Source of the DNA: Candidatus Peregrinibacteria bacterium CG_4_10_14_0_2_um_filter_38_24 | GTDB lineage: Bacteria > Patescibacteriota > Gracilibacteria > UBA1369 > LOWO2-01-FULL-3 | Length of the DNA: 42,697 bases | Direction: 5' to 3' | Assembly: GCA_002792535.1 (NCBI GenBank) | Contig: PFOM01000020.1 | Span: 1 to 42,697 of the forward strand | Shown here: positions 1-42,697 of the stretch, one piece after another | Numbering within the stretch: position 1 is the first letter of the stretch | Layout: each line of letters begins with the position of its first letter | Notes under the pieces: generated by a model | What the model was told of the DNA's origin: nothing | Seen by the model: the letters and a program-made list of their open reading frames with translations, nothing else | Database searches by the model: none | Position numbers and translations under genes: made by a program

Positions 1-983
1 TAGCAAAGCTGATTTTCCTTGTCATGCATAGACATATCCATACAATCCTTAGCCTCTACAGATTCAACCAAATATTTACAATCCTCTAAATCAAAACCGT
101 CATAACATTCAAAGGAATTTTTACAGTTTTGAATGTAATCACCTGTGCAATTATCACAACTTATTTTATTAAGGGCTTTTTTAGGAATTGTTTTACTAAA
201 ATCAAGGAATTCAGCAATTAATTCTTCAGGTTTTTTTTGCATTTTTTTTACAATTTCTTTCCCATATTCTTCCTTTGGAAACTGTTTATTTTTAATGCAA
301 TATTTTTTTCTGGAAAGTCCTGAACACATAAAGCAATCTTCACACCCAATACAATCAGCCATATACATGCAATCACGGCAATTGTTACAATTAATCATAT
401 GCTGGCATCCATAGCATTTATTACAATTGATGCATGATATGAGAAGCTCGCAGTGGTCAATAAAATCACAGTCAATACAGTCTCTGGAGTATTGGCTTTT
501 CCTGCAATAATAACAGTCTTCCACACAATAACTCCCCGGGCTCATGTAAGTATTTTTACTGAGTCCAACCAGATTATTAAATTCACAATTTTCATTATTT
601 AACTGTAATAGATTAACTTTTGGAACAACTTTTAACAGCCTATTAAATTGTTCAAAAAATGTTTTACTAAAATCATATTCTCTACCATATTCAAGGGGGT
701 CCCATTTATCAGACCAAAAACAATCACCGCAATAAACAGGGAATGGAACATTTTCATCAAAAACAGCTATTATGGAACGTTTACATAAATCGCATTTACG
801 CTTATATAATTTTCGCTCATTGCGAAATACAAGTCGTCTTTGATTACGACAGTCCGGACATAAATTAGGCGGGGGAATATTAAATTTTTTCCCGTTTATA
901 ACCGGTGAGACTTTTTCATAAAATTTCAAATCAGCATCGGTGACCTCAAATCCAGAACCACATTGTTTGCAAACTTTATTCAT
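1..983 (-). CDS. Cys-rich zinc-knuckle protein, family copy 1 (partial, 3' end outside window)
   Basis: The frame stays open from an ATG at 983 to the left edge (327 codons, no stop), so the C-terminus is missing. The N-terminus has a zinc-ribbon-like layout: CKQC near residues 5-8, then LCPDCRNQRR near 42-51, KRKCDLC near 62-68 and YCGDCFWSDKWDP near 82-94. A conserved block GREYDFSKTFFEQF follows, then a ladder of about 20 cysteines spaced as CxxC or NCxxC, and a SRKKYCIKNKQF motif. It is a clear paralogue of the intact 560-residue protein at 40948-42630 and of the broken gene at 1742-3000. I know the family as a common uncharacterised CPR protein, sometimes mislabelled CaiB/BaiF. Function unknown; metal binding is inferred from the cysteines. 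Confidence 0.8.
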   Translation of the reverse strand, partial: MNKVCKQCGSGFEVTDADLKFYEKVSPVINGKKFNIPPPNLCPDCRNQRRLVFRNERKLYKRKCDLCKRSIIAVFDENVPFPVYCGDCFWSDKWDPLEYGREYDFSKTFFEQFNRLLKVVPKVNLLQLNNENCEFNNLVGLSKNTYMSPGSYCVEDCYYCRKSQYSRDCIDCDFIDHCELLISCINCNKCYGCQHMINCNNCRDCMYMADCIGCEDCFMCSGLSRKKYCIKNKQFPKEEYGKEIVKKMQKKPEELIAEFLDFSKTIPKKALNKISCDNCTGDYIQNCKNSFECYDGFDLEDCKYLVESVEAKDCMDMSMHDKENQLC

Positions 984-1059
984 GCAAATTGATAAATTTC
1001 TGAATGAAAAAAATATACTCGCTTTCGTAAGAAAAACCAAAACAGGAAGATAAAAAAAC

Positions 1060-1106
1060 TTGACTCTAATTTGGATATAAGATAATATATAGTTAGTTTA
1101 TATTAT
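1060..1106 (+). promoter_or_regulatory. Promoter and operator-like dyad of toxin-antitoxin pair 1
   Basis: A TTGACT -35 box at 1060-1065 is followed by GATAAT at 1081-1086 (15-nt spacer), or TAATAT at 1083-1088 (17-nt spacer). A perfect 8-bp inverted repeat, ATAATATA at 1082-1089 and TATATTAT at 1099-1106 with a 9-nt spacer, overlaps the -10 region. Phd/YefM antitoxins usually repress their own promoter by binding such dyads, so autoregulation here is likely. No Shine-Dalgarno sequence is evident before the antitoxin start. Confidence 0.5.
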
Positions 1107-1121
1107 TTTATGTAAAACTCT

Positions 1122-1397
1122 ATGCTTAAAATTATGCCGAAGACGGCTTCATCAAAGGATATTCAACAAAATTACAGGGCGTTATTCAACGAAGTAATGG
1201 CCAGTGAAGAGCCTTTGTTCGTTCTTAATAACAATAAACCTGAAGTAGTGGTCATTTCTATAAAAACTTTTGAATCCCTTTCGCAGTCCCGCGAAGATTA
1301 TGAGCAAAATATGGCTCAAAGAGCTATTGAAAATTATCAATCCGAGAAAAAAGCCGCCAAACTAAAAAAACTTTCATCACTAGCTGACTTATCTTAA
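1122..1397 (+). CDS. Type II antitoxin, Phd/YefM-like
   Basis: This 91-residue protein has the Phd/YefM layout: an N-terminal segment (KDIQQNYRALFNEVMASEEP) that would form the dimeric DNA-binding part, then the strand motif PLFVLNNNKPEVVVISIKTFESL typical of the fold (about residues 31-53), and a charged C-terminal tail (about 56-91) that would wrap the toxin. A second ATG at 1134 (starting MPKTASS) is an equally good start. The toxin ATG follows the stop codon directly, with no gap, so the two are translationally coupled. It should neutralise the toxin and repress the operon. The family is recognised from fold pattern, not a database match. Confidence 0.75.
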   Translation: MLKIMPKTASSKDIQQNYRALFNEVMASEEPLFVLNNNKPEVVVISIKTFESLSQSREDYEQNMAQRAIENYQSEKKAAKLKKLSSLADLS

Positions 1398-1664
1398 ATG
1401 AAAATAAGGAGTGTTTATTATTCATCGCATTTTGAAAAAGCTTTTAAATCCCTTCCTTTAAATGTTAGGAAACAGGCTATTGAAAAAGAAAAAATATTTC
1501 TGGAAAATTGTTTCGACAAACGCCTAAAAACACACAAATTAAAAGGCAGACTAGAAAATTACTGGTCATTTTCTATTAATTACTCATATAGAATTCTTTT
1601 TGAATTTAGCGAACAAAATGAAGTCGGCTTTATTGATATTGGAACACATTCAATTTACAAATGA
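1398..1664 (+). CDS. RelE/ParE-superfamily toxin, YafQ-like
   Basis: This small basic protein of 88 residues has the RelE-like order: two N-terminal helices (HFEKAFKSLPLNVRKQAIEKEKIF), then LKTHKLKGRLENYWSFSINYSYRILFEF and a C-terminal GTHSIYK. The KTHKLKG...WSFSINYSYRI core matches the YafQ/RelE class of ribosome-dependent mRNA endonucleases, and the terminal GTHxxYK is typical of it. It starts immediately after the antitoxin stop codon. Its sequence is clearly homologous to the toxin at 26316-26573 (shared KTHKLKG, NYSxRI and GTHxIYK), although that one has a different antitoxin. Toxin activity is inferred from family membership. Confidence 0.78.
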   Translation: MKIRSVYYSSHFEKAFKSLPLNVRKQAIEKEKIFLENCFDKRLKTHKLKGRLENYWSFSINYSYRILFEFSEQNEVGFIDIGTHSIYK

Positions 1665-1741
1665 ATATCTTTTATTTAAACGCGTAAATTGAAATACGAA
1701 CATAAAATAAGTTGAGGACACCGTGGCTCCATTTGAGTTCT

Positions 1742-3000
1742 TCAATATGCCGCTTTCAAATAGCATTCTTCGCAACAAACTTTTTCCGGTCTATCTGGGC
1801 TGAATGTTGTCCAAATTGTTTTTTCACATTTGCCGCAAGTTCTTTTCCAAAATCTTCTTGGATTTCTTTGATGAAATCTATCCAAATGTCTTTGGTTTGG
1901 AGAACGCCTTGGTAACGGAATTTTTTGCTTTTTGTAAAATGTTAATTCTTGCGGTGTTATGTTGAAAAGTTTTCCCGTCTCTTCGCATTCAATAGCAGAA
2001 TTTAAAATGCCATCTTTCACCCCCAGCAATATTATCCGGCAAATCTTTTGCTAATATTGTGTTTTTTACGTCCGCAACCGGGGTTTCATAATCATCCCAC
2101 TTTAATCCCTTTGATAAGACTTTCTCTTTTGTCAAAGGATAATACATTTGCGCGGAGCTCTTGTTGTAGCCAAAAGGCGAGATATTTGTTGGGAAAAATT
2201 CGCCCCATTCCCCCGTAGTTTTCATGTGTTCGATGATTTTCGGAACAAGTTCTTCGTACTGTTCTTTTGTATATTGTTTATTCAAAATGCAGTAACTTTT
2301 GCGCATCATTCCTACGCATGTGAAACAGTTTTTTGAGGCCTCCATATACCAACAATACAAAAGATCCGCAGAACTCATGTGACAATTGTCGCAAAAAAGT
2401 AAGTGATAACTGTTTTCACCGGAAATTGAACACTCGTATGATTCTTGTAAATTCGTACCATATTGATAAACGTCCTGAACGTTTTTTGCCCCTAGCACAA
2501 GCTGAAAACAATACTTCGCACTTTCAACGTCTTCACAGTCAAAACAAAATTTCGCCTCTTTACAATTTATCAAATGATCACCTAAAGAATCTTGCAAATT
2601 GTGGCCCTGATATTCCTTGAAACAATGATTTTTTTTCTACTTCTTTTCTGATTTTTTTAAATTCCTGACACTGCTTGTACGAGCCCAAATCGATGTCTTT
2701 GCCATAATCTGCTGAGTCCCATTTGTCGCTATGCCAACATTCGCGACAGTAAATCGGCTTATTTAAGTGTGGCGGATATTCCGTGATAGTTCTTTTTTTA
2801 CACATTCCACATTCTCCCGGATATAGAAATTGCTCATTGCAAATGGCTAATCTTCGCTGTTGTCTGCATTGTGGACATAAAGTTGGCGGATCTATCTCAT
2901 ATTTTTTACCACCAAAAACTGGCGACACTTTATCTAAAAATTTCAAATCGTCATCTGTTATCTCAAATCCTTGATTACAGTTTTTGCATGGTTTATTCAT
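1742..3000 (-). pseudogene. Cys-rich zinc-knuckle protein, family copy 2, split by two homopolymer frameshifts
   Basis: Three minus-strand frames read consecutively as one family member: 3000 to about 2630 (N-terminal zinc ribbon, CKNC ... LCPQCRQQRR ... YCRECWHSDKWD), about 2630 to 2022 (Cys ladder and SYCILNKQYTKEQY), and about 2022 to 1742 (C-terminal ribbon, CGKC ... CCEECY). The first shift lies at an 8-T run on the plus strand (2629-2636), the second at a 5-C run (2020-2024). Removing one base from each restores a single frame of about 418 codons. It is shorter than the 560-residue copy 3, lacking roughly the middle third of the ladder. In the C-terminal ribbon a CxxC seen in copy 3 reads SPNQ. 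It lies 16 bp downstream of asnS. A pseudogene is likely; assembly indels are the main alternative. Confidence 0.7.
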
Positions 3001-3016
3001 CTTTTGGATGTTATTT

Positions 3017-4318
3017 TTATGGATAAATCCTGTTTATCGTCCTTGGGAATGGAATTGTTTCACGGATGTGGTGAATGCCACAAATCCAACCTGTAAGACG
3101 TTCTAGGCCAATTCCAAAGCCACTGTGTGGCACTGAACCATACTTTCTTAAATCCAAATACCAATTGAAAGCTTCGACCGGAAGATTGTGTTCTTTGATT
3201 CTGCCCAAAAGTACGTCGTAATCATCTTCACGTTGGCTTCCACCAATCACTTCTCCGTATCCTTCCGGAGCAAGCATGTCCGCGCAAAGGGCAACCGTTG
3301 GATCTTTCGGATCGCGTTTCATGTAAAACGCTTTTACTTCTGCAGGATATTTTTCGATAAAAATTGGCTTGTCATATTTTTGTGTAAGAATTGTTTCGTC
3401 TTCGGCACCAAGATCTTGTTCGTGGCTTATTGTAGAGCCCATTGCCCTTAGTTCTTCGACTGCATCATAATGAGTTTTTCTATAAAATGGTGCCTGAATT
3501 TTTTTCAAAGGTTCGATATCTCTTTCCAAAGTTTTCAATTCTTCAAGGCGTGTTGCGAGAACTTTTTCGATAACAAAACAAACAAGTCCTTCCTGAATTT
3601 TCATGTTTTCTTCGTGTTCAACAAACGCCGCTTCTGCGTCCATCATCCAAAATTCTGTTAAATGTCTGCGAGTTTTTGATTTTTCAGCTCTAAAAACAGG
3701 CCCGAAATCGAAACATCTTCCAACAGAAAAAATCGCCGCTTCAATGTATAACTGCCCAGATTGTGACAAATAAGCCTTTCCTTCGTCAAAATATTCCATT
3801 TCAAAAAGTTCAGTCGTTCCTTCACATGCATTTGGAGTCAAAATCGGAGCGTCGATTTTTATGTAATTATTTTTGTTCAAGTATTCGTAAATCGCATTTA
3901 TTATTGTATTTCTGATGACTTGTATAGCGCGTTGTTTCGGAGAACGAAGCCATAAATGGCGATTTTCAAGTAAGAAATCCACACCGTGTTCTTTTTTTGC
4001 AATTGGATAATCTTCTTTTACAAGTTGGACGATGTCGATGTCTTTTACCTGAAGTTCATATGTGTTTTCAAATTTTGGATGTTTCGAAATAACTCCTGTT
4101 ATTCTAACTGAAGATTCCATAGTAAGTGATTCCGCTTTTGCGAAAATTTCTTCAGAAACGTCATTTTTTACGACGACTCCTTGTGTAATATCTGTACCGT
4201 CGCGAAGTTCTAGGAAGTAGATTTTACCGCTGGCACGCTTGTTAAACATCCATCCTTCTATCAGGATTTCCTCACCAACGTGATCCTTAAAGTCTTTTAT
4301 GAAAATTTTTGTTGCCAT
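3017..4318 (-). CDS. asnS: Asparaginyl-tRNA synthetase
   Basis: Charges tRNA-Asn with asparagine in the cytoplasm. The 433-residue length is normal for a bacterial AsnRS. Residues 1-110 form the OB-fold anticodon-binding domain (ILIEGWMFNKRASGKIYFLELRDG). The class II catalytic core has motif 2 near 208-230 (VFRAEKSKTRRHLTEFWMMD) and motif 3 near 400-426 (GFGIGLERLTGWICGIHHIR, then ETIPFPR). The RHLTEFWM and HIRETIPFPR forms point to AsnRS rather than AspRS. The gene ends 16 bp before the broken Cys-rich gene and is divergent from the tRNA-Tyr gene. No odd residues were noticed. Confidence 0.95.
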   Translation of the reverse strand: MATKIFIKDFKDHVGEEILIEGWMFNKRASGKIYFLELRDGTDITQGVVVKNDVSEEIFAKAESLTMESSVRITGVISKHPKFENTYELQVKDIDIVQLVKEDYPIAKKEHGVDFLLENRHLWLRSPKQRAIQVIRNTIINAIYEYLNKNNYIKIDAPILTPNACEGTTELFEMEYFDEGKAYLSQSGQLYIEAAIFSVGRCFDFGPVFRAEKSKTRRHLTEFWMMDAEAAFVEHEENMKIQEGLVCFVIEKVLATRLEELKTLERDIEPLKKIQAPFYRKTHYDAVEELRAMGSTISHEQDLGAEDETILTQKYDKPIFIEKYPAEVKAFYMKRDPKDPTVALCADMLAPEGYGEVIGGSQREDDYDVLLGRIKEHNLPVEAFNWYLDLRKYGSVPHSGFGIGLERLTGWICGIHHIRETIPFPRTINRIYP

Positions 4319-4379
4319 AGTAAAAAGTGAATTATTTTGCTTGATTCTATCCCGAAAGCCTCGAATTCACAAATAAAGT

Positions 4380-4407
4380 TTGCATGTAAGGCCTTTTTGG
4401 ATATAAT
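4380..4407 (+). promoter_or_regulatory. Promoter of the tRNA-Tyr gene
   Basis: TTGCAT at 4380-4385 and a perfect TATAAT at 4402-4407 are separated by 16 nt. Transcription would start near 4414, about 20 nt before the mature tRNA 5' end at 4435, leaving a short leader for RNase P to remove. Confidence 0.6.
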
Positions 4408-4434
4408 CTTGCTACCGCAACGATTTTGAAATAT

Positions 4435-4520
4435 GGGCAGGTACCAGAGCGGTCAAATGGGGCAGACTGTAAATCTGCTGGTTAACGCCTACGAGAGTTC
4501 GAATCTCCCCCTGCCCACCA
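4435..4520 (+). tRNA. tRNA-Tyr (anticodon GTA), CCA encoded
   Basis: The acceptor stem GGGCAGG (4435-4441) pairs with CCTGCCC (4510-4516), followed by discriminator A and an encoded CCA. The anticodon arm is GCAGA-CTGTAAA-TCTGC with GTA at the anticodon position, hence tyrosine. A long variable arm follows, as expected of bacterial class II tRNA-Tyr, then a TTCGAAT T-loop. The T-stem GAGAG/CTCCC carries one A-C mismatch, which is unusual. The last 19 bases and the next T are repeated 100 bp downstream. Confidence 0.93.
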
Positions 4521-4621
4521 TGTGTAAAACAGCTATGCCAAAGGCATGGGTGGTTTACAATCTGTTAGAGAGAGATGAGAAGTTTATGCCGCGAAGCGGT
4601 AAATCTCCCCCTGCCCACCAT
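4502..4621 (+). repeat. 20-bp direct repeat of the tRNA-Tyr 3' end, 100 bp apart
   Basis: The 20 bases at 4502-4521 (T-loop end to CCA plus T) recur exactly at 4602-4621. Such duplication of a tRNA 3' end is the usual mark left by site-specific integration, where attL and attR flank the insert. The insert here is only 100 bp and has no ORF. It holds two hairpins: 4523-4559 (17-nt arms with three mismatches, TGTAAA to TTTACA) and one around 4588-4598 (CCGC-GAA-GCGG). It may be a decayed or minimal element. Confidence 0.7.
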
Positions 4622-4790
4622 AAAATTTACAAACATGTATCAGTCTACACAAATAATGATGGCGATAATGATGCGTCCTATGCGGAGGTTGATGTGTTGT
4701 ATGTAAAAGAATAATCGGTGGTTGCTGTGGATATGACCCAAAAGCCATTCGTTCGCTTGCGAGAGAGGCGAGAGGGAAGAGGCATAGTTT
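4622..4790. other. Non-coding stretch between the tRNA repeat and yqeY
   Basis: About 170 bp without a credible gene. A frame crossing the tRNA and this stretch is spurious because it translates the tRNA itself. A small dyad (TCGC-TT-GCGA) lies near 4752-4761, followed by purine-rich sequence. There is no T-tract terminator for yqeY. I see no other feature. Confidence 0.6.
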
Positions 4791-5237
4791 CTAGGAAAGT
4801 GCTTCCTGAACCAACCTGTTCACCAAACCACCGTCGGCTTTGCCTTTTGTTTGAGGCATTATTGCGCCCATGAGTTTGCCAATGTCTGCTTTTGACGAGG
4901 CACCTGTTTGCGCCATTGCTTCTTTGATTATGGCCCTGATCTCATCTTCGCTCATCTGTGGCGGGAGATATTTTTCTAGAACTTTTAATTCCGCTTTTTC
5001 TTTTTCTGCAAGTTCAAGGCGTCCTCCTTTTTCAAATTGTTCTATCGAATCTTTGCGTTGTTTTATTTCTTTTCCGACTAATTGGATGACTTCTTCGTCT
5101 GTTGCAACTTTTAGTTCACCTGCTGTTTCGACTTTTATGATTGCTGTTTTCAGCAGTCTGATAGCCGAAAGTGAGGCTTCGTCTTTCGCTTTCATTGCTG
5201 TCATTAAGTCTTGCTGTAGTTGTTCTTTGAGTGACAT
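4791..5237 (-). CDS. yqeY: GatB/YqeY-domain protein
   Basis: The 148-residue protein has the full YqeY pattern: an N-terminal helical bundle (SLKEQLQQDLMTAMKAKDEASLSAIRLLKTAI), a central VGKEIKQRKDSIEQFEKGGR, then EKYLPPQMSEDEIRAIIKEA and the C-terminal GKLMGAIMPQTKGKADGGLVNRLV. The domain is homologous to the tail domain of the GatB/GatE amidotransferase subunits. It is widely conserved and thought to act on or near tRNA, but its exact role is unknown. It starts 4 nt after the phosphoketolase stop, so the two are probably co-transcribed. Confidence 0.9.
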   Translation of the reverse strand: MSLKEQLQQDLMTAMKAKDEASLSAIRLLKTAIIKVETAGELKVATDEEVIQLVGKEIKQRKDSIEQFEKGGRLELAEKEKAELKVLEKYLPPQMSEDEIRAIIKEAMAQTGASSKADIGKLMGAIMPQTKGKADGGLVNRLVQEALS

Positions 5238-5241
5238 ATTT

Positions 5242-7605
5242 TTACCAGGTTAAGTTTTTTATTTCGGCAGGATCATCACCATTTTCAATAATATATTTTT
5301 GGTGGTCTTCGATTTTTTTATTTAACATTTTGATGATTTCGTCTTTCTTTTTTGCTACTTCTTTGTTTGATTTTGCGCCTTGTTCCAGCAGTTCTATCAC
5401 TAAATGATATCGACTAACTTTGTTTGAAATTTTCAAATCGAATGGCGTTGTTGTTGAACCTTTTTCTTCATATCCGTGAATCACAAATCTCTTTGAAGAC
5501 ACGTATGGCCAAAGCAATTGTTCCATGTCATTCACATATCCGTGATAACTTATTACTATAGGCTTATCTTCCGTGAAGTACTGACACAAGCCTTTTTCCG
5601 TGTTTGCAGATTTTTTACTTTTTACGTCATCACCAAGACTCATCGACGTGACTTCGGAAATATTTACGTATCTTATTTTCAATTTCGGCATCAATTCTTT
5701 GCAGATTTTTACGGCATAAAGCGCTTCTTCCGTGATATAGTCTCCGGCTGATGCAAGAACTACATCAGGATTTTTCGTAGCTTCTTTTCCTGAAACCCAT
5801 TCCCATGTGCTAATTCCGTTTTTGGCTTGTTGCCTAGCTTCTTTCAAGGTCAGCCATTGTGGCATTTCACGTTTCCCTGCAACTATTACTGAAATTGTGT
5901 TTGGTTTCGACATCGCTTCTTCGAAGGCAACGATTGTGGAATTTGCATCTGAAGGATAATAAACCTGAGCAAATGAACTGTGTTTGTGAATTATGTCACT
6001 GACAAAACTTGGATTTTGGTGAGAAAATCCATTGTGATCTTGTCTCCATCCAAGGCTTGATAGAAGGTAAATCGCCCCGGGGATTGGTTTCCTCCATTTT
6101 ATATTCATTGCCTGTCTTAAAAATTTTGCGTATTGATCGACCATGCTACAAATGATTGGAGCGAAGGCTTCGTAAGTGACAAACATTCCGTGTCGTCCCG
6201 TCAAAATATACCCCTGCATCATTCCCTGAAGTGTGTGTTCGCTAAGCATTTCAATGACACGTCCTTCTGCAGAAATATATTCTGCATTCTTTGGAATCGG
6301 CCAGACGTAGCCACGAAGTGTCTCTTCAAAAATCTTGTGAAGTTTGTTTGATTCAAGTTCATCAGGACAAACAAGTCTGAAATTATTTTTATTTAATTTA
6401 TATATATCACGTAAAAATGCTCCTGTGTTAACCATGCTACTTGCTGTTTTTTCTCCTCTCTTAGCGAATTTCACCTCGTGTTTTGAAAGATTTGGGAATT
6501 TTATTTTTTTATAAAAATTTCCACCGATGGTGTGAGAATTTTTTCCCATTCTGTATTTTCCTTTTGGAACAAATTCTAAAAGTTCTTTTTTTAATCTTCC
6601 TTTTTCGTCTACCAATTCTTTAATTTTGTAGCTTTTAAGCCATTTTTCCACGGCCTTTAATGCCTCTGGATCTTTTTTTAAATCTTCGATAGGAATTCCG
6701 TGAGAATGAAATGATCCTTCGATGTGAGTTTTTTTGAAATCATGAATTCCGTGCCATCCTTTTGGTGTACGAAGTAAAATTACAGGCCATTTTGGTTTCA
6801 AAATTTTGTTTTCTTTTCGTGCTTTTCTTTGGACTTCTCTGATCAAAGTATAGGCTTTCTCAAGCGCTTCAATCATTTCTGTTTCTGCTTTTGGTTCTTC
6901 AACGATTATCGGTTCGTATCCATATCCTGCAAAAAGTTTTTTTAATTCATCATTACTCATTGTTCCGTAAATTGTCGGATTTGAAATCTTGAATCCATTG
7001 ATATGAACTATTGGTAAAACTGCTCCGGAAGTTTTTGGGTTCAAAAATTTGTTTGCATGCCACGCCGCAGCGAGTGGCCCTGATTCCGCTTCTCCATCTC
7101 CAACTGCAACCGCAACTATTAAATCCGGATTGTCTAAAGCCGCTCCGTAAGCCGTAGAAAGACTGTATCCTAATTCTCCTCCTTCAAGTATGGAACCCGG
7201 AACTGACGGAGTAACGTGACTTGGAAAACGGCTGTGTGGCCAGCTAAAATCGTGAATTAATTTTCCCATTCCTTTTCCATCACGAGGAAATTCTTTGTAA
7301 AAATCTTTGATTGTTTCATCTGCAAAAAGATTTGCCAAAACCGCCGGTGCTCCGTGTCCCGGACCCGCGATAAACATCATTTCGCATTTGTGTTTCCAGA
7401 TGAGGTAATTTAGATTTGCGTAAATAAAATTCAGTCCCGGCACGGTGCCCCAATGGCCTAACACACGCGATTTTATGTGAGCAGGTGACATTTTTTTTTC
7501 GAGCAGATAATTGTCTTTCAAATACAGCATAGATGCGCTCAAATAGTCTGTATAACGGCGATATTTTTCCATCCATTTTAATGCTTTTTTGTCTGTTGTG
7601 GTCAT
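5242..7605 (-). CDS. xfp: Xylulose-5-phosphate/fructose-6-phosphate phosphoketolase
   Basis: A thiamine-diphosphate enzyme that splits xylulose-5-P (and often fructose-6-P) with phosphate into acetyl-phosphate and a shorter sugar phosphate. Length 787 residues is normal. N-terminal signatures are LGHWGTVPGLNFIYANLN (49-66), GPGHGAPA (81-88), SVPGSILEGGELGYSLS (134-150) and the ThDP/Mg motif GDGEAESGPLAAAWHANK (169-186). Central and C-terminal markers include ILLRTPKGWHG, and GWRQDHNGFSHQNPSF, where the pyrimidine ring is held. In fermenting CPR it is a likely source of acetyl-phosphate for ATP. It heads a two-gene unit with yqeY. No clear promoter was found, although TTGATA occurs upstream. 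Confidence 0.96.
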   Translation of the reverse strand: MTTTDKKALKWMEKYRRYTDYLSASMLYLKDNYLLEKKMSPAHIKSRVLGHWGTVPGLNFIYANLNYLIWKHKCEMMFIAGPGHGAPAVLANLFADETIKDFYKEFPRDGKGMGKLIHDFSWPHSRFPSHVTPSVPGSILEGGELGYSLSTAYGAALDNPDLIVAVAVGDGEAESGPLAAAWHANKFLNPKTSGAVLPIVHINGFKISNPTIYGTMSNDELKKLFAGYGYEPIIVEEPKAETEMIEALEKAYTLIREVQRKARKENKILKPKWPVILLRTPKGWHGIHDFKKTHIEGSFHSHGIPIEDLKKDPEALKAVEKWLKSYKIKELVDEKGRLKKELLEFVPKGKYRMGKNSHTIGGNFYKKIKFPNLSKHEVKFAKRGEKTASSMVNTGAFLRDIYKLNKNNFRLVCPDELESNKLHKIFEETLRGYVWPIPKNAEYISAEGRVIEMLSEHTLQGMMQGYILTGRHGMFVTYEAFAPIICSMVDQYAKFLRQAMNIKWRKPIPGAIYLLSSLGWRQDHNGFSHQNPSFVSDIIHKHSSFAQVYYPSDANSTIVAFEEAMSKPNTISVIVAGKREMPQWLTLKEARQQAKNGISTWEWVSGKEATKNPDVVLASAGDYITEEALYAVKICKELMPKLKIRYVNISEVTSMSLGDDVKSKKSANTEKGLCQYFTEDKPIVISYHGYVNDMEQLLWPYVSSKRFVIHGYEEKGSTTTPFDLKISNKVSRYHLVIELLEQGAKSNKEVAKKKDEIIKMLNKKIEDHQKYIIENGDDPAEIKNLTW

Positions 7606-7688
7606 AGAGGTGAGAGTTTAATAAGAAGTTTTTTTCTGTTAATTAGATTATCAATTTTAGCTTGTATGGTAAAGGAAAACTTATTTGT

Positions 7689-7701
7689 TATAATCTTATT
7701 A
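7689..7701 (+). promoter_or_regulatory. -10 box of dus; predicted leaderless transcript
   Basis: A consensus TATAAT at 7689-7694 is followed by the ATG of dus at 7701, the expected transcription start. There is no room for a ribosome-binding site, so the mRNA is probably leaderless. A convincing -35 box is not visible. Confidence 0.5.
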
Positions 7702-8768
7702 TGGAACATGGATTTTGGGACAATTTGAAAAAGCCTGTGATAGGACTTGCGCCTATGGATGGGGTTACTGATCCGGCTTTTAGGTACATGGTCGCAAGTG
7801 CCGGCAAGCCCTCCGTGATTTTCACCGAATTTGTGAATGTCGAAGGATTGGCTCGTGGAGCCGAGAAAATGATGCCAGGATTTTTTTATTCAAAAAAAGA
7901 ACATCCAATCGTCGCACAACTTTTTGGAACTGAAGTTGATTCTTTTTATAAAGTTGCTGTATTGCTTTGCTATCTTGGGTTTGATGGAATAGATATAAAT
8001 ATGGGCTGTCCGGTCAATAAAATCGCTAGCAAGGGATCCGGCGCGGCGCTTATCAGAAATCCAAAACTTGCAAAAAAAATAATCCAAAGTGTAAAGAAAG
8101 GAATCGATGATTTTGCAAACGGAATAAGTCTCGAAAACGCAGGAATACATGAAAATATTATTTCTTTTATAAAGAAAAATAAAAATAAATTCGGAGGAAA
8201 AGATGGAATTGTTTTAAAAAATTCCGACAGAAAAATTATTCCTTTATCAGTGAAGACGAGAATAGGCTACAGCGAGATTTGCGCAGAAGAGTGGGCAAAA
8301 TCACTGATCAGTTTTGGCGTAAAAATTCTTACAATGCATGGACGAACACTGAAGCAACTTTATAGTGGGGAGGCGAATTGGGAAGTTCTTGGAAAAGTTG
8401 CAAAGATTTGCAAAAAGAAAGGCGTGATTTTTTTGGGGAATGGAGATATTTCTTCTCTCGATGAGGCAAATGGGAAAATAAAAAAATATGGATGCGACGG
8501 AGTGCTCATAGGTAGGGCAACAAATGGCAATCCTTGGTTTTTTGGAGGGAAAGAACCTTCTGTAAAAAACAGGCTTTCGATAGTGAAAAAACATGTGAAA
8601 TATTTTGAAAAATTAGCGTATTTGCCTTTTCAAACCTTAAAAAAACATTTAGCGTGGTATACGAAGGGATTTGAAGGCGCGAAAGAGATGAGAATGGAAT
8701 TTATGCAGGCGCAAAGCGGAAAAGACATAGATAGAATTATCGAAGAATTTTCACAAAAGATTAAATAA
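7701..8768 (+). CDS. dus: tRNA-dihydrouridine synthase
   Basis: An FMN-dependent TIM-barrel enzyme that reduces uridines in the tRNA D-loop. Signatures in order are GLAPMDGVTDPAFRYM near the N-terminus (substrate and FMN entry), INMGCPVNKIASKGSGAALI with the catalytic cysteine, SVKTRIGY, MHGRTLKQLYSGEANW, GNGDI and GVLIGRATNGNPWFF (FMN phosphate binding). The ATG at 7701 (MEHGFWDN) is preferred over an upstream TTG at 7662 because it sits 7 nt after a TATAAT and right before the conserved PVIGLAPM strand. That gives 355 residues, a normal length. trmB follows 6 bp downstream, suggesting a tRNA-modification operon. The Dus subtype (A, B or C) is not resolved. Confidence 0.9.
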   Translation: MEHGFWDNLKKPVIGLAPMDGVTDPAFRYMVASAGKPSVIFTEFVNVEGLARGAEKMMPGFFYSKKEHPIVAQLFGTEVDSFYKVAVLLCYLGFDGIDINMGCPVNKIASKGSGAALIRNPKLAKKIIQSVKKGIDDFANGISLENAGIHENIISFIKKNKNKFGGKDGIVLKNSDRKIIPLSVKTRIGYSEICAEEWAKSLISFGVKILTMHGRTLKQLYSGEANWEVLGKVAKICKKKGVIFLGNGDISSLDEANGKIKKYGCDGVLIGRATNGNPWFFGGKEPSVKNRLSIVKKHVKYFEKLAYLPFQTLKKHLAWYTKGFEGAKEMRMEFMQAQSGKDIDRIIEEFSQKIK

Positions 8769-8774
8769 TTTTTT

Positions 8775-9542
8775 ATGCCAAGAAAGAAATTAAAACATTT
8801 TGCTGAGATAAAGACTTTTGGGAATACTTTTGAAACGCCTGAAGAAAAAGCCAAAATTTCTTGGAAAAAATATTTCGGAAATAAAAATCCGATAGTCTTG
8901 GAATTGGCTTGTGGAAGAGGATACTACACTATTGCTTTGGGCGAAAAATTTCCAAATAAAAATTTTATAGGTGTCGACATAAAAGGGCACAGAATATGGT
9001 CAGGAGCAAAAAAAGCGTTCGATGCGAAAATGAAAAATGTAGCTTTTATCCGACATTATGTTGATGAATTAAAATCATATTTTGAAAAAGATGAAGTTGA
9101 TGAGATTTGGATAACTTTTCCAGATCCATTCCCTCCCGCAGGGAAGGCAAAAAAAAGACTTACTTCTCCAAAATTTTTAGAAATTTATAGAAAAGTTTTG
9201 AGGCCAAACGGGATGATTCATTTAAAAACCGATAACGAAAATTTGTTTAAATATTCTAAAAAAACCATGGAAGATTTTTGCTGTGGGAACGAAAAATGTG
9301 GCTTTAAAATGGAAGAAGTTTTGCATGATATTCATGCAAAAAAACCTGTACCGGAACTCCTTCAAATCACCACGCATTATGAAGGAATGTTTATAGAAGA
9401 GGGGCGAAAAATAAATTATCTACGAGCCATCAGTTTAGTTGATAAAACATGTAGTTCAGGTAAAACGCTACGAAAAGCCATAAAACGTACGGCAAAAACA
9501 ACAAAGAAGAAACCTTCGAAAACTTCCAAAGGAAAATCATAA
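8775..9542 (+). CDS. trmB: tRNA (guanine-N7-)-methyltransferase
   Basis: A SAM-dependent methylase forming m7G46 in tRNA. The SAM-binding motif is VLELACGRGYYTIALGEKFP (about residues 41-60), followed by FIGVDIKGHRIW and the family signature FPDPFPPAGKAKKRL, where the usual FPDPWPKKRHxKRRL is slightly divergent. LRPNGMIHLKTDN follows. The core ends near residue 218; about 37 further residues are rich in Lys, Thr and Ser. That tail lies opposite the conserved C-terminus of tspO (113-bp tail-to-tail overlap), so its composition may be imposed by the other strand. It is co-directional with dus, 6 bp downstream. Confidence 0.9.
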   Translation: MPRKKLKHFAEIKTFGNTFETPEEKAKISWKKYFGNKNPIVLELACGRGYYTIALGEKFPNKNFIGVDIKGHRIWSGAKKAFDAKMKNVAFIRHYVDELKSYFEKDEVDEIWITFPDPFPPAGKAKKRLTSPKFLEIYRKVLRPNGMIHLKTDNENLFKYSKKTMEDFCCGNEKCGFKMEEVLHDIHAKKPVPELLQITTHYEGMFIEEGRKINYLRAISLVDKTCSSGKTLRKAIKRTAKTTKKKPSKTSKGKS

Positions 9543-9912
9543 GCAAAATATTCGTAACTTGGAGAACTACCATTTCAATAAGCGAAGGCAATATCAGGTG
9601 TGCTTGAAAAAAAAGATAACACCATCCAACATTTAAAATTGCATTTAATACCAATAAATAAATTACTGTATAAGCGCCTTTTGCGAGCTTTATTTTCCCA
9701 AGCATTTTTTTCCATGCGACTATTGCTGAGATGGCAACACACAAGAAAATAAAATTCCATGCTACTCCAAAAGCCCAATTTGGTGGCATGTATTTTGGCT
9801 TAAAAAGTTCCTCCTTTAACCATTCCATCCCGTTGGATGTGAATACGCCTCCAATCAAAGCGACAAGAATAACAACGAGAGGAATAAATACATATCTGTG
9901 TTTGAATTTCAT
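9430..9912 (-). CDS. tspO: TspO/MBR-family membrane protein
   Basis: This 160-residue protein has five hydrophobic segments and the TspO landmarks: KPKYMPPNWAFGVAWNFIF (loop and TM2), LNAILNVGWCYLFFQAHLI and PYVLWLFVAFYLNYMFYQLN at the C-terminus. Family members bind tetrapyrroles or cholesterol-like ligands and act in stress responses; the ligand here is unknown. The stop is only reached inside the 3' end of trmB, giving a real 113-bp convergent overlap. It is divergent from the Fur-family gene at 9994, with 81 bp of shared upstream region, so the metal-responsive operator there might also affect it. Confidence 0.88.
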   Translation of the reverse strand: MKFKHRYVFIPLVVILVALIGGVFTSNGMEWLKEELFKPKYMPPNWAFGVAWNFIFLCVAISAIVAWKKMLGKIKLAKGAYTVIYLLVLNAILNVGWCYLFFQAHLILPSLIEMVVLQVTNILLMIFLWKFSKVSSLLFLPYVLWLFVAFYLNYMFYQLN

Positions 9913-9955
9913 AGAGATTTGGTTATTTTTAATAATATATACTGTGATGTTCTCG

Positions 9956-9985
9956 TTGACAAACGCAACTGAGTTGCGTTAGGAT
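9956..9985 (+). promoter_or_regulatory. Promoter with Fur/Zur-type operator in the spacer
   Basis: TTGACA at 9956-9961 and TAGGAT at 9980-9985 are separated by 18 nt. The spacer is filled by a perfect 7-bp inverted repeat, ACGCAAC (9963-9969) TGA GTTGCGT (9973-9979). A repressor bound there would block RNA polymerase. The gene downstream encodes a Fur-family regulator followed by a metal importer, so autoregulated repression by metal-loaded regulator is the likely reading. GAGG at 9986-9989 is a possible but close ribosome-binding site. Confidence 0.65.
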
Positions 9986-9993
9986 GAGGTTAC

Positions 9994-10425
9994 ATGAATA
10001 AATTTGATGAAAAAATAGAGGAACTGCGAGCGCAAGGATTTCGTATAACTAAGACTAGAAAAGGGATTTTGAAAATTCTTTTTTCGTCCAAAAATCCTGT
10101 CAGCGTAATGTGTATAAAAAATCTGCTGACAAAACAAAAAATTGACGCGAATAAAACAACAATATACAGGGAACTTAATTTTTTGTTGAAAAACGGCACT
10201 ATCGAAAGCATAAAACTGGACGATAAAATGGCAATGTATGAAATCTGTTCTCATCATCACCATCACATAAAATGCGTTGAGTGTAACAAAATTTTTGAAA
10301 TAGAGTTAGATGAGGATATAGAGAAATATGAGGAGAAAATTTTTAAAAAGACCGGAGTGAAAGTTTTAAATCATATTTTTGAGTTTTTTGGTACGTGTGG
10401 GCCGTGTAACAATCCGAGGATATGA
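9994..10425 (+). CDS. Fur-family metalloregulator, probably Zur-like
   Basis: A 143-residue protein with an N-terminal winged helix (LRAQGFRITKTRKGILKILF, then DANKTTIYRELNFLLKNGTI) and a C-terminal dimerisation and metal domain. Two structural-zinc pairs, CVEC (94-97) and CGPC (135-138), and a histidine run HHHHH (87-91) are visible. Its stop codon overlaps the ATG of the importer binding protein (ATGA), so it heads a four-gene metal-uptake operon. This placement argues for a zinc (or manganese) uptake repressor rather than an iron one. The operator-like dyad in its own promoter supports autoregulation. The exact metal cannot be decided from sequence alone. Confidence 0.85.
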   Translation: MNKFDEKIEELRAQGFRITKTRKGILKILFSSKNPVSVMCIKNLLTKQKIDANKTTIYRELNFLLKNGTIESIKLDDKMAMYEICSHHHHHIKCVECNKIFEIELDEDIEKYEEKIFKKTGVKVLNHIFEFFGTCGPCNNPRI

Positions 10426-11315
10426 AAAAATTTATAGTAATATCGGCGTTATTTTTATCCTTAGCAGGATGCGGAAATTCTGTGCCAGAGTTAATTGATG
10501 CGGAGAAATCCGACAAGAAATTAATTATCGTTACCACTCTTTTTCCTGTCTATGATTTTGCAAAAAGCGTTGGAGGTGATATGGTTGAGGTTACGCTTCT
10601 TGTCCCTCCCGGAACTGAACCGCACGAATATGAGCCTACCGCTTCCGATATAATTAATATAAATAATGCTGATGTTTTTGCTTATACCGGCGGGTTTATG
10701 GAGAGATGGGTTCCCGGAATTTTAGGTAGTGTGACAAATAAAAATTTGGAAGCTGTTAATATGAGTGAAGGAACTGAAATTGTGGAAGGGGATCCTCATA
10801 TATGGCTTGATTTCGACCACGACAGGATTATGGTGAAAAATATTGCAGATGCAATTGTTAGAAAAAATCCTGAAAATAAAAATTATTATGAGAAAAATTT
10901 GGAGGACTTGTTGTCAAAAATTGATAAGATTGATTATGATTATAAAATGACTATTTCTTTATGTAAGTCCAAAGAGATTGTTTATGGCGGGCATTATGCT
11001 TTTGGCTATTTGGTGAGGAAATTTGGACTTGGATATATTGCCGCACAAGGGCTTTCCCCCGACAGCGAACCTACCGCAAAGGACTTGATTGAGCTTACAA
11101 ATCAGGTGAGAAAAAACAGTGTGGAATATATATTTTATGAAGAACTTGCGTCTCCGAAAGTCGCAGAAACAATATCAAATGAGACCGGCGCGGAAATGCT
11201 TCTTTTAAATAATTTGGAAAGTTTACCTAGAGATGAAATAGCGAGCGGTAAAACTTTTATAGATGCGATGTATGAAAATTTGAATAATATAAAAACAGGA
11301 CTTGATTGCAAATAA
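10422..11315 (+). CDS. znuA: Metal ABC transporter substrate-binding lipoprotein (ZnuA/TroA family)
   Basis: A 297-residue cluster A-I binding protein. The N-terminus is a lipoprotein signal with lipobox LAGC (Cys17). Family metal ligands are visible as PPGTEPHEYEPTASDI (first His), GDPHIWLDFDH (second His), YGGHYAFGYL (third His) and LNNLESLPRDE near the end. The His-rich loop of many ZnuA proteins is absent, so manganese cannot be excluded. Upstream Fur-family and downstream ATPase and permease genes form one operon: 4-bp overlap before, 1 bp after. It should capture Zn2+ or Mn2+ outside the membrane and deliver it to the permease. Confidence 0.88.
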   Translation: MKKFIVISALFLSLAGCGNSVPELIDAEKSDKKLIIVTTLFPVYDFAKSVGGDMVEVTLLVPPGTEPHEYEPTASDIININNADVFAYTGGFMERWVPGILGSVTNKNLEAVNMSEGTEIVEGDPHIWLDFDHDRIMVKNIADAIVRKNPENKNYYEKNLEDLLSKIDKIDYDYKMTISLCKSKEIVYGGHYAFGYLVRKFGLGYIAAQGLSPDSEPTAKDLIELTNQVRKNSVEYIFYEELASPKVAETISNETGAEMLLLNNLESLPRDEIASGKTFIDAMYENLNNIKTGLDCK

Positions 11316-11316
11316 T

Positions 11317-12066
11317 ATGGAAAACATTGTTGAAGTAAAAAATTTGAATTTTAATTACGGCGTCGCGGAAGTGCTTAAGGACGTCACTTTTTCGATTGAA
11401 AAAGGAGATTATGTCGGTCTCGGCGGACACAATGGTTCCGGTAAAACCACTCTTGTTAAAATTATTCTTGGAGTTTTGTCTTCAAATTCCGGAGATGTTT
11501 TTGTATTTGGTCAAAATGTAAATAAATTTAAAAAATGGCATAAGATAGGGTATTTACCTCAAAATATTTCCCTTTTTAATCCTATTTTTCCTGCGACTGT
11601 TTATGAAGTTGTGTCACTTGGGTTAATTTCTCGAAAAAAATTCCCGCGAAAAATAACTAAAGAAGATGAAAAGATTGTTGATGATGCACTTGAAGAGCTT
11701 GAGATCTTCAACCTCAAAGATAGGCTTATTTCAGACCTTTCCGGCGGACAGCAACAAAGAGTTTTCCTTGCGAAAGCGCTTGTAAATGAGCCTGAACTTT
11801 TGATTTTGGATGAGCCGAGCAATACGCTTGATGCCAGAACAAGAAATAAATTTTTCAACTTGCTGAATGATTTAAATAAGAAAAAAGGCACAACTATTAT
11901 TTTGATAACTCATGATATAGGGCATATAGGAGAGCACGCTAATAAATTGCTTTACCTTGAAAAGAGTGTCGTTTTTTATGGAAAACTTTCTGAATTTTGT
12001 GATTCCGAAAAAATGGAAGGAATTTTTGGACACGAATCTCAACATTTAATCTGCCACCAACATTGA
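11317..12066 (+). CDS. znuC: Metal ABC transporter ATP-binding protein
   Basis: A 249-residue ABC ATPase energising metal import. Walker A is GLGGHNGSGKTTLVK, the Q-loop is YLPQN, the signature is DLSGGQQQRVFLAKAL, Walker B is LLILDEPSNTLD and the H-loop is LITHDIGHIG. The ATG at 11317, one base after the previous stop, is preferred to a TTG at 11302 inside the binding-protein gene, because the conserved first strand (IVEVKNLNFNYG) follows directly. The C-terminus has HESQHLICHQH, a His/Cys-rich tail that might sense or bind metal. The permease starts 1 bp after the stop. Confidence 0.92.
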   Translation: MENIVEVKNLNFNYGVAEVLKDVTFSIEKGDYVGLGGHNGSGKTTLVKIILGVLSSNSGDVFVFGQNVNKFKKWHKIGYLPQNISLFNPIFPATVYEVVSLGLISRKKFPRKITKEDEKIVDDALEELEIFNLKDRLISDLSGGQQQRVFLAKALVNEPELLILDEPSNTLDARTRNKFFNLLNDLNKKKGTTIILITHDIGHIGEHANKLLYLEKSVVFYGKLSEFCDSEKMEGIFGHESQHLICHQH

Positions 12067-12067
12067 T

Positions 12068-12880
12068 ATGAATATAAGTTTTTTTGAATTTATCAGTTAT
12101 GGTTTCGTACAAAGAGCATTTATTTCCGGAATATTTGTCGGCGTTTTGTGTTCTATTTTGGGCCTATTTTTGGTCTTGAGAAAACTTTCTTTAATAGGTG
12201 ATGGACTTTCTCATGTGAGTTTTGGCGCGATTGCAATGGGCCTGTTTTTTGGCATCTATCCAATATATTTTGCGATTCCTGTTGTCATCATAGCTTCGAT
12301 TTTTATTGTTAAATTAACAAAAAAAGCGAAAATTTACGGAGACACCGCGATAGGAATTGTGTCTTCCGTCGGGCTTGCCGGGGGAGTACTTCTAGCCAGT
12401 GCATCACACGGATTCAATGTTTCGCTTTTAAGCTATCTTTTTGGAAATATCTTAGCAATCAGTGCTTCCGAAACTTATTTATCTATAGCTCTTTCTTTGA
12501 TTGTTCTTGCGACTGTTTACCTTTTGTACTACGAGCTTTTCGCCGTAACTTTTAATGAAGAACAAGCTGGCATTTCGGGGATTAATAGCGAAAAAATAAA
12601 TCTTTTATTGGTTGTTTTGACGGCAATAACCGTCGTGCTTTCCATAAGAGTGGTGGGAATCATGCTGATTTCTTCGTTTTTTATATTGCCGGCCGTTACC
12701 GCTTTGCAAATATCAAAAGGATTTAAATCTGCAATTTTTGTTTCCGCTCTGACCGCAATTTTGTCTGTAATCACAGGGATTTGCGTTTCTTTTTACCTTG
12801 ATCTTCCCGCAGGGGCTTCCATAGTAATCGTGAATTTTATTTTATTTTTGCTTTCGTTTTTATGGAAAAAACGCATGTAA
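12068..12880 (+). CDS. znuB: Metal ABC transporter permease
   Basis: A 270-residue integral membrane protein of the ABC-3 family with about eight hydrophobic helices. Conserved segments include the N-terminal FVQRAFISGIFVGVLCSILG, LIGDGLSHVSFGAIAMG (the cytoplasmic coupling region typical of ZnuB/MntB/TroC) and VVGIMLISSFFILPAVTALQ. It forms the transmembrane channel for the ATPase encoded just upstream and ends the operon. About 125 bp of non-coding sequence separates it from the copper regulator, so the copper genes are a separate unit. Confidence 0.92.
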   Translation: MNISFFEFISYGFVQRAFISGIFVGVLCSILGLFLVLRKLSLIGDGLSHVSFGAIAMGLFFGIYPIYFAIPVVIIASIFIVKLTKKAKIYGDTAIGIVSSVGLAGGVLLASASHGFNVSLLSYLFGNILAISASETYLSIALSLIVLATVYLLYYELFAVTFNEEQAGISGINSEKINLLLVVLTAITVVLSIRVVGIMLISSFFILPAVTALQISKGFKSAIFVSALTAILSVITGICVSFYLDLPAGASIVIVNFILFLLSFLWKKRM

Positions 12881-12962
12881 AAATTCATATTTATGGATAG
12901 GTGTGATTAATGTATTAAGGTTTTTCTGTTGACTTTATTCATCTGTGACGTCATCATACACC

Positions 12963-12985
12963 CATACCCTAGGTAGGGGTGCTAT
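12963..12985 (+). promoter_or_regulatory. CsoR-type operator upstream of the copper operon
   Basis: The stretch contains ATACCCTA-GG-TAGGGGT, with a 5-bp dyad (CCCTA/TAGGG) inside a C-run/G-run arrangement, like known copper-CsoR operators (ATACCC...GGGGTAT). It lies 20 to 40 bp before csoR. TTGACT at 12929 and at 12985 are possible -35 boxes, but no good -10 fits, so the promoter itself is unresolved. A TGACGTCA palindrome lies just upstream near 12946. Confidence 0.5.
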
Positions 12986-13005
12986 TGACTTAACATTTAC
13001 TCAAA

Positions 13006-13272
13006 ATGTCAAAAGAAAAAATTATTATAAATTTTAAGAAAGCTCATTCTCTTACCGCAAAAATTATTAAAATGATGGAGGAGGGGCATTATTGTATAGA
13101 TATGATGCATCAAAATATGGCTACGATTGGCATTCTTAAGTCTGCGCATCAAATGTTAATGGAGAACCACTTAAACACCTGTTTTAAAAGTGCGATGTCT
13201 TCAAAAAATGAAAAGAAAAAACAAGAAATGATCAATGAAATCCTAAAAGTAACAAACCTTTTTAACAAATAA
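13006..13272 (+). CDS. csoR: CsoR-family copper-sensing repressor
   Basis: An 88-residue all-helical protein of the CsoR/RcnR/FrmR family. The Cu(I)-binding triad of CsoR is present: Cys30 (GHYC), His55 and Cys59 (ENHLNTC). The Cys-His-Cys set favours a copper sensor over the nickel or formaldehyde branches. It would repress the operon until Cu(I) binds. The next gene starts 7 bp downstream and three copper-handling genes follow in the same direction. The upstream GC-flanked dyad fits its operator. The N-terminal part is diverged from the usual DNA-binding helix, so family assignment rests mainly on the metal ligands and context. Confidence 0.85.
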   Translation: MSKEKIIINFKKAHSLTAKIIKMMEEGHYCIDMMHQNMATIGILKSAHQMLMENHLNTCFKSAMSSKNEKKKQEMINEILKVTNLFNK

Positions 13273-13279
13273 AATCCAT

Positions 13280-14620
13280 ATGAGCCAGAAGAAATACTAT
13301 GTACGCGGCATGCATTGTAAGTCATGCGAGATACTTATTGAAAAGACATTGTCCGGAATGAGTCATGTGAAAAGCGCGAATGCTTCCGCCACAAATGATA
13401 TTGTTGATGTGGAGTTTCTCCATGGATCGCTTTCTCCTGAGAAGCTTGATTCCATATTTGAAGAAGAAGGTTACACTTTTAGCGAAGAGCCTTTTGATGA
13501 ATCTACTTCATTTGAAGATTCTTTGATTTCAATTTCCATAATTCTTTTTTTGGTTGGATTATTTATCTTTATAAAATTTGTTTTCGGAAATGTCGCAGAA
13601 GTAACCGCAGATTCCCCTTGGTATGCATTCTTTATTTTTGGCTTAATAGCAGGGATTTCCAGCTGTGCCGCCCTGATCGGAGGAATCGTGCTTTCAATGT
13701 CAAAACAATGGAATGAATTGCATAGCACAAATGATTCTTTTTTGAATAAGTTGAAACCTCACCTCATGTTTAACACGGGAAGACTTATTTCTTATGCGGT
13801 TTTGGGTTTCTTGCTTGGACTTATTGGGCTTCAATTTAAATTTTCCCTTATATTTACTTCCGTCCTTGTTGTTGGAGTTTCCATATTAATGATTTTTCTT
13901 TCTCTTCAGATGATGGGAGTAAAAGCTTTCAAAAAGTTTCAGCTAACATTGCCGAGATTTATGAGTAGGCATATTGCAAATGAACAAAATTTTCAGGGAA
14001 AATATATGCCGTTTTTGCTTGGCGCTTTAACCTTCTTTTTGCCCTGTGGATTCACCTTGACCGTTCAAAGTATTTCGCTTATTTCAGGCAATCCCGCGAA
14101 AGCGGCCTTTATGTTGTTTTTCTTTGCGCTCGGAACATTGCCGACACTTTTAGCCATAGGGATGATGAGTGTAAAGTTCGGGCAAAACAAGAAACTTGCA
14201 AAGGCGTTTTCTTTAGTTGCCGGAGTTCTTGTACTGTTTTTTGCTTTCTATAATATAAATTCTCAACTTAAGATTTTGGGCTTTGGAAACATCATTTCTT
14301 CGTCTACGGTTTCTTCGAATAATGCTGATCTTCCTGAAATTGTTGACGGAAAACAGATAGTAAAAATGGATGCCACTTCTTTCAGATATTCTCCGGATTA
14401 TATAAAAGTCAAAAAAGGTATTCCTGTAAAATGGGAGATTACCAATAAAGGTGCGCAGGGCTGTACGAACGCAATAATCTCACCTGATCTTTTTGAAGGA
14501 GACCTTCCTTTGCCACTCAATCAAACTACTATGAAAGAATTTACTCCTGAAAAAGCCGGTACATTCTGGTTTAGTTGTTGGATGGGAATGGTGAGCGGAA
14601 CAATTGAAGTCGTTGAATAA
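13280..14620 (+). CDS. HMA - TauE/SafE-like membrane - cupredoxin fusion, copper handling
   Basis: A 446-residue three-part protein. Residues 1-70 are a heavy-metal-associated domain with CKSC in the GMHCKSCEILIEK motif. Residues about 78-345 are a membrane domain of the sulfite-exporter/DsbD-like type, with GLIAGISSCAALIGGIVLSM and FFLPCGFTLTVQSISL repeating the Cys-containing half-motifs. Residues about 355-446 form a cupredoxin-like domain (KMDATSFRYSPDYIKVKKG ... FTPEKAGTFWFSCWMGMVSG), where Cys and Met near the end are likely Cu ligands. It lies between csoR and copA. It probably moves or holds copper across the membrane; the exact reaction is unknown. Confidence 0.85.
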   Translation: MSQKKYYVRGMHCKSCEILIEKTLSGMSHVKSANASATNDIVDVEFLHGSLSPEKLDSIFEEEGYTFSEEPFDESTSFEDSLISISIILFLVGLFIFIKFVFGNVAEVTADSPWYAFFIFGLIAGISSCAALIGGIVLSMSKQWNELHSTNDSFLNKLKPHLMFNTGRLISYAVLGFLLGLIGLQFKFSLIFTSVLVVGVSILMIFLSLQMMGVKAFKKFQLTLPRFMSRHIANEQNFQGKYMPFLLGALTFFLPCGFTLTVQSISLISGNPAKAAFMLFFFALGTLPTLLAIGMMSVKFGQNKKLAKAFSLVAGVLVLFFAFYNINSQLKILGFGNIISSSTVSSNNADLPEIVDGKQIVKMDATSFRYSPDYIKVKKGIPVKWEITNKGAQGCTNAIISPDLFEGDLPLPLNQTTMKEFTPEKAGTFWFSCWMGMVSGTIEVVE

Positions 14621-14648
14621 ATAATTATATTTTTTAATAAAAAAAACT

Positions 14649-14849
14649 ATGTTTACATCTCAATATAAATTAAGCGGGCTAGACTGTGAATCTTGCGTAA
14701 AAATGGTCAAGATGGATCTTGGCGAAATAGCTGGCATCACAGAAGTGGGGTTGGATCTTAGCGGCGACCTAAATATAAAATCTGACAGGGAAATAGATAA
14801 AGCTGAAATTGTTGATGCATTGAAAGATACTGAATATAAAATTTTATAA
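14649..14849 (+). CDS. HMA-domain copper chaperone (CopZ-like)
   Basis: A 66-residue single-domain protein with the ferredoxin-like HMA pattern; the metal site is GLDCESC near residues 10-16. The usual Met before the first Cys side (GMxCxxC) is replaced by Leu (GLDCESC). It lies 28 bp after the fusion gene and 18 bp before copA. The likely role is to pass Cu(I) in the cytoplasm to the CopA N-terminal HMA domain. The glutamate- and aspartate-rich surface is compatible with docking to a basic partner. Confidence 0.82.
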   Translation: MFTSQYKLSGLDCESCVKMVKMDLGEIAGITEVGLDLSGDLNIKSDREIDKAEIVDALKDTEYKIL

Positions 14850-14867
14850 TATATAATTTCTGTTTTT

Positions 14868-17219
14868 ATGACTAAACGATTAGATTTAAAAATTAGTGGA
14901 ATGCATTGTGCTTCTTGTGCGGCGATTATAGAGAGATCTCTTAAAAAAGTTGCAGGTGTGAAATCCGCGAATGTGAATTTTGCCGCAGAAAAGGCTTCCG
15001 TAGTTTTTGATGAAGCTAAAAATTCTGAAAAAGATTTGATTCAAGCTGTAAAAGATGCCGGATATACGGCTGATTTAGCCGCTGATTTAAGCCCTGAAAT
15101 GGAAAGGATGCAAAGAGAAAAAATTATTTCCGGATATTTTAATAAGTTTTTATTCTCTTTGATTTTGAGCATACCGATGATGTATTTCATGTTCTTTGAT
15201 TTCTTTAAATGGGTTCCCGGACGTGAATTATTACTTTCGTATGTCGGAATTATTTCTCTTATTTTGACTATTCCTGTGCAGTTTTACGCAGGTGCAGGAT
15301 TTTATAAAGGAATGTGGGCGAGTCTAAAAATGAAGACTTTTAACATGGATAGCTTGATTGCTATTGGTACAAGTACTGCGTTCTTTTATAGTCTTATAAA
15401 TTATTCTATTTACGCATTCACGAATAAAACTTTTATCGGTCTTGATGGAATGAAAATTCCGGAATTATATTTTGAAACTGCTGCATTTTTGATAACTTTT
15501 GTTTTACTTGGTAAGTGGTTAGAGGCCAAGGCTAAGGGCAGAACATCTGATGCTATTCGAAAATTGATGGGACTTCAGGCGAAGACTGCAAGAGTTGTAA
15601 GAAGTGGTGTCACTAAAGATATTCCGATCGAAGAAGTCGTACATGGAGACACAATTTTGGTTCGTCCCGGTGAAAAAGTTCCTGTTGATGGAAATATTAC
15701 AAAAGGGTCTTCTTCTCTTGATGAATCGATGGTTACCGGAGAAAGTATTCCTGTAGAGAAAAGTGTTGGAGCTTCGGTTATTGGCTCAACGATCAACAAA
15801 ACAGGTACATTTGAATTTGAAGCAACTAGGGTCGGATCTGAGACTACTTTGGCTCAAATTATAAGACTTATTGAGGAAGCACAAGGCTCAAAAGCTCCTA
15901 TTCAAGCTTTTGCAGATCGTATTGCTGCATGGTTTGTTCCTGCAGTTATTGGTATTGCGATTTTGACATTTTTGGTTTGGTTCTTTGTATTAGGTGCGAC
16001 TTTATCATTCTCTTTACTAACATTTACTGCAGTTATCGTGATCGCTTGCCCATGTGCTTTGGGACTCGCAACTCCTACTGCGATAATGGTTGGAACCGGG
16101 AAAGGTGCGGAAAACGGAATATTGATAAAGGGTGGAGAACCGCTTGAGGCTGCGGAAAAAATAAAGGCAATTATTTTTGATAAAACAGGTACTCTTACAA
16201 ATGGTAAACCTGAAGTTACGGATGTTATTAGTTTAGGTAATTTCGATGAAGATGATGTTCTTAGAATTTCTGCATCGATGGAAAAACTTTCTGAACACTC
16301 ATTGGCTGAGGCAATTTATGCGCATGCACAAGAAGAAGACATAGAACTTGATGAGGTTTTAGATTTCGCTGCTATTCCAGGACTTGGAGTTTCTGGTGCT
16401 ATTGATGGCAAAAATTATTTCTTTGGAAACAGAAAATTGATTTCGGATTTTGCAGATTTGGATTATACAAAAATTGAGAAAAAAGTTGCTGAATTGGAAG
16501 AGAAAGGAAAAACTGTAATGATTCTTGCTTCAAAGGAAGAAATCATCGGATTTATTGCTGTTGCAGATAGAGTGAAAGCAACGTCAAAAGAGGCTGTAGA
16601 TAGACTTAGAAATATGGGAATTGAAATCTATATGGTCACCGGTGATAATGTCAGAACGGCAAAGGCTATTGCTGCAGAAATTGGTATCACAAATGTACTA
16701 GCTGAAGTTCTACCCGAGGATAAGGCTGTAGAAGTGAAAAAATTGCAGGAGAAGGGCCTTCGTGTGACTATGGTTGGTGATGGAATAAACGATGCTCCGG
16801 CTTTAGCGCAGGCAGACTTGGGAATTGCTATGGGATCCGGAACGGATGTTGCGATGGAGACCGGAGGAATTGTAATTATAAAAAATGATTTGAGAGATGT
16901 GTGTGTGGCTATTCAATTGGCACGTCAAACAATGAGTAAAGTCAGACAAAATATGTTCTTTGCTCTCTTCTATAATGTTGTCGGAATTCCGATTGCGGCA
17001 CGTGTATTCATGAGTTTTGGACTTGTTCTTAAACCTGAATTGGCCGGACTTGCGATGGCATTGAGTTCTGTTTCTGTCGTAACGAATTCATTGCTGTTGA
17101 AAAATTTTAAGCCTGGAAAAGCCAATGTTATTTCAAAAATTGCGCCTGTTTTAATGACAATATTGTTTATCGCTCTATTCTGGCAATTCGCCGTAATAAG
17201 CTCGAGGATGGCCGAGTAG
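14868..17219 (+). CDS. copA: Cu(I)-exporting P1B-type ATPase
   Basis: A 783-residue heavy-metal P-type ATPase with one N-terminal HMA domain ([10 protein letters not shown], residues 11-20). Eight membrane helices are expected. The actuator motif is MVTGES, the membrane metal site is CPC in [14 protein letters not shown], the phosphorylation motif is DKTGTLT, and the hinge is [10 protein letters not shown]8 carries MAxSSxSVxxNS ([12 protein letters not shown]), the Cu(I) class signature. The usual SEHP nucleotide-binding motif reads SEHS here. It exports Cu(I) using ATP and is the last gene of the copper operon, convergent with rimO 5 bp away. Confidence 0.96.
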
Positions 17220-17224
17220 AGCGA

Positions 17225-18529
17225 TTAGACCGTGCCAAAAAGATCATACGTGTCCGCCTTTGTAATTTTTACTCTGGCGAATTCGTTTATCTTTAGAGGT
17301 TTTTTTGATTTGACTATAATCTGTCCGTCGACTTCAGGAGCATGACACTGCGAACGTCCTGTGTATATTTTTTTAATCGGATCATATTTTTCTATGAGGA
17401 CTTCCAATGTTTTTCCTACAAATTTTTTGTTATTCGCGAGAGAAATTTTTTGCTGAAGAATCATTGCTTTTTCTTTTCTCTCTTTTTTTATTTTGTCAGA
17501 CAATTGATTTTTCATGTAGAACGCCGTGGTATGTGGCTCACGTGAATATTCAAAAACACCAACATTGTTGAATTTTATTTTCTTTATAAATTCGAGCAAA
17601 TTTTTGTATGCCGACTCGGTTTCCCCGGGGAATCCAACTATTAAACTTGTGCGAAGTGTTATTTCCGGAATTATTTTTCTTATAGTTTTTATTTTTTCGA
17701 GAGTACTTTTTATATTATTCGGACGGCGCATCTCCTTGAGGATATTTGCGTCTCCATGCTGGAGAGGAATATCCAAATATTCACAAATTTTCCTTGAGGA
17801 TTTTATCGTTTTCAAAAGTTCTTCATCTATCATTTCCGGATAGATATATAAAGTGCGAATCCAAAAATCTCCACTAATCTCAGACAATTTTTGGAGTAAA
17901 GTCGCCAATGATTTTTTGCCGTAAAGATCCGATCCGTAGTATCCACAATCCTGTGCAACTAGAATAATTTCTTTTATTCCAAGAGCAATCAGGCTTTTTG
18001 CTTCTTCTATTATTTCTTCCATTTCTCGGCTTCTGTATGCGCCTTTCAAGTATGGAATCATACAATAACTACACTTGTTCCAACATCCTTCCGCTATTTT
18101 TATGTAGGCGTAAGCATTTGGGGAAAGCAAAGATTTTCCTAAAAATTTTCCAAAAGTTTTTGGTTCTTTTTTTACTGCAAAAACTTTTTCGCCCGCATAA
18201 ACTTTATCAAATATTTTTTGGATATCTTGATAGTTTGCGCTTGAAACGATCGCATATATCTGCGGATACTTATTAACTTCTTCTTTCGGAAAATCGCTCG
18301 CCAAGCATCCTAATATTATTACTTTTTTGTCGTGTAATTTTTTGAGATTTTCAAAAACTTCATCTCTCGCCGCTTTCAAAAACCCGCAAGTATTTAAAAA
18401 AACTATTTCAGCTTCTTCAATATTTACAAGTTTTGCATTTTCCACTTCTGAAAAAACGGCTTCCATATCCGCAAGATTTTTTGGACAACCGAGTGAAATA
18501 ATTCCTGTGTTTATTGTTTTATCTTTCAC
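17225..18529 (-). CDS. rimO: Ribosomal protein S12 (aspartate89) methylthiotransferase
   Basis: A radical-SAM methylthiotransferase of 434 residues. The N-terminal UPF0004 domain starts GIISLGCPKNLADMEAV, with further Cys in NTCGF and LGCLAS (auxiliary Fe-S cluster). The radical-SAM motif is AEGCWNKCSYCMIPYLKG. DIPLQHGDANILKEMRRP and SLIVGFPGETE follow. A C-terminal TRAM domain carries QCHAPEVDGQIIV. The GCPKNxxD start and the APEVDG form of TRAM favour RimO over MiaB. It is the last gene of a minus-strand operon: 4 bp after the antiporter gene, which is 12 bp after rnj. Confidence 0.9.
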   Translation of the reverse strand: MKDKTINTGIISLGCPKNLADMEAVFSEVENAKLVNIEEAEIVFLNTCGFLKAARDEVFENLKKLHDKKVIILGCLASDFPKEEVNKYPQIYAIVSSANYQDIQKIFDKVYAGEKVFAVKKEPKTFGKFLGKSLLSPNAYAYIKIAEGCWNKCSYCMIPYLKGAYRSREMEEIIEEAKSLIALGIKEIILVAQDCGYYGSDLYGKKSLATLLQKLSEISGDFWIRTLYIYPEMIDEELLKTIKSSRKICEYLDIPLQHGDANILKEMRRPNNIKSTLEKIKTIRKIIPEITLRTSLIVGFPGETESAYKNLLEFIKKIKFNNVGVFEYSREPHTTAFYMKNQLSDKIKKERKEKAMILQQKISLANNKKFVGKTLEVLIEKYDPIKKIYTGRSQCHAPEVDGQIIVKSKKPLKINEFARVKITKADTYDLFGTV

Positions 18530-18533
18530 TTTG

Positions 18534-19499
18534 TTATCCTCTGAATGCTATAAATACTACGTAAGAAACATAAGAAACTAGGAATATTATTCCTGTTTTT
18601 CTGGCGACGATGTGGTTTTTTGCCTTCATTGCGACTAAAAGTGTAAAGAGGCCAACTGCTGTCATTATTCCAATGTCCTGCATTATTTCCGGCTTAAGGA
18701 CTATTGGACGTATTGCTGTACTTACACCTAGTATCCCGAAAATATTAAAGATGTTTGAGCCTATAATATTACCTATGGCTAAATCCGTCTTTTTCTTTAG
18801 GCTGGCGACAATGCTCGTAAATAATTCAGGCAAAGATGTTCCGACCGCAACGATTGTAAGTCCTATCAATGTTTCACTTAATCCCAGTAAAGTTGCGATA
18901 GCTACAGCATTTTCCACCACTAATTTTCCTCCTATAGTAAGCCCAATAAGGCCTCCTATTATTAGGAAAACTGACGCTGTCATCTTGAAATTTGCAGGAT
19001 AGATCTTGTCAAAATCTTTATAGTCTTTGTGTGCCTTGCTCTTTTGGTAAGCCCTATGAAGAAACACAAATAATAATATAAGTAAGACCACTCCATCTAT
19101 TAAGCTTAATGACATTGGCCCTCCGGTAATAAGTTTTGAAAGGCCTAATATTGCGATTAAAATGCCCGCAAATATTGAGAAAGGTATTTGTTCTTTTAAA
19201 ATATCTTTATCGATTTTAATTTTTGAAATCAATAATGAAGCTCCCAATATCAATAAAATATTTGAAATGTTACTTCCAATAATATTTGCTATTGCGATGT
19301 CTGTATTTCCTTTTAGGGCTGAAGAGACTCCAATCGCCAACTCCGGAATTGAGGTGCCGAACGCGACGACTGTAAGCCCTATTATACTGTGTGGGATATT
19401 TAGTCTTTCTGCTATTGAAGAGGATCCTTCAATCAAATAAGCTGCACCTTTGATTAATAGAAAAAATCCTAATGTCAGCCAAAGTATACTTAATATCAT
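18534..19499 (-). CDS. Calcium/sodium antiporter (CaCA family, YrbG-like)
   Basis: A 321-residue membrane protein with the internal duplication of the family. Each half has an alpha-repeat: GTSIPELAIGVSSAL with NIIGSNISNILLILG in the first half, GTSLPELFTSIVASL with NIIGSNIFNIFGILG in the second. About ten hydrophobic helices are predicted. The two GTSxPE glutamates are the conserved cation ligands. It sits between rnj and rimO in a tight operon (12 bp and 4 bp gaps), which says nothing about its substrate; Ca2+ or Na+ is inferred from the family. Confidence 0.9.
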   Translation of the reverse strand: MILSILWLTLGFFLLIKGAAYLIEGSSSIAERLNIPHSIIGLTVVAFGTSIPELAIGVSSALKGNTDIAIANIIGSNISNILLILGASLLISKIKIDKDILKEQIPFSIFAGILIAILGLSKLITGGPMSLSLIDGVVLLILLFVFLHRAYQKSKAHKDYKDFDKIYPANFKMTASVFLIIGGLIGLTIGGKLVVENAVAIATLLGLSETLIGLTIVAVGTSLPELFTSIVASLKKKTDLAIGNIIGSNIFNIFGILGVSTAIRPIVLKPEIMQDIGIMTAVGLFTLLVAMKAKNHIVARKTGIIFLVSYVSYVVFIAFRG

Positions 19500-19511
19500 A
19501 TTTTTTTAGAT

Positions 19512-21680
19512 TTATTGTTCTATAATTAACGGAACAATCAACGGACGACGGTCGAGACGTTTTGTAATAGACTTTTCGACTGCGCGTTTTATCTGATTCT
19601 TTATTTCTTTTCGATCAACTTTTTGTTTCTTTGCGCTTATTGCAGTATAAGCTGTTGCCGCGATTTTTGAAATTTCTTTTGTTATTTCGCTCAATTCATG
19701 AGGATAAACAAGTCCTCTCGAAACGACATCCGGCTCTTTGGTTAATTTTCCGTCTTTCGCGGAGACATAAACTAAAACAAGTAATGCTCCGTTTTCCGAC
19801 ATTATTTGTCGATCTATGATTACTTGCGAATCGATTTGTCCTTCTCCGGAACCATCGATCAAAATGTAATTTGTTTCAACTTTTTCTTTTGTCTTCTTTA
19901 TCTTTCCGGCATCTGTCGCAAGAACATCTCCATTTTGGAGCATTATTATGGCTTGTTCCGGAATTCCACAATCTTTGATTGCGAGATTCGCCAATGCCTG
20001 TCTCATGAAAAATTCTCCATGAATAGGAATTAAATATTTTGGATTTATAAGATTTATCATTTGCTTAAGCTCGTCTTGCTTCGCGTGTCCCGACGTATGC
20101 ACTTCCATGATTTGGGTGTGAATTACTTCGGCGCCAAGCATACAAAGTTTGTTTATAACATTTGAAATAGATCTTTCATTTCCTATAATCGGTGATGCAG
20201 AAACAATGATCAAATCTCCTTTTTTCACTTTATATTGTGAATGTTCTCCTCCCGCCATACGGCTTAAGGAAGCCGAAGCTTCGCCTTGAGCTCCTGTCGT
20301 TAGTATCAATGCTTCTTCGTCGCGAATTTCTTTTTCTTTATATTTTTTTATGTCGATGACTAAACCTTTTGGCATACTTAAATACCCAAGTTTCTCTGAA
20401 ATTTCTATATTGGTCTTCATGCTTCTTCCCGAAACAAAAACTTTTCTTTTGTTTTTTACCGCGCTGTCTAGGATTTGTTGAACCCTTCCGATTTGGCTTG
20501 AGAATGAAGCAACAATGATTCTGCCTTTTGCTTTTGCAATGATTCCGTCCAATACTTCTCCGACATCTTTTTCGGAAATAGTGTGGCCCGGTTTTGTCGC
20601 ATTTGTGGATTCACATAAAAGCGCGAGGACGTTTTGTTTTCCTAGCTCAGCTATTTTATGAACTTCTGCCATTTGCATATTTCGTGGAGGAGTTTCGTCA
20701 AATTTGAAATCTCCAGTTGTCACAATTTTCCCCGCAGGAGTATCTATAATTATTCCCATTGCGTCCGGAATTGAATGTGCAACTCTGAAAAAACTAACTG
20801 AAAAATTTCCAAGTTTTATTTTTTCATCCGATTTTATTTTGTGCAATTTTGTAAACTTTTGAATTTTGAATTCTTTTATTCTTTCTTCAATAAGTCCAAT
20901 AGTCAAAGGCAATGAATATATCGGTGGAAAATCGAGTTTTGGCAGTATATAAGGTATTCCGCCTGTGTGATCAAGATGTCCGTGAGTTATAAAAACTCCT
21001 CTGATTTTCTTTTTGTTTTTTTCCAAATATTTCACATCCGGAATCACGTAATCTACTCCAAGCAATTCTTCGCCCGGAAATTCAAGACCCATGTCTACAA
21101 TGATAATGTCATTTTCGTATTCGAAAATTGTCATATTTTTTCCGACCTCGTCGAGTCCTCCTATTGGGATTATCTTTAATTCACCTTTTAGCGCAGGGTA
21201 AGCTTGTCGTTCGTTTTGCGCTTGAGGCTGAGGTCTTTGTGATTGTGGTTTCTGAGGTTGAACCTGCGGCCTTGGCGCATTAGGCTGAGGCCTTGGCGCG
21301 TTAAAGCGCTGTTGTGGATTTCTTCCTTGAACCTGTGGTCGCTGGGTTGTAACCTGCGGCCTTGGCGCATTAGGCTGAGGCCTTGGCGCATTAAAGCGCT
21401 GTTGTGGATTTCTTCCTTGAACCTGTGGTCGCTGGGTTGTAACCTGCGGCCTTGGCGCATTAGGCTGAGGCCTTGGCGCGTTAAAACGTTGTTGAGGATT
21501 TCTTCCTTGAACCTGCGGTCGCTGGGTTGGGCCTTTATTTTTTTGTTGAGCTTGTTGCGGATGATTCGGTTTGTTGGAGTTTTGCGATAAGTTAATCGCA
21601 GGTGAATCTTTTGGATGCACCTCTTTATTTCCCCCCATACCGAAAGCTCTCTTCATCCATTCGTCAATTCTATCGTCCAT
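19512..21680 (-). CDS. rnj: Ribonuclease J with long repeat-bearing N-terminal extension
   Basis: A metallo-beta-lactamase/beta-CASP ribonuclease acting in mRNA decay and rRNA processing. The catalytic domain starts near residue 165 (KGELKIIPIGGLDEVGKNM). Zinc ligands are in THGHLDHTGG (232-240), VAHSIPDAMG and TTGDFKFD; the beta-CASP part has HTSGHA and IPIHGE. About 165 residues precede it, far longer than usual. They are low-complexity, rich in Pro, Gln, Arg and Asn, and contain three 30-residue tandem repeats (51-140). Such tails may bind RNA or partners, but this is inference. First gene of the rnj-antiporter-rimO operon, divergent from murD. Confidence 0.93.
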   Translation of the reverse strand: MDDRIDEWMKRAFGMGGNKEVHPKDSPAINLSQNSNKPNHPQQAQQKNKGPTQRPQVQGRNPQQRFNAPRPQPNAPRPQVTTQRPQVQGRNPQQRFNAPRPQPNAPRPQVTTQRPQVQGRNPQQRFNAPRPQPNAPRPQVQPQKPQSQRPQPQAQNERQAYPALKGELKIIPIGGLDEVGKNMTIFEYENDIIIVDMGLEFPGEELLGVDYVIPDVKYLEKNKKKIRGVFITHGHLDHTGGIPYILPKLDFPPIYSLPLTIGLIEERIKEFKIQKFTKLHKIKSDEKIKLGNFSVSFFRVAHSIPDAMGIIIDTPAGKIVTTGDFKFDETPPRNMQMAEVHKIAELGKQNVLALLCESTNATKPGHTISEKDVGEVLDGIIAKAKGRIIVASFSSQIGRVQQILDSAVKNKRKVFVSGRSMKTNIEISEKLGYLSMPKGLVIDIKKYKEKEIRDEEALILTTGAQGEASASLSRMAGGEHSQYKVKKGDLIIVSASPIIGNERSISNVINKLCMLGAEVIHTQIMEVHTSGHAKQDELKQMINLINPKYLIPIHGEFFMRQALANLAIKDCGIPEQAIIMLQNGDVLATDAGKIKKTKEKVETNYILIDGSGEGQIDSQVIIDRQIMSENGALLVLVYVSAKDGKLTKEPDVVSRGLVYPHELSEITKEISKIAATAYTAISAKKQKVDRKEIKNQIKRAVEKSITKRLDRRPLIVPLIIEQ
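21261..21530 (-). repeat. Three tandem 90-bp repeats inside rnj
   Basis: Three nearly identical 90-bp units start at 21261, 21351 and 21441. Each encodes a 30-residue unit QRPQVQGRNPQQRFNAPRPQ plus PNAPRPQVTT. Only a few silent third-position changes distinguish them (for example GCG/GCA), so the duplication is recent or maintained by recombination. The frame is kept because 90 is a multiple of 3, so copy number can change without breaking the gene. Confidence 0.9.
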
Positions 21681-21726
21681 TTTTTTCTTTTACTAAATAA
21701 TTCGTTGTTGACCGCTTACCATCTAT

Positions 21727-21756
21727 ATTATAGCATTGTTTAGGGTAAAATATCAA
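21727..21756 (-). promoter_or_regulatory. Promoter of the rnj operon
   Basis: Read on the minus strand, TTGATA (21756-21751) and TATAAT (21732-21727) are separated by 18 nt, with a TGC just before the -10 box (extended -10-like). Transcription would start near 21720, about 40 nt before the rnj ATG. Confidence 0.6.
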
Positions 21757-21763
21757 CAAGTTC

Positions 21764-23128
21764 ATGGATCAACGTAGTAAAATTGCAGTGTTGGGATACG
21801 GGATAGAGGGAAAAGCGATGGTCAAATATCTGCTTGCACATGCGTATTTTGACGTTACGATTTGCGACAAGAATGTAGATTTGGGGGATGAAATCCCGGA
21901 TGGAGTGAGTACAATTTTAGGGGCGAATTATTTGGAGAATTTGACGGATTTTGATGTGATTTTTAGAAGTCCAGGGATAAAATATTTGGAACCTGCCATA
22001 CAATTTGCGAAAGAAAATGGAGCGGAAATCAGTAGTCCTATGGCGTTTTTTGTAGACATATGTCCGTGTCGAATTGTTGGGATTACCGGAACAAAAGGAA
22101 AGGGGACGACAGCGACGCTGATTTGTGAAATGTTGAAAAATGCGGGAGTTATTTCTTATCTTGGCGGAAACATCGGTGAATCTCCGATGGATTTTTTGGA
22201 TAAACTCACAAAAGACAGTGTTGTTGTTTTGGAAATGTCGAGCTTTCAATTGCAAGATATGACAAAAAGTCCGCATGTCGCGATTGTTTTGAATACCACT
22301 ATCGATCACTTGGATTATCATGCCGACAAAGATGAATATTTGCGTGCGAAGGAATCGATTTTGGCGCATCAGAATAAGGATTGCTTGGCTATTTTGAATA
22401 AAGATTATGAGTATGTGAAATATTATAATGAGCTTGTAAAAGGGCAGGTGAAATTTGTAAGCGTACATAAAAAAGTTGAGGATGGGGCTTTCGTGAAAGA
22501 CGGGGAGATTTTTTATGCGGAATATGGAGACGTAGAAAAAGTTTGTGATTTGTCTGACATTGCGCTCGTCGGAAAACATAATTTTGAAAATGTTTTGCCG
22601 GCAATTTGTGCGGCAAAAGAATTTGGAGTGCCTTTTGAGATAATGAAAGAGACAATAAAAAGCTTCACGGGACTTCCTCACAGGCTTGAGTTTGTGAAAG
22701 AAGTGGATAGTGTCAAATATTATAATGATTCGTTTTCTACCACTCCTGAGACGTCTATGGCGGCTGTGGATAGCTTTGATGTCCCGACTGTTTTGATTGC
22801 CGGTGGATTTGATAAAAATTTGAATTACAAGGAATGGGCGCTATTGATTTTGACAAAACCAAGTCTTGAAAATGTGATTTTGTTGGGACATACTGCTGAC
22901 AGAATGGAACAGGATTTGAGGGATGCGGAGGAAAAATTGGGAGAGGGGGAGGGAAGTCCTACAAAAATCTTTAGAGTTAACAATATTCATGAAGCTGTCG
23001 TTTTAGCCCGCAAGGAAGCCAAAAAGGGCGGTATCGTCGTGATGTCTCCCGGCAGTAGTAGTTTCGATCTTTATGCAAATTATAAAGAAAGAGGGAATAA
23101 ATTCATGGAGGAAGTGAAGGGGTTGTAG
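21764..23128 (+). CDS. murD: UDP-N-acetylmuramoyl-L-alanine--D-glutamate ligase
   Basis: Adds D-glutamate to UDP-MurNAc-L-Ala in cytoplasmic peptidoglycan precursor synthesis. The 454-residue length is normal. The N-terminal Rossmann domain begins KIAVLGYGIEGKAMVKYLL. The ATP P-loop is GITGTKGKGTTATLICEML. VLEMSSFQLQDM, NTTIDHLDYHADKDEYLRAK and GKHNFENVLPAICAA follow, then GLPHRLEFV, YYNDSFSTTPETSMAA and the C-terminal VMSPGSSSFDLYANYKERGNKF. All Mur-ligase hallmarks are present. Convergent with the flippase gene, 7 bp gap. Confidence 0.95.
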   Translation: MDQRSKIAVLGYGIEGKAMVKYLLAHAYFDVTICDKNVDLGDEIPDGVSTILGANYLENLTDFDVIFRSPGIKYLEPAIQFAKENGAEISSPMAFFVDICPCRIVGITGTKGKGTTATLICEMLKNAGVISYLGGNIGESPMDFLDKLTKDSVVVLEMSSFQLQDMTKSPHVAIVLNTTIDHLDYHADKDEYLRAKESILAHQNKDCLAILNKDYEYVKYYNELVKGQVKFVSVHKKVEDGAFVKDGEIFYAEYGDVEKVCDLSDIALVGKHNFENVLPAICAAKEFGVPFEIMKETIKSFTGLPHRLEFVKEVDSVKYYNDSFSTTPETSMAAVDSFDVPTVLIAGGFDKNLNYKEWALLILTKPSLENVILLGHTADRMEQDLRDAEEKLGEGEGSPTKIFRVNNIHEAVVLARKEAKKGGIVVMSPGSSSFDLYANYKERGNKFMEEVKGL

Positions 23129-23135
23129 ATTCTTT

Positions 23136-24656
23136 CTATAAAGCGTTTGGTTCTTGAATTTCTTGTGCGTGCGGTTTGCCGCGGAGCATGGCGATAATGT
23201 TTTTATCGACGACTTTTGTCGCAAAAAGCATGGCGACGTAAATGGCTCCACCAAAAGGAACTAGGGCTATCAAATTCCAGTTTTGCAGGAATGAATATGA
23301 AAGTTTTTGACCGAAATAAACTGCTACTCCCATCACTAATGCGGAGAAAATTATTTTGAAAAGATTTGTGAAATTTAGTGAGAATGGCAAAGATTTTTTT
23401 GCGTAAGTGTAGTTTAAAATCAGTATAAAAAATTCACTGATTACACTCATTATTGCACAACTTCTGAATCCTAACTGTGGGATCAGGATGATGTTTCCGG
23501 TGATATTCAAGAGCACACATGATGCGTTTATATATAGAAGCCTGTACTGTTTATTTACCGCAATCATTATGAATGCAAAAAGTACATTTATGAATTGGAA
23601 TAAAAGTGCGAAAACCAAAATTTGAAATGCTATGTCGGAACCGAAATATCCTTCGGAAACACGACTCAAGAAATCAGGAGTCGAAACTGCGAAGACTATC
23701 GGATAAGCCAAAATCACGCCTCCAACTACGATTGGAATGGCCATGGCGCAAAGAAAATCGAAAGCATATTTTATGATTTCTTTGTATTTTTCTGAGTTTT
23801 CTTTTATCGCTTTTGTGAGTACCGGTAGAACTGAATTCATGAAATATAACGGCAAAATCGAGAACTGTTCCAGCATTTTTGTTGCAACTCCGTAGATTCC
23901 TACTTGTTCTTTTGTGCCCATTATTGAGAGCATAATCGGCCCTATGTTTAAATAAACTGTGTTTAAAATTAACGCTAAACCATACGGAATAGATCGGCTA
24001 AGAATTTGTTTCCAGAATCCAAAATCAAATCTATATTTTAATGTCGTGTATTTTTTTACGTAATATCTCGTTGTTAATTCCATGATTAATGCGCCTACAT
24101 TTCCTGCAACAAGTAGCATGTAGAAGCCCATTTCTTTGTAATCTGGGAATCCCCAGAAAACGATGTAAAGCATGAATGCAACTGTGATTACTTTTCCTGT
24201 TACTGTCGCTATTGAAGCTTTGTGCATTTTTAATTTTGCCTGCAAAACACTTGTCGTCGTGCCATTCATTATCGTGAGAATTACTGTAATGGATGCGACT
24301 GCGACTCCGAGGGAAATTTTTGTGCCTTCATATGCCGGGATCAAAAAAGCTGAGACTATAGCCACGCCCATGATTAAAACAACGAGGATTGTTCTGATGG
24401 AAAGGATATTCCCGATTATTTTTGGGATATCGTCTTCATTTTCTGACATTTCGCGAACTGCTATCGTGAAGAGTCCGAGATCTGCGGCGATTCCGAAAAA
24501 TGCCAAAAAACTGTAAATCGCCGTGTATTCTCCATATCCTCCAACCGACAAATAGCTCGTTGCAATTTTCACAGAGACCAACCCAAGAATCGCGACTGCA
24601 AATTTTCCGATTATTTGAGCAACTGTGTTTGATAATATTTTTAGGGCTGTAGACAT
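23136..24656 (-). CDS. Polysaccharide/oligosaccharide flippase (MOP superfamily, Wzx-like)
   Basis: A 506-residue protein that is almost entirely hydrophobic, with about 12 to 14 predicted helices. The N-terminal pattern ILSNTVAQIIGKFAVAILGL followed by YLSVGGYGEYTAIYSFLAFF and DLGLFTIAVREMSE is that of the RfbX/Wzx group of lipid-linked sugar exporters. The C-terminus is charged (KPHAQEIQEPNAL). It would flip an undecaprenyl-linked glycan across the membrane. No sugar-transferase cluster surrounds it, so the substrate is unknown; MurJ is less likely from the N-terminal motif. Confidence 0.82.
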   Translation of the reverse strand: MSTALKILSNTVAQIIGKFAVAILGLVSVKIATSYLSVGGYGEYTAIYSFLAFFGIAADLGLFTIAVREMSENEDDIPKIIGNILSIRTILVVLIMGVAIVSAFLIPAYEGTKISLGVAVASITVILTIMNGTTTSVLQAKLKMHKASIATVTGKVITVAFMLYIVFWGFPDYKEMGFYMLLVAGNVGALIMELTTRYYVKKYTTLKYRFDFGFWKQILSRSIPYGLALILNTVYLNIGPIMLSIMGTKEQVGIYGVATKMLEQFSILPLYFMNSVLPVLTKAIKENSEKYKEIIKYAFDFLCAMAIPIVVGGVILAYPIVFAVSTPDFLSRVSEGYFGSDIAFQILVFALLFQFINVLFAFIMIAVNKQYRLLYINASCVLLNITGNIILIPQLGFRSCAIMSVISEFFILILNYTYAKKSLPFSLNFTNLFKIIFSALVMGVAVYFGQKLSYSFLQNWNLIALVPFGGAIYVAMLFATKVVDKNIIAMLRGKPHAQEIQEPNAL

Positions 24657-24701
24657 AATTCTTTGCGGCTATTTCGGCTGTATAAAAGTGCCGATTTTTA
24701 G

Positions 24702-24707
24702 TATAAT
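24702..24707 (+). promoter_or_regulatory. -10 box of prfB
   Basis: A consensus TATAAT lies 28 nt before the prfB ATG. The -35 region is weak (TGTATA about 17 nt upstream). The same 78-bp gap serves the divergent flippase gene. Confidence 0.4.
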
Positions 24708-24734
24708 ATCACTTGTATTACTTTAATTTTTTTT

Positions 24735-25823
24735 ATGCATCAAGTAAAGGCAGAACTCGAGGGAATTCAGGTTTTGATAAAGCAAGGTCTTGCAAATGTA
24801 AATCTTCCTGAGAAGAAAAAAGAATTAGAAAAATTAAATTATGAAATTGGACAACCTGATTTTTGGAATGACCCACAAAAAGCAGCAGAAATCAGTCAGA
24901 AAGTCAGCGTAATCGCAAAAAATATAGAGACTTGGGAGAAAACTTCGAAAGATGCTTCCGAACTTTTGGAAATGTCAGAAGAAATTTCTGACGATAGTGA
25001 TCCAAAGGAGGCGCAAGAATTTTTGGATATGGTTGAGGCTTTTAAGAAAAATTGGAGAACGCTTGAGATTTCAACTTTTTTGGGAGGGAAATACGATGGC
25101 AATAATGCGATTTTATCTATTCATGCCGGAACGGGCGGAACTGATGCTCAAGATTTTGGCTCAATGCTGATGAGAATGTATTTGAGATATGCGGAGAGAA
25201 GTGGATTTTCCGCTGAGGTTTTGGATAAATCCGACGGAGATGAGGCTGGGATAAAAAGCTGTACTATTTTGATTAAAGGACAATTTACTTATGGCTATCT
25301 TAAGGGCGAAAGTGGAGTTCATAGATTGGTAAGACTTTCTCCATTTAATTCTAAAAATACACGTGAAACTTCTTTTGTTTTGGTGGAAGTTTTGCCTGAG
25401 ATTACGGCTTCACAAGAAATAAAAATTAATCCGGATGATTTAAGAATTGATGTTTACAGATCGAGCGGAGCGGGAGGACAGAACGTGCAAAAAACATCTA
25501 CTGCGGTGAGAATTACTCACTTGCCGACGAATATTGTTGTTGCATGCCAAAATGAGAGAAGCCAATTGCAAAACAAAGAGCAGGCAATGAAAATTTTGAC
25601 GGCAAAATTGGTTAATTTGATGGAGCAACAACAGGCTAAGGAGCTTGGAGGTATCAAGGGAGAAAAGGTTGAAATGTCGTGGGGACATCAGATAAGATCG
25701 TATGTGCTTCATCCGTATAAAATGGTGAAGGATCATCGAACTGATTATGAAGAAAGCAATCCTGAAGCGGTTTTGGATGGGGAGATTAGCGGTTTCATTG
25801 AAGCTGAACTTAAGAAGAAATAA
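24735..25823 (+). CDS. prfB: Peptide chain release factor 2
   Basis: Recognises UAA and UGA stop codons and triggers peptide release. The 362-residue protein has the RF2 specificity tripeptide SPF (202-204, in RLVRLSPFNSKNTRETSF) and the catalytic GGQ (247-249, in RSSGAGGQNVQKTSTAVRITH). The gene is one uninterrupted frame: the in-frame UGA and +1 programmed frameshift found in many bacterial prfB genes is absent. Its presence, with genes here ending in TGA, shows that UGA is a stop in this organism. The first structured-element copy starts 5 bp after its stop codon. Confidence 0.95.
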   Translation: MHQVKAELEGIQVLIKQGLANVNLPEKKKELEKLNYEIGQPDFWNDPQKAAEISQKVSVIAKNIETWEKTSKDASELLEMSEEISDDSDPKEAQEFLDMVEAFKKNWRTLEISTFLGGKYDGNNAILSIHAGTGGTDAQDFGSMLMRMYLRYAERSGFSAEVLDKSDGDEAGIKSCTILIKGQFTYGYLKGESGVHRLVRLSPFNSKNTRETSFVLVEVLPEITASQEIKINPDDLRIDVYRSSGAGGQNVQKTSTAVRITHLPTNIVVACQNERSQLQNKEQAMKILTAKLVNLMEQQQAKELGGIKGEKVEMSWGHQIRSYVLHPYKMVKDHRTDYEESNPEAVLDGEISGFIEAELKKK

Positions 25824-25828
25824 AGCTG

Positions 25829-25974
25829 CAGAAAGAGAAGTCACATATCTATTCGCAATAAGATCGTGCCATTTGTTAATTCTAACATGTACGAATTAAC
25901 AAATTTGAGTAGATACATGATCTGCTCAAAAGCACGATAACCTATTGCTCATAAATATGTGACTTCTCTTTCTG
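25829..25974. repeat. Two-hairpin inverted-repeat element, copy 1
   Basis: Outer arms 25829-25848 and 25955-25974 are perfectly complementary over 20 bp. Inside them, GCAATA (25855-25860) pairs with TATTGC (25943-25948) and ATCGTGC (25863-25869) with GCACGAT (25932-25938). Two hairpins sit at the junction: arms 25871-25882 and 25893-25904 (12 bp) with loop TAACATGTAC (25883-25892), and arms 25905-25914 and 25920-25929 (10 bp including one G-T) with loop ACATG. The element begins 5 bp after the prfB stop and a T-rich tract follows at 25975-25987. It shares loop sequence and layout, but not stem sequence, with copies 2 and 3. Confidence 0.9.
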
Positions 25975-26100
25975 TTGTTATTTTTTCATAAAAATTTTAA
26001 GTTTTTTTAACAAAAATTTAATCTCGGCATGATATACCGCTTGTATATTTACCTTTTAAATGATAATATTATGTCATATGATATTTTAATATTAAATTAT

Positions 26101-26319
26101 ATGAGCATGTTGTCCGTGCCTTTGACTCCTGAGCTTGAAGAGAAGATTAACAGGCTTGTAGAAGATGGCGTCGCCGCTAACAAGGCTGATCTGGCAAGAA
26201 AAGCTATTGAGTTTTTTGCAGAACAGCAGGCAATTGAGGATGTTTTGAGGGCGGAAAAAGAGCTTGCCGATGGCAAACTTCTTAGCGGGGATCTTGATGA
26301 ATTAGCAAAACGTATATGA
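26101..26319 (+). CDS. Ribbon-helix-helix-type antitoxin
   Basis: A short protein (72 residues from the ATG at 26101; 26107 is also possible, and upstream ATGs exist at 26071 and earlier in an AT-rich, unlikely leader). The sequence MLSVPLTPELEEKINRLVED followed by GVAANKADLARKAIEFF is a strand-helix-helix pattern like ParD/RHH DNA-binding antitoxins, followed by a charged C-terminal arm (AEKELADGKLLSGDLDELAKRI). The stop codon overlaps the toxin start (ATGA). It is not homologous to the Phd-like antitoxin at 1122-1397. AT-rich partial dyads lie upstream between 26062 and 26100. Confidence 0.75.
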   Translation: MSMLSVPLTPELEEKINRLVEDGVAANKADLARKAIEFFAEQQAIEDVLRAEKELADGKLLSGDLDELAKRI

Positions 26320-26573
26320 TAATCTTTTACTTACCAGCTTTTGTAAAAAGTTATAGAAAGTTACCTGCAGACTTACGTGCTGAGGCTAAAGAAAAGATTG
26401 AACTGTTCAAAAAAGAGCCTAATCATCCATTTTTAAAAACTCATAAATTGAAAGGTACTCTTTTCGGAAGATTTGGTTTTTCGGTAAATTATTCTCACAG
26501 AATTGTATTTCAGTATTTATCAAAAACCGAAGTTGCATTGCTTGCGATTGGAACCCACGAGATATACAAATAA
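26316..26573 (+). CDS. RelE/ParE-superfamily toxin, YafQ-like (second copy)
   Basis: An 85-residue toxin whose ATG overlaps the antitoxin stop by 4 bp. It has the same framework as the toxin at 1398-1664: FLPAFVKSYRKLPADLRAEA in the helices, then FLKTHKLKGTLFGRFGFSVNYSHRIVFQYL and a terminal GTHEIYK. The NYSHRI histidine and the terminal His-Tyr pair are candidates for catalysis. mRNA interferase activity is inferred from the family. The two pairs in this window share the toxin fold but use different antitoxin folds. Confidence 0.8.
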   Translation: MIIFYLPAFVKSYRKLPADLRAEAKEKIELFKKEPNHPFLKTHKLKGTLFGRFGFSVNYSHRIVFQYLSKTEVALLAIGTHEIYK

Positions 26574-26638
26574 TTTCCGAATATGTGGACAACAAGCCTA
26601 AAACTGTGTATAGTATTTGAGCTTTTTAATAGCGATTT

Positions 26639-27166
26639 ATGACAAAATTAAAAATAGAAACTGGCACAAAAAATCCGATACTTAGAGCGAAATCTAAGCC
26701 TGTTAAAAAATTTGACGCAGCGCTTAGGAAATTTGTGAAAGATATGAGGGAAGCCATGATGAAGGAAGAAGGGCTTGGAATAGCGGCTCCGCAAGTTGGA
26801 AAAAATATTCGCGCGTTTATTGTGGTGATGGATTACAATAAAAAATCCGAAAGAATTTTGGCGATGATAAATCCTGAAATTGTCACAAAAAGTGAAGAGA
26901 TGGAAGAGGGAGAAGAGGGATGCCTTAGCCTTCCCGGTAAATTTGCAAAAGTCATGAGACATAAAGAAATTACTGTGGAATTTTTTGATTTGGACTGCGT
27001 GAGGCAAGTTTTAAATCTTCGAAATTTAAATGCACGTGTTGTTCAACATGAGAATGATCATATTGAAGGAGTTCTTTTTGTTGATAGACTTGCGGAAGGC
27101 GCGATCATTGAAGAAATTGATGTGAAAAGAAAAAAGGGGGATAAAGATGGGGAAAAGAGAATTTAA
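26639..27166 (+). CDS. def: Peptide deformylase
   Basis: Removes the formyl group from new proteins, using a metal ion. The 175-residue protein has all three motifs: GLGIAAPQ (45-52), EGCLSLP (about 92-98, Cys metal ligand) and QHENDHIEG (about 137-145, two His ligands and the catalytic Glu). In motif 3 the usual hydrophobic residue after HE is Asn. A charged tail (KRKKGDKDGEKRI) follows. It converges with the peptidoglycan hydrolase gene with a 4-bp overlap, so the two stop codons share bases. Confidence 0.93.
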   Translation: MTKLKIETGTKNPILRAKSKPVKKFDAALRKFVKDMREAMMKEEGLGIAAPQVGKNIRAFIVVMDYNKKSERILAMINPEIVTKSEEMEEGEEGCLSLPGKFAKVMRHKEITVEFFDLDCVRQVLNLRNLNARVVQHENDHIEGVLFVDRLAEGAIIEEIDVKRKKGDKDGEKRI

Positions 27167-29175
27167 TTTTGAGGAATTTCTCCAAAAATCGGAGCTGTTG
27201 CCATGTTGTGAAATGCCACTTTTTCTTCGAGTGCCATCATTGCTCCAGAGGCCTGATGTGCAACCAGTATTTCTCTAAGCATAGGAGCAAATTCCTCGGT
27301 CCATTTTGTTTCTCCTTGAGGAGTTATCACTCTTGTTTTTGTGATGTCGAATGTGTTTCCGAATTGGTGGGTCGAAATTCCTGTCGTTGCTACCGGATTT
27401 TTTGCGAGAAGTTTTGTTATTTTTTTGCCTCTTTTGTTTCTCTTGACAACTTTAACCGGTGCATTTAGGGCTCGCTGATCCGCATCTGTCCTGTATAAAT
27501 CAGAGATTACCAATTTGTATCCATCGGATTTTTTGTAAAAATCTTCGGCGACAAGTCTCAATAAATATAGTGCGTGAGGAATGAGATATGGTCTTTTTGC
27601 GAGCTCTCCTGCAACTGCAAAATGTTCATTTTTTGCGTCCACTTTTACTAATTTTCCGGCTTTTACTAACGCATCTATATCGTCCCCCAAAACCCCTGTA
27701 CCTTCCGCTTTTGCTTGCGCCAAAAGCTTGCTTTGAGCAGAACGATATGGAGCTGTTTGATTGAATTTATAAGGGTACAATGATGGCCTTTTTGCCTTGG
27801 CGTCTTGATGAACTTCCCCCTGCAATACGGGCTTAATCACTTTTGCATGTGCAAAAATTTTCATGGCATATTGAACGGAATCTTTCCCAAAAGCTCCTGT
27901 GCCTTCCGTCCCGTTATCATAAGTGTAAAACCATAAAATAACTTCCCATGCGAAATTGTTTTCATCAAAATTTTTGGCGGCATTTTCTCCTTCTTTTTCC
28001 ATGAACGCTTTCAGCAATCTGTTCACTCCGCCTCCACCTGAAATGTATGAGCAATATAGCATCGGGATCACGAATTTTTTTTGGAATGATTCCTCGGACT
28101 CAAATGGGAATTTTGTTTTGAATTCTTGAAGGGTGCCTTTTATTCTTTTTAAATATGCATCGTAATTGAATGGAGCCATAGAGCTTGAGGCTTCAGGAGA
28201 ATGAAGAAGTGGGCGAAGATATGATTGGCTTGTTCGTCCTGACAATCTGAAAGTCAAATCCTTTTCAAGCGTACCTTTGTTTGTCGCTAACAAGTCCACC
28301 GAGTTACCGGAAAAGCTTTCTCCGTTCCTTTTATTGGCTTGCATCTGCCATAATCCGTAACATTCTCTTGAGCTTGCCGCGTCTTCATCCCAGCGTGATT
28401 CTACTGTGGCTTGGCCGTAAATACATGTTTGTAGGAATTCTTGCCTTACTTCGTCATTTACAAAATATTTTGAAGTTTCCGTTTCTGCAAATGCGTCTCT
28501 GTAATTTGGATAAACTCTGTCTATCAAAGGAGATGCTTTTGTTTTTATTCTGTCTGCAAATCCCGGATCAGGGCTTACTTGTACACGAGGTTTATTGTTG
28601 GCTAAGTCTATTGTTATTCCTTTTGCCGCAAGTTTTTTGCGATTTTCCGCGTGCCATTCGTTTGAGGCTACGGCTACTCTTGCTTTGTAGGCTTTCTTGC
28701 TTTCTTTTTTAGCCTTCGGTGGCCGTATAAAATCATATGGAAATTCTCCTACAATTCTAAAATTATCGTCTAAATAATAGGCTGTTTTTTGTGCTGAGGA
28801 TAAGATTCTTACCTGATCATCTATTGTTCCTTGAAAAGATGGATGCGCGGAGGCGTTTTCTTGAGTTTCTTCCGAGGTGGTTTTTGTTGTTTCTTGCAGT
28901 AGTTGTGGTCTTGTTCCCAATGTATCCGGCGTTGCAGTAGAGCCAACATAGCTTTGTATAGTTTTGACTACTTTTATCCCACCATTCATTCCGGCGGCCC
29001 CTATTGCCAATCCGGCAAGGGCGGCGGCAACTTGGCCCGCTTTTATCTCGGACATTTGTCCAATCTTTTGTAAAATTCCTCTTCCTTTAGCACTTTCGGC
29101 AGGAGTTTGTGAAGGTGTTGCGGGTTGCTGTGGTTGAGCCTCAGGTGTAGCCGGATTTTGATCTTCTGTGGACAT
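27163..29175 (-). CDS. Membrane-anchored peptidoglycan hydrolase: lysozyme-like plus M15-like peptidase domains
   Basis: 670 residues from the ATG at 29175 (MSTEDQ); an in-frame ATG at 29244 would overlap the upstream gene and is less likely. A Pro/Gln-rich stretch precedes one hydrophobic helix (AGQVAAALAGLAIGAAGMNG). A lytic-transglycosylase-like region has ATVESRWDEDAASSRECYGLWQMQ, the ESRW...GLWQ catalytic pattern. The C-terminus resembles M15/DUF5715 D,D-carboxypeptidases, with SDLYRTDADQ, STHQFGNTFDIT (metal His and Asp) and a late VAFHNMA (third His). It probably cuts glycan and peptide bonds of the wall outside the membrane. Follows the one-helix membrane protein gene by 13 bp. Confidence 0.78.
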   Translation of the reverse strand: MSTEDQNPATPEAQPQQPATPSQTPAESAKGRGILQKIGQMSEIKAGQVAAALAGLAIGAAGMNGGIKVVKTIQSYVGSTATPDTLGTRPQLLQETTKTTSEETQENASAHPSFQGTIDDQVRILSSAQKTAYYLDDNFRIVGEFPYDFIRPPKAKKESKKAYKARVAVASNEWHAENRKKLAAKGITIDLANNKPRVQVSPDPGFADRIKTKASPLIDRVYPNYRDAFAETETSKYFVNDEVRQEFLQTCIYGQATVESRWDEDAASSRECYGLWQMQANKRNGESFSGNSVDLLATNKGTLEKDLTFRLSGRTSQSYLRPLLHSPEASSSMAPFNYDAYLKRIKGTLQEFKTKFPFESEESFQKKFVIPMLYCSYISGGGGVNRLLKAFMEKEGENAAKNFDENNFAWEVILWFYTYDNGTEGTGAFGKDSVQYAMKIFAHAKVIKPVLQGEVHQDAKAKRPSLYPYKFNQTAPYRSAQSKLLAQAKAEGTGVLGDDIDALVKAGKLVKVDAKNEHFAVAGELAKRPYLIPHALYLLRLVAEDFYKKSDGYKLVISDLYRTDADQRALNAPVKVVKRNKRGKKITKLLAKNPVATTGISTHQFGNTFDITKTRVITPQGETKWTEEFAPMLREILVAHQASGAMMALEEKVAFHNMATAPIFGEIPQN

Positions 29176-29188
29176 GAGGGGATGGGAA

Positions 29189-29890
29189 TTATTGCCTTGT
29201 GACGGAGAACTTTCGCATGTCATCCTTGGGGAATTGTGAAACATCTTCGTATGTCCATTCCCAGCCTGGTGCAGGTTTTCTTTTTCCTTCTGGTGTAATT
29301 ATGATTTGGCCGTTCTTTATGGCTTCGTCTATTGATTTTGGAATGACTACTGTTCCTGATGGGATTTCTGCTGGTGCTTTTGGGTCTACATCTGGATTTT
29401 TCTGTGCCGTTATATTTGCCGATCCATTTATTAAAGGGATTCTGTTCGCACCATAGATTGCTCCACTCATTGCTCCACCAACCAATGTTCCCCATACAAG
29501 TAATCTTGCTGCTTTATTATGCATAATTTTTCTAATCTTATTTGGGGATTTTGGCGTTGGAGCACGACTTGGGGCAGTTTTTTGTTCAACCGGTAAATCA
29601 GGAGAAACGGGAATTGGAGGATTAACCGCCACTTCTTCCGGTGGTTCGTCTTCCGGAAACGTTATACCATCGTCAGAGGTTGTTGTGGTTATCCTCGGTT
29701 CGTCCAAGTCCACTGGGTACAACTTTACTTCATACTGCGGTACGTTAGTTGGGGCTGCGGCCGGTGTCGAAGTTGATGTTCTTGCCGCAATTGGGCCAAC
29801 AACAATCTGGCTGTTGGTTTCGACTGGCGTTCCCAGTTCATCGTCCAACCTTATAAAATCATCATCCGGTTGTTGTCCTTCTGTAGACAT
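29189..29890 (-). CDS. Single-pass membrane protein with Pro/acid-rich cytoplasmic part, function unknown
   Basis: A 233-residue protein not recognised from any named family. Residues 1-115 are acidic and Pro/Thr-rich (for example PEDEPPEEVAVNPPIPVSPD), then a basic stretch PNKIRKIMHNKAAR, then one hydrophobic helix (LLVWGTLVGGAMSGAIYGAN, about 128-148), and an exported tail of about 85 residues with TPEGKRKPAPGWEWTYEDV. The basic-then-hydrophobic order puts the N-terminus in the cytoplasm. Its first residues (MSTEGQQPD) resemble those of the next gene (MSTEDQNPA), suggesting a shared origin of the leader. It has its own strong promoter and lies directly before the wall hydrolase, so a partner or regulator role is plausible. 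Confidence 0.7.
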   Translation of the reverse strand: MSTEGQQPDDDFIRLDDELGTPVETNSQIVVGPIAARTSTSTPAAAPTNVPQYEVKLYPVDLDEPRITTTTSDDGITFPEDEPPEEVAVNPPIPVSPDLPVEQKTAPSRAPTPKSPNKIRKIMHNKAARLLVWGTLVGGAMSGAIYGANRIPLINGSANITAQKNPDVDPKAPAEIPSGTVVIPKSIDEAIKNGQIIITPEGKRKPAPGWEWTYEDVSQFPKDDMRKFSVTRQ

Positions 29891-29918
29891 TTATTTGTAT
29901 TTAAGTTAAGAGTATGGT

Positions 29919-29947
29919 ATTTTATGTGGTTTCGAGGAAAATGTCAA
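29919..29947 (-). promoter_or_regulatory. Strong promoter before the membrane protein / hydrolase pair
   Basis: On the minus strand a perfect TTGACA (29947-29942) and TAAAAT (29924-29919) are separated by exactly 17 nt. Transcription would start near 29912, giving a leader of about 22 nt without a Shine-Dalgarno sequence. It makes 29890-27163 transcribable independently of the WG-repeat gene upstream. Confidence 0.75.
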
Positions 29948-29954
29948 GAGGCCG

Positions 29955-32900
29955 TTATCGAGATTCCTGCTTCTTATTCTTCTTTTTATGCTTCTCGACT
30001 GCGTCGTGTATGGTTTTTTTGATCTTGTCCGAGCTATCCCAATAATCGATTACGATTACGTTTTTGCCACTGCCTAGTTCTTGAAGTCCTTGTCCTGTTT
30101 TTCTGTAAAAAATTTGAAACAAACTATGTTTGTTTAACATTATCTCAAGCTTGTTTGCCTTTATGTATTCATCATCGATAACGGAGAGAGTGTGGATGCC
30201 AAGTTTTAGACTTTGCTCGTATTTTTTCAAATCTTCTAAATCATAATTAGTGTCTGCCCATAAACTTATCTCTAATTTTGGAGTAAGGCTATCGCTTAAC
30301 GCTTGTACCCAATCTCTTACCTCGTCTTTCTTGAATACTTCTACAATTGGCCGTACGGTTATTACATTTTTGTAAGTTGTTATTGTGTATTTTCGGCGAG
30401 AACCATTGTCTTTAACTGTGGCAGGGAATCCTCCTTTCTGTGGCTTGGAAAAGTCCATGTCCATACTTACTGTTCTTCCGGCTTTATCTGTCATAGTAAG
30501 TAAGATATAATCATTATCTTTGCCTTTTTTTACTTCTAGTTTGTATGTAAAGCTGTCCTTCGGTAAGACTCCCAAGTCGACCTTAAACCGATAAGAAGCT
30601 TTTTCTTTTCCTTTGTCGTCGAGGGTTGTTACCCAAGTCTTCCCCTCTTCTCTCAAGAGTTCGTGTAGGTGTTTTACTTTGGCCGCGGCTTCTGCGGCGG
30701 CTTCTGCGGCGGCTTCTGCGGCGGCTTCTGCGGCGGCTTCTGCGGCGGCTTCCGGTGCGGAGATTGTGTATACATTCTTTTCATTATCACAGGTTATTTC
30801 TAATTTTTTATTATCATCATAATATTTCATTATCTCGCCATTTTTTGGGTTCCTGTAAATAAATCCGAGCCTTGATTCCCCGTCATATATTGAAACGATC
30901 TTTTCTCCATAGACTGGATTGGTATTTTTGGGATATTGGAGCGATTCAACCTTTAAACTGTATGGTGTTGTGTTGTTTATTCCGTATCCCAATGTTGATT
31001 TGTCTGGATCTGTAACGATGATTGTTTTTTCGTTATCACTCAGCCCAACTTCTCCGTAGTATTTTGGAACTACTTTTTCGAGTTTTTTCTTTCGTGCTCT
31101 TTCTTTTACCTTTGGATCTCTGAATGGATCGACCACGGCGCCGTTTTCTGTTAGGAGTAGGCTGGATTTTCTGTCGGCCGGAGTTTTTTGTTTTGATCCA
31201 AGTTCTACACGGATGAGGTCTTTATTATCAAGTTGGACGTTTTCGTCATCTAATATACGTGCTTTTATGTCTCTGGATCTTTCGATGGCAAGAGCCATAT
31301 TGAAGATTCCTTGGGCTTCAAGGAATGCATCTTGGTTGTCTTGAACGAGCTGTTTCGCTGCCACTAAATCTGAGCCTACTTTTGCGATATAGTTTAAGAT
31401 TAAATCTTTTGTTTTCTTGTTTGGATCTTTGTCCTTAGGCTCGAAGATTACTCTTCCGGCAGACATCAGTTCTAAGAGTTTTGCTAGGGCGGTGGCTTTG
31501 TCTGTATGCCACTCTTGGGTTTGGTTCTCAACTTTTTTGAGTGAGTATTTTGTTCCGTCTACACTTCCTAGGTATGCGAGTTTATCTTTACTGAGTGACC
31601 CCTTGCTTATCAATTCTTTTGTTCCTTTTATGATGTCTTTTGTTTTTTTTGATGCATCCCCTTTTATGTGTCTGTCAAGTTTGTAGTAGTACAGGAATGC
31701 CTTCTTGATTTGCTTAGGAGAGGCTTCGACTTTTACGGTTTTTAGAAGCGTTTGCAATTCTGATATGTCTAGTTTTGATTTGAAGTCTAAGGCTTCGGGT
31801 GCGGGGGCGAGTGCTTCGGGTGCGGGGGCTTCCTTGATTTCGAAATTGCCATCTTCGAGTTGGGAAACCTCGTATGCTTTTCCGTCTGCAGATTTTAATT
31901 TGTCTGAGCCTACAACATTGAATTTGTCTTCTTTGTGCTCATAAACAAGCCATCGTGTCATTTCACCCATTTTAATATGAATGCATTTGGTGCCATGCTT
32001 ATCTGCAAAATCTGGATTTACTCCATCCAAGGTTAAGGTAACCTTAGCTTTTAGTTCCTCCGGTACGCTGATCTTTGTTGCTTTTTTTGTGTCATCCGGA
32101 AGAGTGACAGTGAAGGTATTTTCTTTGAATTCGTAGTCTTTTGGTGGTTGTTTTTCTGGCGCGGCTGGTGCGTCGGCGGGTGCGTCAGCGGGGGCGACCT
32201 CGTCGCCAGCTGGTGCAGCTTTGTCGTCGGCGCTTATGTCTCCTTGTAGCGGCTCACTTGATACATTTGGCGCAGGCGCCCCATATGGATCGTCGTCTGC
32301 AGGTGGCGCGACTTTGTCTTTTTTCGCCGCTAGGTCTGCAGATGGGTCTGCGTCTGCTTTTCTTGCGGCTTCCGCGGGAACTTTTTCAAGTTTTCCTTTG
32401 GTGTCGATGTAATACCATTTGCCTCCTTCTTTAACGTTGGCAAAGCCGTCGCTAAATGGCTCTGCGTAATCAAATGCTTTTCCTTTAAATGCTTTTTCCC
32501 CTTTGGTGTCTATGTAATAATACTTCCCGTTTTCTTTCTCTTGAACCATCGCGAAGCCGTCGCTAAATGGCTCTGCGTAATCAAATGCTTTTCCTTTAAA
32601 TGCTTTTTCCCCTTTGGTGTCTATGTAATAATACTTCCCGTTTTCTTCCTCTTGACCCCATTGAAATCCTTCACTTAAGGCTCCTTCTTCGTAATATTTA
32701 GGTTTTTCTGCTGCGGCTGGCGCGACTTCGTCTTTTTTTGTCGCTAGGACTACAGAGGGGTCTGCGCCTGCCTCTGCGGTTTTCTTTGTGACAGTTCCTG
32801 GGACTGCTTTGTCCAGCGTTGCGCCTTCTGGTAAGTCTGCGGCGGTATCCGGGGTTGCCTTCGATGGAAGTGGAGCTGCTTCTGGCCCCGTAGCTTGTTG

Positions 32901-32966
32901 AAAACACAAGCGGTTTTCTTTGCCAAGCAAATTTAGTATATTCTCAAATAGGTTGAAATTGTGCAT
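29955..32966 (-). CDS. Large WG-repeat protein with low-complexity linkers, function unknown
   Basis: A 1003-residue protein. No signal peptide is apparent; the N-terminus is MHNFNLFENILNLLGKENRL. Residues about 90-200 contain three WG-type repeats (DYAEPFSDGFAMVQEKENGK, YYYIDTKGEKAFKGKAF), two of them 37 residues long and identical in DNA. Long Ala/Pro/Asp/Lys-rich linkers follow (about 200-280). The remaining 700 residues are soluble, charged and unrecognised, interrupted by an (AEAA)n run near 740-765, and end in a basic tail (HKKKNKKQESR). It lies 39 bp after the FemA/B-type gene in the envelope block. WG repeats usually mediate protein contact, often at the surface; the role here is unknown. 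Confidence 0.75.
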   Translation of the reverse strand: MHNFNLFENILNLLGKENRLCFQQATGPEAAPLPSKATPDTAADLPEGATLDKAVPGTVTKKTAEAGADPSVVLATKKDEVAPAAAEKPKYYEEGALSEGFQWGQEEENGKYYYIDTKGEKAFKGKAFDYAEPFSDGFAMVQEKENGKYYYIDTKGEKAFKGKAFDYAEPFSDGFANVKEGGKWYYIDTKGKLEKVPAEAARKADADPSADLAAKKDKVAPPADDDPYGAPAPNVSSEPLQGDISADDKAAPAGDEVAPADAPADAPAAPEKQPPKDYEFKENTFTVTLPDDTKKATKISVPEELKAKVTLTLDGVNPDFADKHGTKCIHIKMGEMTRWLVYEHKEDKFNVVGSDKLKSADGKAYEVSQLEDGNFEIKEAPAPEALAPAPEALDFKSKLDISELQTLLKTVKVEASPKQIKKAFLYYYKLDRHIKGDASKKTKDIIKGTKELISKGSLSKDKLAYLGSVDGTKYSLKKVENQTQEWHTDKATALAKLLELMSAGRVIFEPKDKDPNKKTKDLILNYIAKVGSDLVAAKQLVQDNQDAFLEAQGIFNMALAIERSRDIKARILDDENVQLDNKDLIRVELGSKQKTPADRKSSLLLTENGAVVDPFRDPKVKERARKKKLEKVVPKYYGEVGLSDNEKTIIVTDPDKSTLGYGINNTTPYSLKVESLQYPKNTNPVYGEKIVSIYDGESRLGFIYRNPKNGEIMKYYDDNKKLEITCDNEKNVYTISAPEAAAEAAAEAAAEAAAEAAAEAAAKVKHLHELLREEGKTWVTTLDDKGKEKASYRFKVDLGVLPKDSFTYKLEVKKGKDNDYILLTMTDKAGRTVSMDMDFSKPQKGGFPATVKDNGSRRKYTITTYKNVITVRPIVEVFKKDEVRDWVQALSDSLTPKLEISLWADTNYDLEDLKKYEQSLKLGIHTLSVIDDEYIKANKLEIMLNKHSLFQIFYRKTGQGLQELGSGKNVIVIDYWDSSDKIKKTIHDAVEKHKKKNKKQESR
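30683..30752 (-). repeat. 12-bp tandem repeat encoding (AAAE)n
   Basis: The unit GCGGCGGCTTCT (plus strand) is repeated about five and a half times without change. It encodes an Ala-Ala-Ala-Glu run in the WG-repeat protein, probably a rigid helix. Perfect repeats of this kind slip easily, but always by four codons, so the frame is kept. Confidence 0.9.
32443..32651 (-). repeat. 111-bp duplication encoding two WG repeats
   Basis: About 98 bp starting at 32443 recur at 32554 (period 111 bp, 37 codons) with essentially no differences, in contrast to the more diverged third WG unit. A recent in-frame duplication is the simplest reading. Confidence 0.85.
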
Positions 32967-33005
32967 AGTTTTTGTTTTTATTTTATTACTTATTTCTTTG
33001 ATGTA

Positions 33006-34097
33006 TTATTTTACCATACTTTTGAGTCTGTACGCAAGGTAAAGAAGTTTCTTGAATGCGTGCTCTTGGGGGTTTATGTATGTGAGACGCTTTCCGCCGA
33101 ATTTGTTTTTGAAGTCGGTGACGCCCGAAAGTTTGTGTTTTTGGTCATTTTCAGGGGAAATTCCCATAAAATCGTACCACTTGAATCCGTCTTTTTTTGC
33201 CTCTGTTATGGCGTGCCATTGAAGTAAATATGGCGCCATCGTGTTTCTGTATTCGTTTGAGGAGGCACCATAATAATATGTCGCTGTGTCTTTGTGGGTC
33301 ACGGCGATCATGCCGGCGACGGGGGTGTTTTCGAATTTTGCGAGATATAAAATGGCTTGTTGTGGGAGATTTTCGACCATCGCGGTGTAAACTTCTTTTG
33401 GATGACGAGTAAATCCGTCTCTCGTTGTCGTGTCTCCAAGAAGTTCATAAAAATCGTCGATGGCTTTGTTTAGCTCTTTTTTGTTCGACGGTGTGTCGTC
33501 GTTTGCTGTGTATTTTTCGATTGTTACGCCTTTTTTCTCGGCAAGTTTTATATTGTATCTGCCTTTTGGTTTCATTTCGGAAAGTAATTTTTCTTCAGAT
33601 TTTTCAAGGTCTAAAACAAGTGTATCTTGAGGATAAAATCCTTCTTTGATTTTTCGGAAATTTTTGAAGAGTAGGGAAGTGTGCTTGCTTGTTTTTGCAA
33701 TAATCGGTGGATCAAAACGGACAAAAATCGAATGTTCCAGTTTTGAAAGTTTTGAGATTTCTTCTAAAAGTGATGAAACTTGGTGATTTATTTCCTTTTC
33801 AGTGAGATTTTCATAATCCAAAAGTGGCCCACGTGAGCCATAAAACCAAGAATAACCTTTTGGCATTTTGTGACGAATTACGACCGTTCCTCCTATGATT
33901 TTTAGGGCTTTTGCGTCCTTCTTTGGACCGCCTGTTTTCTCATCTGTGAGCGCAATAATCCAATATTGTCCACGACCTTTCATCACTCCTTGGAAACGTG
34001 CCCAAGCCGAAGATTGTTGGATTCCTCCAAGTGGATGATTATTCACAAATTCATCCCAAATGACTTCCTCTGATTTTGCTAAGATTTTGGCTTTCAT
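33006..34097 (-). CDS. FemA/FemB/FemX-type peptidoglycan bridge aminoacyltransferase
   Basis: A 363-residue protein of the Fem family, which transfers amino acids from aminoacyl-tRNA onto the peptide of lipid II. Landmarks are the N-terminal LGGIQQSSAWARFQGVMKGRG, GYSWFYGSRGPLLDY, VLDLEKSEEKLLSEMKPKGRYNIKLAEKKGV (Fem core), the GNAT-like YLAKFENTPVAGMIAVTHKDTATYYYGAS, and APYLLQWHAITEAKKDGFKWYDFMGI with the FKNKFGG end. No tRNA-binding coiled-coil arm is inserted. It is downstream of ftsA-ftsZ on the same strand, consistent with wall synthesis. The amino acid it adds cannot be told from sequence. Confidence 0.88.
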   Translation of the reverse strand: MKAKILAKSEEVIWDEFVNNHPLGGIQQSSAWARFQGVMKGRGQYWIIALTDEKTGGPKKDAKALKIIGGTVVIRHKMPKGYSWFYGSRGPLLDYENLTEKEINHQVSSLLEEISKLSKLEHSIFVRFDPPIIAKTSKHTSLLFKNFRKIKEGFYPQDTLVLDLEKSEEKLLSEMKPKGRYNIKLAEKKGVTIEKYTANDDTPSNKKELNKAIDDFYELLGDTTTRDGFTRHPKEVYTAMVENLPQQAILYLAKFENTPVAGMIAVTHKDTATYYYGASSNEYRNTMAPYLLQWHAITEAKKDGFKWYDFMGISPENDQKHKLSGVTDFKNKFGGKRLTYINPQEHAFKKLLYLAYRLKSMVK

Positions 34098-34139
34098 CAG
34101 GGAGATTTTACGCTACTTTTTAAGTTTTTTCCACGCTTT

Positions 34140-34268
34140 TTGGAGGGTTTTTCTAAAATAATTATAAAAAGATTTTGGTTGAAGTTTTTTTTGGCATGTG
34201 TATTATGGTGGCAATCACCATGAGAGGCTACCCAAAGGTTTTCGTGCCGCGGCAATGCCTCTTTTTTA
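34140..34268 (+). ncRNA. Candidate small RNA with promoter and terminator, unknown family
   Basis: TTGGAG (34140-34145) and TATAAA (34163-34168), 17 nt apart, could start a transcript near 34175. It would contain a perfect hairpin ATGGTG (34205-34210) / CACCAT (34216-34221), then AGAGGC (34223-34228) pairing with GCCTCT (34257-34262), directly followed by a T-run ending near 34267, as in an intrinsic terminator. An alternative pairing GGCAT (34193-34197) / ATGCC (34255-34259) excludes the terminator stem. No plus-strand gene follows, so a free RNA of about 95 nt is likelier than a leader. It does not match SRP, 6S or any riboswitch I know. Confidence 0.45.
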
Positions 34269-34278
34269 GTATTTAGTA

Positions 34279-34671
34279 CTATTTCTTCTCTAATTTTTCA
34301 CGAGTATTGTTTAAGAATGTTATGTGCTCGCCAAATCCCCCCAATAAAGAGGAGTATTTGTGTCTATTCGGGATTATCAGTCCAAATAACTTATTCTTAT
34401 GATTTAAATGTTTTATTAAGCAGTGAAAATCCCCATCACCTGTTACTATTAGTGATTTGCCGTAGTTTGCGTACTCTATCATTGAATGCAGAACTAGTTC
34501 CGCATCGATATTTCCTTTTGTTGTCCTGTTTTTAGCTCCCTGCAGTGTTGGCTTAAATATAATCGAATAATTTGATTCCCTAAGAAAATCGTAAAGTTTT
34601 TCTAAAAAAACTCTCCTTTTTGGGGGAGAGTTTTTGTAAGTTTTTTTAGGTTGTGTAGAGAAGAAATACAG
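34279..34671 (-). pseudogene. NYN/LabA-like (PIN-fold) RNase remnant, 5'-truncated
   Basis: An open minus-strand frame reads through LYFFSTQPKK, YDFLRESNYSIIFKPTLQG, TTKGNIDAELVLHSMIEYAN, GKSLIVTGDGDFHCLIKHL, IPNRHKYSSLLGGFGEHITF and a basic end. KGNIDAELVLHxM and SGDGDF-type motifs are the second and third acidic parts of the NYN nuclease site. The N-terminal 50 to 60 residues, with the first catalytic Asp (the IDGxN strand), are missing: the frame runs without an ATG into the 3' end of ftsZ. An ATG exists only at 34482, inside the domain. The ftsZ terminator hairpin lies within the frame. It is therefore a remnant, or at most a gene with an unusual start. Confidence 0.65.
34604..34635 (-). 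terminator. Intrinsic terminator of ftsZ
   Basis: Arms 34606-34616 (AAAAACTCTCC) and 34625-34635 (GGAGAGTTTTT) form an 11-bp stem with an 8-nt loop. Read on the minus strand a T7 tract follows. It lies about 55 bp after the ftsZ stop. Because A- and T-runs flank both sides it could work in both directions. Confidence 0.8.
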
Positions 34672-34688
34672 TGCGACTTCGTCGCATT

Positions 34689-35852
34689 TTAGTTCATCTT
34701 TTGTCTGATGAATGCCGGAATGTCTAGTTCGTTTTCCGTTTGTTTAAGCGGTGTTGAATCTGTACCTGAGAATGCTGAACGGCTTCGAGCCTTCAAAATT
34801 GAAGTGTCGTTTTGCTTGTAATCAAAGCCTGTCGCAACAACAGTAATCTTGATTTCTCCAGTGTATGAATCGTTTATTACGGCTCCGAAGATTATATTTG
34901 CTTCAGGATCTGCGGCTTCAGTAATAACTCTTGCGGCCTCATCAACCTCGAACATACTCAAGTCGTTTCCACCAGTAATGTTGAACAAAATACCCTTTGC
35001 ACCGTCGATAGAAAGTTCCAAAAGTGGGCTTTCGATAGCGGCTTTTGCGGCTTCTTCGGCTCTGTTTTCTCCTGTTCCGTAACCAATTCCCATAAGCGCT
35101 GAACCTGCGTTTTCCATAACAGCTTTTACGTCCGCGAAATCCACATTGATCATTCCGTGAACCGTGATCAAATCTGCAATACCTTGAACACCTTGTCTTA
35201 GAACATCATCAACTACCGCAAATGCGTCATTTAGCGGAGTTTTCTTGTCTATTATTGAAAGAATCTTGTCATTTGGAATTGTAATAAGTGTATCAACTTT
35301 GTTTTTTAGGTTTTCTAATCCTTCTTCCGCCTGGCTCTTTCTCTTGTGTCCTTCGAATGAGAATGGCTTTGTGACAACTGCGACCGTTAGAATGCCCATT
35401 TCTTTCGCTATATTAGCGATTGCAGGGGCGGCTCCCGTTCCAGTTCCTCCTCCAAGACCACAAGTCACGAAAATCATGTCGCTTCCTTCAAGAGCATCTC
35501 TTATTTCATCTATGCTTTCTTCGGCGGCCTGTCTTCCGATATCAGGGTTTGAACCGGCTCCAAGTCCACGTGTTGTAGCTTTTCCTATATTGATCTTTGT
35601 TGGAGCGTCTGAGTGATACAAAGCTTGCGCATCTGTATTCACGGAAATGAAATCAACGCCTTTTAATCCTGATTTAATCATACGGTTAATCGCGTTTCCT
35701 CCACCTCCTCCAACTCCAATGACCTTTATATTGGCTACCGGTGTGATTTCAGGAGTGACTTCCATCGTTCTTGGTTTTGGCTTTAGAACTACTGATTCTC
35801 TGTGTGAAGAGAATAAGTTTTTAAGGTCTTGTTTGTCATCACGTGTTGCCAT
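34689..35852 (-). CDS. ftsZ: Cell division protein FtsZ
   Basis: The tubulin-like GTPase that forms the division ring. The 387-residue protein has the N-terminal [13 protein letters not shown], the GTP tubulin signature GGGTGTG (134-140), and NLDFADV-type T7 region ([14 protein letters not shown]). The C-terminal peptide [12 protein letters not shown] matches the consensus that binds FtsA. A leader of about 38 residues precedes the core, somewhat longer than usual. It follows ftsA on the same strand, but a strong promoter in the 103-bp gap allows separate expression. The stop is followed by a small hairpin (TGCGAC-GAA-GTCGCA) and a terminator. Confidence 0.97.
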
Positions 35853-35879
35853 GGCATTTTTTTATTAAATGGAAAAGAA

Positions 35880-35936
35880 TTATTACCCATTGCTTGACAG
35901 TTTGTCAAGGTGAAACTTAATTTAATAATGGGTAAT
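35880..35936 (-). promoter_or_regulatory. ftsZ promoter inside a long inverted repeat
   Basis: On the minus strand TTGACA (35908-35903) and TAATAA (35885-35880) are 17 nt apart. The -35 box is itself the left arm of TTGACA-AAC-TGTCAA. A perfect 10-bp inverted repeat, ATTACCCATT (35882-35891) and AATGGGTAAT (35927-35936), encloses the -35 box and spacer and overlaps the -10 box. The arrangement suggests an operator, with two sites that could be bridged, or a cruciform. Transcription would start near 35873. Confidence 0.6.
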
Positions 35937-35955
35937 TTATATCTTTTGGGTGCCT

Positions 35956-37197
35956 TTATGGGAGCAAGTTTTTAAACCAGCTCTTCATATTGTTCAGCCC
36001 TTTCTTTATATTTAGGCCCTTTAACCCCATTCCTCCATGTGGTCTGCCTTCAAATCTTGATCCCCAAATCAGAAGTCCTATTGCTGTTGCATAGGCAGGG
36101 TCGTCAATTTTGTCCACAACTCCATCGTAGTTTTGAGGGAATCCAATTTGGGCAGGAAGATTTAGTGTTTCGCGTGCAAGGTCTATTATTCCCGGCATTT
36201 TTGCGCCAGCTCCCGTAAGAATTGCTCCGGCAGGAAGCATTCCGTCTCTGTGAATTTTTGTAAGTTCGTCTTTTACCAACAGTAAAATTTCGTGATATCT
36301 GGCCTGAATAATTTCTACGACTTGTCTCTTTGATACGACATGAACGTCTATTTTGCTCAAGAGAGAGAGGTCTATCACTTCTCTGTCATTTACATCTTCA
36401 GGGATTACGCTTCCGTATTCGATTTTTAGTTTTTCGGCTGTGTCTATAGACGTACGAAGACCGATTGCGATGTCATTTGTGACGTTTTCTCCTCCGACCG
36501 GAACCATTGATGTGTGAAGAAGCGCTCCATCTTCAAAAACGGTGACGGACGTTCCGCCGCATCCAATGTCTATAACCACGACGCCAAGCTCTTTTTGACG
36601 CTTTGAAAGGACAGCTTCGGATGGCGCGAGTGAATTTGGGATGATGTCGTCAATGTCCACTCCGGATTGAAGTACGCATTTTTCAAGATTTTTGATAGTT
36701 GGATCGAATCCTGTAATGATGTGTGTTTCGACTTCGAGGCGAATTCCTGTCATTCCAACGGGGTACTTTATGCCCTTTTGTTCGTCTACCGTAAATGTCT
36801 TTGGGATAATTCTTAAAATTCTTCTGTTGCTTGGAATTGTTACCGCTTGCGCCGCTTCTATCACTCTATCCACATCATCTTCTGAAATCTCGTTTTCGGC
36901 TTGAGAAACAGCAATTACGCCTCTTGAATTCAAAGATTCTATGTGGTTTCCACCAATTCCCAAGAAGATATGGTTTATTGGTTCTCCTGCCATTCTTTCG
37001 GCGTCTTCAAGTGATGCCGAGATGCTGTTTATTGTTTCTTCAACGTCTATGACCGCTCCTTTTCTTAGCCCCGTTGATGGAGCTATTCCCACGCCTATCA
37101 CATTTGTAACCGGAGACTCATCGTCTTTTACACCAACAACCGTCCTTATTTTTGAGCTACCGATGTCCAGGCTGGCAATAATTTTTGATCTTGCCAT
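35956..37197 (-). CDS. ftsA: Cell division protein FtsA
   Basis: An actin-like ATPase that ties FtsZ to the membrane. The 413-residue length is normal. The N-terminus has the phosphate-1 motif ASLDIGSSKIRTVVG, followed by the SHS2/1C domain (RRILRIIPKTFTVDEQKGIKYP), phosphate-2 VVVIDIGCGGTSVTVFEDG and adenosine motif AGAILTGAGAKMPGI. The last residues (GLNNMKSWFKNLLP) form a short amphipathic helix that would anchor it to the membrane. It starts the ftsA-ftsZ pair, with its own promoter at 37238-37266. Confidence 0.95.
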   Translation of the reverse strand: MARSKIIASLDIGSSKIRTVVGVKDDESPVTNVIGVGIAPSTGLRKGAVIDVEETINSISASLEDAERMAGEPINHIFLGIGGNHIESLNSRGVIAVSQAENEISEDDVDRVIEAAQAVTIPSNRRILRIIPKTFTVDEQKGIKYPVGMTGIRLEVETHIITGFDPTIKNLEKCVLQSGVDIDDIIPNSLAPSEAVLSKRQKELGVVVIDIGCGGTSVTVFEDGALLHTSMVPVGGENVTNDIAIGLRTSIDTAEKLKIEYGSVIPEDVNDREVIDLSLLSKIDVHVVSKRQVVEIIQARYHEILLLVKDELTKIHRDGMLPAGAILTGAGAKMPGIIDLARETLNLPAQIGFPQNYDGVVDKIDDPAYATAIGLLIWGSRFEGRPHGGMGLKGLNIKKGLNNMKSWFKNLLP

Positions 37198-37237
37198 ATG
37201 CTTTATTTGTAAATTTTAATGCCCTTTGCTTTGCTTG

Positions 37238-37266
37238 ATAGTACTAGAAATCCATTTGCGTGACAA
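37238..37266 (-). promoter_or_regulatory. Promoter of ftsA
   Basis: Minus-strand TTGTCA (37266-37261) and TACTAT (37243-37238) are separated by 17 nt. It lies between ftsA and the second structured element, next to the T-run that closes that element, so ftsA starts its own transcript. Confidence 0.5.
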
Positions 37267-37273
37267 ATCAAAA

Positions 37274-37452
37274 AAATTGTTCGGGCCAGTATGCGGGTGG
37301 GGAAGATATTTATTTGAAATTGATGTTATCATTTGTCAGTCCTAACATGTACGGACTGACAAATATTGACTGATCATGATCAGTCAATAAATAACATAAG
37401 TAATTTCAAATAAATATCTTCCCCACCCGCCTCAGATCGGCTCGAACAATTT
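37274..37452. repeat. Two-hairpin inverted-repeat element, copy 2, with terminator-like extension
   Basis: The core is 37293-37430. Outer arms 37293-37321 and 37402-37430 pair perfectly over 29 bp. ATGTTAT (37323-37329) pairs with ATAACAT (37391-37397). Hairpin 1 has 12-bp arms 37331-37342 and 37353-37364 with loop TAACATGTAC (37343-37352). Hairpin 2 is the perfect 24-nt palindrome 37365-37388 with CATG at its centre. A further pair, 37274-37287 with 37439-37452 (13 of 14 match), reaches into the stop codon of the exonuclease gene. On the minus strand a T7 tract follows at 37276-37270, so in that direction it looks like a giant intrinsic terminator. Confidence 0.92.
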
Positions 37453-38371
37453 AAAATAAAGTTTGTTGTTCGACAGAGTCTTCTGCGCGTGTTCGGTCTG
37501 AGTGATTGTTGAAATTTGTGAGTTTTGCAATGAGGCTTTTGAATTCGAATTCTTGAAAAAGTGAAATTATTTTTTCCTTGTCGTATGCGTGGGAAACGCA
37601 TGCTTCGAGATTTAACGAAACCGGCACATCTCTGACTATTGTTGCGAGATGTAGGCTTTGAAATGCAGAGTCTTTGTCCATAGACAATTTTTCCTTTAAT
37701 TTGCCTTCGATTTCGTCGATGTGTCTATATATATTGTCTATTGTCCCGTATTTTTGAAGGAGAATTAATGCTGTCTTGTCGCCGACGCCATTCACCCCTT
37801 TTATATTGTCCGAGCTGTCGCCTTTTAGGCCTTTTAGCTCAGGAATTTGGGCAGGAGTAAGCCCGTATTTTGCGAATACTTTTGGGATATCGTAAGTGAT
37901 TGTTTCTGCGATTCCCCTGACCGGTGTGTAGACAAATGTTTTTTCGCTGACAAGCTGGATCGCGTCCATGTCGCCAGTGACTATATACGTGTAGACATCC
38001 TCTGATTTTTCGGCTTGGGTTGCCAGCGTTCCCAAAACGTCGTCGGCCTCAAATCCTTCTTTCTCGTAAATTGGAATGCCGAATGCTTCAACTACGCGAC
38101 GAATCATAGGGATTTGCTCGTAGAAATCGTCGGGGGCTTTTACGCGAGTTGCTTTGTATTCTTTATACTCTTCGTGTCTGAAAGTTGGGCCTTTCAAGTC
38201 GAAAGAAACTGCTATGAAATCCGGATGCTCTTTGTTTAGAATATTTAAAAGCATTGATGAAAAACCATAGACTGCGTTTACCAAAGTTCCTTTTGAAGTT
38301 TTGAATGGTGGGATTGCGTGATATGCGCGGTGCATTATTGCGTTGCCGTCGATGAGTATTAATTTCGTCAT
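37451..38371 (-). CDS. Stand-alone PolA-type 5'-3' exonuclease
   Basis: A 306-residue protein matching only the 5' nuclease (FEN-like) domain of DNA polymerase I. Metal-site and helical-arch motifs are LILIDGNAIMHRAYHAIPPF, VSFDLKGPTFRHEEYKEYKA, EKEGFEADDVLGTLA, VTGDMDAIQLV and the H3TH region LKGLKGDSSDNIKGVNGVGDKTA. The PolA-like segment LFQEFEFKSLIAKL follows, but the proofreading and polymerase domains are absent. It ends in EQQTLF, which fits the bacterial sliding-clamp-binding consensus QxxLF. It would remove Okazaki primers or flaps. Copy 2 of the structured element abuts its stop codon. Confidence 0.92.
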   Translation of the reverse strand: MTKLILIDGNAIMHRAYHAIPPFKTSKGTLVNAVYGFSSMLLNILNKEHPDFIAVSFDLKGPTFRHEEYKEYKATRVKAPDDFYEQIPMIRRVVEAFGIPIYEKEGFEADDVLGTLATQAEKSEDVYTYIVTGDMDAIQLVSEKTFVYTPVRGIAETITYDIPKVFAKYGLTPAQIPELKGLKGDSSDNIKGVNGVGDKTALILLQKYGTIDNIYRHIDEIEGKLKEKLSMDKDSAFQSLHLATIVRDVPVSLNLEACVSHAYDKEKIISLFQEFEFKSLIAKLTNFNNHSDRTRAEDSVEQQTLF

Positions 38372-38401
38372 TATTTCAAGGTTTTGTCAAGAAGTAGTAT
38401 G

Positions 38402-38430
38402 TCGACATTTGCCCTATTATAGGGTATAAT
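38402..38430 (+). promoter_or_regulatory. Promoter of the GT-B-like gene with a palindrome in the spacer
   Basis: TCGACA (38402-38407) and a perfect TATAAT (38425-38430) are 17 nt apart. The last 13 nt of the spacer, CCCTATTATAGGG (38412-38424), form a perfect palindrome, a typical repressor-site position. Transcription would start near 38437, 21 nt before the ATG. The same gap separates it from the divergent exonuclease gene. Confidence 0.6.
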
Positions 38431-38457
38431 TTCTTAATTAACAAAAATAAAAACAAA

Positions 38458-38976
38458 ATGAAAACTAAACCTGTAGACCTACTTATCAAAGACAAATCAG
38501 AAGCGAAGAATACACTTTCTTCAATGCTGAAATTCCACATAAAGAAGCCACTTATTGCACTTTTTGTAGACAAGGAATTGAGTGAGATGGAAGAAAGAAA
38601 TTTGACGATTATTTTGGATGGAATAAAAGATTTGGAGGCTACTGTCATCGCGATTGCGGACACAAATTCTGAGATTTTTGCGGACGTAAAAACGATGAAA
38701 TATGATAGAATGAACAGACATTATCTTCTTGAGGCGGCAGACATTGCGCTCGTATTTTCTTTTACTGATGTAGGAGAAATTCTTGCTAATGGAATTATTC
38801 CCGTAAGTTACGAAAGGCCGGAAGTAAAAAATTATGATCCAAATCATGAAAGCGGGAATGCTTTCATTTACAAAACATCTTCTCCTTGGAGTGTTTTCGC
38901 GGCATTAGTAAGAGCCGTAGAAACTTTCAAATTTCCATACGATTGGAAACATATCATCAGGCAGGGGCTTATCTAA
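38458..38976 (+). CDS. Orphan C-terminal half of a glycogen/starch-synthase-like GT-B fold
   Basis: A 172-residue protein resembling the second Rossmann domain of GT5 glycosyltransferases. KPLIALFVDKELSEMEERNL corresponds to the KPLIGFVGRLxxQKGL strand-helix. AADIALVFSFTDVGEILANG, then IIPVSYERPEVKNYDPNHES and GNAFIYKTSSPWSVFAALVR AVE, correspond to the ADP-glucose-binding part and the last helices. Key GT5 residues (the GRL arginine and E-x7-E) are not kept, so catalysis is doubtful. The N-terminal half is absent. A binding or regulatory role is possible. Copy 3 of the structured element starts directly after its stop codon. Confidence 0.6.
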   Translation: MKTKPVDLLIKDKSEAKNTLSSMLKFHIKKPLIALFVDKELSEMEERNLTIILDGIKDLEATVIAIADTNSEIFADVKTMKYDRMNRHYLLEAADIALVFSFTDVGEILANGIIPVSYERPEVKNYDPNHESGNAFIYKTSSPWSVFAALVRAVETFKFPYDWKHIIRQGLI

Positions 38977-39115
38977 GAGGGCTAGTGGCATATTATTTTT
39001 CAAATACGGCTATTTGTTTTGCTCGTGCTAACATGTACGCACGAGCAAATATAGACATGCATGCATGTCTATAGAAATAGCAATATATTTGAAAAATGAT
39101 ATGCCACTAGCCCTC
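38977..39115. repeat. Two-hairpin inverted-repeat element, copy 3
   Basis: It begins at the base after the stop codon of the previous gene. Outer arms 38977-38993 and 39099-39115 pair perfectly over 17 bp, followed by 38996-39006 with 39086-39096 (11 bp) and GCTATTT (39009-39015) with AAATAGC (39075-39081). Hairpin 1 has 11-bp arms 39018-39028 and 39039-39049 with loop TAACATGTAC (39029-39038). Hairpin 2 is the perfect 22-nt palindrome 39051-39072, centred on GCATGC. It lies between two convergent genes (the minus-strand gene ends at 39134). Short 2-4 nt internal loops occur at the same places as in the other copies. Confidence 0.92.
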
Positions 39116-39133
39116 AGCATATTATCCCTGTCT

Positions 39134-39517
39134 TTACTGCAAGCTTTCCGGAGAGGAAGTAGTGCTACTTTCTGTCGTTATGCTTTTTATTGTATTGATT
39201 ATGTCTCCGAGATTGATGTATTTGATGATATCAAGTCCCATCGCTTTACCAACTGTTCCGACAATTACTGTTGAAAGGATTGTGATGATAAGACCGATAA
39301 TGGCGTATCGAATTGTGGAAACTGCTGATTTGATTTTGTCTTCGGCTCCCCCTGAAAGGATGAAAGATATTCCTCCCATGAAGATAAAAACCACGGATAA
39401 AAATCCCGCAACAATGATTGCATAAGCAAGTCCTCTGTTTATTATTTCGAGTACTTGATAATTTTGTGCAGCTTCAATAATACTTTGAGACTCAGCGTAT
39501 GCAGTTGGGGAAAACAT
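39134..39517 (-). CDS. VirB2/TrbC-like two-helix membrane protein
   Basis: A 127-residue protein with two hydrophobic helices (LAYAIIVAGFLSVVFIFMGG and YAIIGLIITILSTVIVGTVG) joined by a short polar loop, ISFILSGGAEDKIKSAVSTIR. This arrangement and the SGGxEDKxxxAxxTIRYAIIG motif are typical of small CPR pilin-like proteins of the VirB2/TrbC type. The first residues (MFSPTAYAES) look like the end of a signal peptide with a cut after AYA, but the frame is closed upstream by a TAG and no earlier ATG exists. The tail is Ser/Thr-rich. No other secretion genes are near. Confidence 0.72.
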   Translation of the reverse strand: MFSPTAYAESQSIIEAAQNYQVLEIINRGLAYAIIVAGFLSVVFIFMGGISFILSGGAEDKIKSAVSTIRYAIIGLIITILSTVIVGTVGKAMGLDIIKYINLGDIINTIKSITTESSTTSSPESLQ

Positions 39518-39561
39518 AGTGAAAGAGTTTAATTTCTATTCCTTACAAAAAGAATATACTC

Positions 39562-39834
39562 TTAAGCTTCGATTGGTTCAACTATTTTTAAATTTACGCG
39601 TGCATTATTTTGAGAACCGATGATTCTAAGCAGTGTTCTTAGGGCTTTTGCTGTTTGCCCGCCTTTGCCAATGATCTTGCCCATGTCATCTTTTCCCACT
39701 TCAAGAGTAATCAAAACTCCCATTTCGTCTACTTTTCTTTCGATTTTTATTTCGTCAGGGTTTCCGACGATTTGTGAAACTACAAATCTAACAAATTCTA
39801 CATCTTTATTGCTGTCTATTATTGGATCTGTCAT
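39562..39834 (-). CDS. khpA: KH-domain RNA-binding protein (KhpA/YlqC-like)
   Basis: A 90-residue single KH domain. The RNA-binding loop GKIIGKGGQTAKALRTLL carries the GxxG (GKGG). The N-terminal EFVRFVVSQIVGNPDEIKIE and the placement next to rpsP match the KhpA/YlqC group, conserved next to S16 in many bacteria. It is thought to act as a small RNA chaperone, with a role in cell envelope control in some Firmicutes. Same strand as rpsP, 55 bp downstream. Confidence 0.9.
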   Translation of the reverse strand: MTDPIIDSNKDVEFVRFVVSQIVGNPDEIKIERKVDEMGVLITLEVGKDDMGKIIGKGGQTAKALRTLLRIIGSQNNARVNLKIVEPIEA

Positions 39835-39889
39835 TGCAGTAAAAGTTATAAAATATGAATTAAGGTATGTTTAAACTTGAATTTTATTT

Positions 39890-40273
39890 TTATGCTGCTG
39901 CTGGCGCTTCCGGCTCTGGAGTTGGCTCTGCTTTTACTTCTGCTTTTGGCGCTGGAGCGACTGCTGCTGGAGCTTCTTTTTCTTCTTTCTTTTTCTTCCT
40001 CTTCTTGTTTCTTGGTTCAATATATTTATCCATTCCTTCAAATCCTTCTTTTTTTAGAAGAACTGCGACTGTGTCTGAAGGCTTAGCTCCGACTGAAATC
40101 CAATGTTTCACGCGTTCACCGTCAACTTTTAAGACCTTTGGATTGTCCGCAGGTTTGTAGAACCCAAGAGCCTCAATGAACTTACCTTTTACGGCAGATG
40201 CGTGCTCCTGAAGGACGACTCTAAAGCTTGGCTGTGCGTGTTTTCCGACTCTGGTTAATCTGATTTTTAACAA
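39890..40273 (-). CDS. rpsP: 30S ribosomal protein S16 with a long charged tail
   Basis: The first 85 residues are a standard S16: LKIRLTRVGKHAQPSFRVVL, GKFIEALGFYKP and ISVGAKPSDTVAVLL. Residues about 86-127 are an extension of a Lys/Arg-rich run (NKKRKKKKEEKE) followed by Ala/Pro/Glu-rich sequence (APAAVAPAPKAEVKAEPTPE). S16 is usually 80 to 90 residues; such tails occur in some bacteria and are probably disordered on the ribosome surface. It forms an operon with khpA; the usual rimM, trmD and rplS are not adjacent. Confidence 0.93.
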   Translation of the reverse strand: MLKIRLTRVGKHAQPSFRVVLQEHASAVKGKFIEALGFYKPADNPKVLKVDGERVKHWISVGAKPSDTVAVLLKKEGFEGMDKYIEPRNKKRKKKKEEKEAPAAVAPAPKAEVKAEPTPEPEAPAAA

Positions 40274-40403
40274 GTTTTTGGAGTTAAATTCTGAAAATTG
40301 CTTGGATAGCGGGCTTTATTTTAGACATTGATGGCAGGAAGTCAAGCGAAAAGTGGGAAAAGGTGTTGTCGTTTCCACAACAACAGAAAATTGCCAATTT
40401 AAC

Positions 40404-40443
40404 TTGTAAAAAAAAACTGCTTGGGAATATAATTGGTTCCCAA
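40404..40443 (+). promoter_or_regulatory. Promoter with operator-like inverted repeat before the coiled-coil gene
   Basis: TTGTAA (40404-40409) and TATAAT (40428-40433) are 18 nt apart. A perfect 7-bp inverted repeat, TTGGGAA (40421-40427) and TTCCCAA (40437-40443), brackets the -10 box with a 9-nt spacer. A repressor bound there would cover the -10 box and the start site near 40440. Confidence 0.6.
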
Positions 40444-40465
40444 ATGAAAATGATAATTTGGATTT

Positions 40466-40942
40466 ATGAAGAAACGAAAGATACAATCAGGCAGTACTTT
40501 GAGCGATGGGTTTGACCGGATTGAGAATAAGATTGACGGAATTATTGATGACCTCAAGGGCATGGCCAGCAAGGATGACCTCAAGGGCATGGCCAGCAAG
40601 GATGACCTCAAGGGCATGGCCAGCAAGGATGACCTCAAAAGCATGGCCAGCAAGGATGACTTGGATAAAGCTATGTCTAAAATGGTAACAATAGATCATT
40701 TCGATTACGTTATAGGCATGATGGTAACCAAAGTCGAATTTGATGATTTTAAAGAATATGTAGTAGAAAATATGTATACTAAAGCCGATCATTCTAAATT
40801 TTTGGACATTTTGGACGTTATGGGTTTGGAATTTAAAAACACTCAACAGTCAAATATATTGACCGGCAAACAGTTATGCGACATGGACGATAAAATTAAT
40901 GGTTTTGACAAAAGATTACGAGTCTTGGAACAAAAAATTTGA
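40466..40942 (+). CDS. Small protein with 9-residue repeats, predicted coiled coil, function unknown
   Basis: A 158-residue protein. Residues about 28-72 hold four copies of DDLKGMASK (one reads DDLKSMASK) and a degenerate fifth (DDLDKAMSK), encoded by identical 27-bp DNA units (40547-40654). The rest (FDYVIGMMVTKVEFDDFKEY ... DMDDKINGFDKRLRVLEQKI) is helical with heptad-like spacing and probably forms a coiled coil. No signal or membrane helix is present. Similar DLKxMASK repeat proteins are seen in CPR genomes as hypotheticals. It has its own operator-like promoter and converges with the Cys-rich gene 5 bp away. Confidence 0.75.
   Translation: MKKRKIQSGSTLSDGFDRIENKIDGIIDDLKGMASKDDLKGMASKDDLKGMASKDDLKSMASKDDLDKAMSKMVTIDHFDYVIGMMVTKVEFDDFKEYVVENMYTKADHSKFLDILDVMGLEFKNTQQSNILTGKQLCDMDDKINGFDKRLRVLEQKI
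40547..40681 (+). repeat. 27-bp tandem repeats in the coiled-coil gene
   Basis: Units start at 40547, 40574, 40601 and 40628 and are identical except for GGC to AGC in the fourth (Gly to Ser, with a changed Lys codon). A diverged fifth unit starts at 40655. Copy number can vary without loss of frame. Confidence 0.92.
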
Positions 40943-40947
40943 TTTTT

Positions 40948-42630
40948 TTACTCAGTAACTTCCGAGTAACATTTTTCGCAATAGACTATGGCGTCTGAAT
41001 CTTCTTTGAAAGTTGTTTGGATTTCGATGTTACATTTTTGGCAATTTCTTTTGTATAGGTGGCGTTGAGTTCTTAAATTAAAACGATTTTTGTGGCGACA
41101 ATCGTGGCAGTCGTTTGGTATTGGTAGAAGTTGTTTTTTGTAAAAATTTAATTCTTCTTCCGTGATTTTGTAATTTTTTTTGCAAGTTTCGCAGGCAAGG
41201 ATTTGAGCCGTGATGTCCGGCTTTATTTCATCTATGTATTCCGGAACAACATAGGTTTGCGGCAAATAATCACGTTTATCCGGATCTCTCCAAGTGTATC
41301 CTTTATTGATCGCGTCTTCTTTTGAGAGAGGGTAATAGTCTTGCGCGACAGTTTCATTGTAACTATATGGTGCAAGTTCTTTTGGAAAAAATTCGCCAAA
41401 TTCTTGATCTTTCTCCATATGTGCAATAATTTTAGGAACGAGTTCGTTGTATTCTTTCTCTGAATATTGTTTGTTTAAAATGCAGTAGCTTTTGTGTTTT
41501 AGGCCTATGCATCCGAATAAATCGTGACTATTCTTCATGCATAATTTTGAATAACTAATGTTGTAACATCCTGTCCAAATTTGATCAGAAAAAATTACAG
41601 TTTTAGTCCCAGCCCCGGTTTCGTGACACTCATAACATAATTCTGCGCCTTCTAAAGAGCCGAAAACAGTTATGTCTTGGCAGTTTTTCATGAATCTGCT
41701 GTTTGTTACATGTTTGCAATCCCATGAATTATTTATATCGTAACAGTCGCTACAATTTTTGCAATTTGAGATGTAATTTCCGGAAACATCTTCATTTTGG
41801 TGGCCTTCGAAATATTTTTGTGGATATTTTTTTGCGATTGTAAGAAAACTTTCGTGTGCCTTTTTTAGGCTTTTTACAGACATTTTTTTGAATGCTTCGG
41901 TTTTTTTCTCGTAAGATTCTTTGTCCAATTTTTCATTCAAGAAAAAATATTCCTTGTTTCTTAAATTCACACATCCATAGCAATTTTTGCACCCGATACA
42001 GTTTTTCAAAAACCATGAATCAGAGCTATTTTTACAGTTTTGTGAAAATTTTAAATTGTAGCAATTTTCGCAATCGATTGATTCGTAACAAAGTTGGCAT
42101 TTGCTTGCCATTGTCATGTCCATGCAAAATTTCGAATCATATATATAGCTTGAATAAAGACAATTTTCGTCGTGATCCGCTTCGAAAATCAGATAACAAT
42201 TGCGGCACCAACCGGCTTGATTCACGTAATCGCTATTGTCGTTTGAAACTGCGGAACGTGAAAGCTGGGGGACCGCATGCATAAGCTCTTTGAATTGCTC
42301 TAAAAATGTTTTACTAAAATCAAAATCGCGACCATAGCTCATTGGGTCCCATTTATCTGAATACCAATATTCATTTTCGTAGACGGGAAAGGGCTTGTCT
42401 TCCGAATAAACTGAAATAATTGGCTTGCCTGTGGCTGAACATTTTCTTTTATATAGGACTCTTTCGTTGCGCCAGATTTGCCTTCTTTGGTGACGACAAT
42501 CTACGCAAAGAGTTGGGGCGGGAATGTTGTATTTTTTTTCGTTAAAGATTGGAGAAACTTTTCCCAAAAAATCCAAATCTTCCTGAGTGACTTCGAAACC
42601 TGATTGACATTGTGTGCATATTTTTTCCAT
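40948..42630 (-). CDS. Cys-rich zinc-knuckle protein, family copy 3 (intact)
   Basis: A complete 560-residue member. An N-terminal zinc ribbon (CTQC at 5-8; LCVDCRHQRR at 42-51) is followed by YSDKWDPMSYGRDFDFSKTF, then a ladder of about 40 cysteines in NCxxC spacing (CENCYNLKFSQNCKNSSDSW, CIGCKNCYGCVNLRNKEYFF, ISNCKNCSDCYDINNSWDC), the motif KHKSYCILNKQYSEKEYNEL, and a C-terminal pair of ribbons (CETCKKNY, CHDCRHKNRF, CQKCNIE, CEKCY). The regular ladder suggests a repetitive solenoid holding several metals; this is inference. A TAAAAT box ends 6 nt before the ATG, so the transcript may be leaderless. Function unknown. Confidence 0.85.
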   Translation of the reverse strand: MEKICTQCQSGFEVTQEDLDFLGKVSPIFNEKKYNIPAPTLCVDCRHQRRQIWRNERVLYKRKCSATGKPIISVYSEDKPFPVYENEYWYSDKWDPMSYGRDFDFSKTFLEQFKELMHAVPQLSRSAVSNDNSDYVNQAGWCRNCYLIFEADHDENCLYSSYIYDSKFCMDMTMASKCQLCYESIDCENCYNLKFSQNCKNSSDSWFLKNCIGCKNCYGCVNLRNKEYFFLNEKLDKESYEKKTEAFKKMSVKSLKKAHESFLTIAKKYPQKYFEGHQNEDVSGNYISNCKNCSDCYDINNSWDCKHVTNSRFMKNCQDITVFGSLEGAELCYECHETGAGTKTVIFSDQIWTGCYNISYSKLCMKNSHDLFGCIGLKHKSYCILNKQYSEKEYNELVPKIIAHMEKDQEFGEFFPKELAPYSYNETVAQDYYPLSKEDAINKGYTWRDPDKRDYLPQTYVVPEYIDEIKPDITAQILACETCKKNYKITEEELNFYKKQLLPIPNDCHDCRHKNRFNLRTQRHLYKRNCQKCNIEIQTTFKEDSDAIVYCEKCYSEVTE

Positions 42631-42697
42631 ATTGCGATTTTAACATAAAATCAAATTATGCTAAAATTATAAAGATATAATTATATTTTATATGACT

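Follow-up and report, generated by a model that had tools for sequence, protein, structure and literature searches.

The giant protein encoded beside the cell-division genes in the 42,697-nt window analysed here (the whole of contig PFOM01000020.1, assembly GCA_002792535.1, from Candidatus Peregrinibacteria bacterium CG_4_10_14_0_2_um_filter_38_24; all coordinates are window positions) belongs, by its sequence, to a class-wide set of proteins that carry one and the same short N-terminal tag. We tentatively propose, at a little less than an even chance, that the Gracilibacteria-type Patescibacteria (Ca. Peregrinibacteria/Peribacteria) possess an undescribed protein-sorting pathway and that this 1003-aa protein is one of its substrates.

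The locus begins on the minus strand with a 5'-3' exonuclease (37451..38371), which marks the start of a conserved gene frame, followed by ftsA (35956..37197) and ftsZ (34689..35852), both assigned by family match. As the earlier note had stated, four consecutive genes follow on the same strand. The first, 591 bp past ftsZ, encodes the Fem-type transferase that the note had recognized (33006..34097; FemAB, PF02388, 166 bits against a curated cut-off of 24, E 1.3e-48). The others encode the 1003-aa protein (29955..32966), a 233-aa one-helix protein (29189..29890) and a 670-aa membrane-anchored putative peptidoglycan hydrolase (27163..29175), and the gaps of 39, 64 and 13 bp between the four genes fit an operon. 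The far edge of the slot is formed by a plus-strand ORF (26639..27166) which, from its sequence, we take to be def, encoding a peptide deformylase homologue, and homologues of which lie in the same place in relatives.

The start of the hydrolase gene was originally called at 29244, overlapping the upstream gene; it was moved to 29175 because the orthologues begin at this internal ATG. The protein has a borderline transmembrane segment at residues 49-67, and of its two supposed catalytic domains the M15-like one has a family match above cut-off: the C-terminus matches DUF5715 (PF18979; 27220..27729, minus strand) with 52.6 bits against a cut-off of 26.8 (E 5.5e-14), in overlap with a weak VanY/M15 match below its curated cut-off, and the pattern STHxFGNTFD...H is conserved. 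It shares HxxGxxxD-type residues with the M15 peptidases, but its second zinc-side motif is E-x4-H, as opposed to the E-x2-H of VanY. The lysozyme-like part (28324..28452, minus strand; ATVESGW..GLWQMQ) matches SLT (PF01464) below the curated cut-off (17.6 bits against 21.3, E 0.003), with the Glu and GLWQ of SLT transglycosylases present and the catalytic-type Glu and GLWQMQ retained in all four genus members. An AF2 model of the hydrolase was unusable (pLDDT 42), and a search of its profile against PDB sequences returned no real match. The one-helix protein, conserved over its C-terminal ~60 residues, has a single borderline hydrophobic segment (residues 130-148) and matches no family in Pfam or NCBIfam. 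The note had said the same of both middle proteins; this does not extend to the giant protein, which contains WG repeats (WG_beta_rep, PF14903, 52.9 bits against a cut-off of 25.6, E 3.8e-14).

Two WG repeats of the 1003-aa protein score above the cut-off. The recent internal duplications reported for its gene are borne out by tandem 111-nt copies in the WG region (32395..32655, minus strand; 99% identical) and by a perfect 12-nt repeat encoding (AAAE)n (30685..30752, minus strand). Aside from the WG repeats, the family search recovered nothing convincing, and the protein contains three cysteines and no transmembrane helix. In comparison with WG_beta_rep proteins, the repeats are optional here: they are absent from the G001 orthologue and reside on a separate protein in the sister genus g13. 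Iterated local profile searches delineated a core domain (residues 396-622; 31101..31781, minus strand) shared by 18 ORFs from several families of the order. Its AF2 model (pLDDT 83.7, pTM 0.80) matched nothing in the PDB by sequence or by fold (Foldseek and VIA-align, best Z <=4.3). A weak fold match to MotB (Z 3.1-3.5) and a weak Pfam OmpA match in one of 15 members (E 0.096) hint at a possible OmpA/MotB-type peptidoglycan-binding fold, on which we do not base an assignment.

The earlier note had interpreted the four genes as one wall-remodelling or host-attachment machine. The set is conserved beside ftsA-ftsZ in each of the four genus members examined (the window genome and three others, in two of which it is split over contig ends), the spacing is operon-like, and FemX and the hydrolase are wall enzymes by family. 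The pairing of a FemX enzyme with a membrane-anchored two-domain putative wall hydrolase speaks for an envelope role; no evidence for host attachment was found. Against a single machine, the components separate outside the genus. Full-length hydrolase and one-helix protein were clearly found only within it (118 relatives searched), a lone DUF5715-type copy occurring elsewhere in G028; g13 encodes the WG repeats apart from the core domain, as two separate proteins; and in other families different large proteins occupy the slot after FemX. Outside the genus the genes thus occur independently of each other, which the note itself had named as the finding that would count against its reading, and the unit falls beyond the genus; as an account of the four genes we regard the machine as possible, though we lean against it. 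What persists across Ca. Peregrinibacteria/Peribacteria is the frame exo-ftsA-ftsZ-FemX-[slot]-def-prfB-flippase, with variable large proteins in the slot.

A profile built from the N-termini of the WG/core proteins matches the N-termini of unrelated ORFs. The shared element has the consensus F-K-E-N-R-[LF]-[VI]-[FY] (strongest examples FKENRL[VI]FMAGPE), is found near the start (first ~40 residues) of dozens of large, mutually unrelated ORFs across the class, and is followed in most of these carriers by an A/P/E/G-rich stretch. In the 1003-aa protein the tag region, detected by profile and PSSM, spans residues 1-32 (MHNFNLFENILNLLGKENRLCFQQATGPEAAP; 32871..32966, minus strand), with the core GKENRLCFQQ at residues 15-24 (~32895-32924, minus strand). 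This protein scores E 1.4e-13 with the first profile, in whose training set it is included, E 1.2e-5 with a second profile, and 26 bits with the tag PSSM, by which no other ORF of the window exceeds 10. Among 60 genomes from the order, 48 are positive with the second profile, many having 2-8 matches each, as against one of 60 with a column-permuted control; the 12 genomes without a match include all five sampled from family f4. Elsewhere in the class 47 of ~228 genomes match at E<=0.05 (~11 expected by chance), and outside the class three of ~260 at E<=0.01 (~2.6 expected), none of them in an ORF longer than 111 aa. The tag is thus weaker in the rest of the class than in the order and at chance level outside the class.

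Because the first motif set came out of this very search, counts within the training set are circular, and independent evidence for the tag comes only from the permuted control, from the count that measures specificity and from matches outside the training set. Of 512,499 positions away from the N-terminus, a single one scores above 16 with the PSSM, and the out-of-training matches checked (G161, G194, G109, G132, G139, G169 and G049, the last being, like G050, a genome within the order) are all N-terminal. A 400-kb sample yielded one new carrier (L109), the tag being too rare for such a sample to inform on enrichment. The permuted control and the N-terminal restriction rule out a generic low-complexity artefact. 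Likewise, a DNA-level motif is ruled out: codons vary freely at the invariant residues, with all six arginine codons in use, so the tag is conserved as a peptide. It matched no model in Pfam or among the best 25 of 40 NCBIfam families, HMMER being weak on motifs so short, and neither the string ENRLVF nor such a tag was found described in the open-access journal literature searched.

The carriers are large (length 753 versus 369 in controls) and poor in cysteine: their median content is 0.18%, whereas soluble controls reach 0.84% (p 8e-9) and signal-peptide proteins 0.59% (p 0.003). They lack signal peptides, transmembrane helices are nearly always absent, and nearly all lack any 19-residue window with the mean KD >=1.6 of a Sec h-region, the sole exception with a hydrophobic window near the tag being the GltB-like L146. 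A composition classifier separating signal-peptide from cytoplasmic proteins (cross-validated AUC 0.87) placed 19% of tagged proteins in the exported class, versus 20% of large cytoplasmic ones. Composition groups the tagged proteins with soluble proteins; as a test of Sec-like export it is negative, and it lends export no support.

This composition also suits an intracellular docking peptide. Without being exported, large scaffold or coiled-coil proteins would then be held at a receptor in the cytoplasm, whether at the division ring, on the inner face of the membrane or in an internal compartment. Some carriers match FHA, TSCPD or coiled-coil models, which would fit a cytoplasmic place, and SMC-like and calpain matches also occur; tag and flexible linker resemble known docking peptides, and ftsA-ftsZ are close by. 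However, one carrier lacking a transmembrane segment contains an LCP (LytR-CpsA-Psr) domain (E 3.8e-12 / 2.4e-14), a family of enzymes that act outside the membrane, the cysteine depletion is strong, and many carriers are encoded elsewhere in the genome, for instance between tpiA and the gene for a giant signal-peptide protein. We consider purely intracellular docking less likely than not. In favour of export, a further carrier weakly matches a peptidoglycan-binding model (E 0.003, below cut-off).

Alternatively, the carriers could form one ancient, expanding family, with the tag as the last recognizable piece of a shared N-terminal domain and without a sorting role. They do cluster in a few loci (the ftsZ-FemX slot and the tpiA locus), and some have the core domain in common, but carriers without detectable mutual similarity contain different domains (LCP, WG, core, calpain-type), only ~8-13 residues are shared at a distance of 1-36 from the start, and conservation of a short peptide alone would still imply a function for it; we find such a family quite improbable. 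Least probable to us is that the tag serves large proteins in processing, stability or translation start, for example as a propeptide, degron or adaptor site. The position near the start would suit such a role, as would tag-like N-termini in two glutamate synthases, GltB proteins being processed at an N-terminal Cys, although this resemblance is perhaps due to chance. It sits poorly with a tag that is specific to large cysteine-poor proteins and paired with a small protein gene, and that has no invariant downstream residue of the kind expected at a cleavage site.

This small protein (~117 aa, helical) is encoded beside many carriers, often directly upstream; in 13 cases its gene lies on the strand of the tagged ORF and ends 7-92 bp ahead of the tagged start. 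Of 36 members in the loci, 21 adjoin a scored or weakly scored tagged ORF, and 21 have a pI below 6 (median 5.6); none was reported from the 400-kb sample, and in the genus of the window genome the gene is absent at this locus. Across the class only strong or adjacent profile matches were counted, and presence or absence across genomes was not used, because the common weak matches (E ~1e-7) may be generic helical proteins.

To us the tag looks like a signal for docking or export that is served by its own chaperone, in the manner of chaperone-assisted secretion, with export inferred. More specifically, FKENRL[VI][FY] could direct giant proteins of Gracilibacteria-type episymbionts, as an N-terminal signal, into an undescribed non-Sec export system peculiar to this lineage and equipped with dedicated small chaperones, which would take them to or beyond the envelope; we rate this possibility below even odds. 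The tag would be retained on the protein and, by way of the flexible linker, dock onto a single receptor shared by the carriers; the small protein would be a dedicated chaperone keeping its giant partner competent for export or assembly; and the receptor would pass the proteins over the single membrane to the wall by a non-Sec route. For the present locus, the destination of the WG/core protein would be the site at which FtsZ, FemX and the anchored hydrolase carry out wall synthesis and cleavage.

Type III secretion relies on an N-terminal signal without a strict consensus and on dedicated small chaperones. The tagged proteins are reminiscent of its substrates in having a signal in the first tens of residues and no Sec signal, and the small protein of its chaperones, as a helical, often acidic partner of ~13 kDa whose gene lies beside that of a larger cysteine-poor substrate; in contrast, the tag has a strict consensus, the likeness is one of apparent working, and no type III apparatus is known in the tag-carrying lineage. 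Surface proteins of Gram-positive bacteria can bear YSIRK-G/S or KxYKxGKxW as N-terminal sorting motifs. These too are short motifs on otherwise different large proteins of one lineage, but they are parts of Sec signal peptides, whereas the tag lacks a hydrophobic core; no YSIRK-type model matched it among the best 25 of 40 NCBIfam families listed. The cargo peptides of encapsulins and microcompartments and the C-terminal peptide of FtsZ are docking peptides on flexible linkers, and share with the tag the arrangement of short peptide, linker and folded cargo; these are usually C-terminal or amphipathic-helical, the tag being N-terminal.

Genome papers on Patescibacteria describe many large extracellular proteins, or predicted secreted proteins without signal peptides (PMC4736985, PMC6851277, PMC8080830). 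The tag may bear on the question of how giant proteins reach the surface of these bacteria, and on their interaction with hosts. Being readable from sequence, it gives a list of candidate proteins for each genome and a named partner family, and the peptide itself, for example FKENRLVFMAGPE, would serve as bait for the receptor. Through it, a collection of 'unknown giant proteins' may become one testable pathway.

The window is an entire contig (C37) of a 1.10-Mb genome, 98.5% complete, whose closest named relatives are MAGs of Ca. Peregrinibacteria, Peribacteria and Gracilibacteria. ORF calling confirmed the four minus-strand genes at 27163-34097, with the hydrolase start moved from 29244 to 29175, because its orthologues start there and the overlap with its neighbour vanishes. 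FemX matches FemAB at 166 bits. The earlier note had assigned neither middle protein to a known family; this stands for the 233-aa one-helix protein, which had no match in the domain-family search, but not for the 1003-aa protein, whose WG repeats score over cut-off and whose proposed recent internal duplications were borne out by repeats 99-100% identical. Its core domain (residues 396-622) gave a confident AF2 fold (pLDDT 83.7) with no convincing relative by sequence or fold comparison. As for the lysozyme-like and M15-like domains ascribed to the hydrolase, DUF5715 exceeds the cut-off, while the SLT and VanY matches are only weak. Elsewhere in the window, a T4SS_pilin gene (PF18895, E 9e-7) lies at 39134-39517, upstream of the ftsA locus, and a small RelBE-type toxin-antitoxin-like pair at 26029-26573, before def. 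Both ends (1-3000 and 40948-42630) hold fragments of one paralogous family, which is probably why the assembly stops there.

The four-gene neighbourhood proved conserved within the genus but not beyond it: among 118 relatives searched, none but the three other members of the genus has a full-length hydrolase or a clear homologue of the one-helix protein. All three share the order exo-ftsA-ftsZ-(toxin-antitoxin-like pair)-FemX-core-helix-hydrolase, then def, prfB and flippase; the pair between ftsZ and FemX (G001, G002, G003) is absent there in the window. In two of these three relatives the set is divided across contig ends, with breaks in or at the core/WG gene (G002, contigs C25 and C31; G003, C57 and C41), as expected of a repeat-rich, fast-changing gene. 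At 822 aa, the G003 one-helix protein (L038:1187-3655) seems, by eye, to have the C-terminal domain of the WG/core proteins in its N-terminal part. The hydrolase C-terminal domain occurs on its own in G028, and in the sister genus g13 the core domain and WG repeats are two distinct proteins within one stretch.

Comparison of WG-protein and core-protein starts revealed a common N-terminal motif, here the tag, and a profile of eleven such starts matched near the starts of many unrelated ORFs. The consensus drawn from 44 windows reads F(20/43)-K(31)-E(35)-N(23)-R(39)-[LF](43)-[VI](34)-[FY](43/44); the stretch after it is A/P/G/E-rich. The motif is encoded with each of the six Arg codons and each Leu codon, and selection therefore acts on it as a peptide. 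A further profile, made from 53 windows, matched in 48 of the 60 genomes of the order, against one of 60 for a column-permuted control; it matched in 47 of about 228 genomes of other orders of the class (E<=0.05), and outside the class in three of about 260 (E<=0.01), which is chance level, in ORFs of 28-111 aa. At 25 inspected loci, all in-class matches recovered by the scan were N-terminal; it missed the match at two (L246, L253), the L253 gene showing its N-terminal tag in a later stretch (L279). Across all stretches read, PSSM scores above 16 bits arose once in 512,499 non-N-terminal positions; among 72,765 N-terminal positions there were 59, a figure that, unlike the first, is biased by the many loci chosen by tag.

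Tagged proteins (carriers) recur at two loci, the slot after FemX and a tpiA-linked locus. Of 80 named FemX loci, 39 have ftsA/ftsZ immediately upstream, and at least one tagged protein was found in the stretch read at 14 of these versus 2 of the other 41. The remaining slots hold differing large ORFs, some with sub-threshold tag variants; the frame around FemX is thus conserved and the slot variable. The tpiA-linked locus encodes a 1.4-3.3-kaa tagged protein, often ahead of one starting with an apparent signal peptide. The window genome's second carrier (2411 aa, L088:4992-12227, contig C23) adjoins a tpiA-like gene and precedes such a protein, as in several relatives; a further protein of this genome (535 aa) bears the tag in eroded form, MHKFKSVEKFSFKEKRFLNIFEG. 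G076 has a tandem of three tagged proteins after FemX (1608, 990 and 318 aa; L292:9233-18055), with one more (385 aa) encoded upstream of exo. A carrier in G059 (L285) adjoins a pair of T4SS_pilin-like genes; carriers in G050, G038 and G037 lie next to long proteins that look multi-TM and match no Pfam family.

Iterated profile search recovered a partner family that often accompanies tagged ORFs: helical proteins of some 117 aa, acidic for the most part and in many cases with LLxxL at the C-terminus. Within the loci read, 21 of 36 members lie at most two genes from a tagged or weakly tagged ORF, and a genome-wide search found 13 partner genes 7-92 bp ahead of a tagged start; weak profile matches may be generic helical proteins, and per-genome presence or absence was therefore not used. 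The window locus has no partner gene; that the one-helix protein stands in for it would be a guess.

Carriers have a median length of 753 aa, and almost none has a TM segment or a signal peptide. Most had no match in the domain search; the others include WG repeats (four carriers), one each with LCP, GDSL, phage-tail lysozyme, calpain-type peptidase, FHA and TSCPD domains, and coiled coils. Two are glutamate synthase large subunits, in which tag-like sequences (FKEKFLIFKE in L091:2693-7393; FAENRLVFNR in L146:1-1584) stand immediately ahead of what is presumed to be the N-terminal Cys; chance could account for this, though the double occurrence is curious.

The sections consulted of earlier papers report for this group large proteins that are extracellular or are predicted to be secreted without a signal peptide (PMC4736985, PMC6851277, PMC8080830), and describe no such tag. 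What the present analysis shows is the tag with its position and lineage, the traits of its carriers and the paired small gene. Export of the carriers is supported by their Cys depletion (median 0.18%, versus 0.84% in soluble and 0.59% in signal-peptide proteins) and by the LCP domain (residues 1126-1262) of a 1431-aa carrier without TM segments. In overall composition the carriers match soluble proteins, which counts against export, and docking inside the cell is an alternative that we consider rather unlikely. Chaperone-assisted non-Sec export seems to us quite possible, if somewhat short of probable: the tag would dock onto a receptor, the partner would act as a chaperone, and the carriers would be exported.
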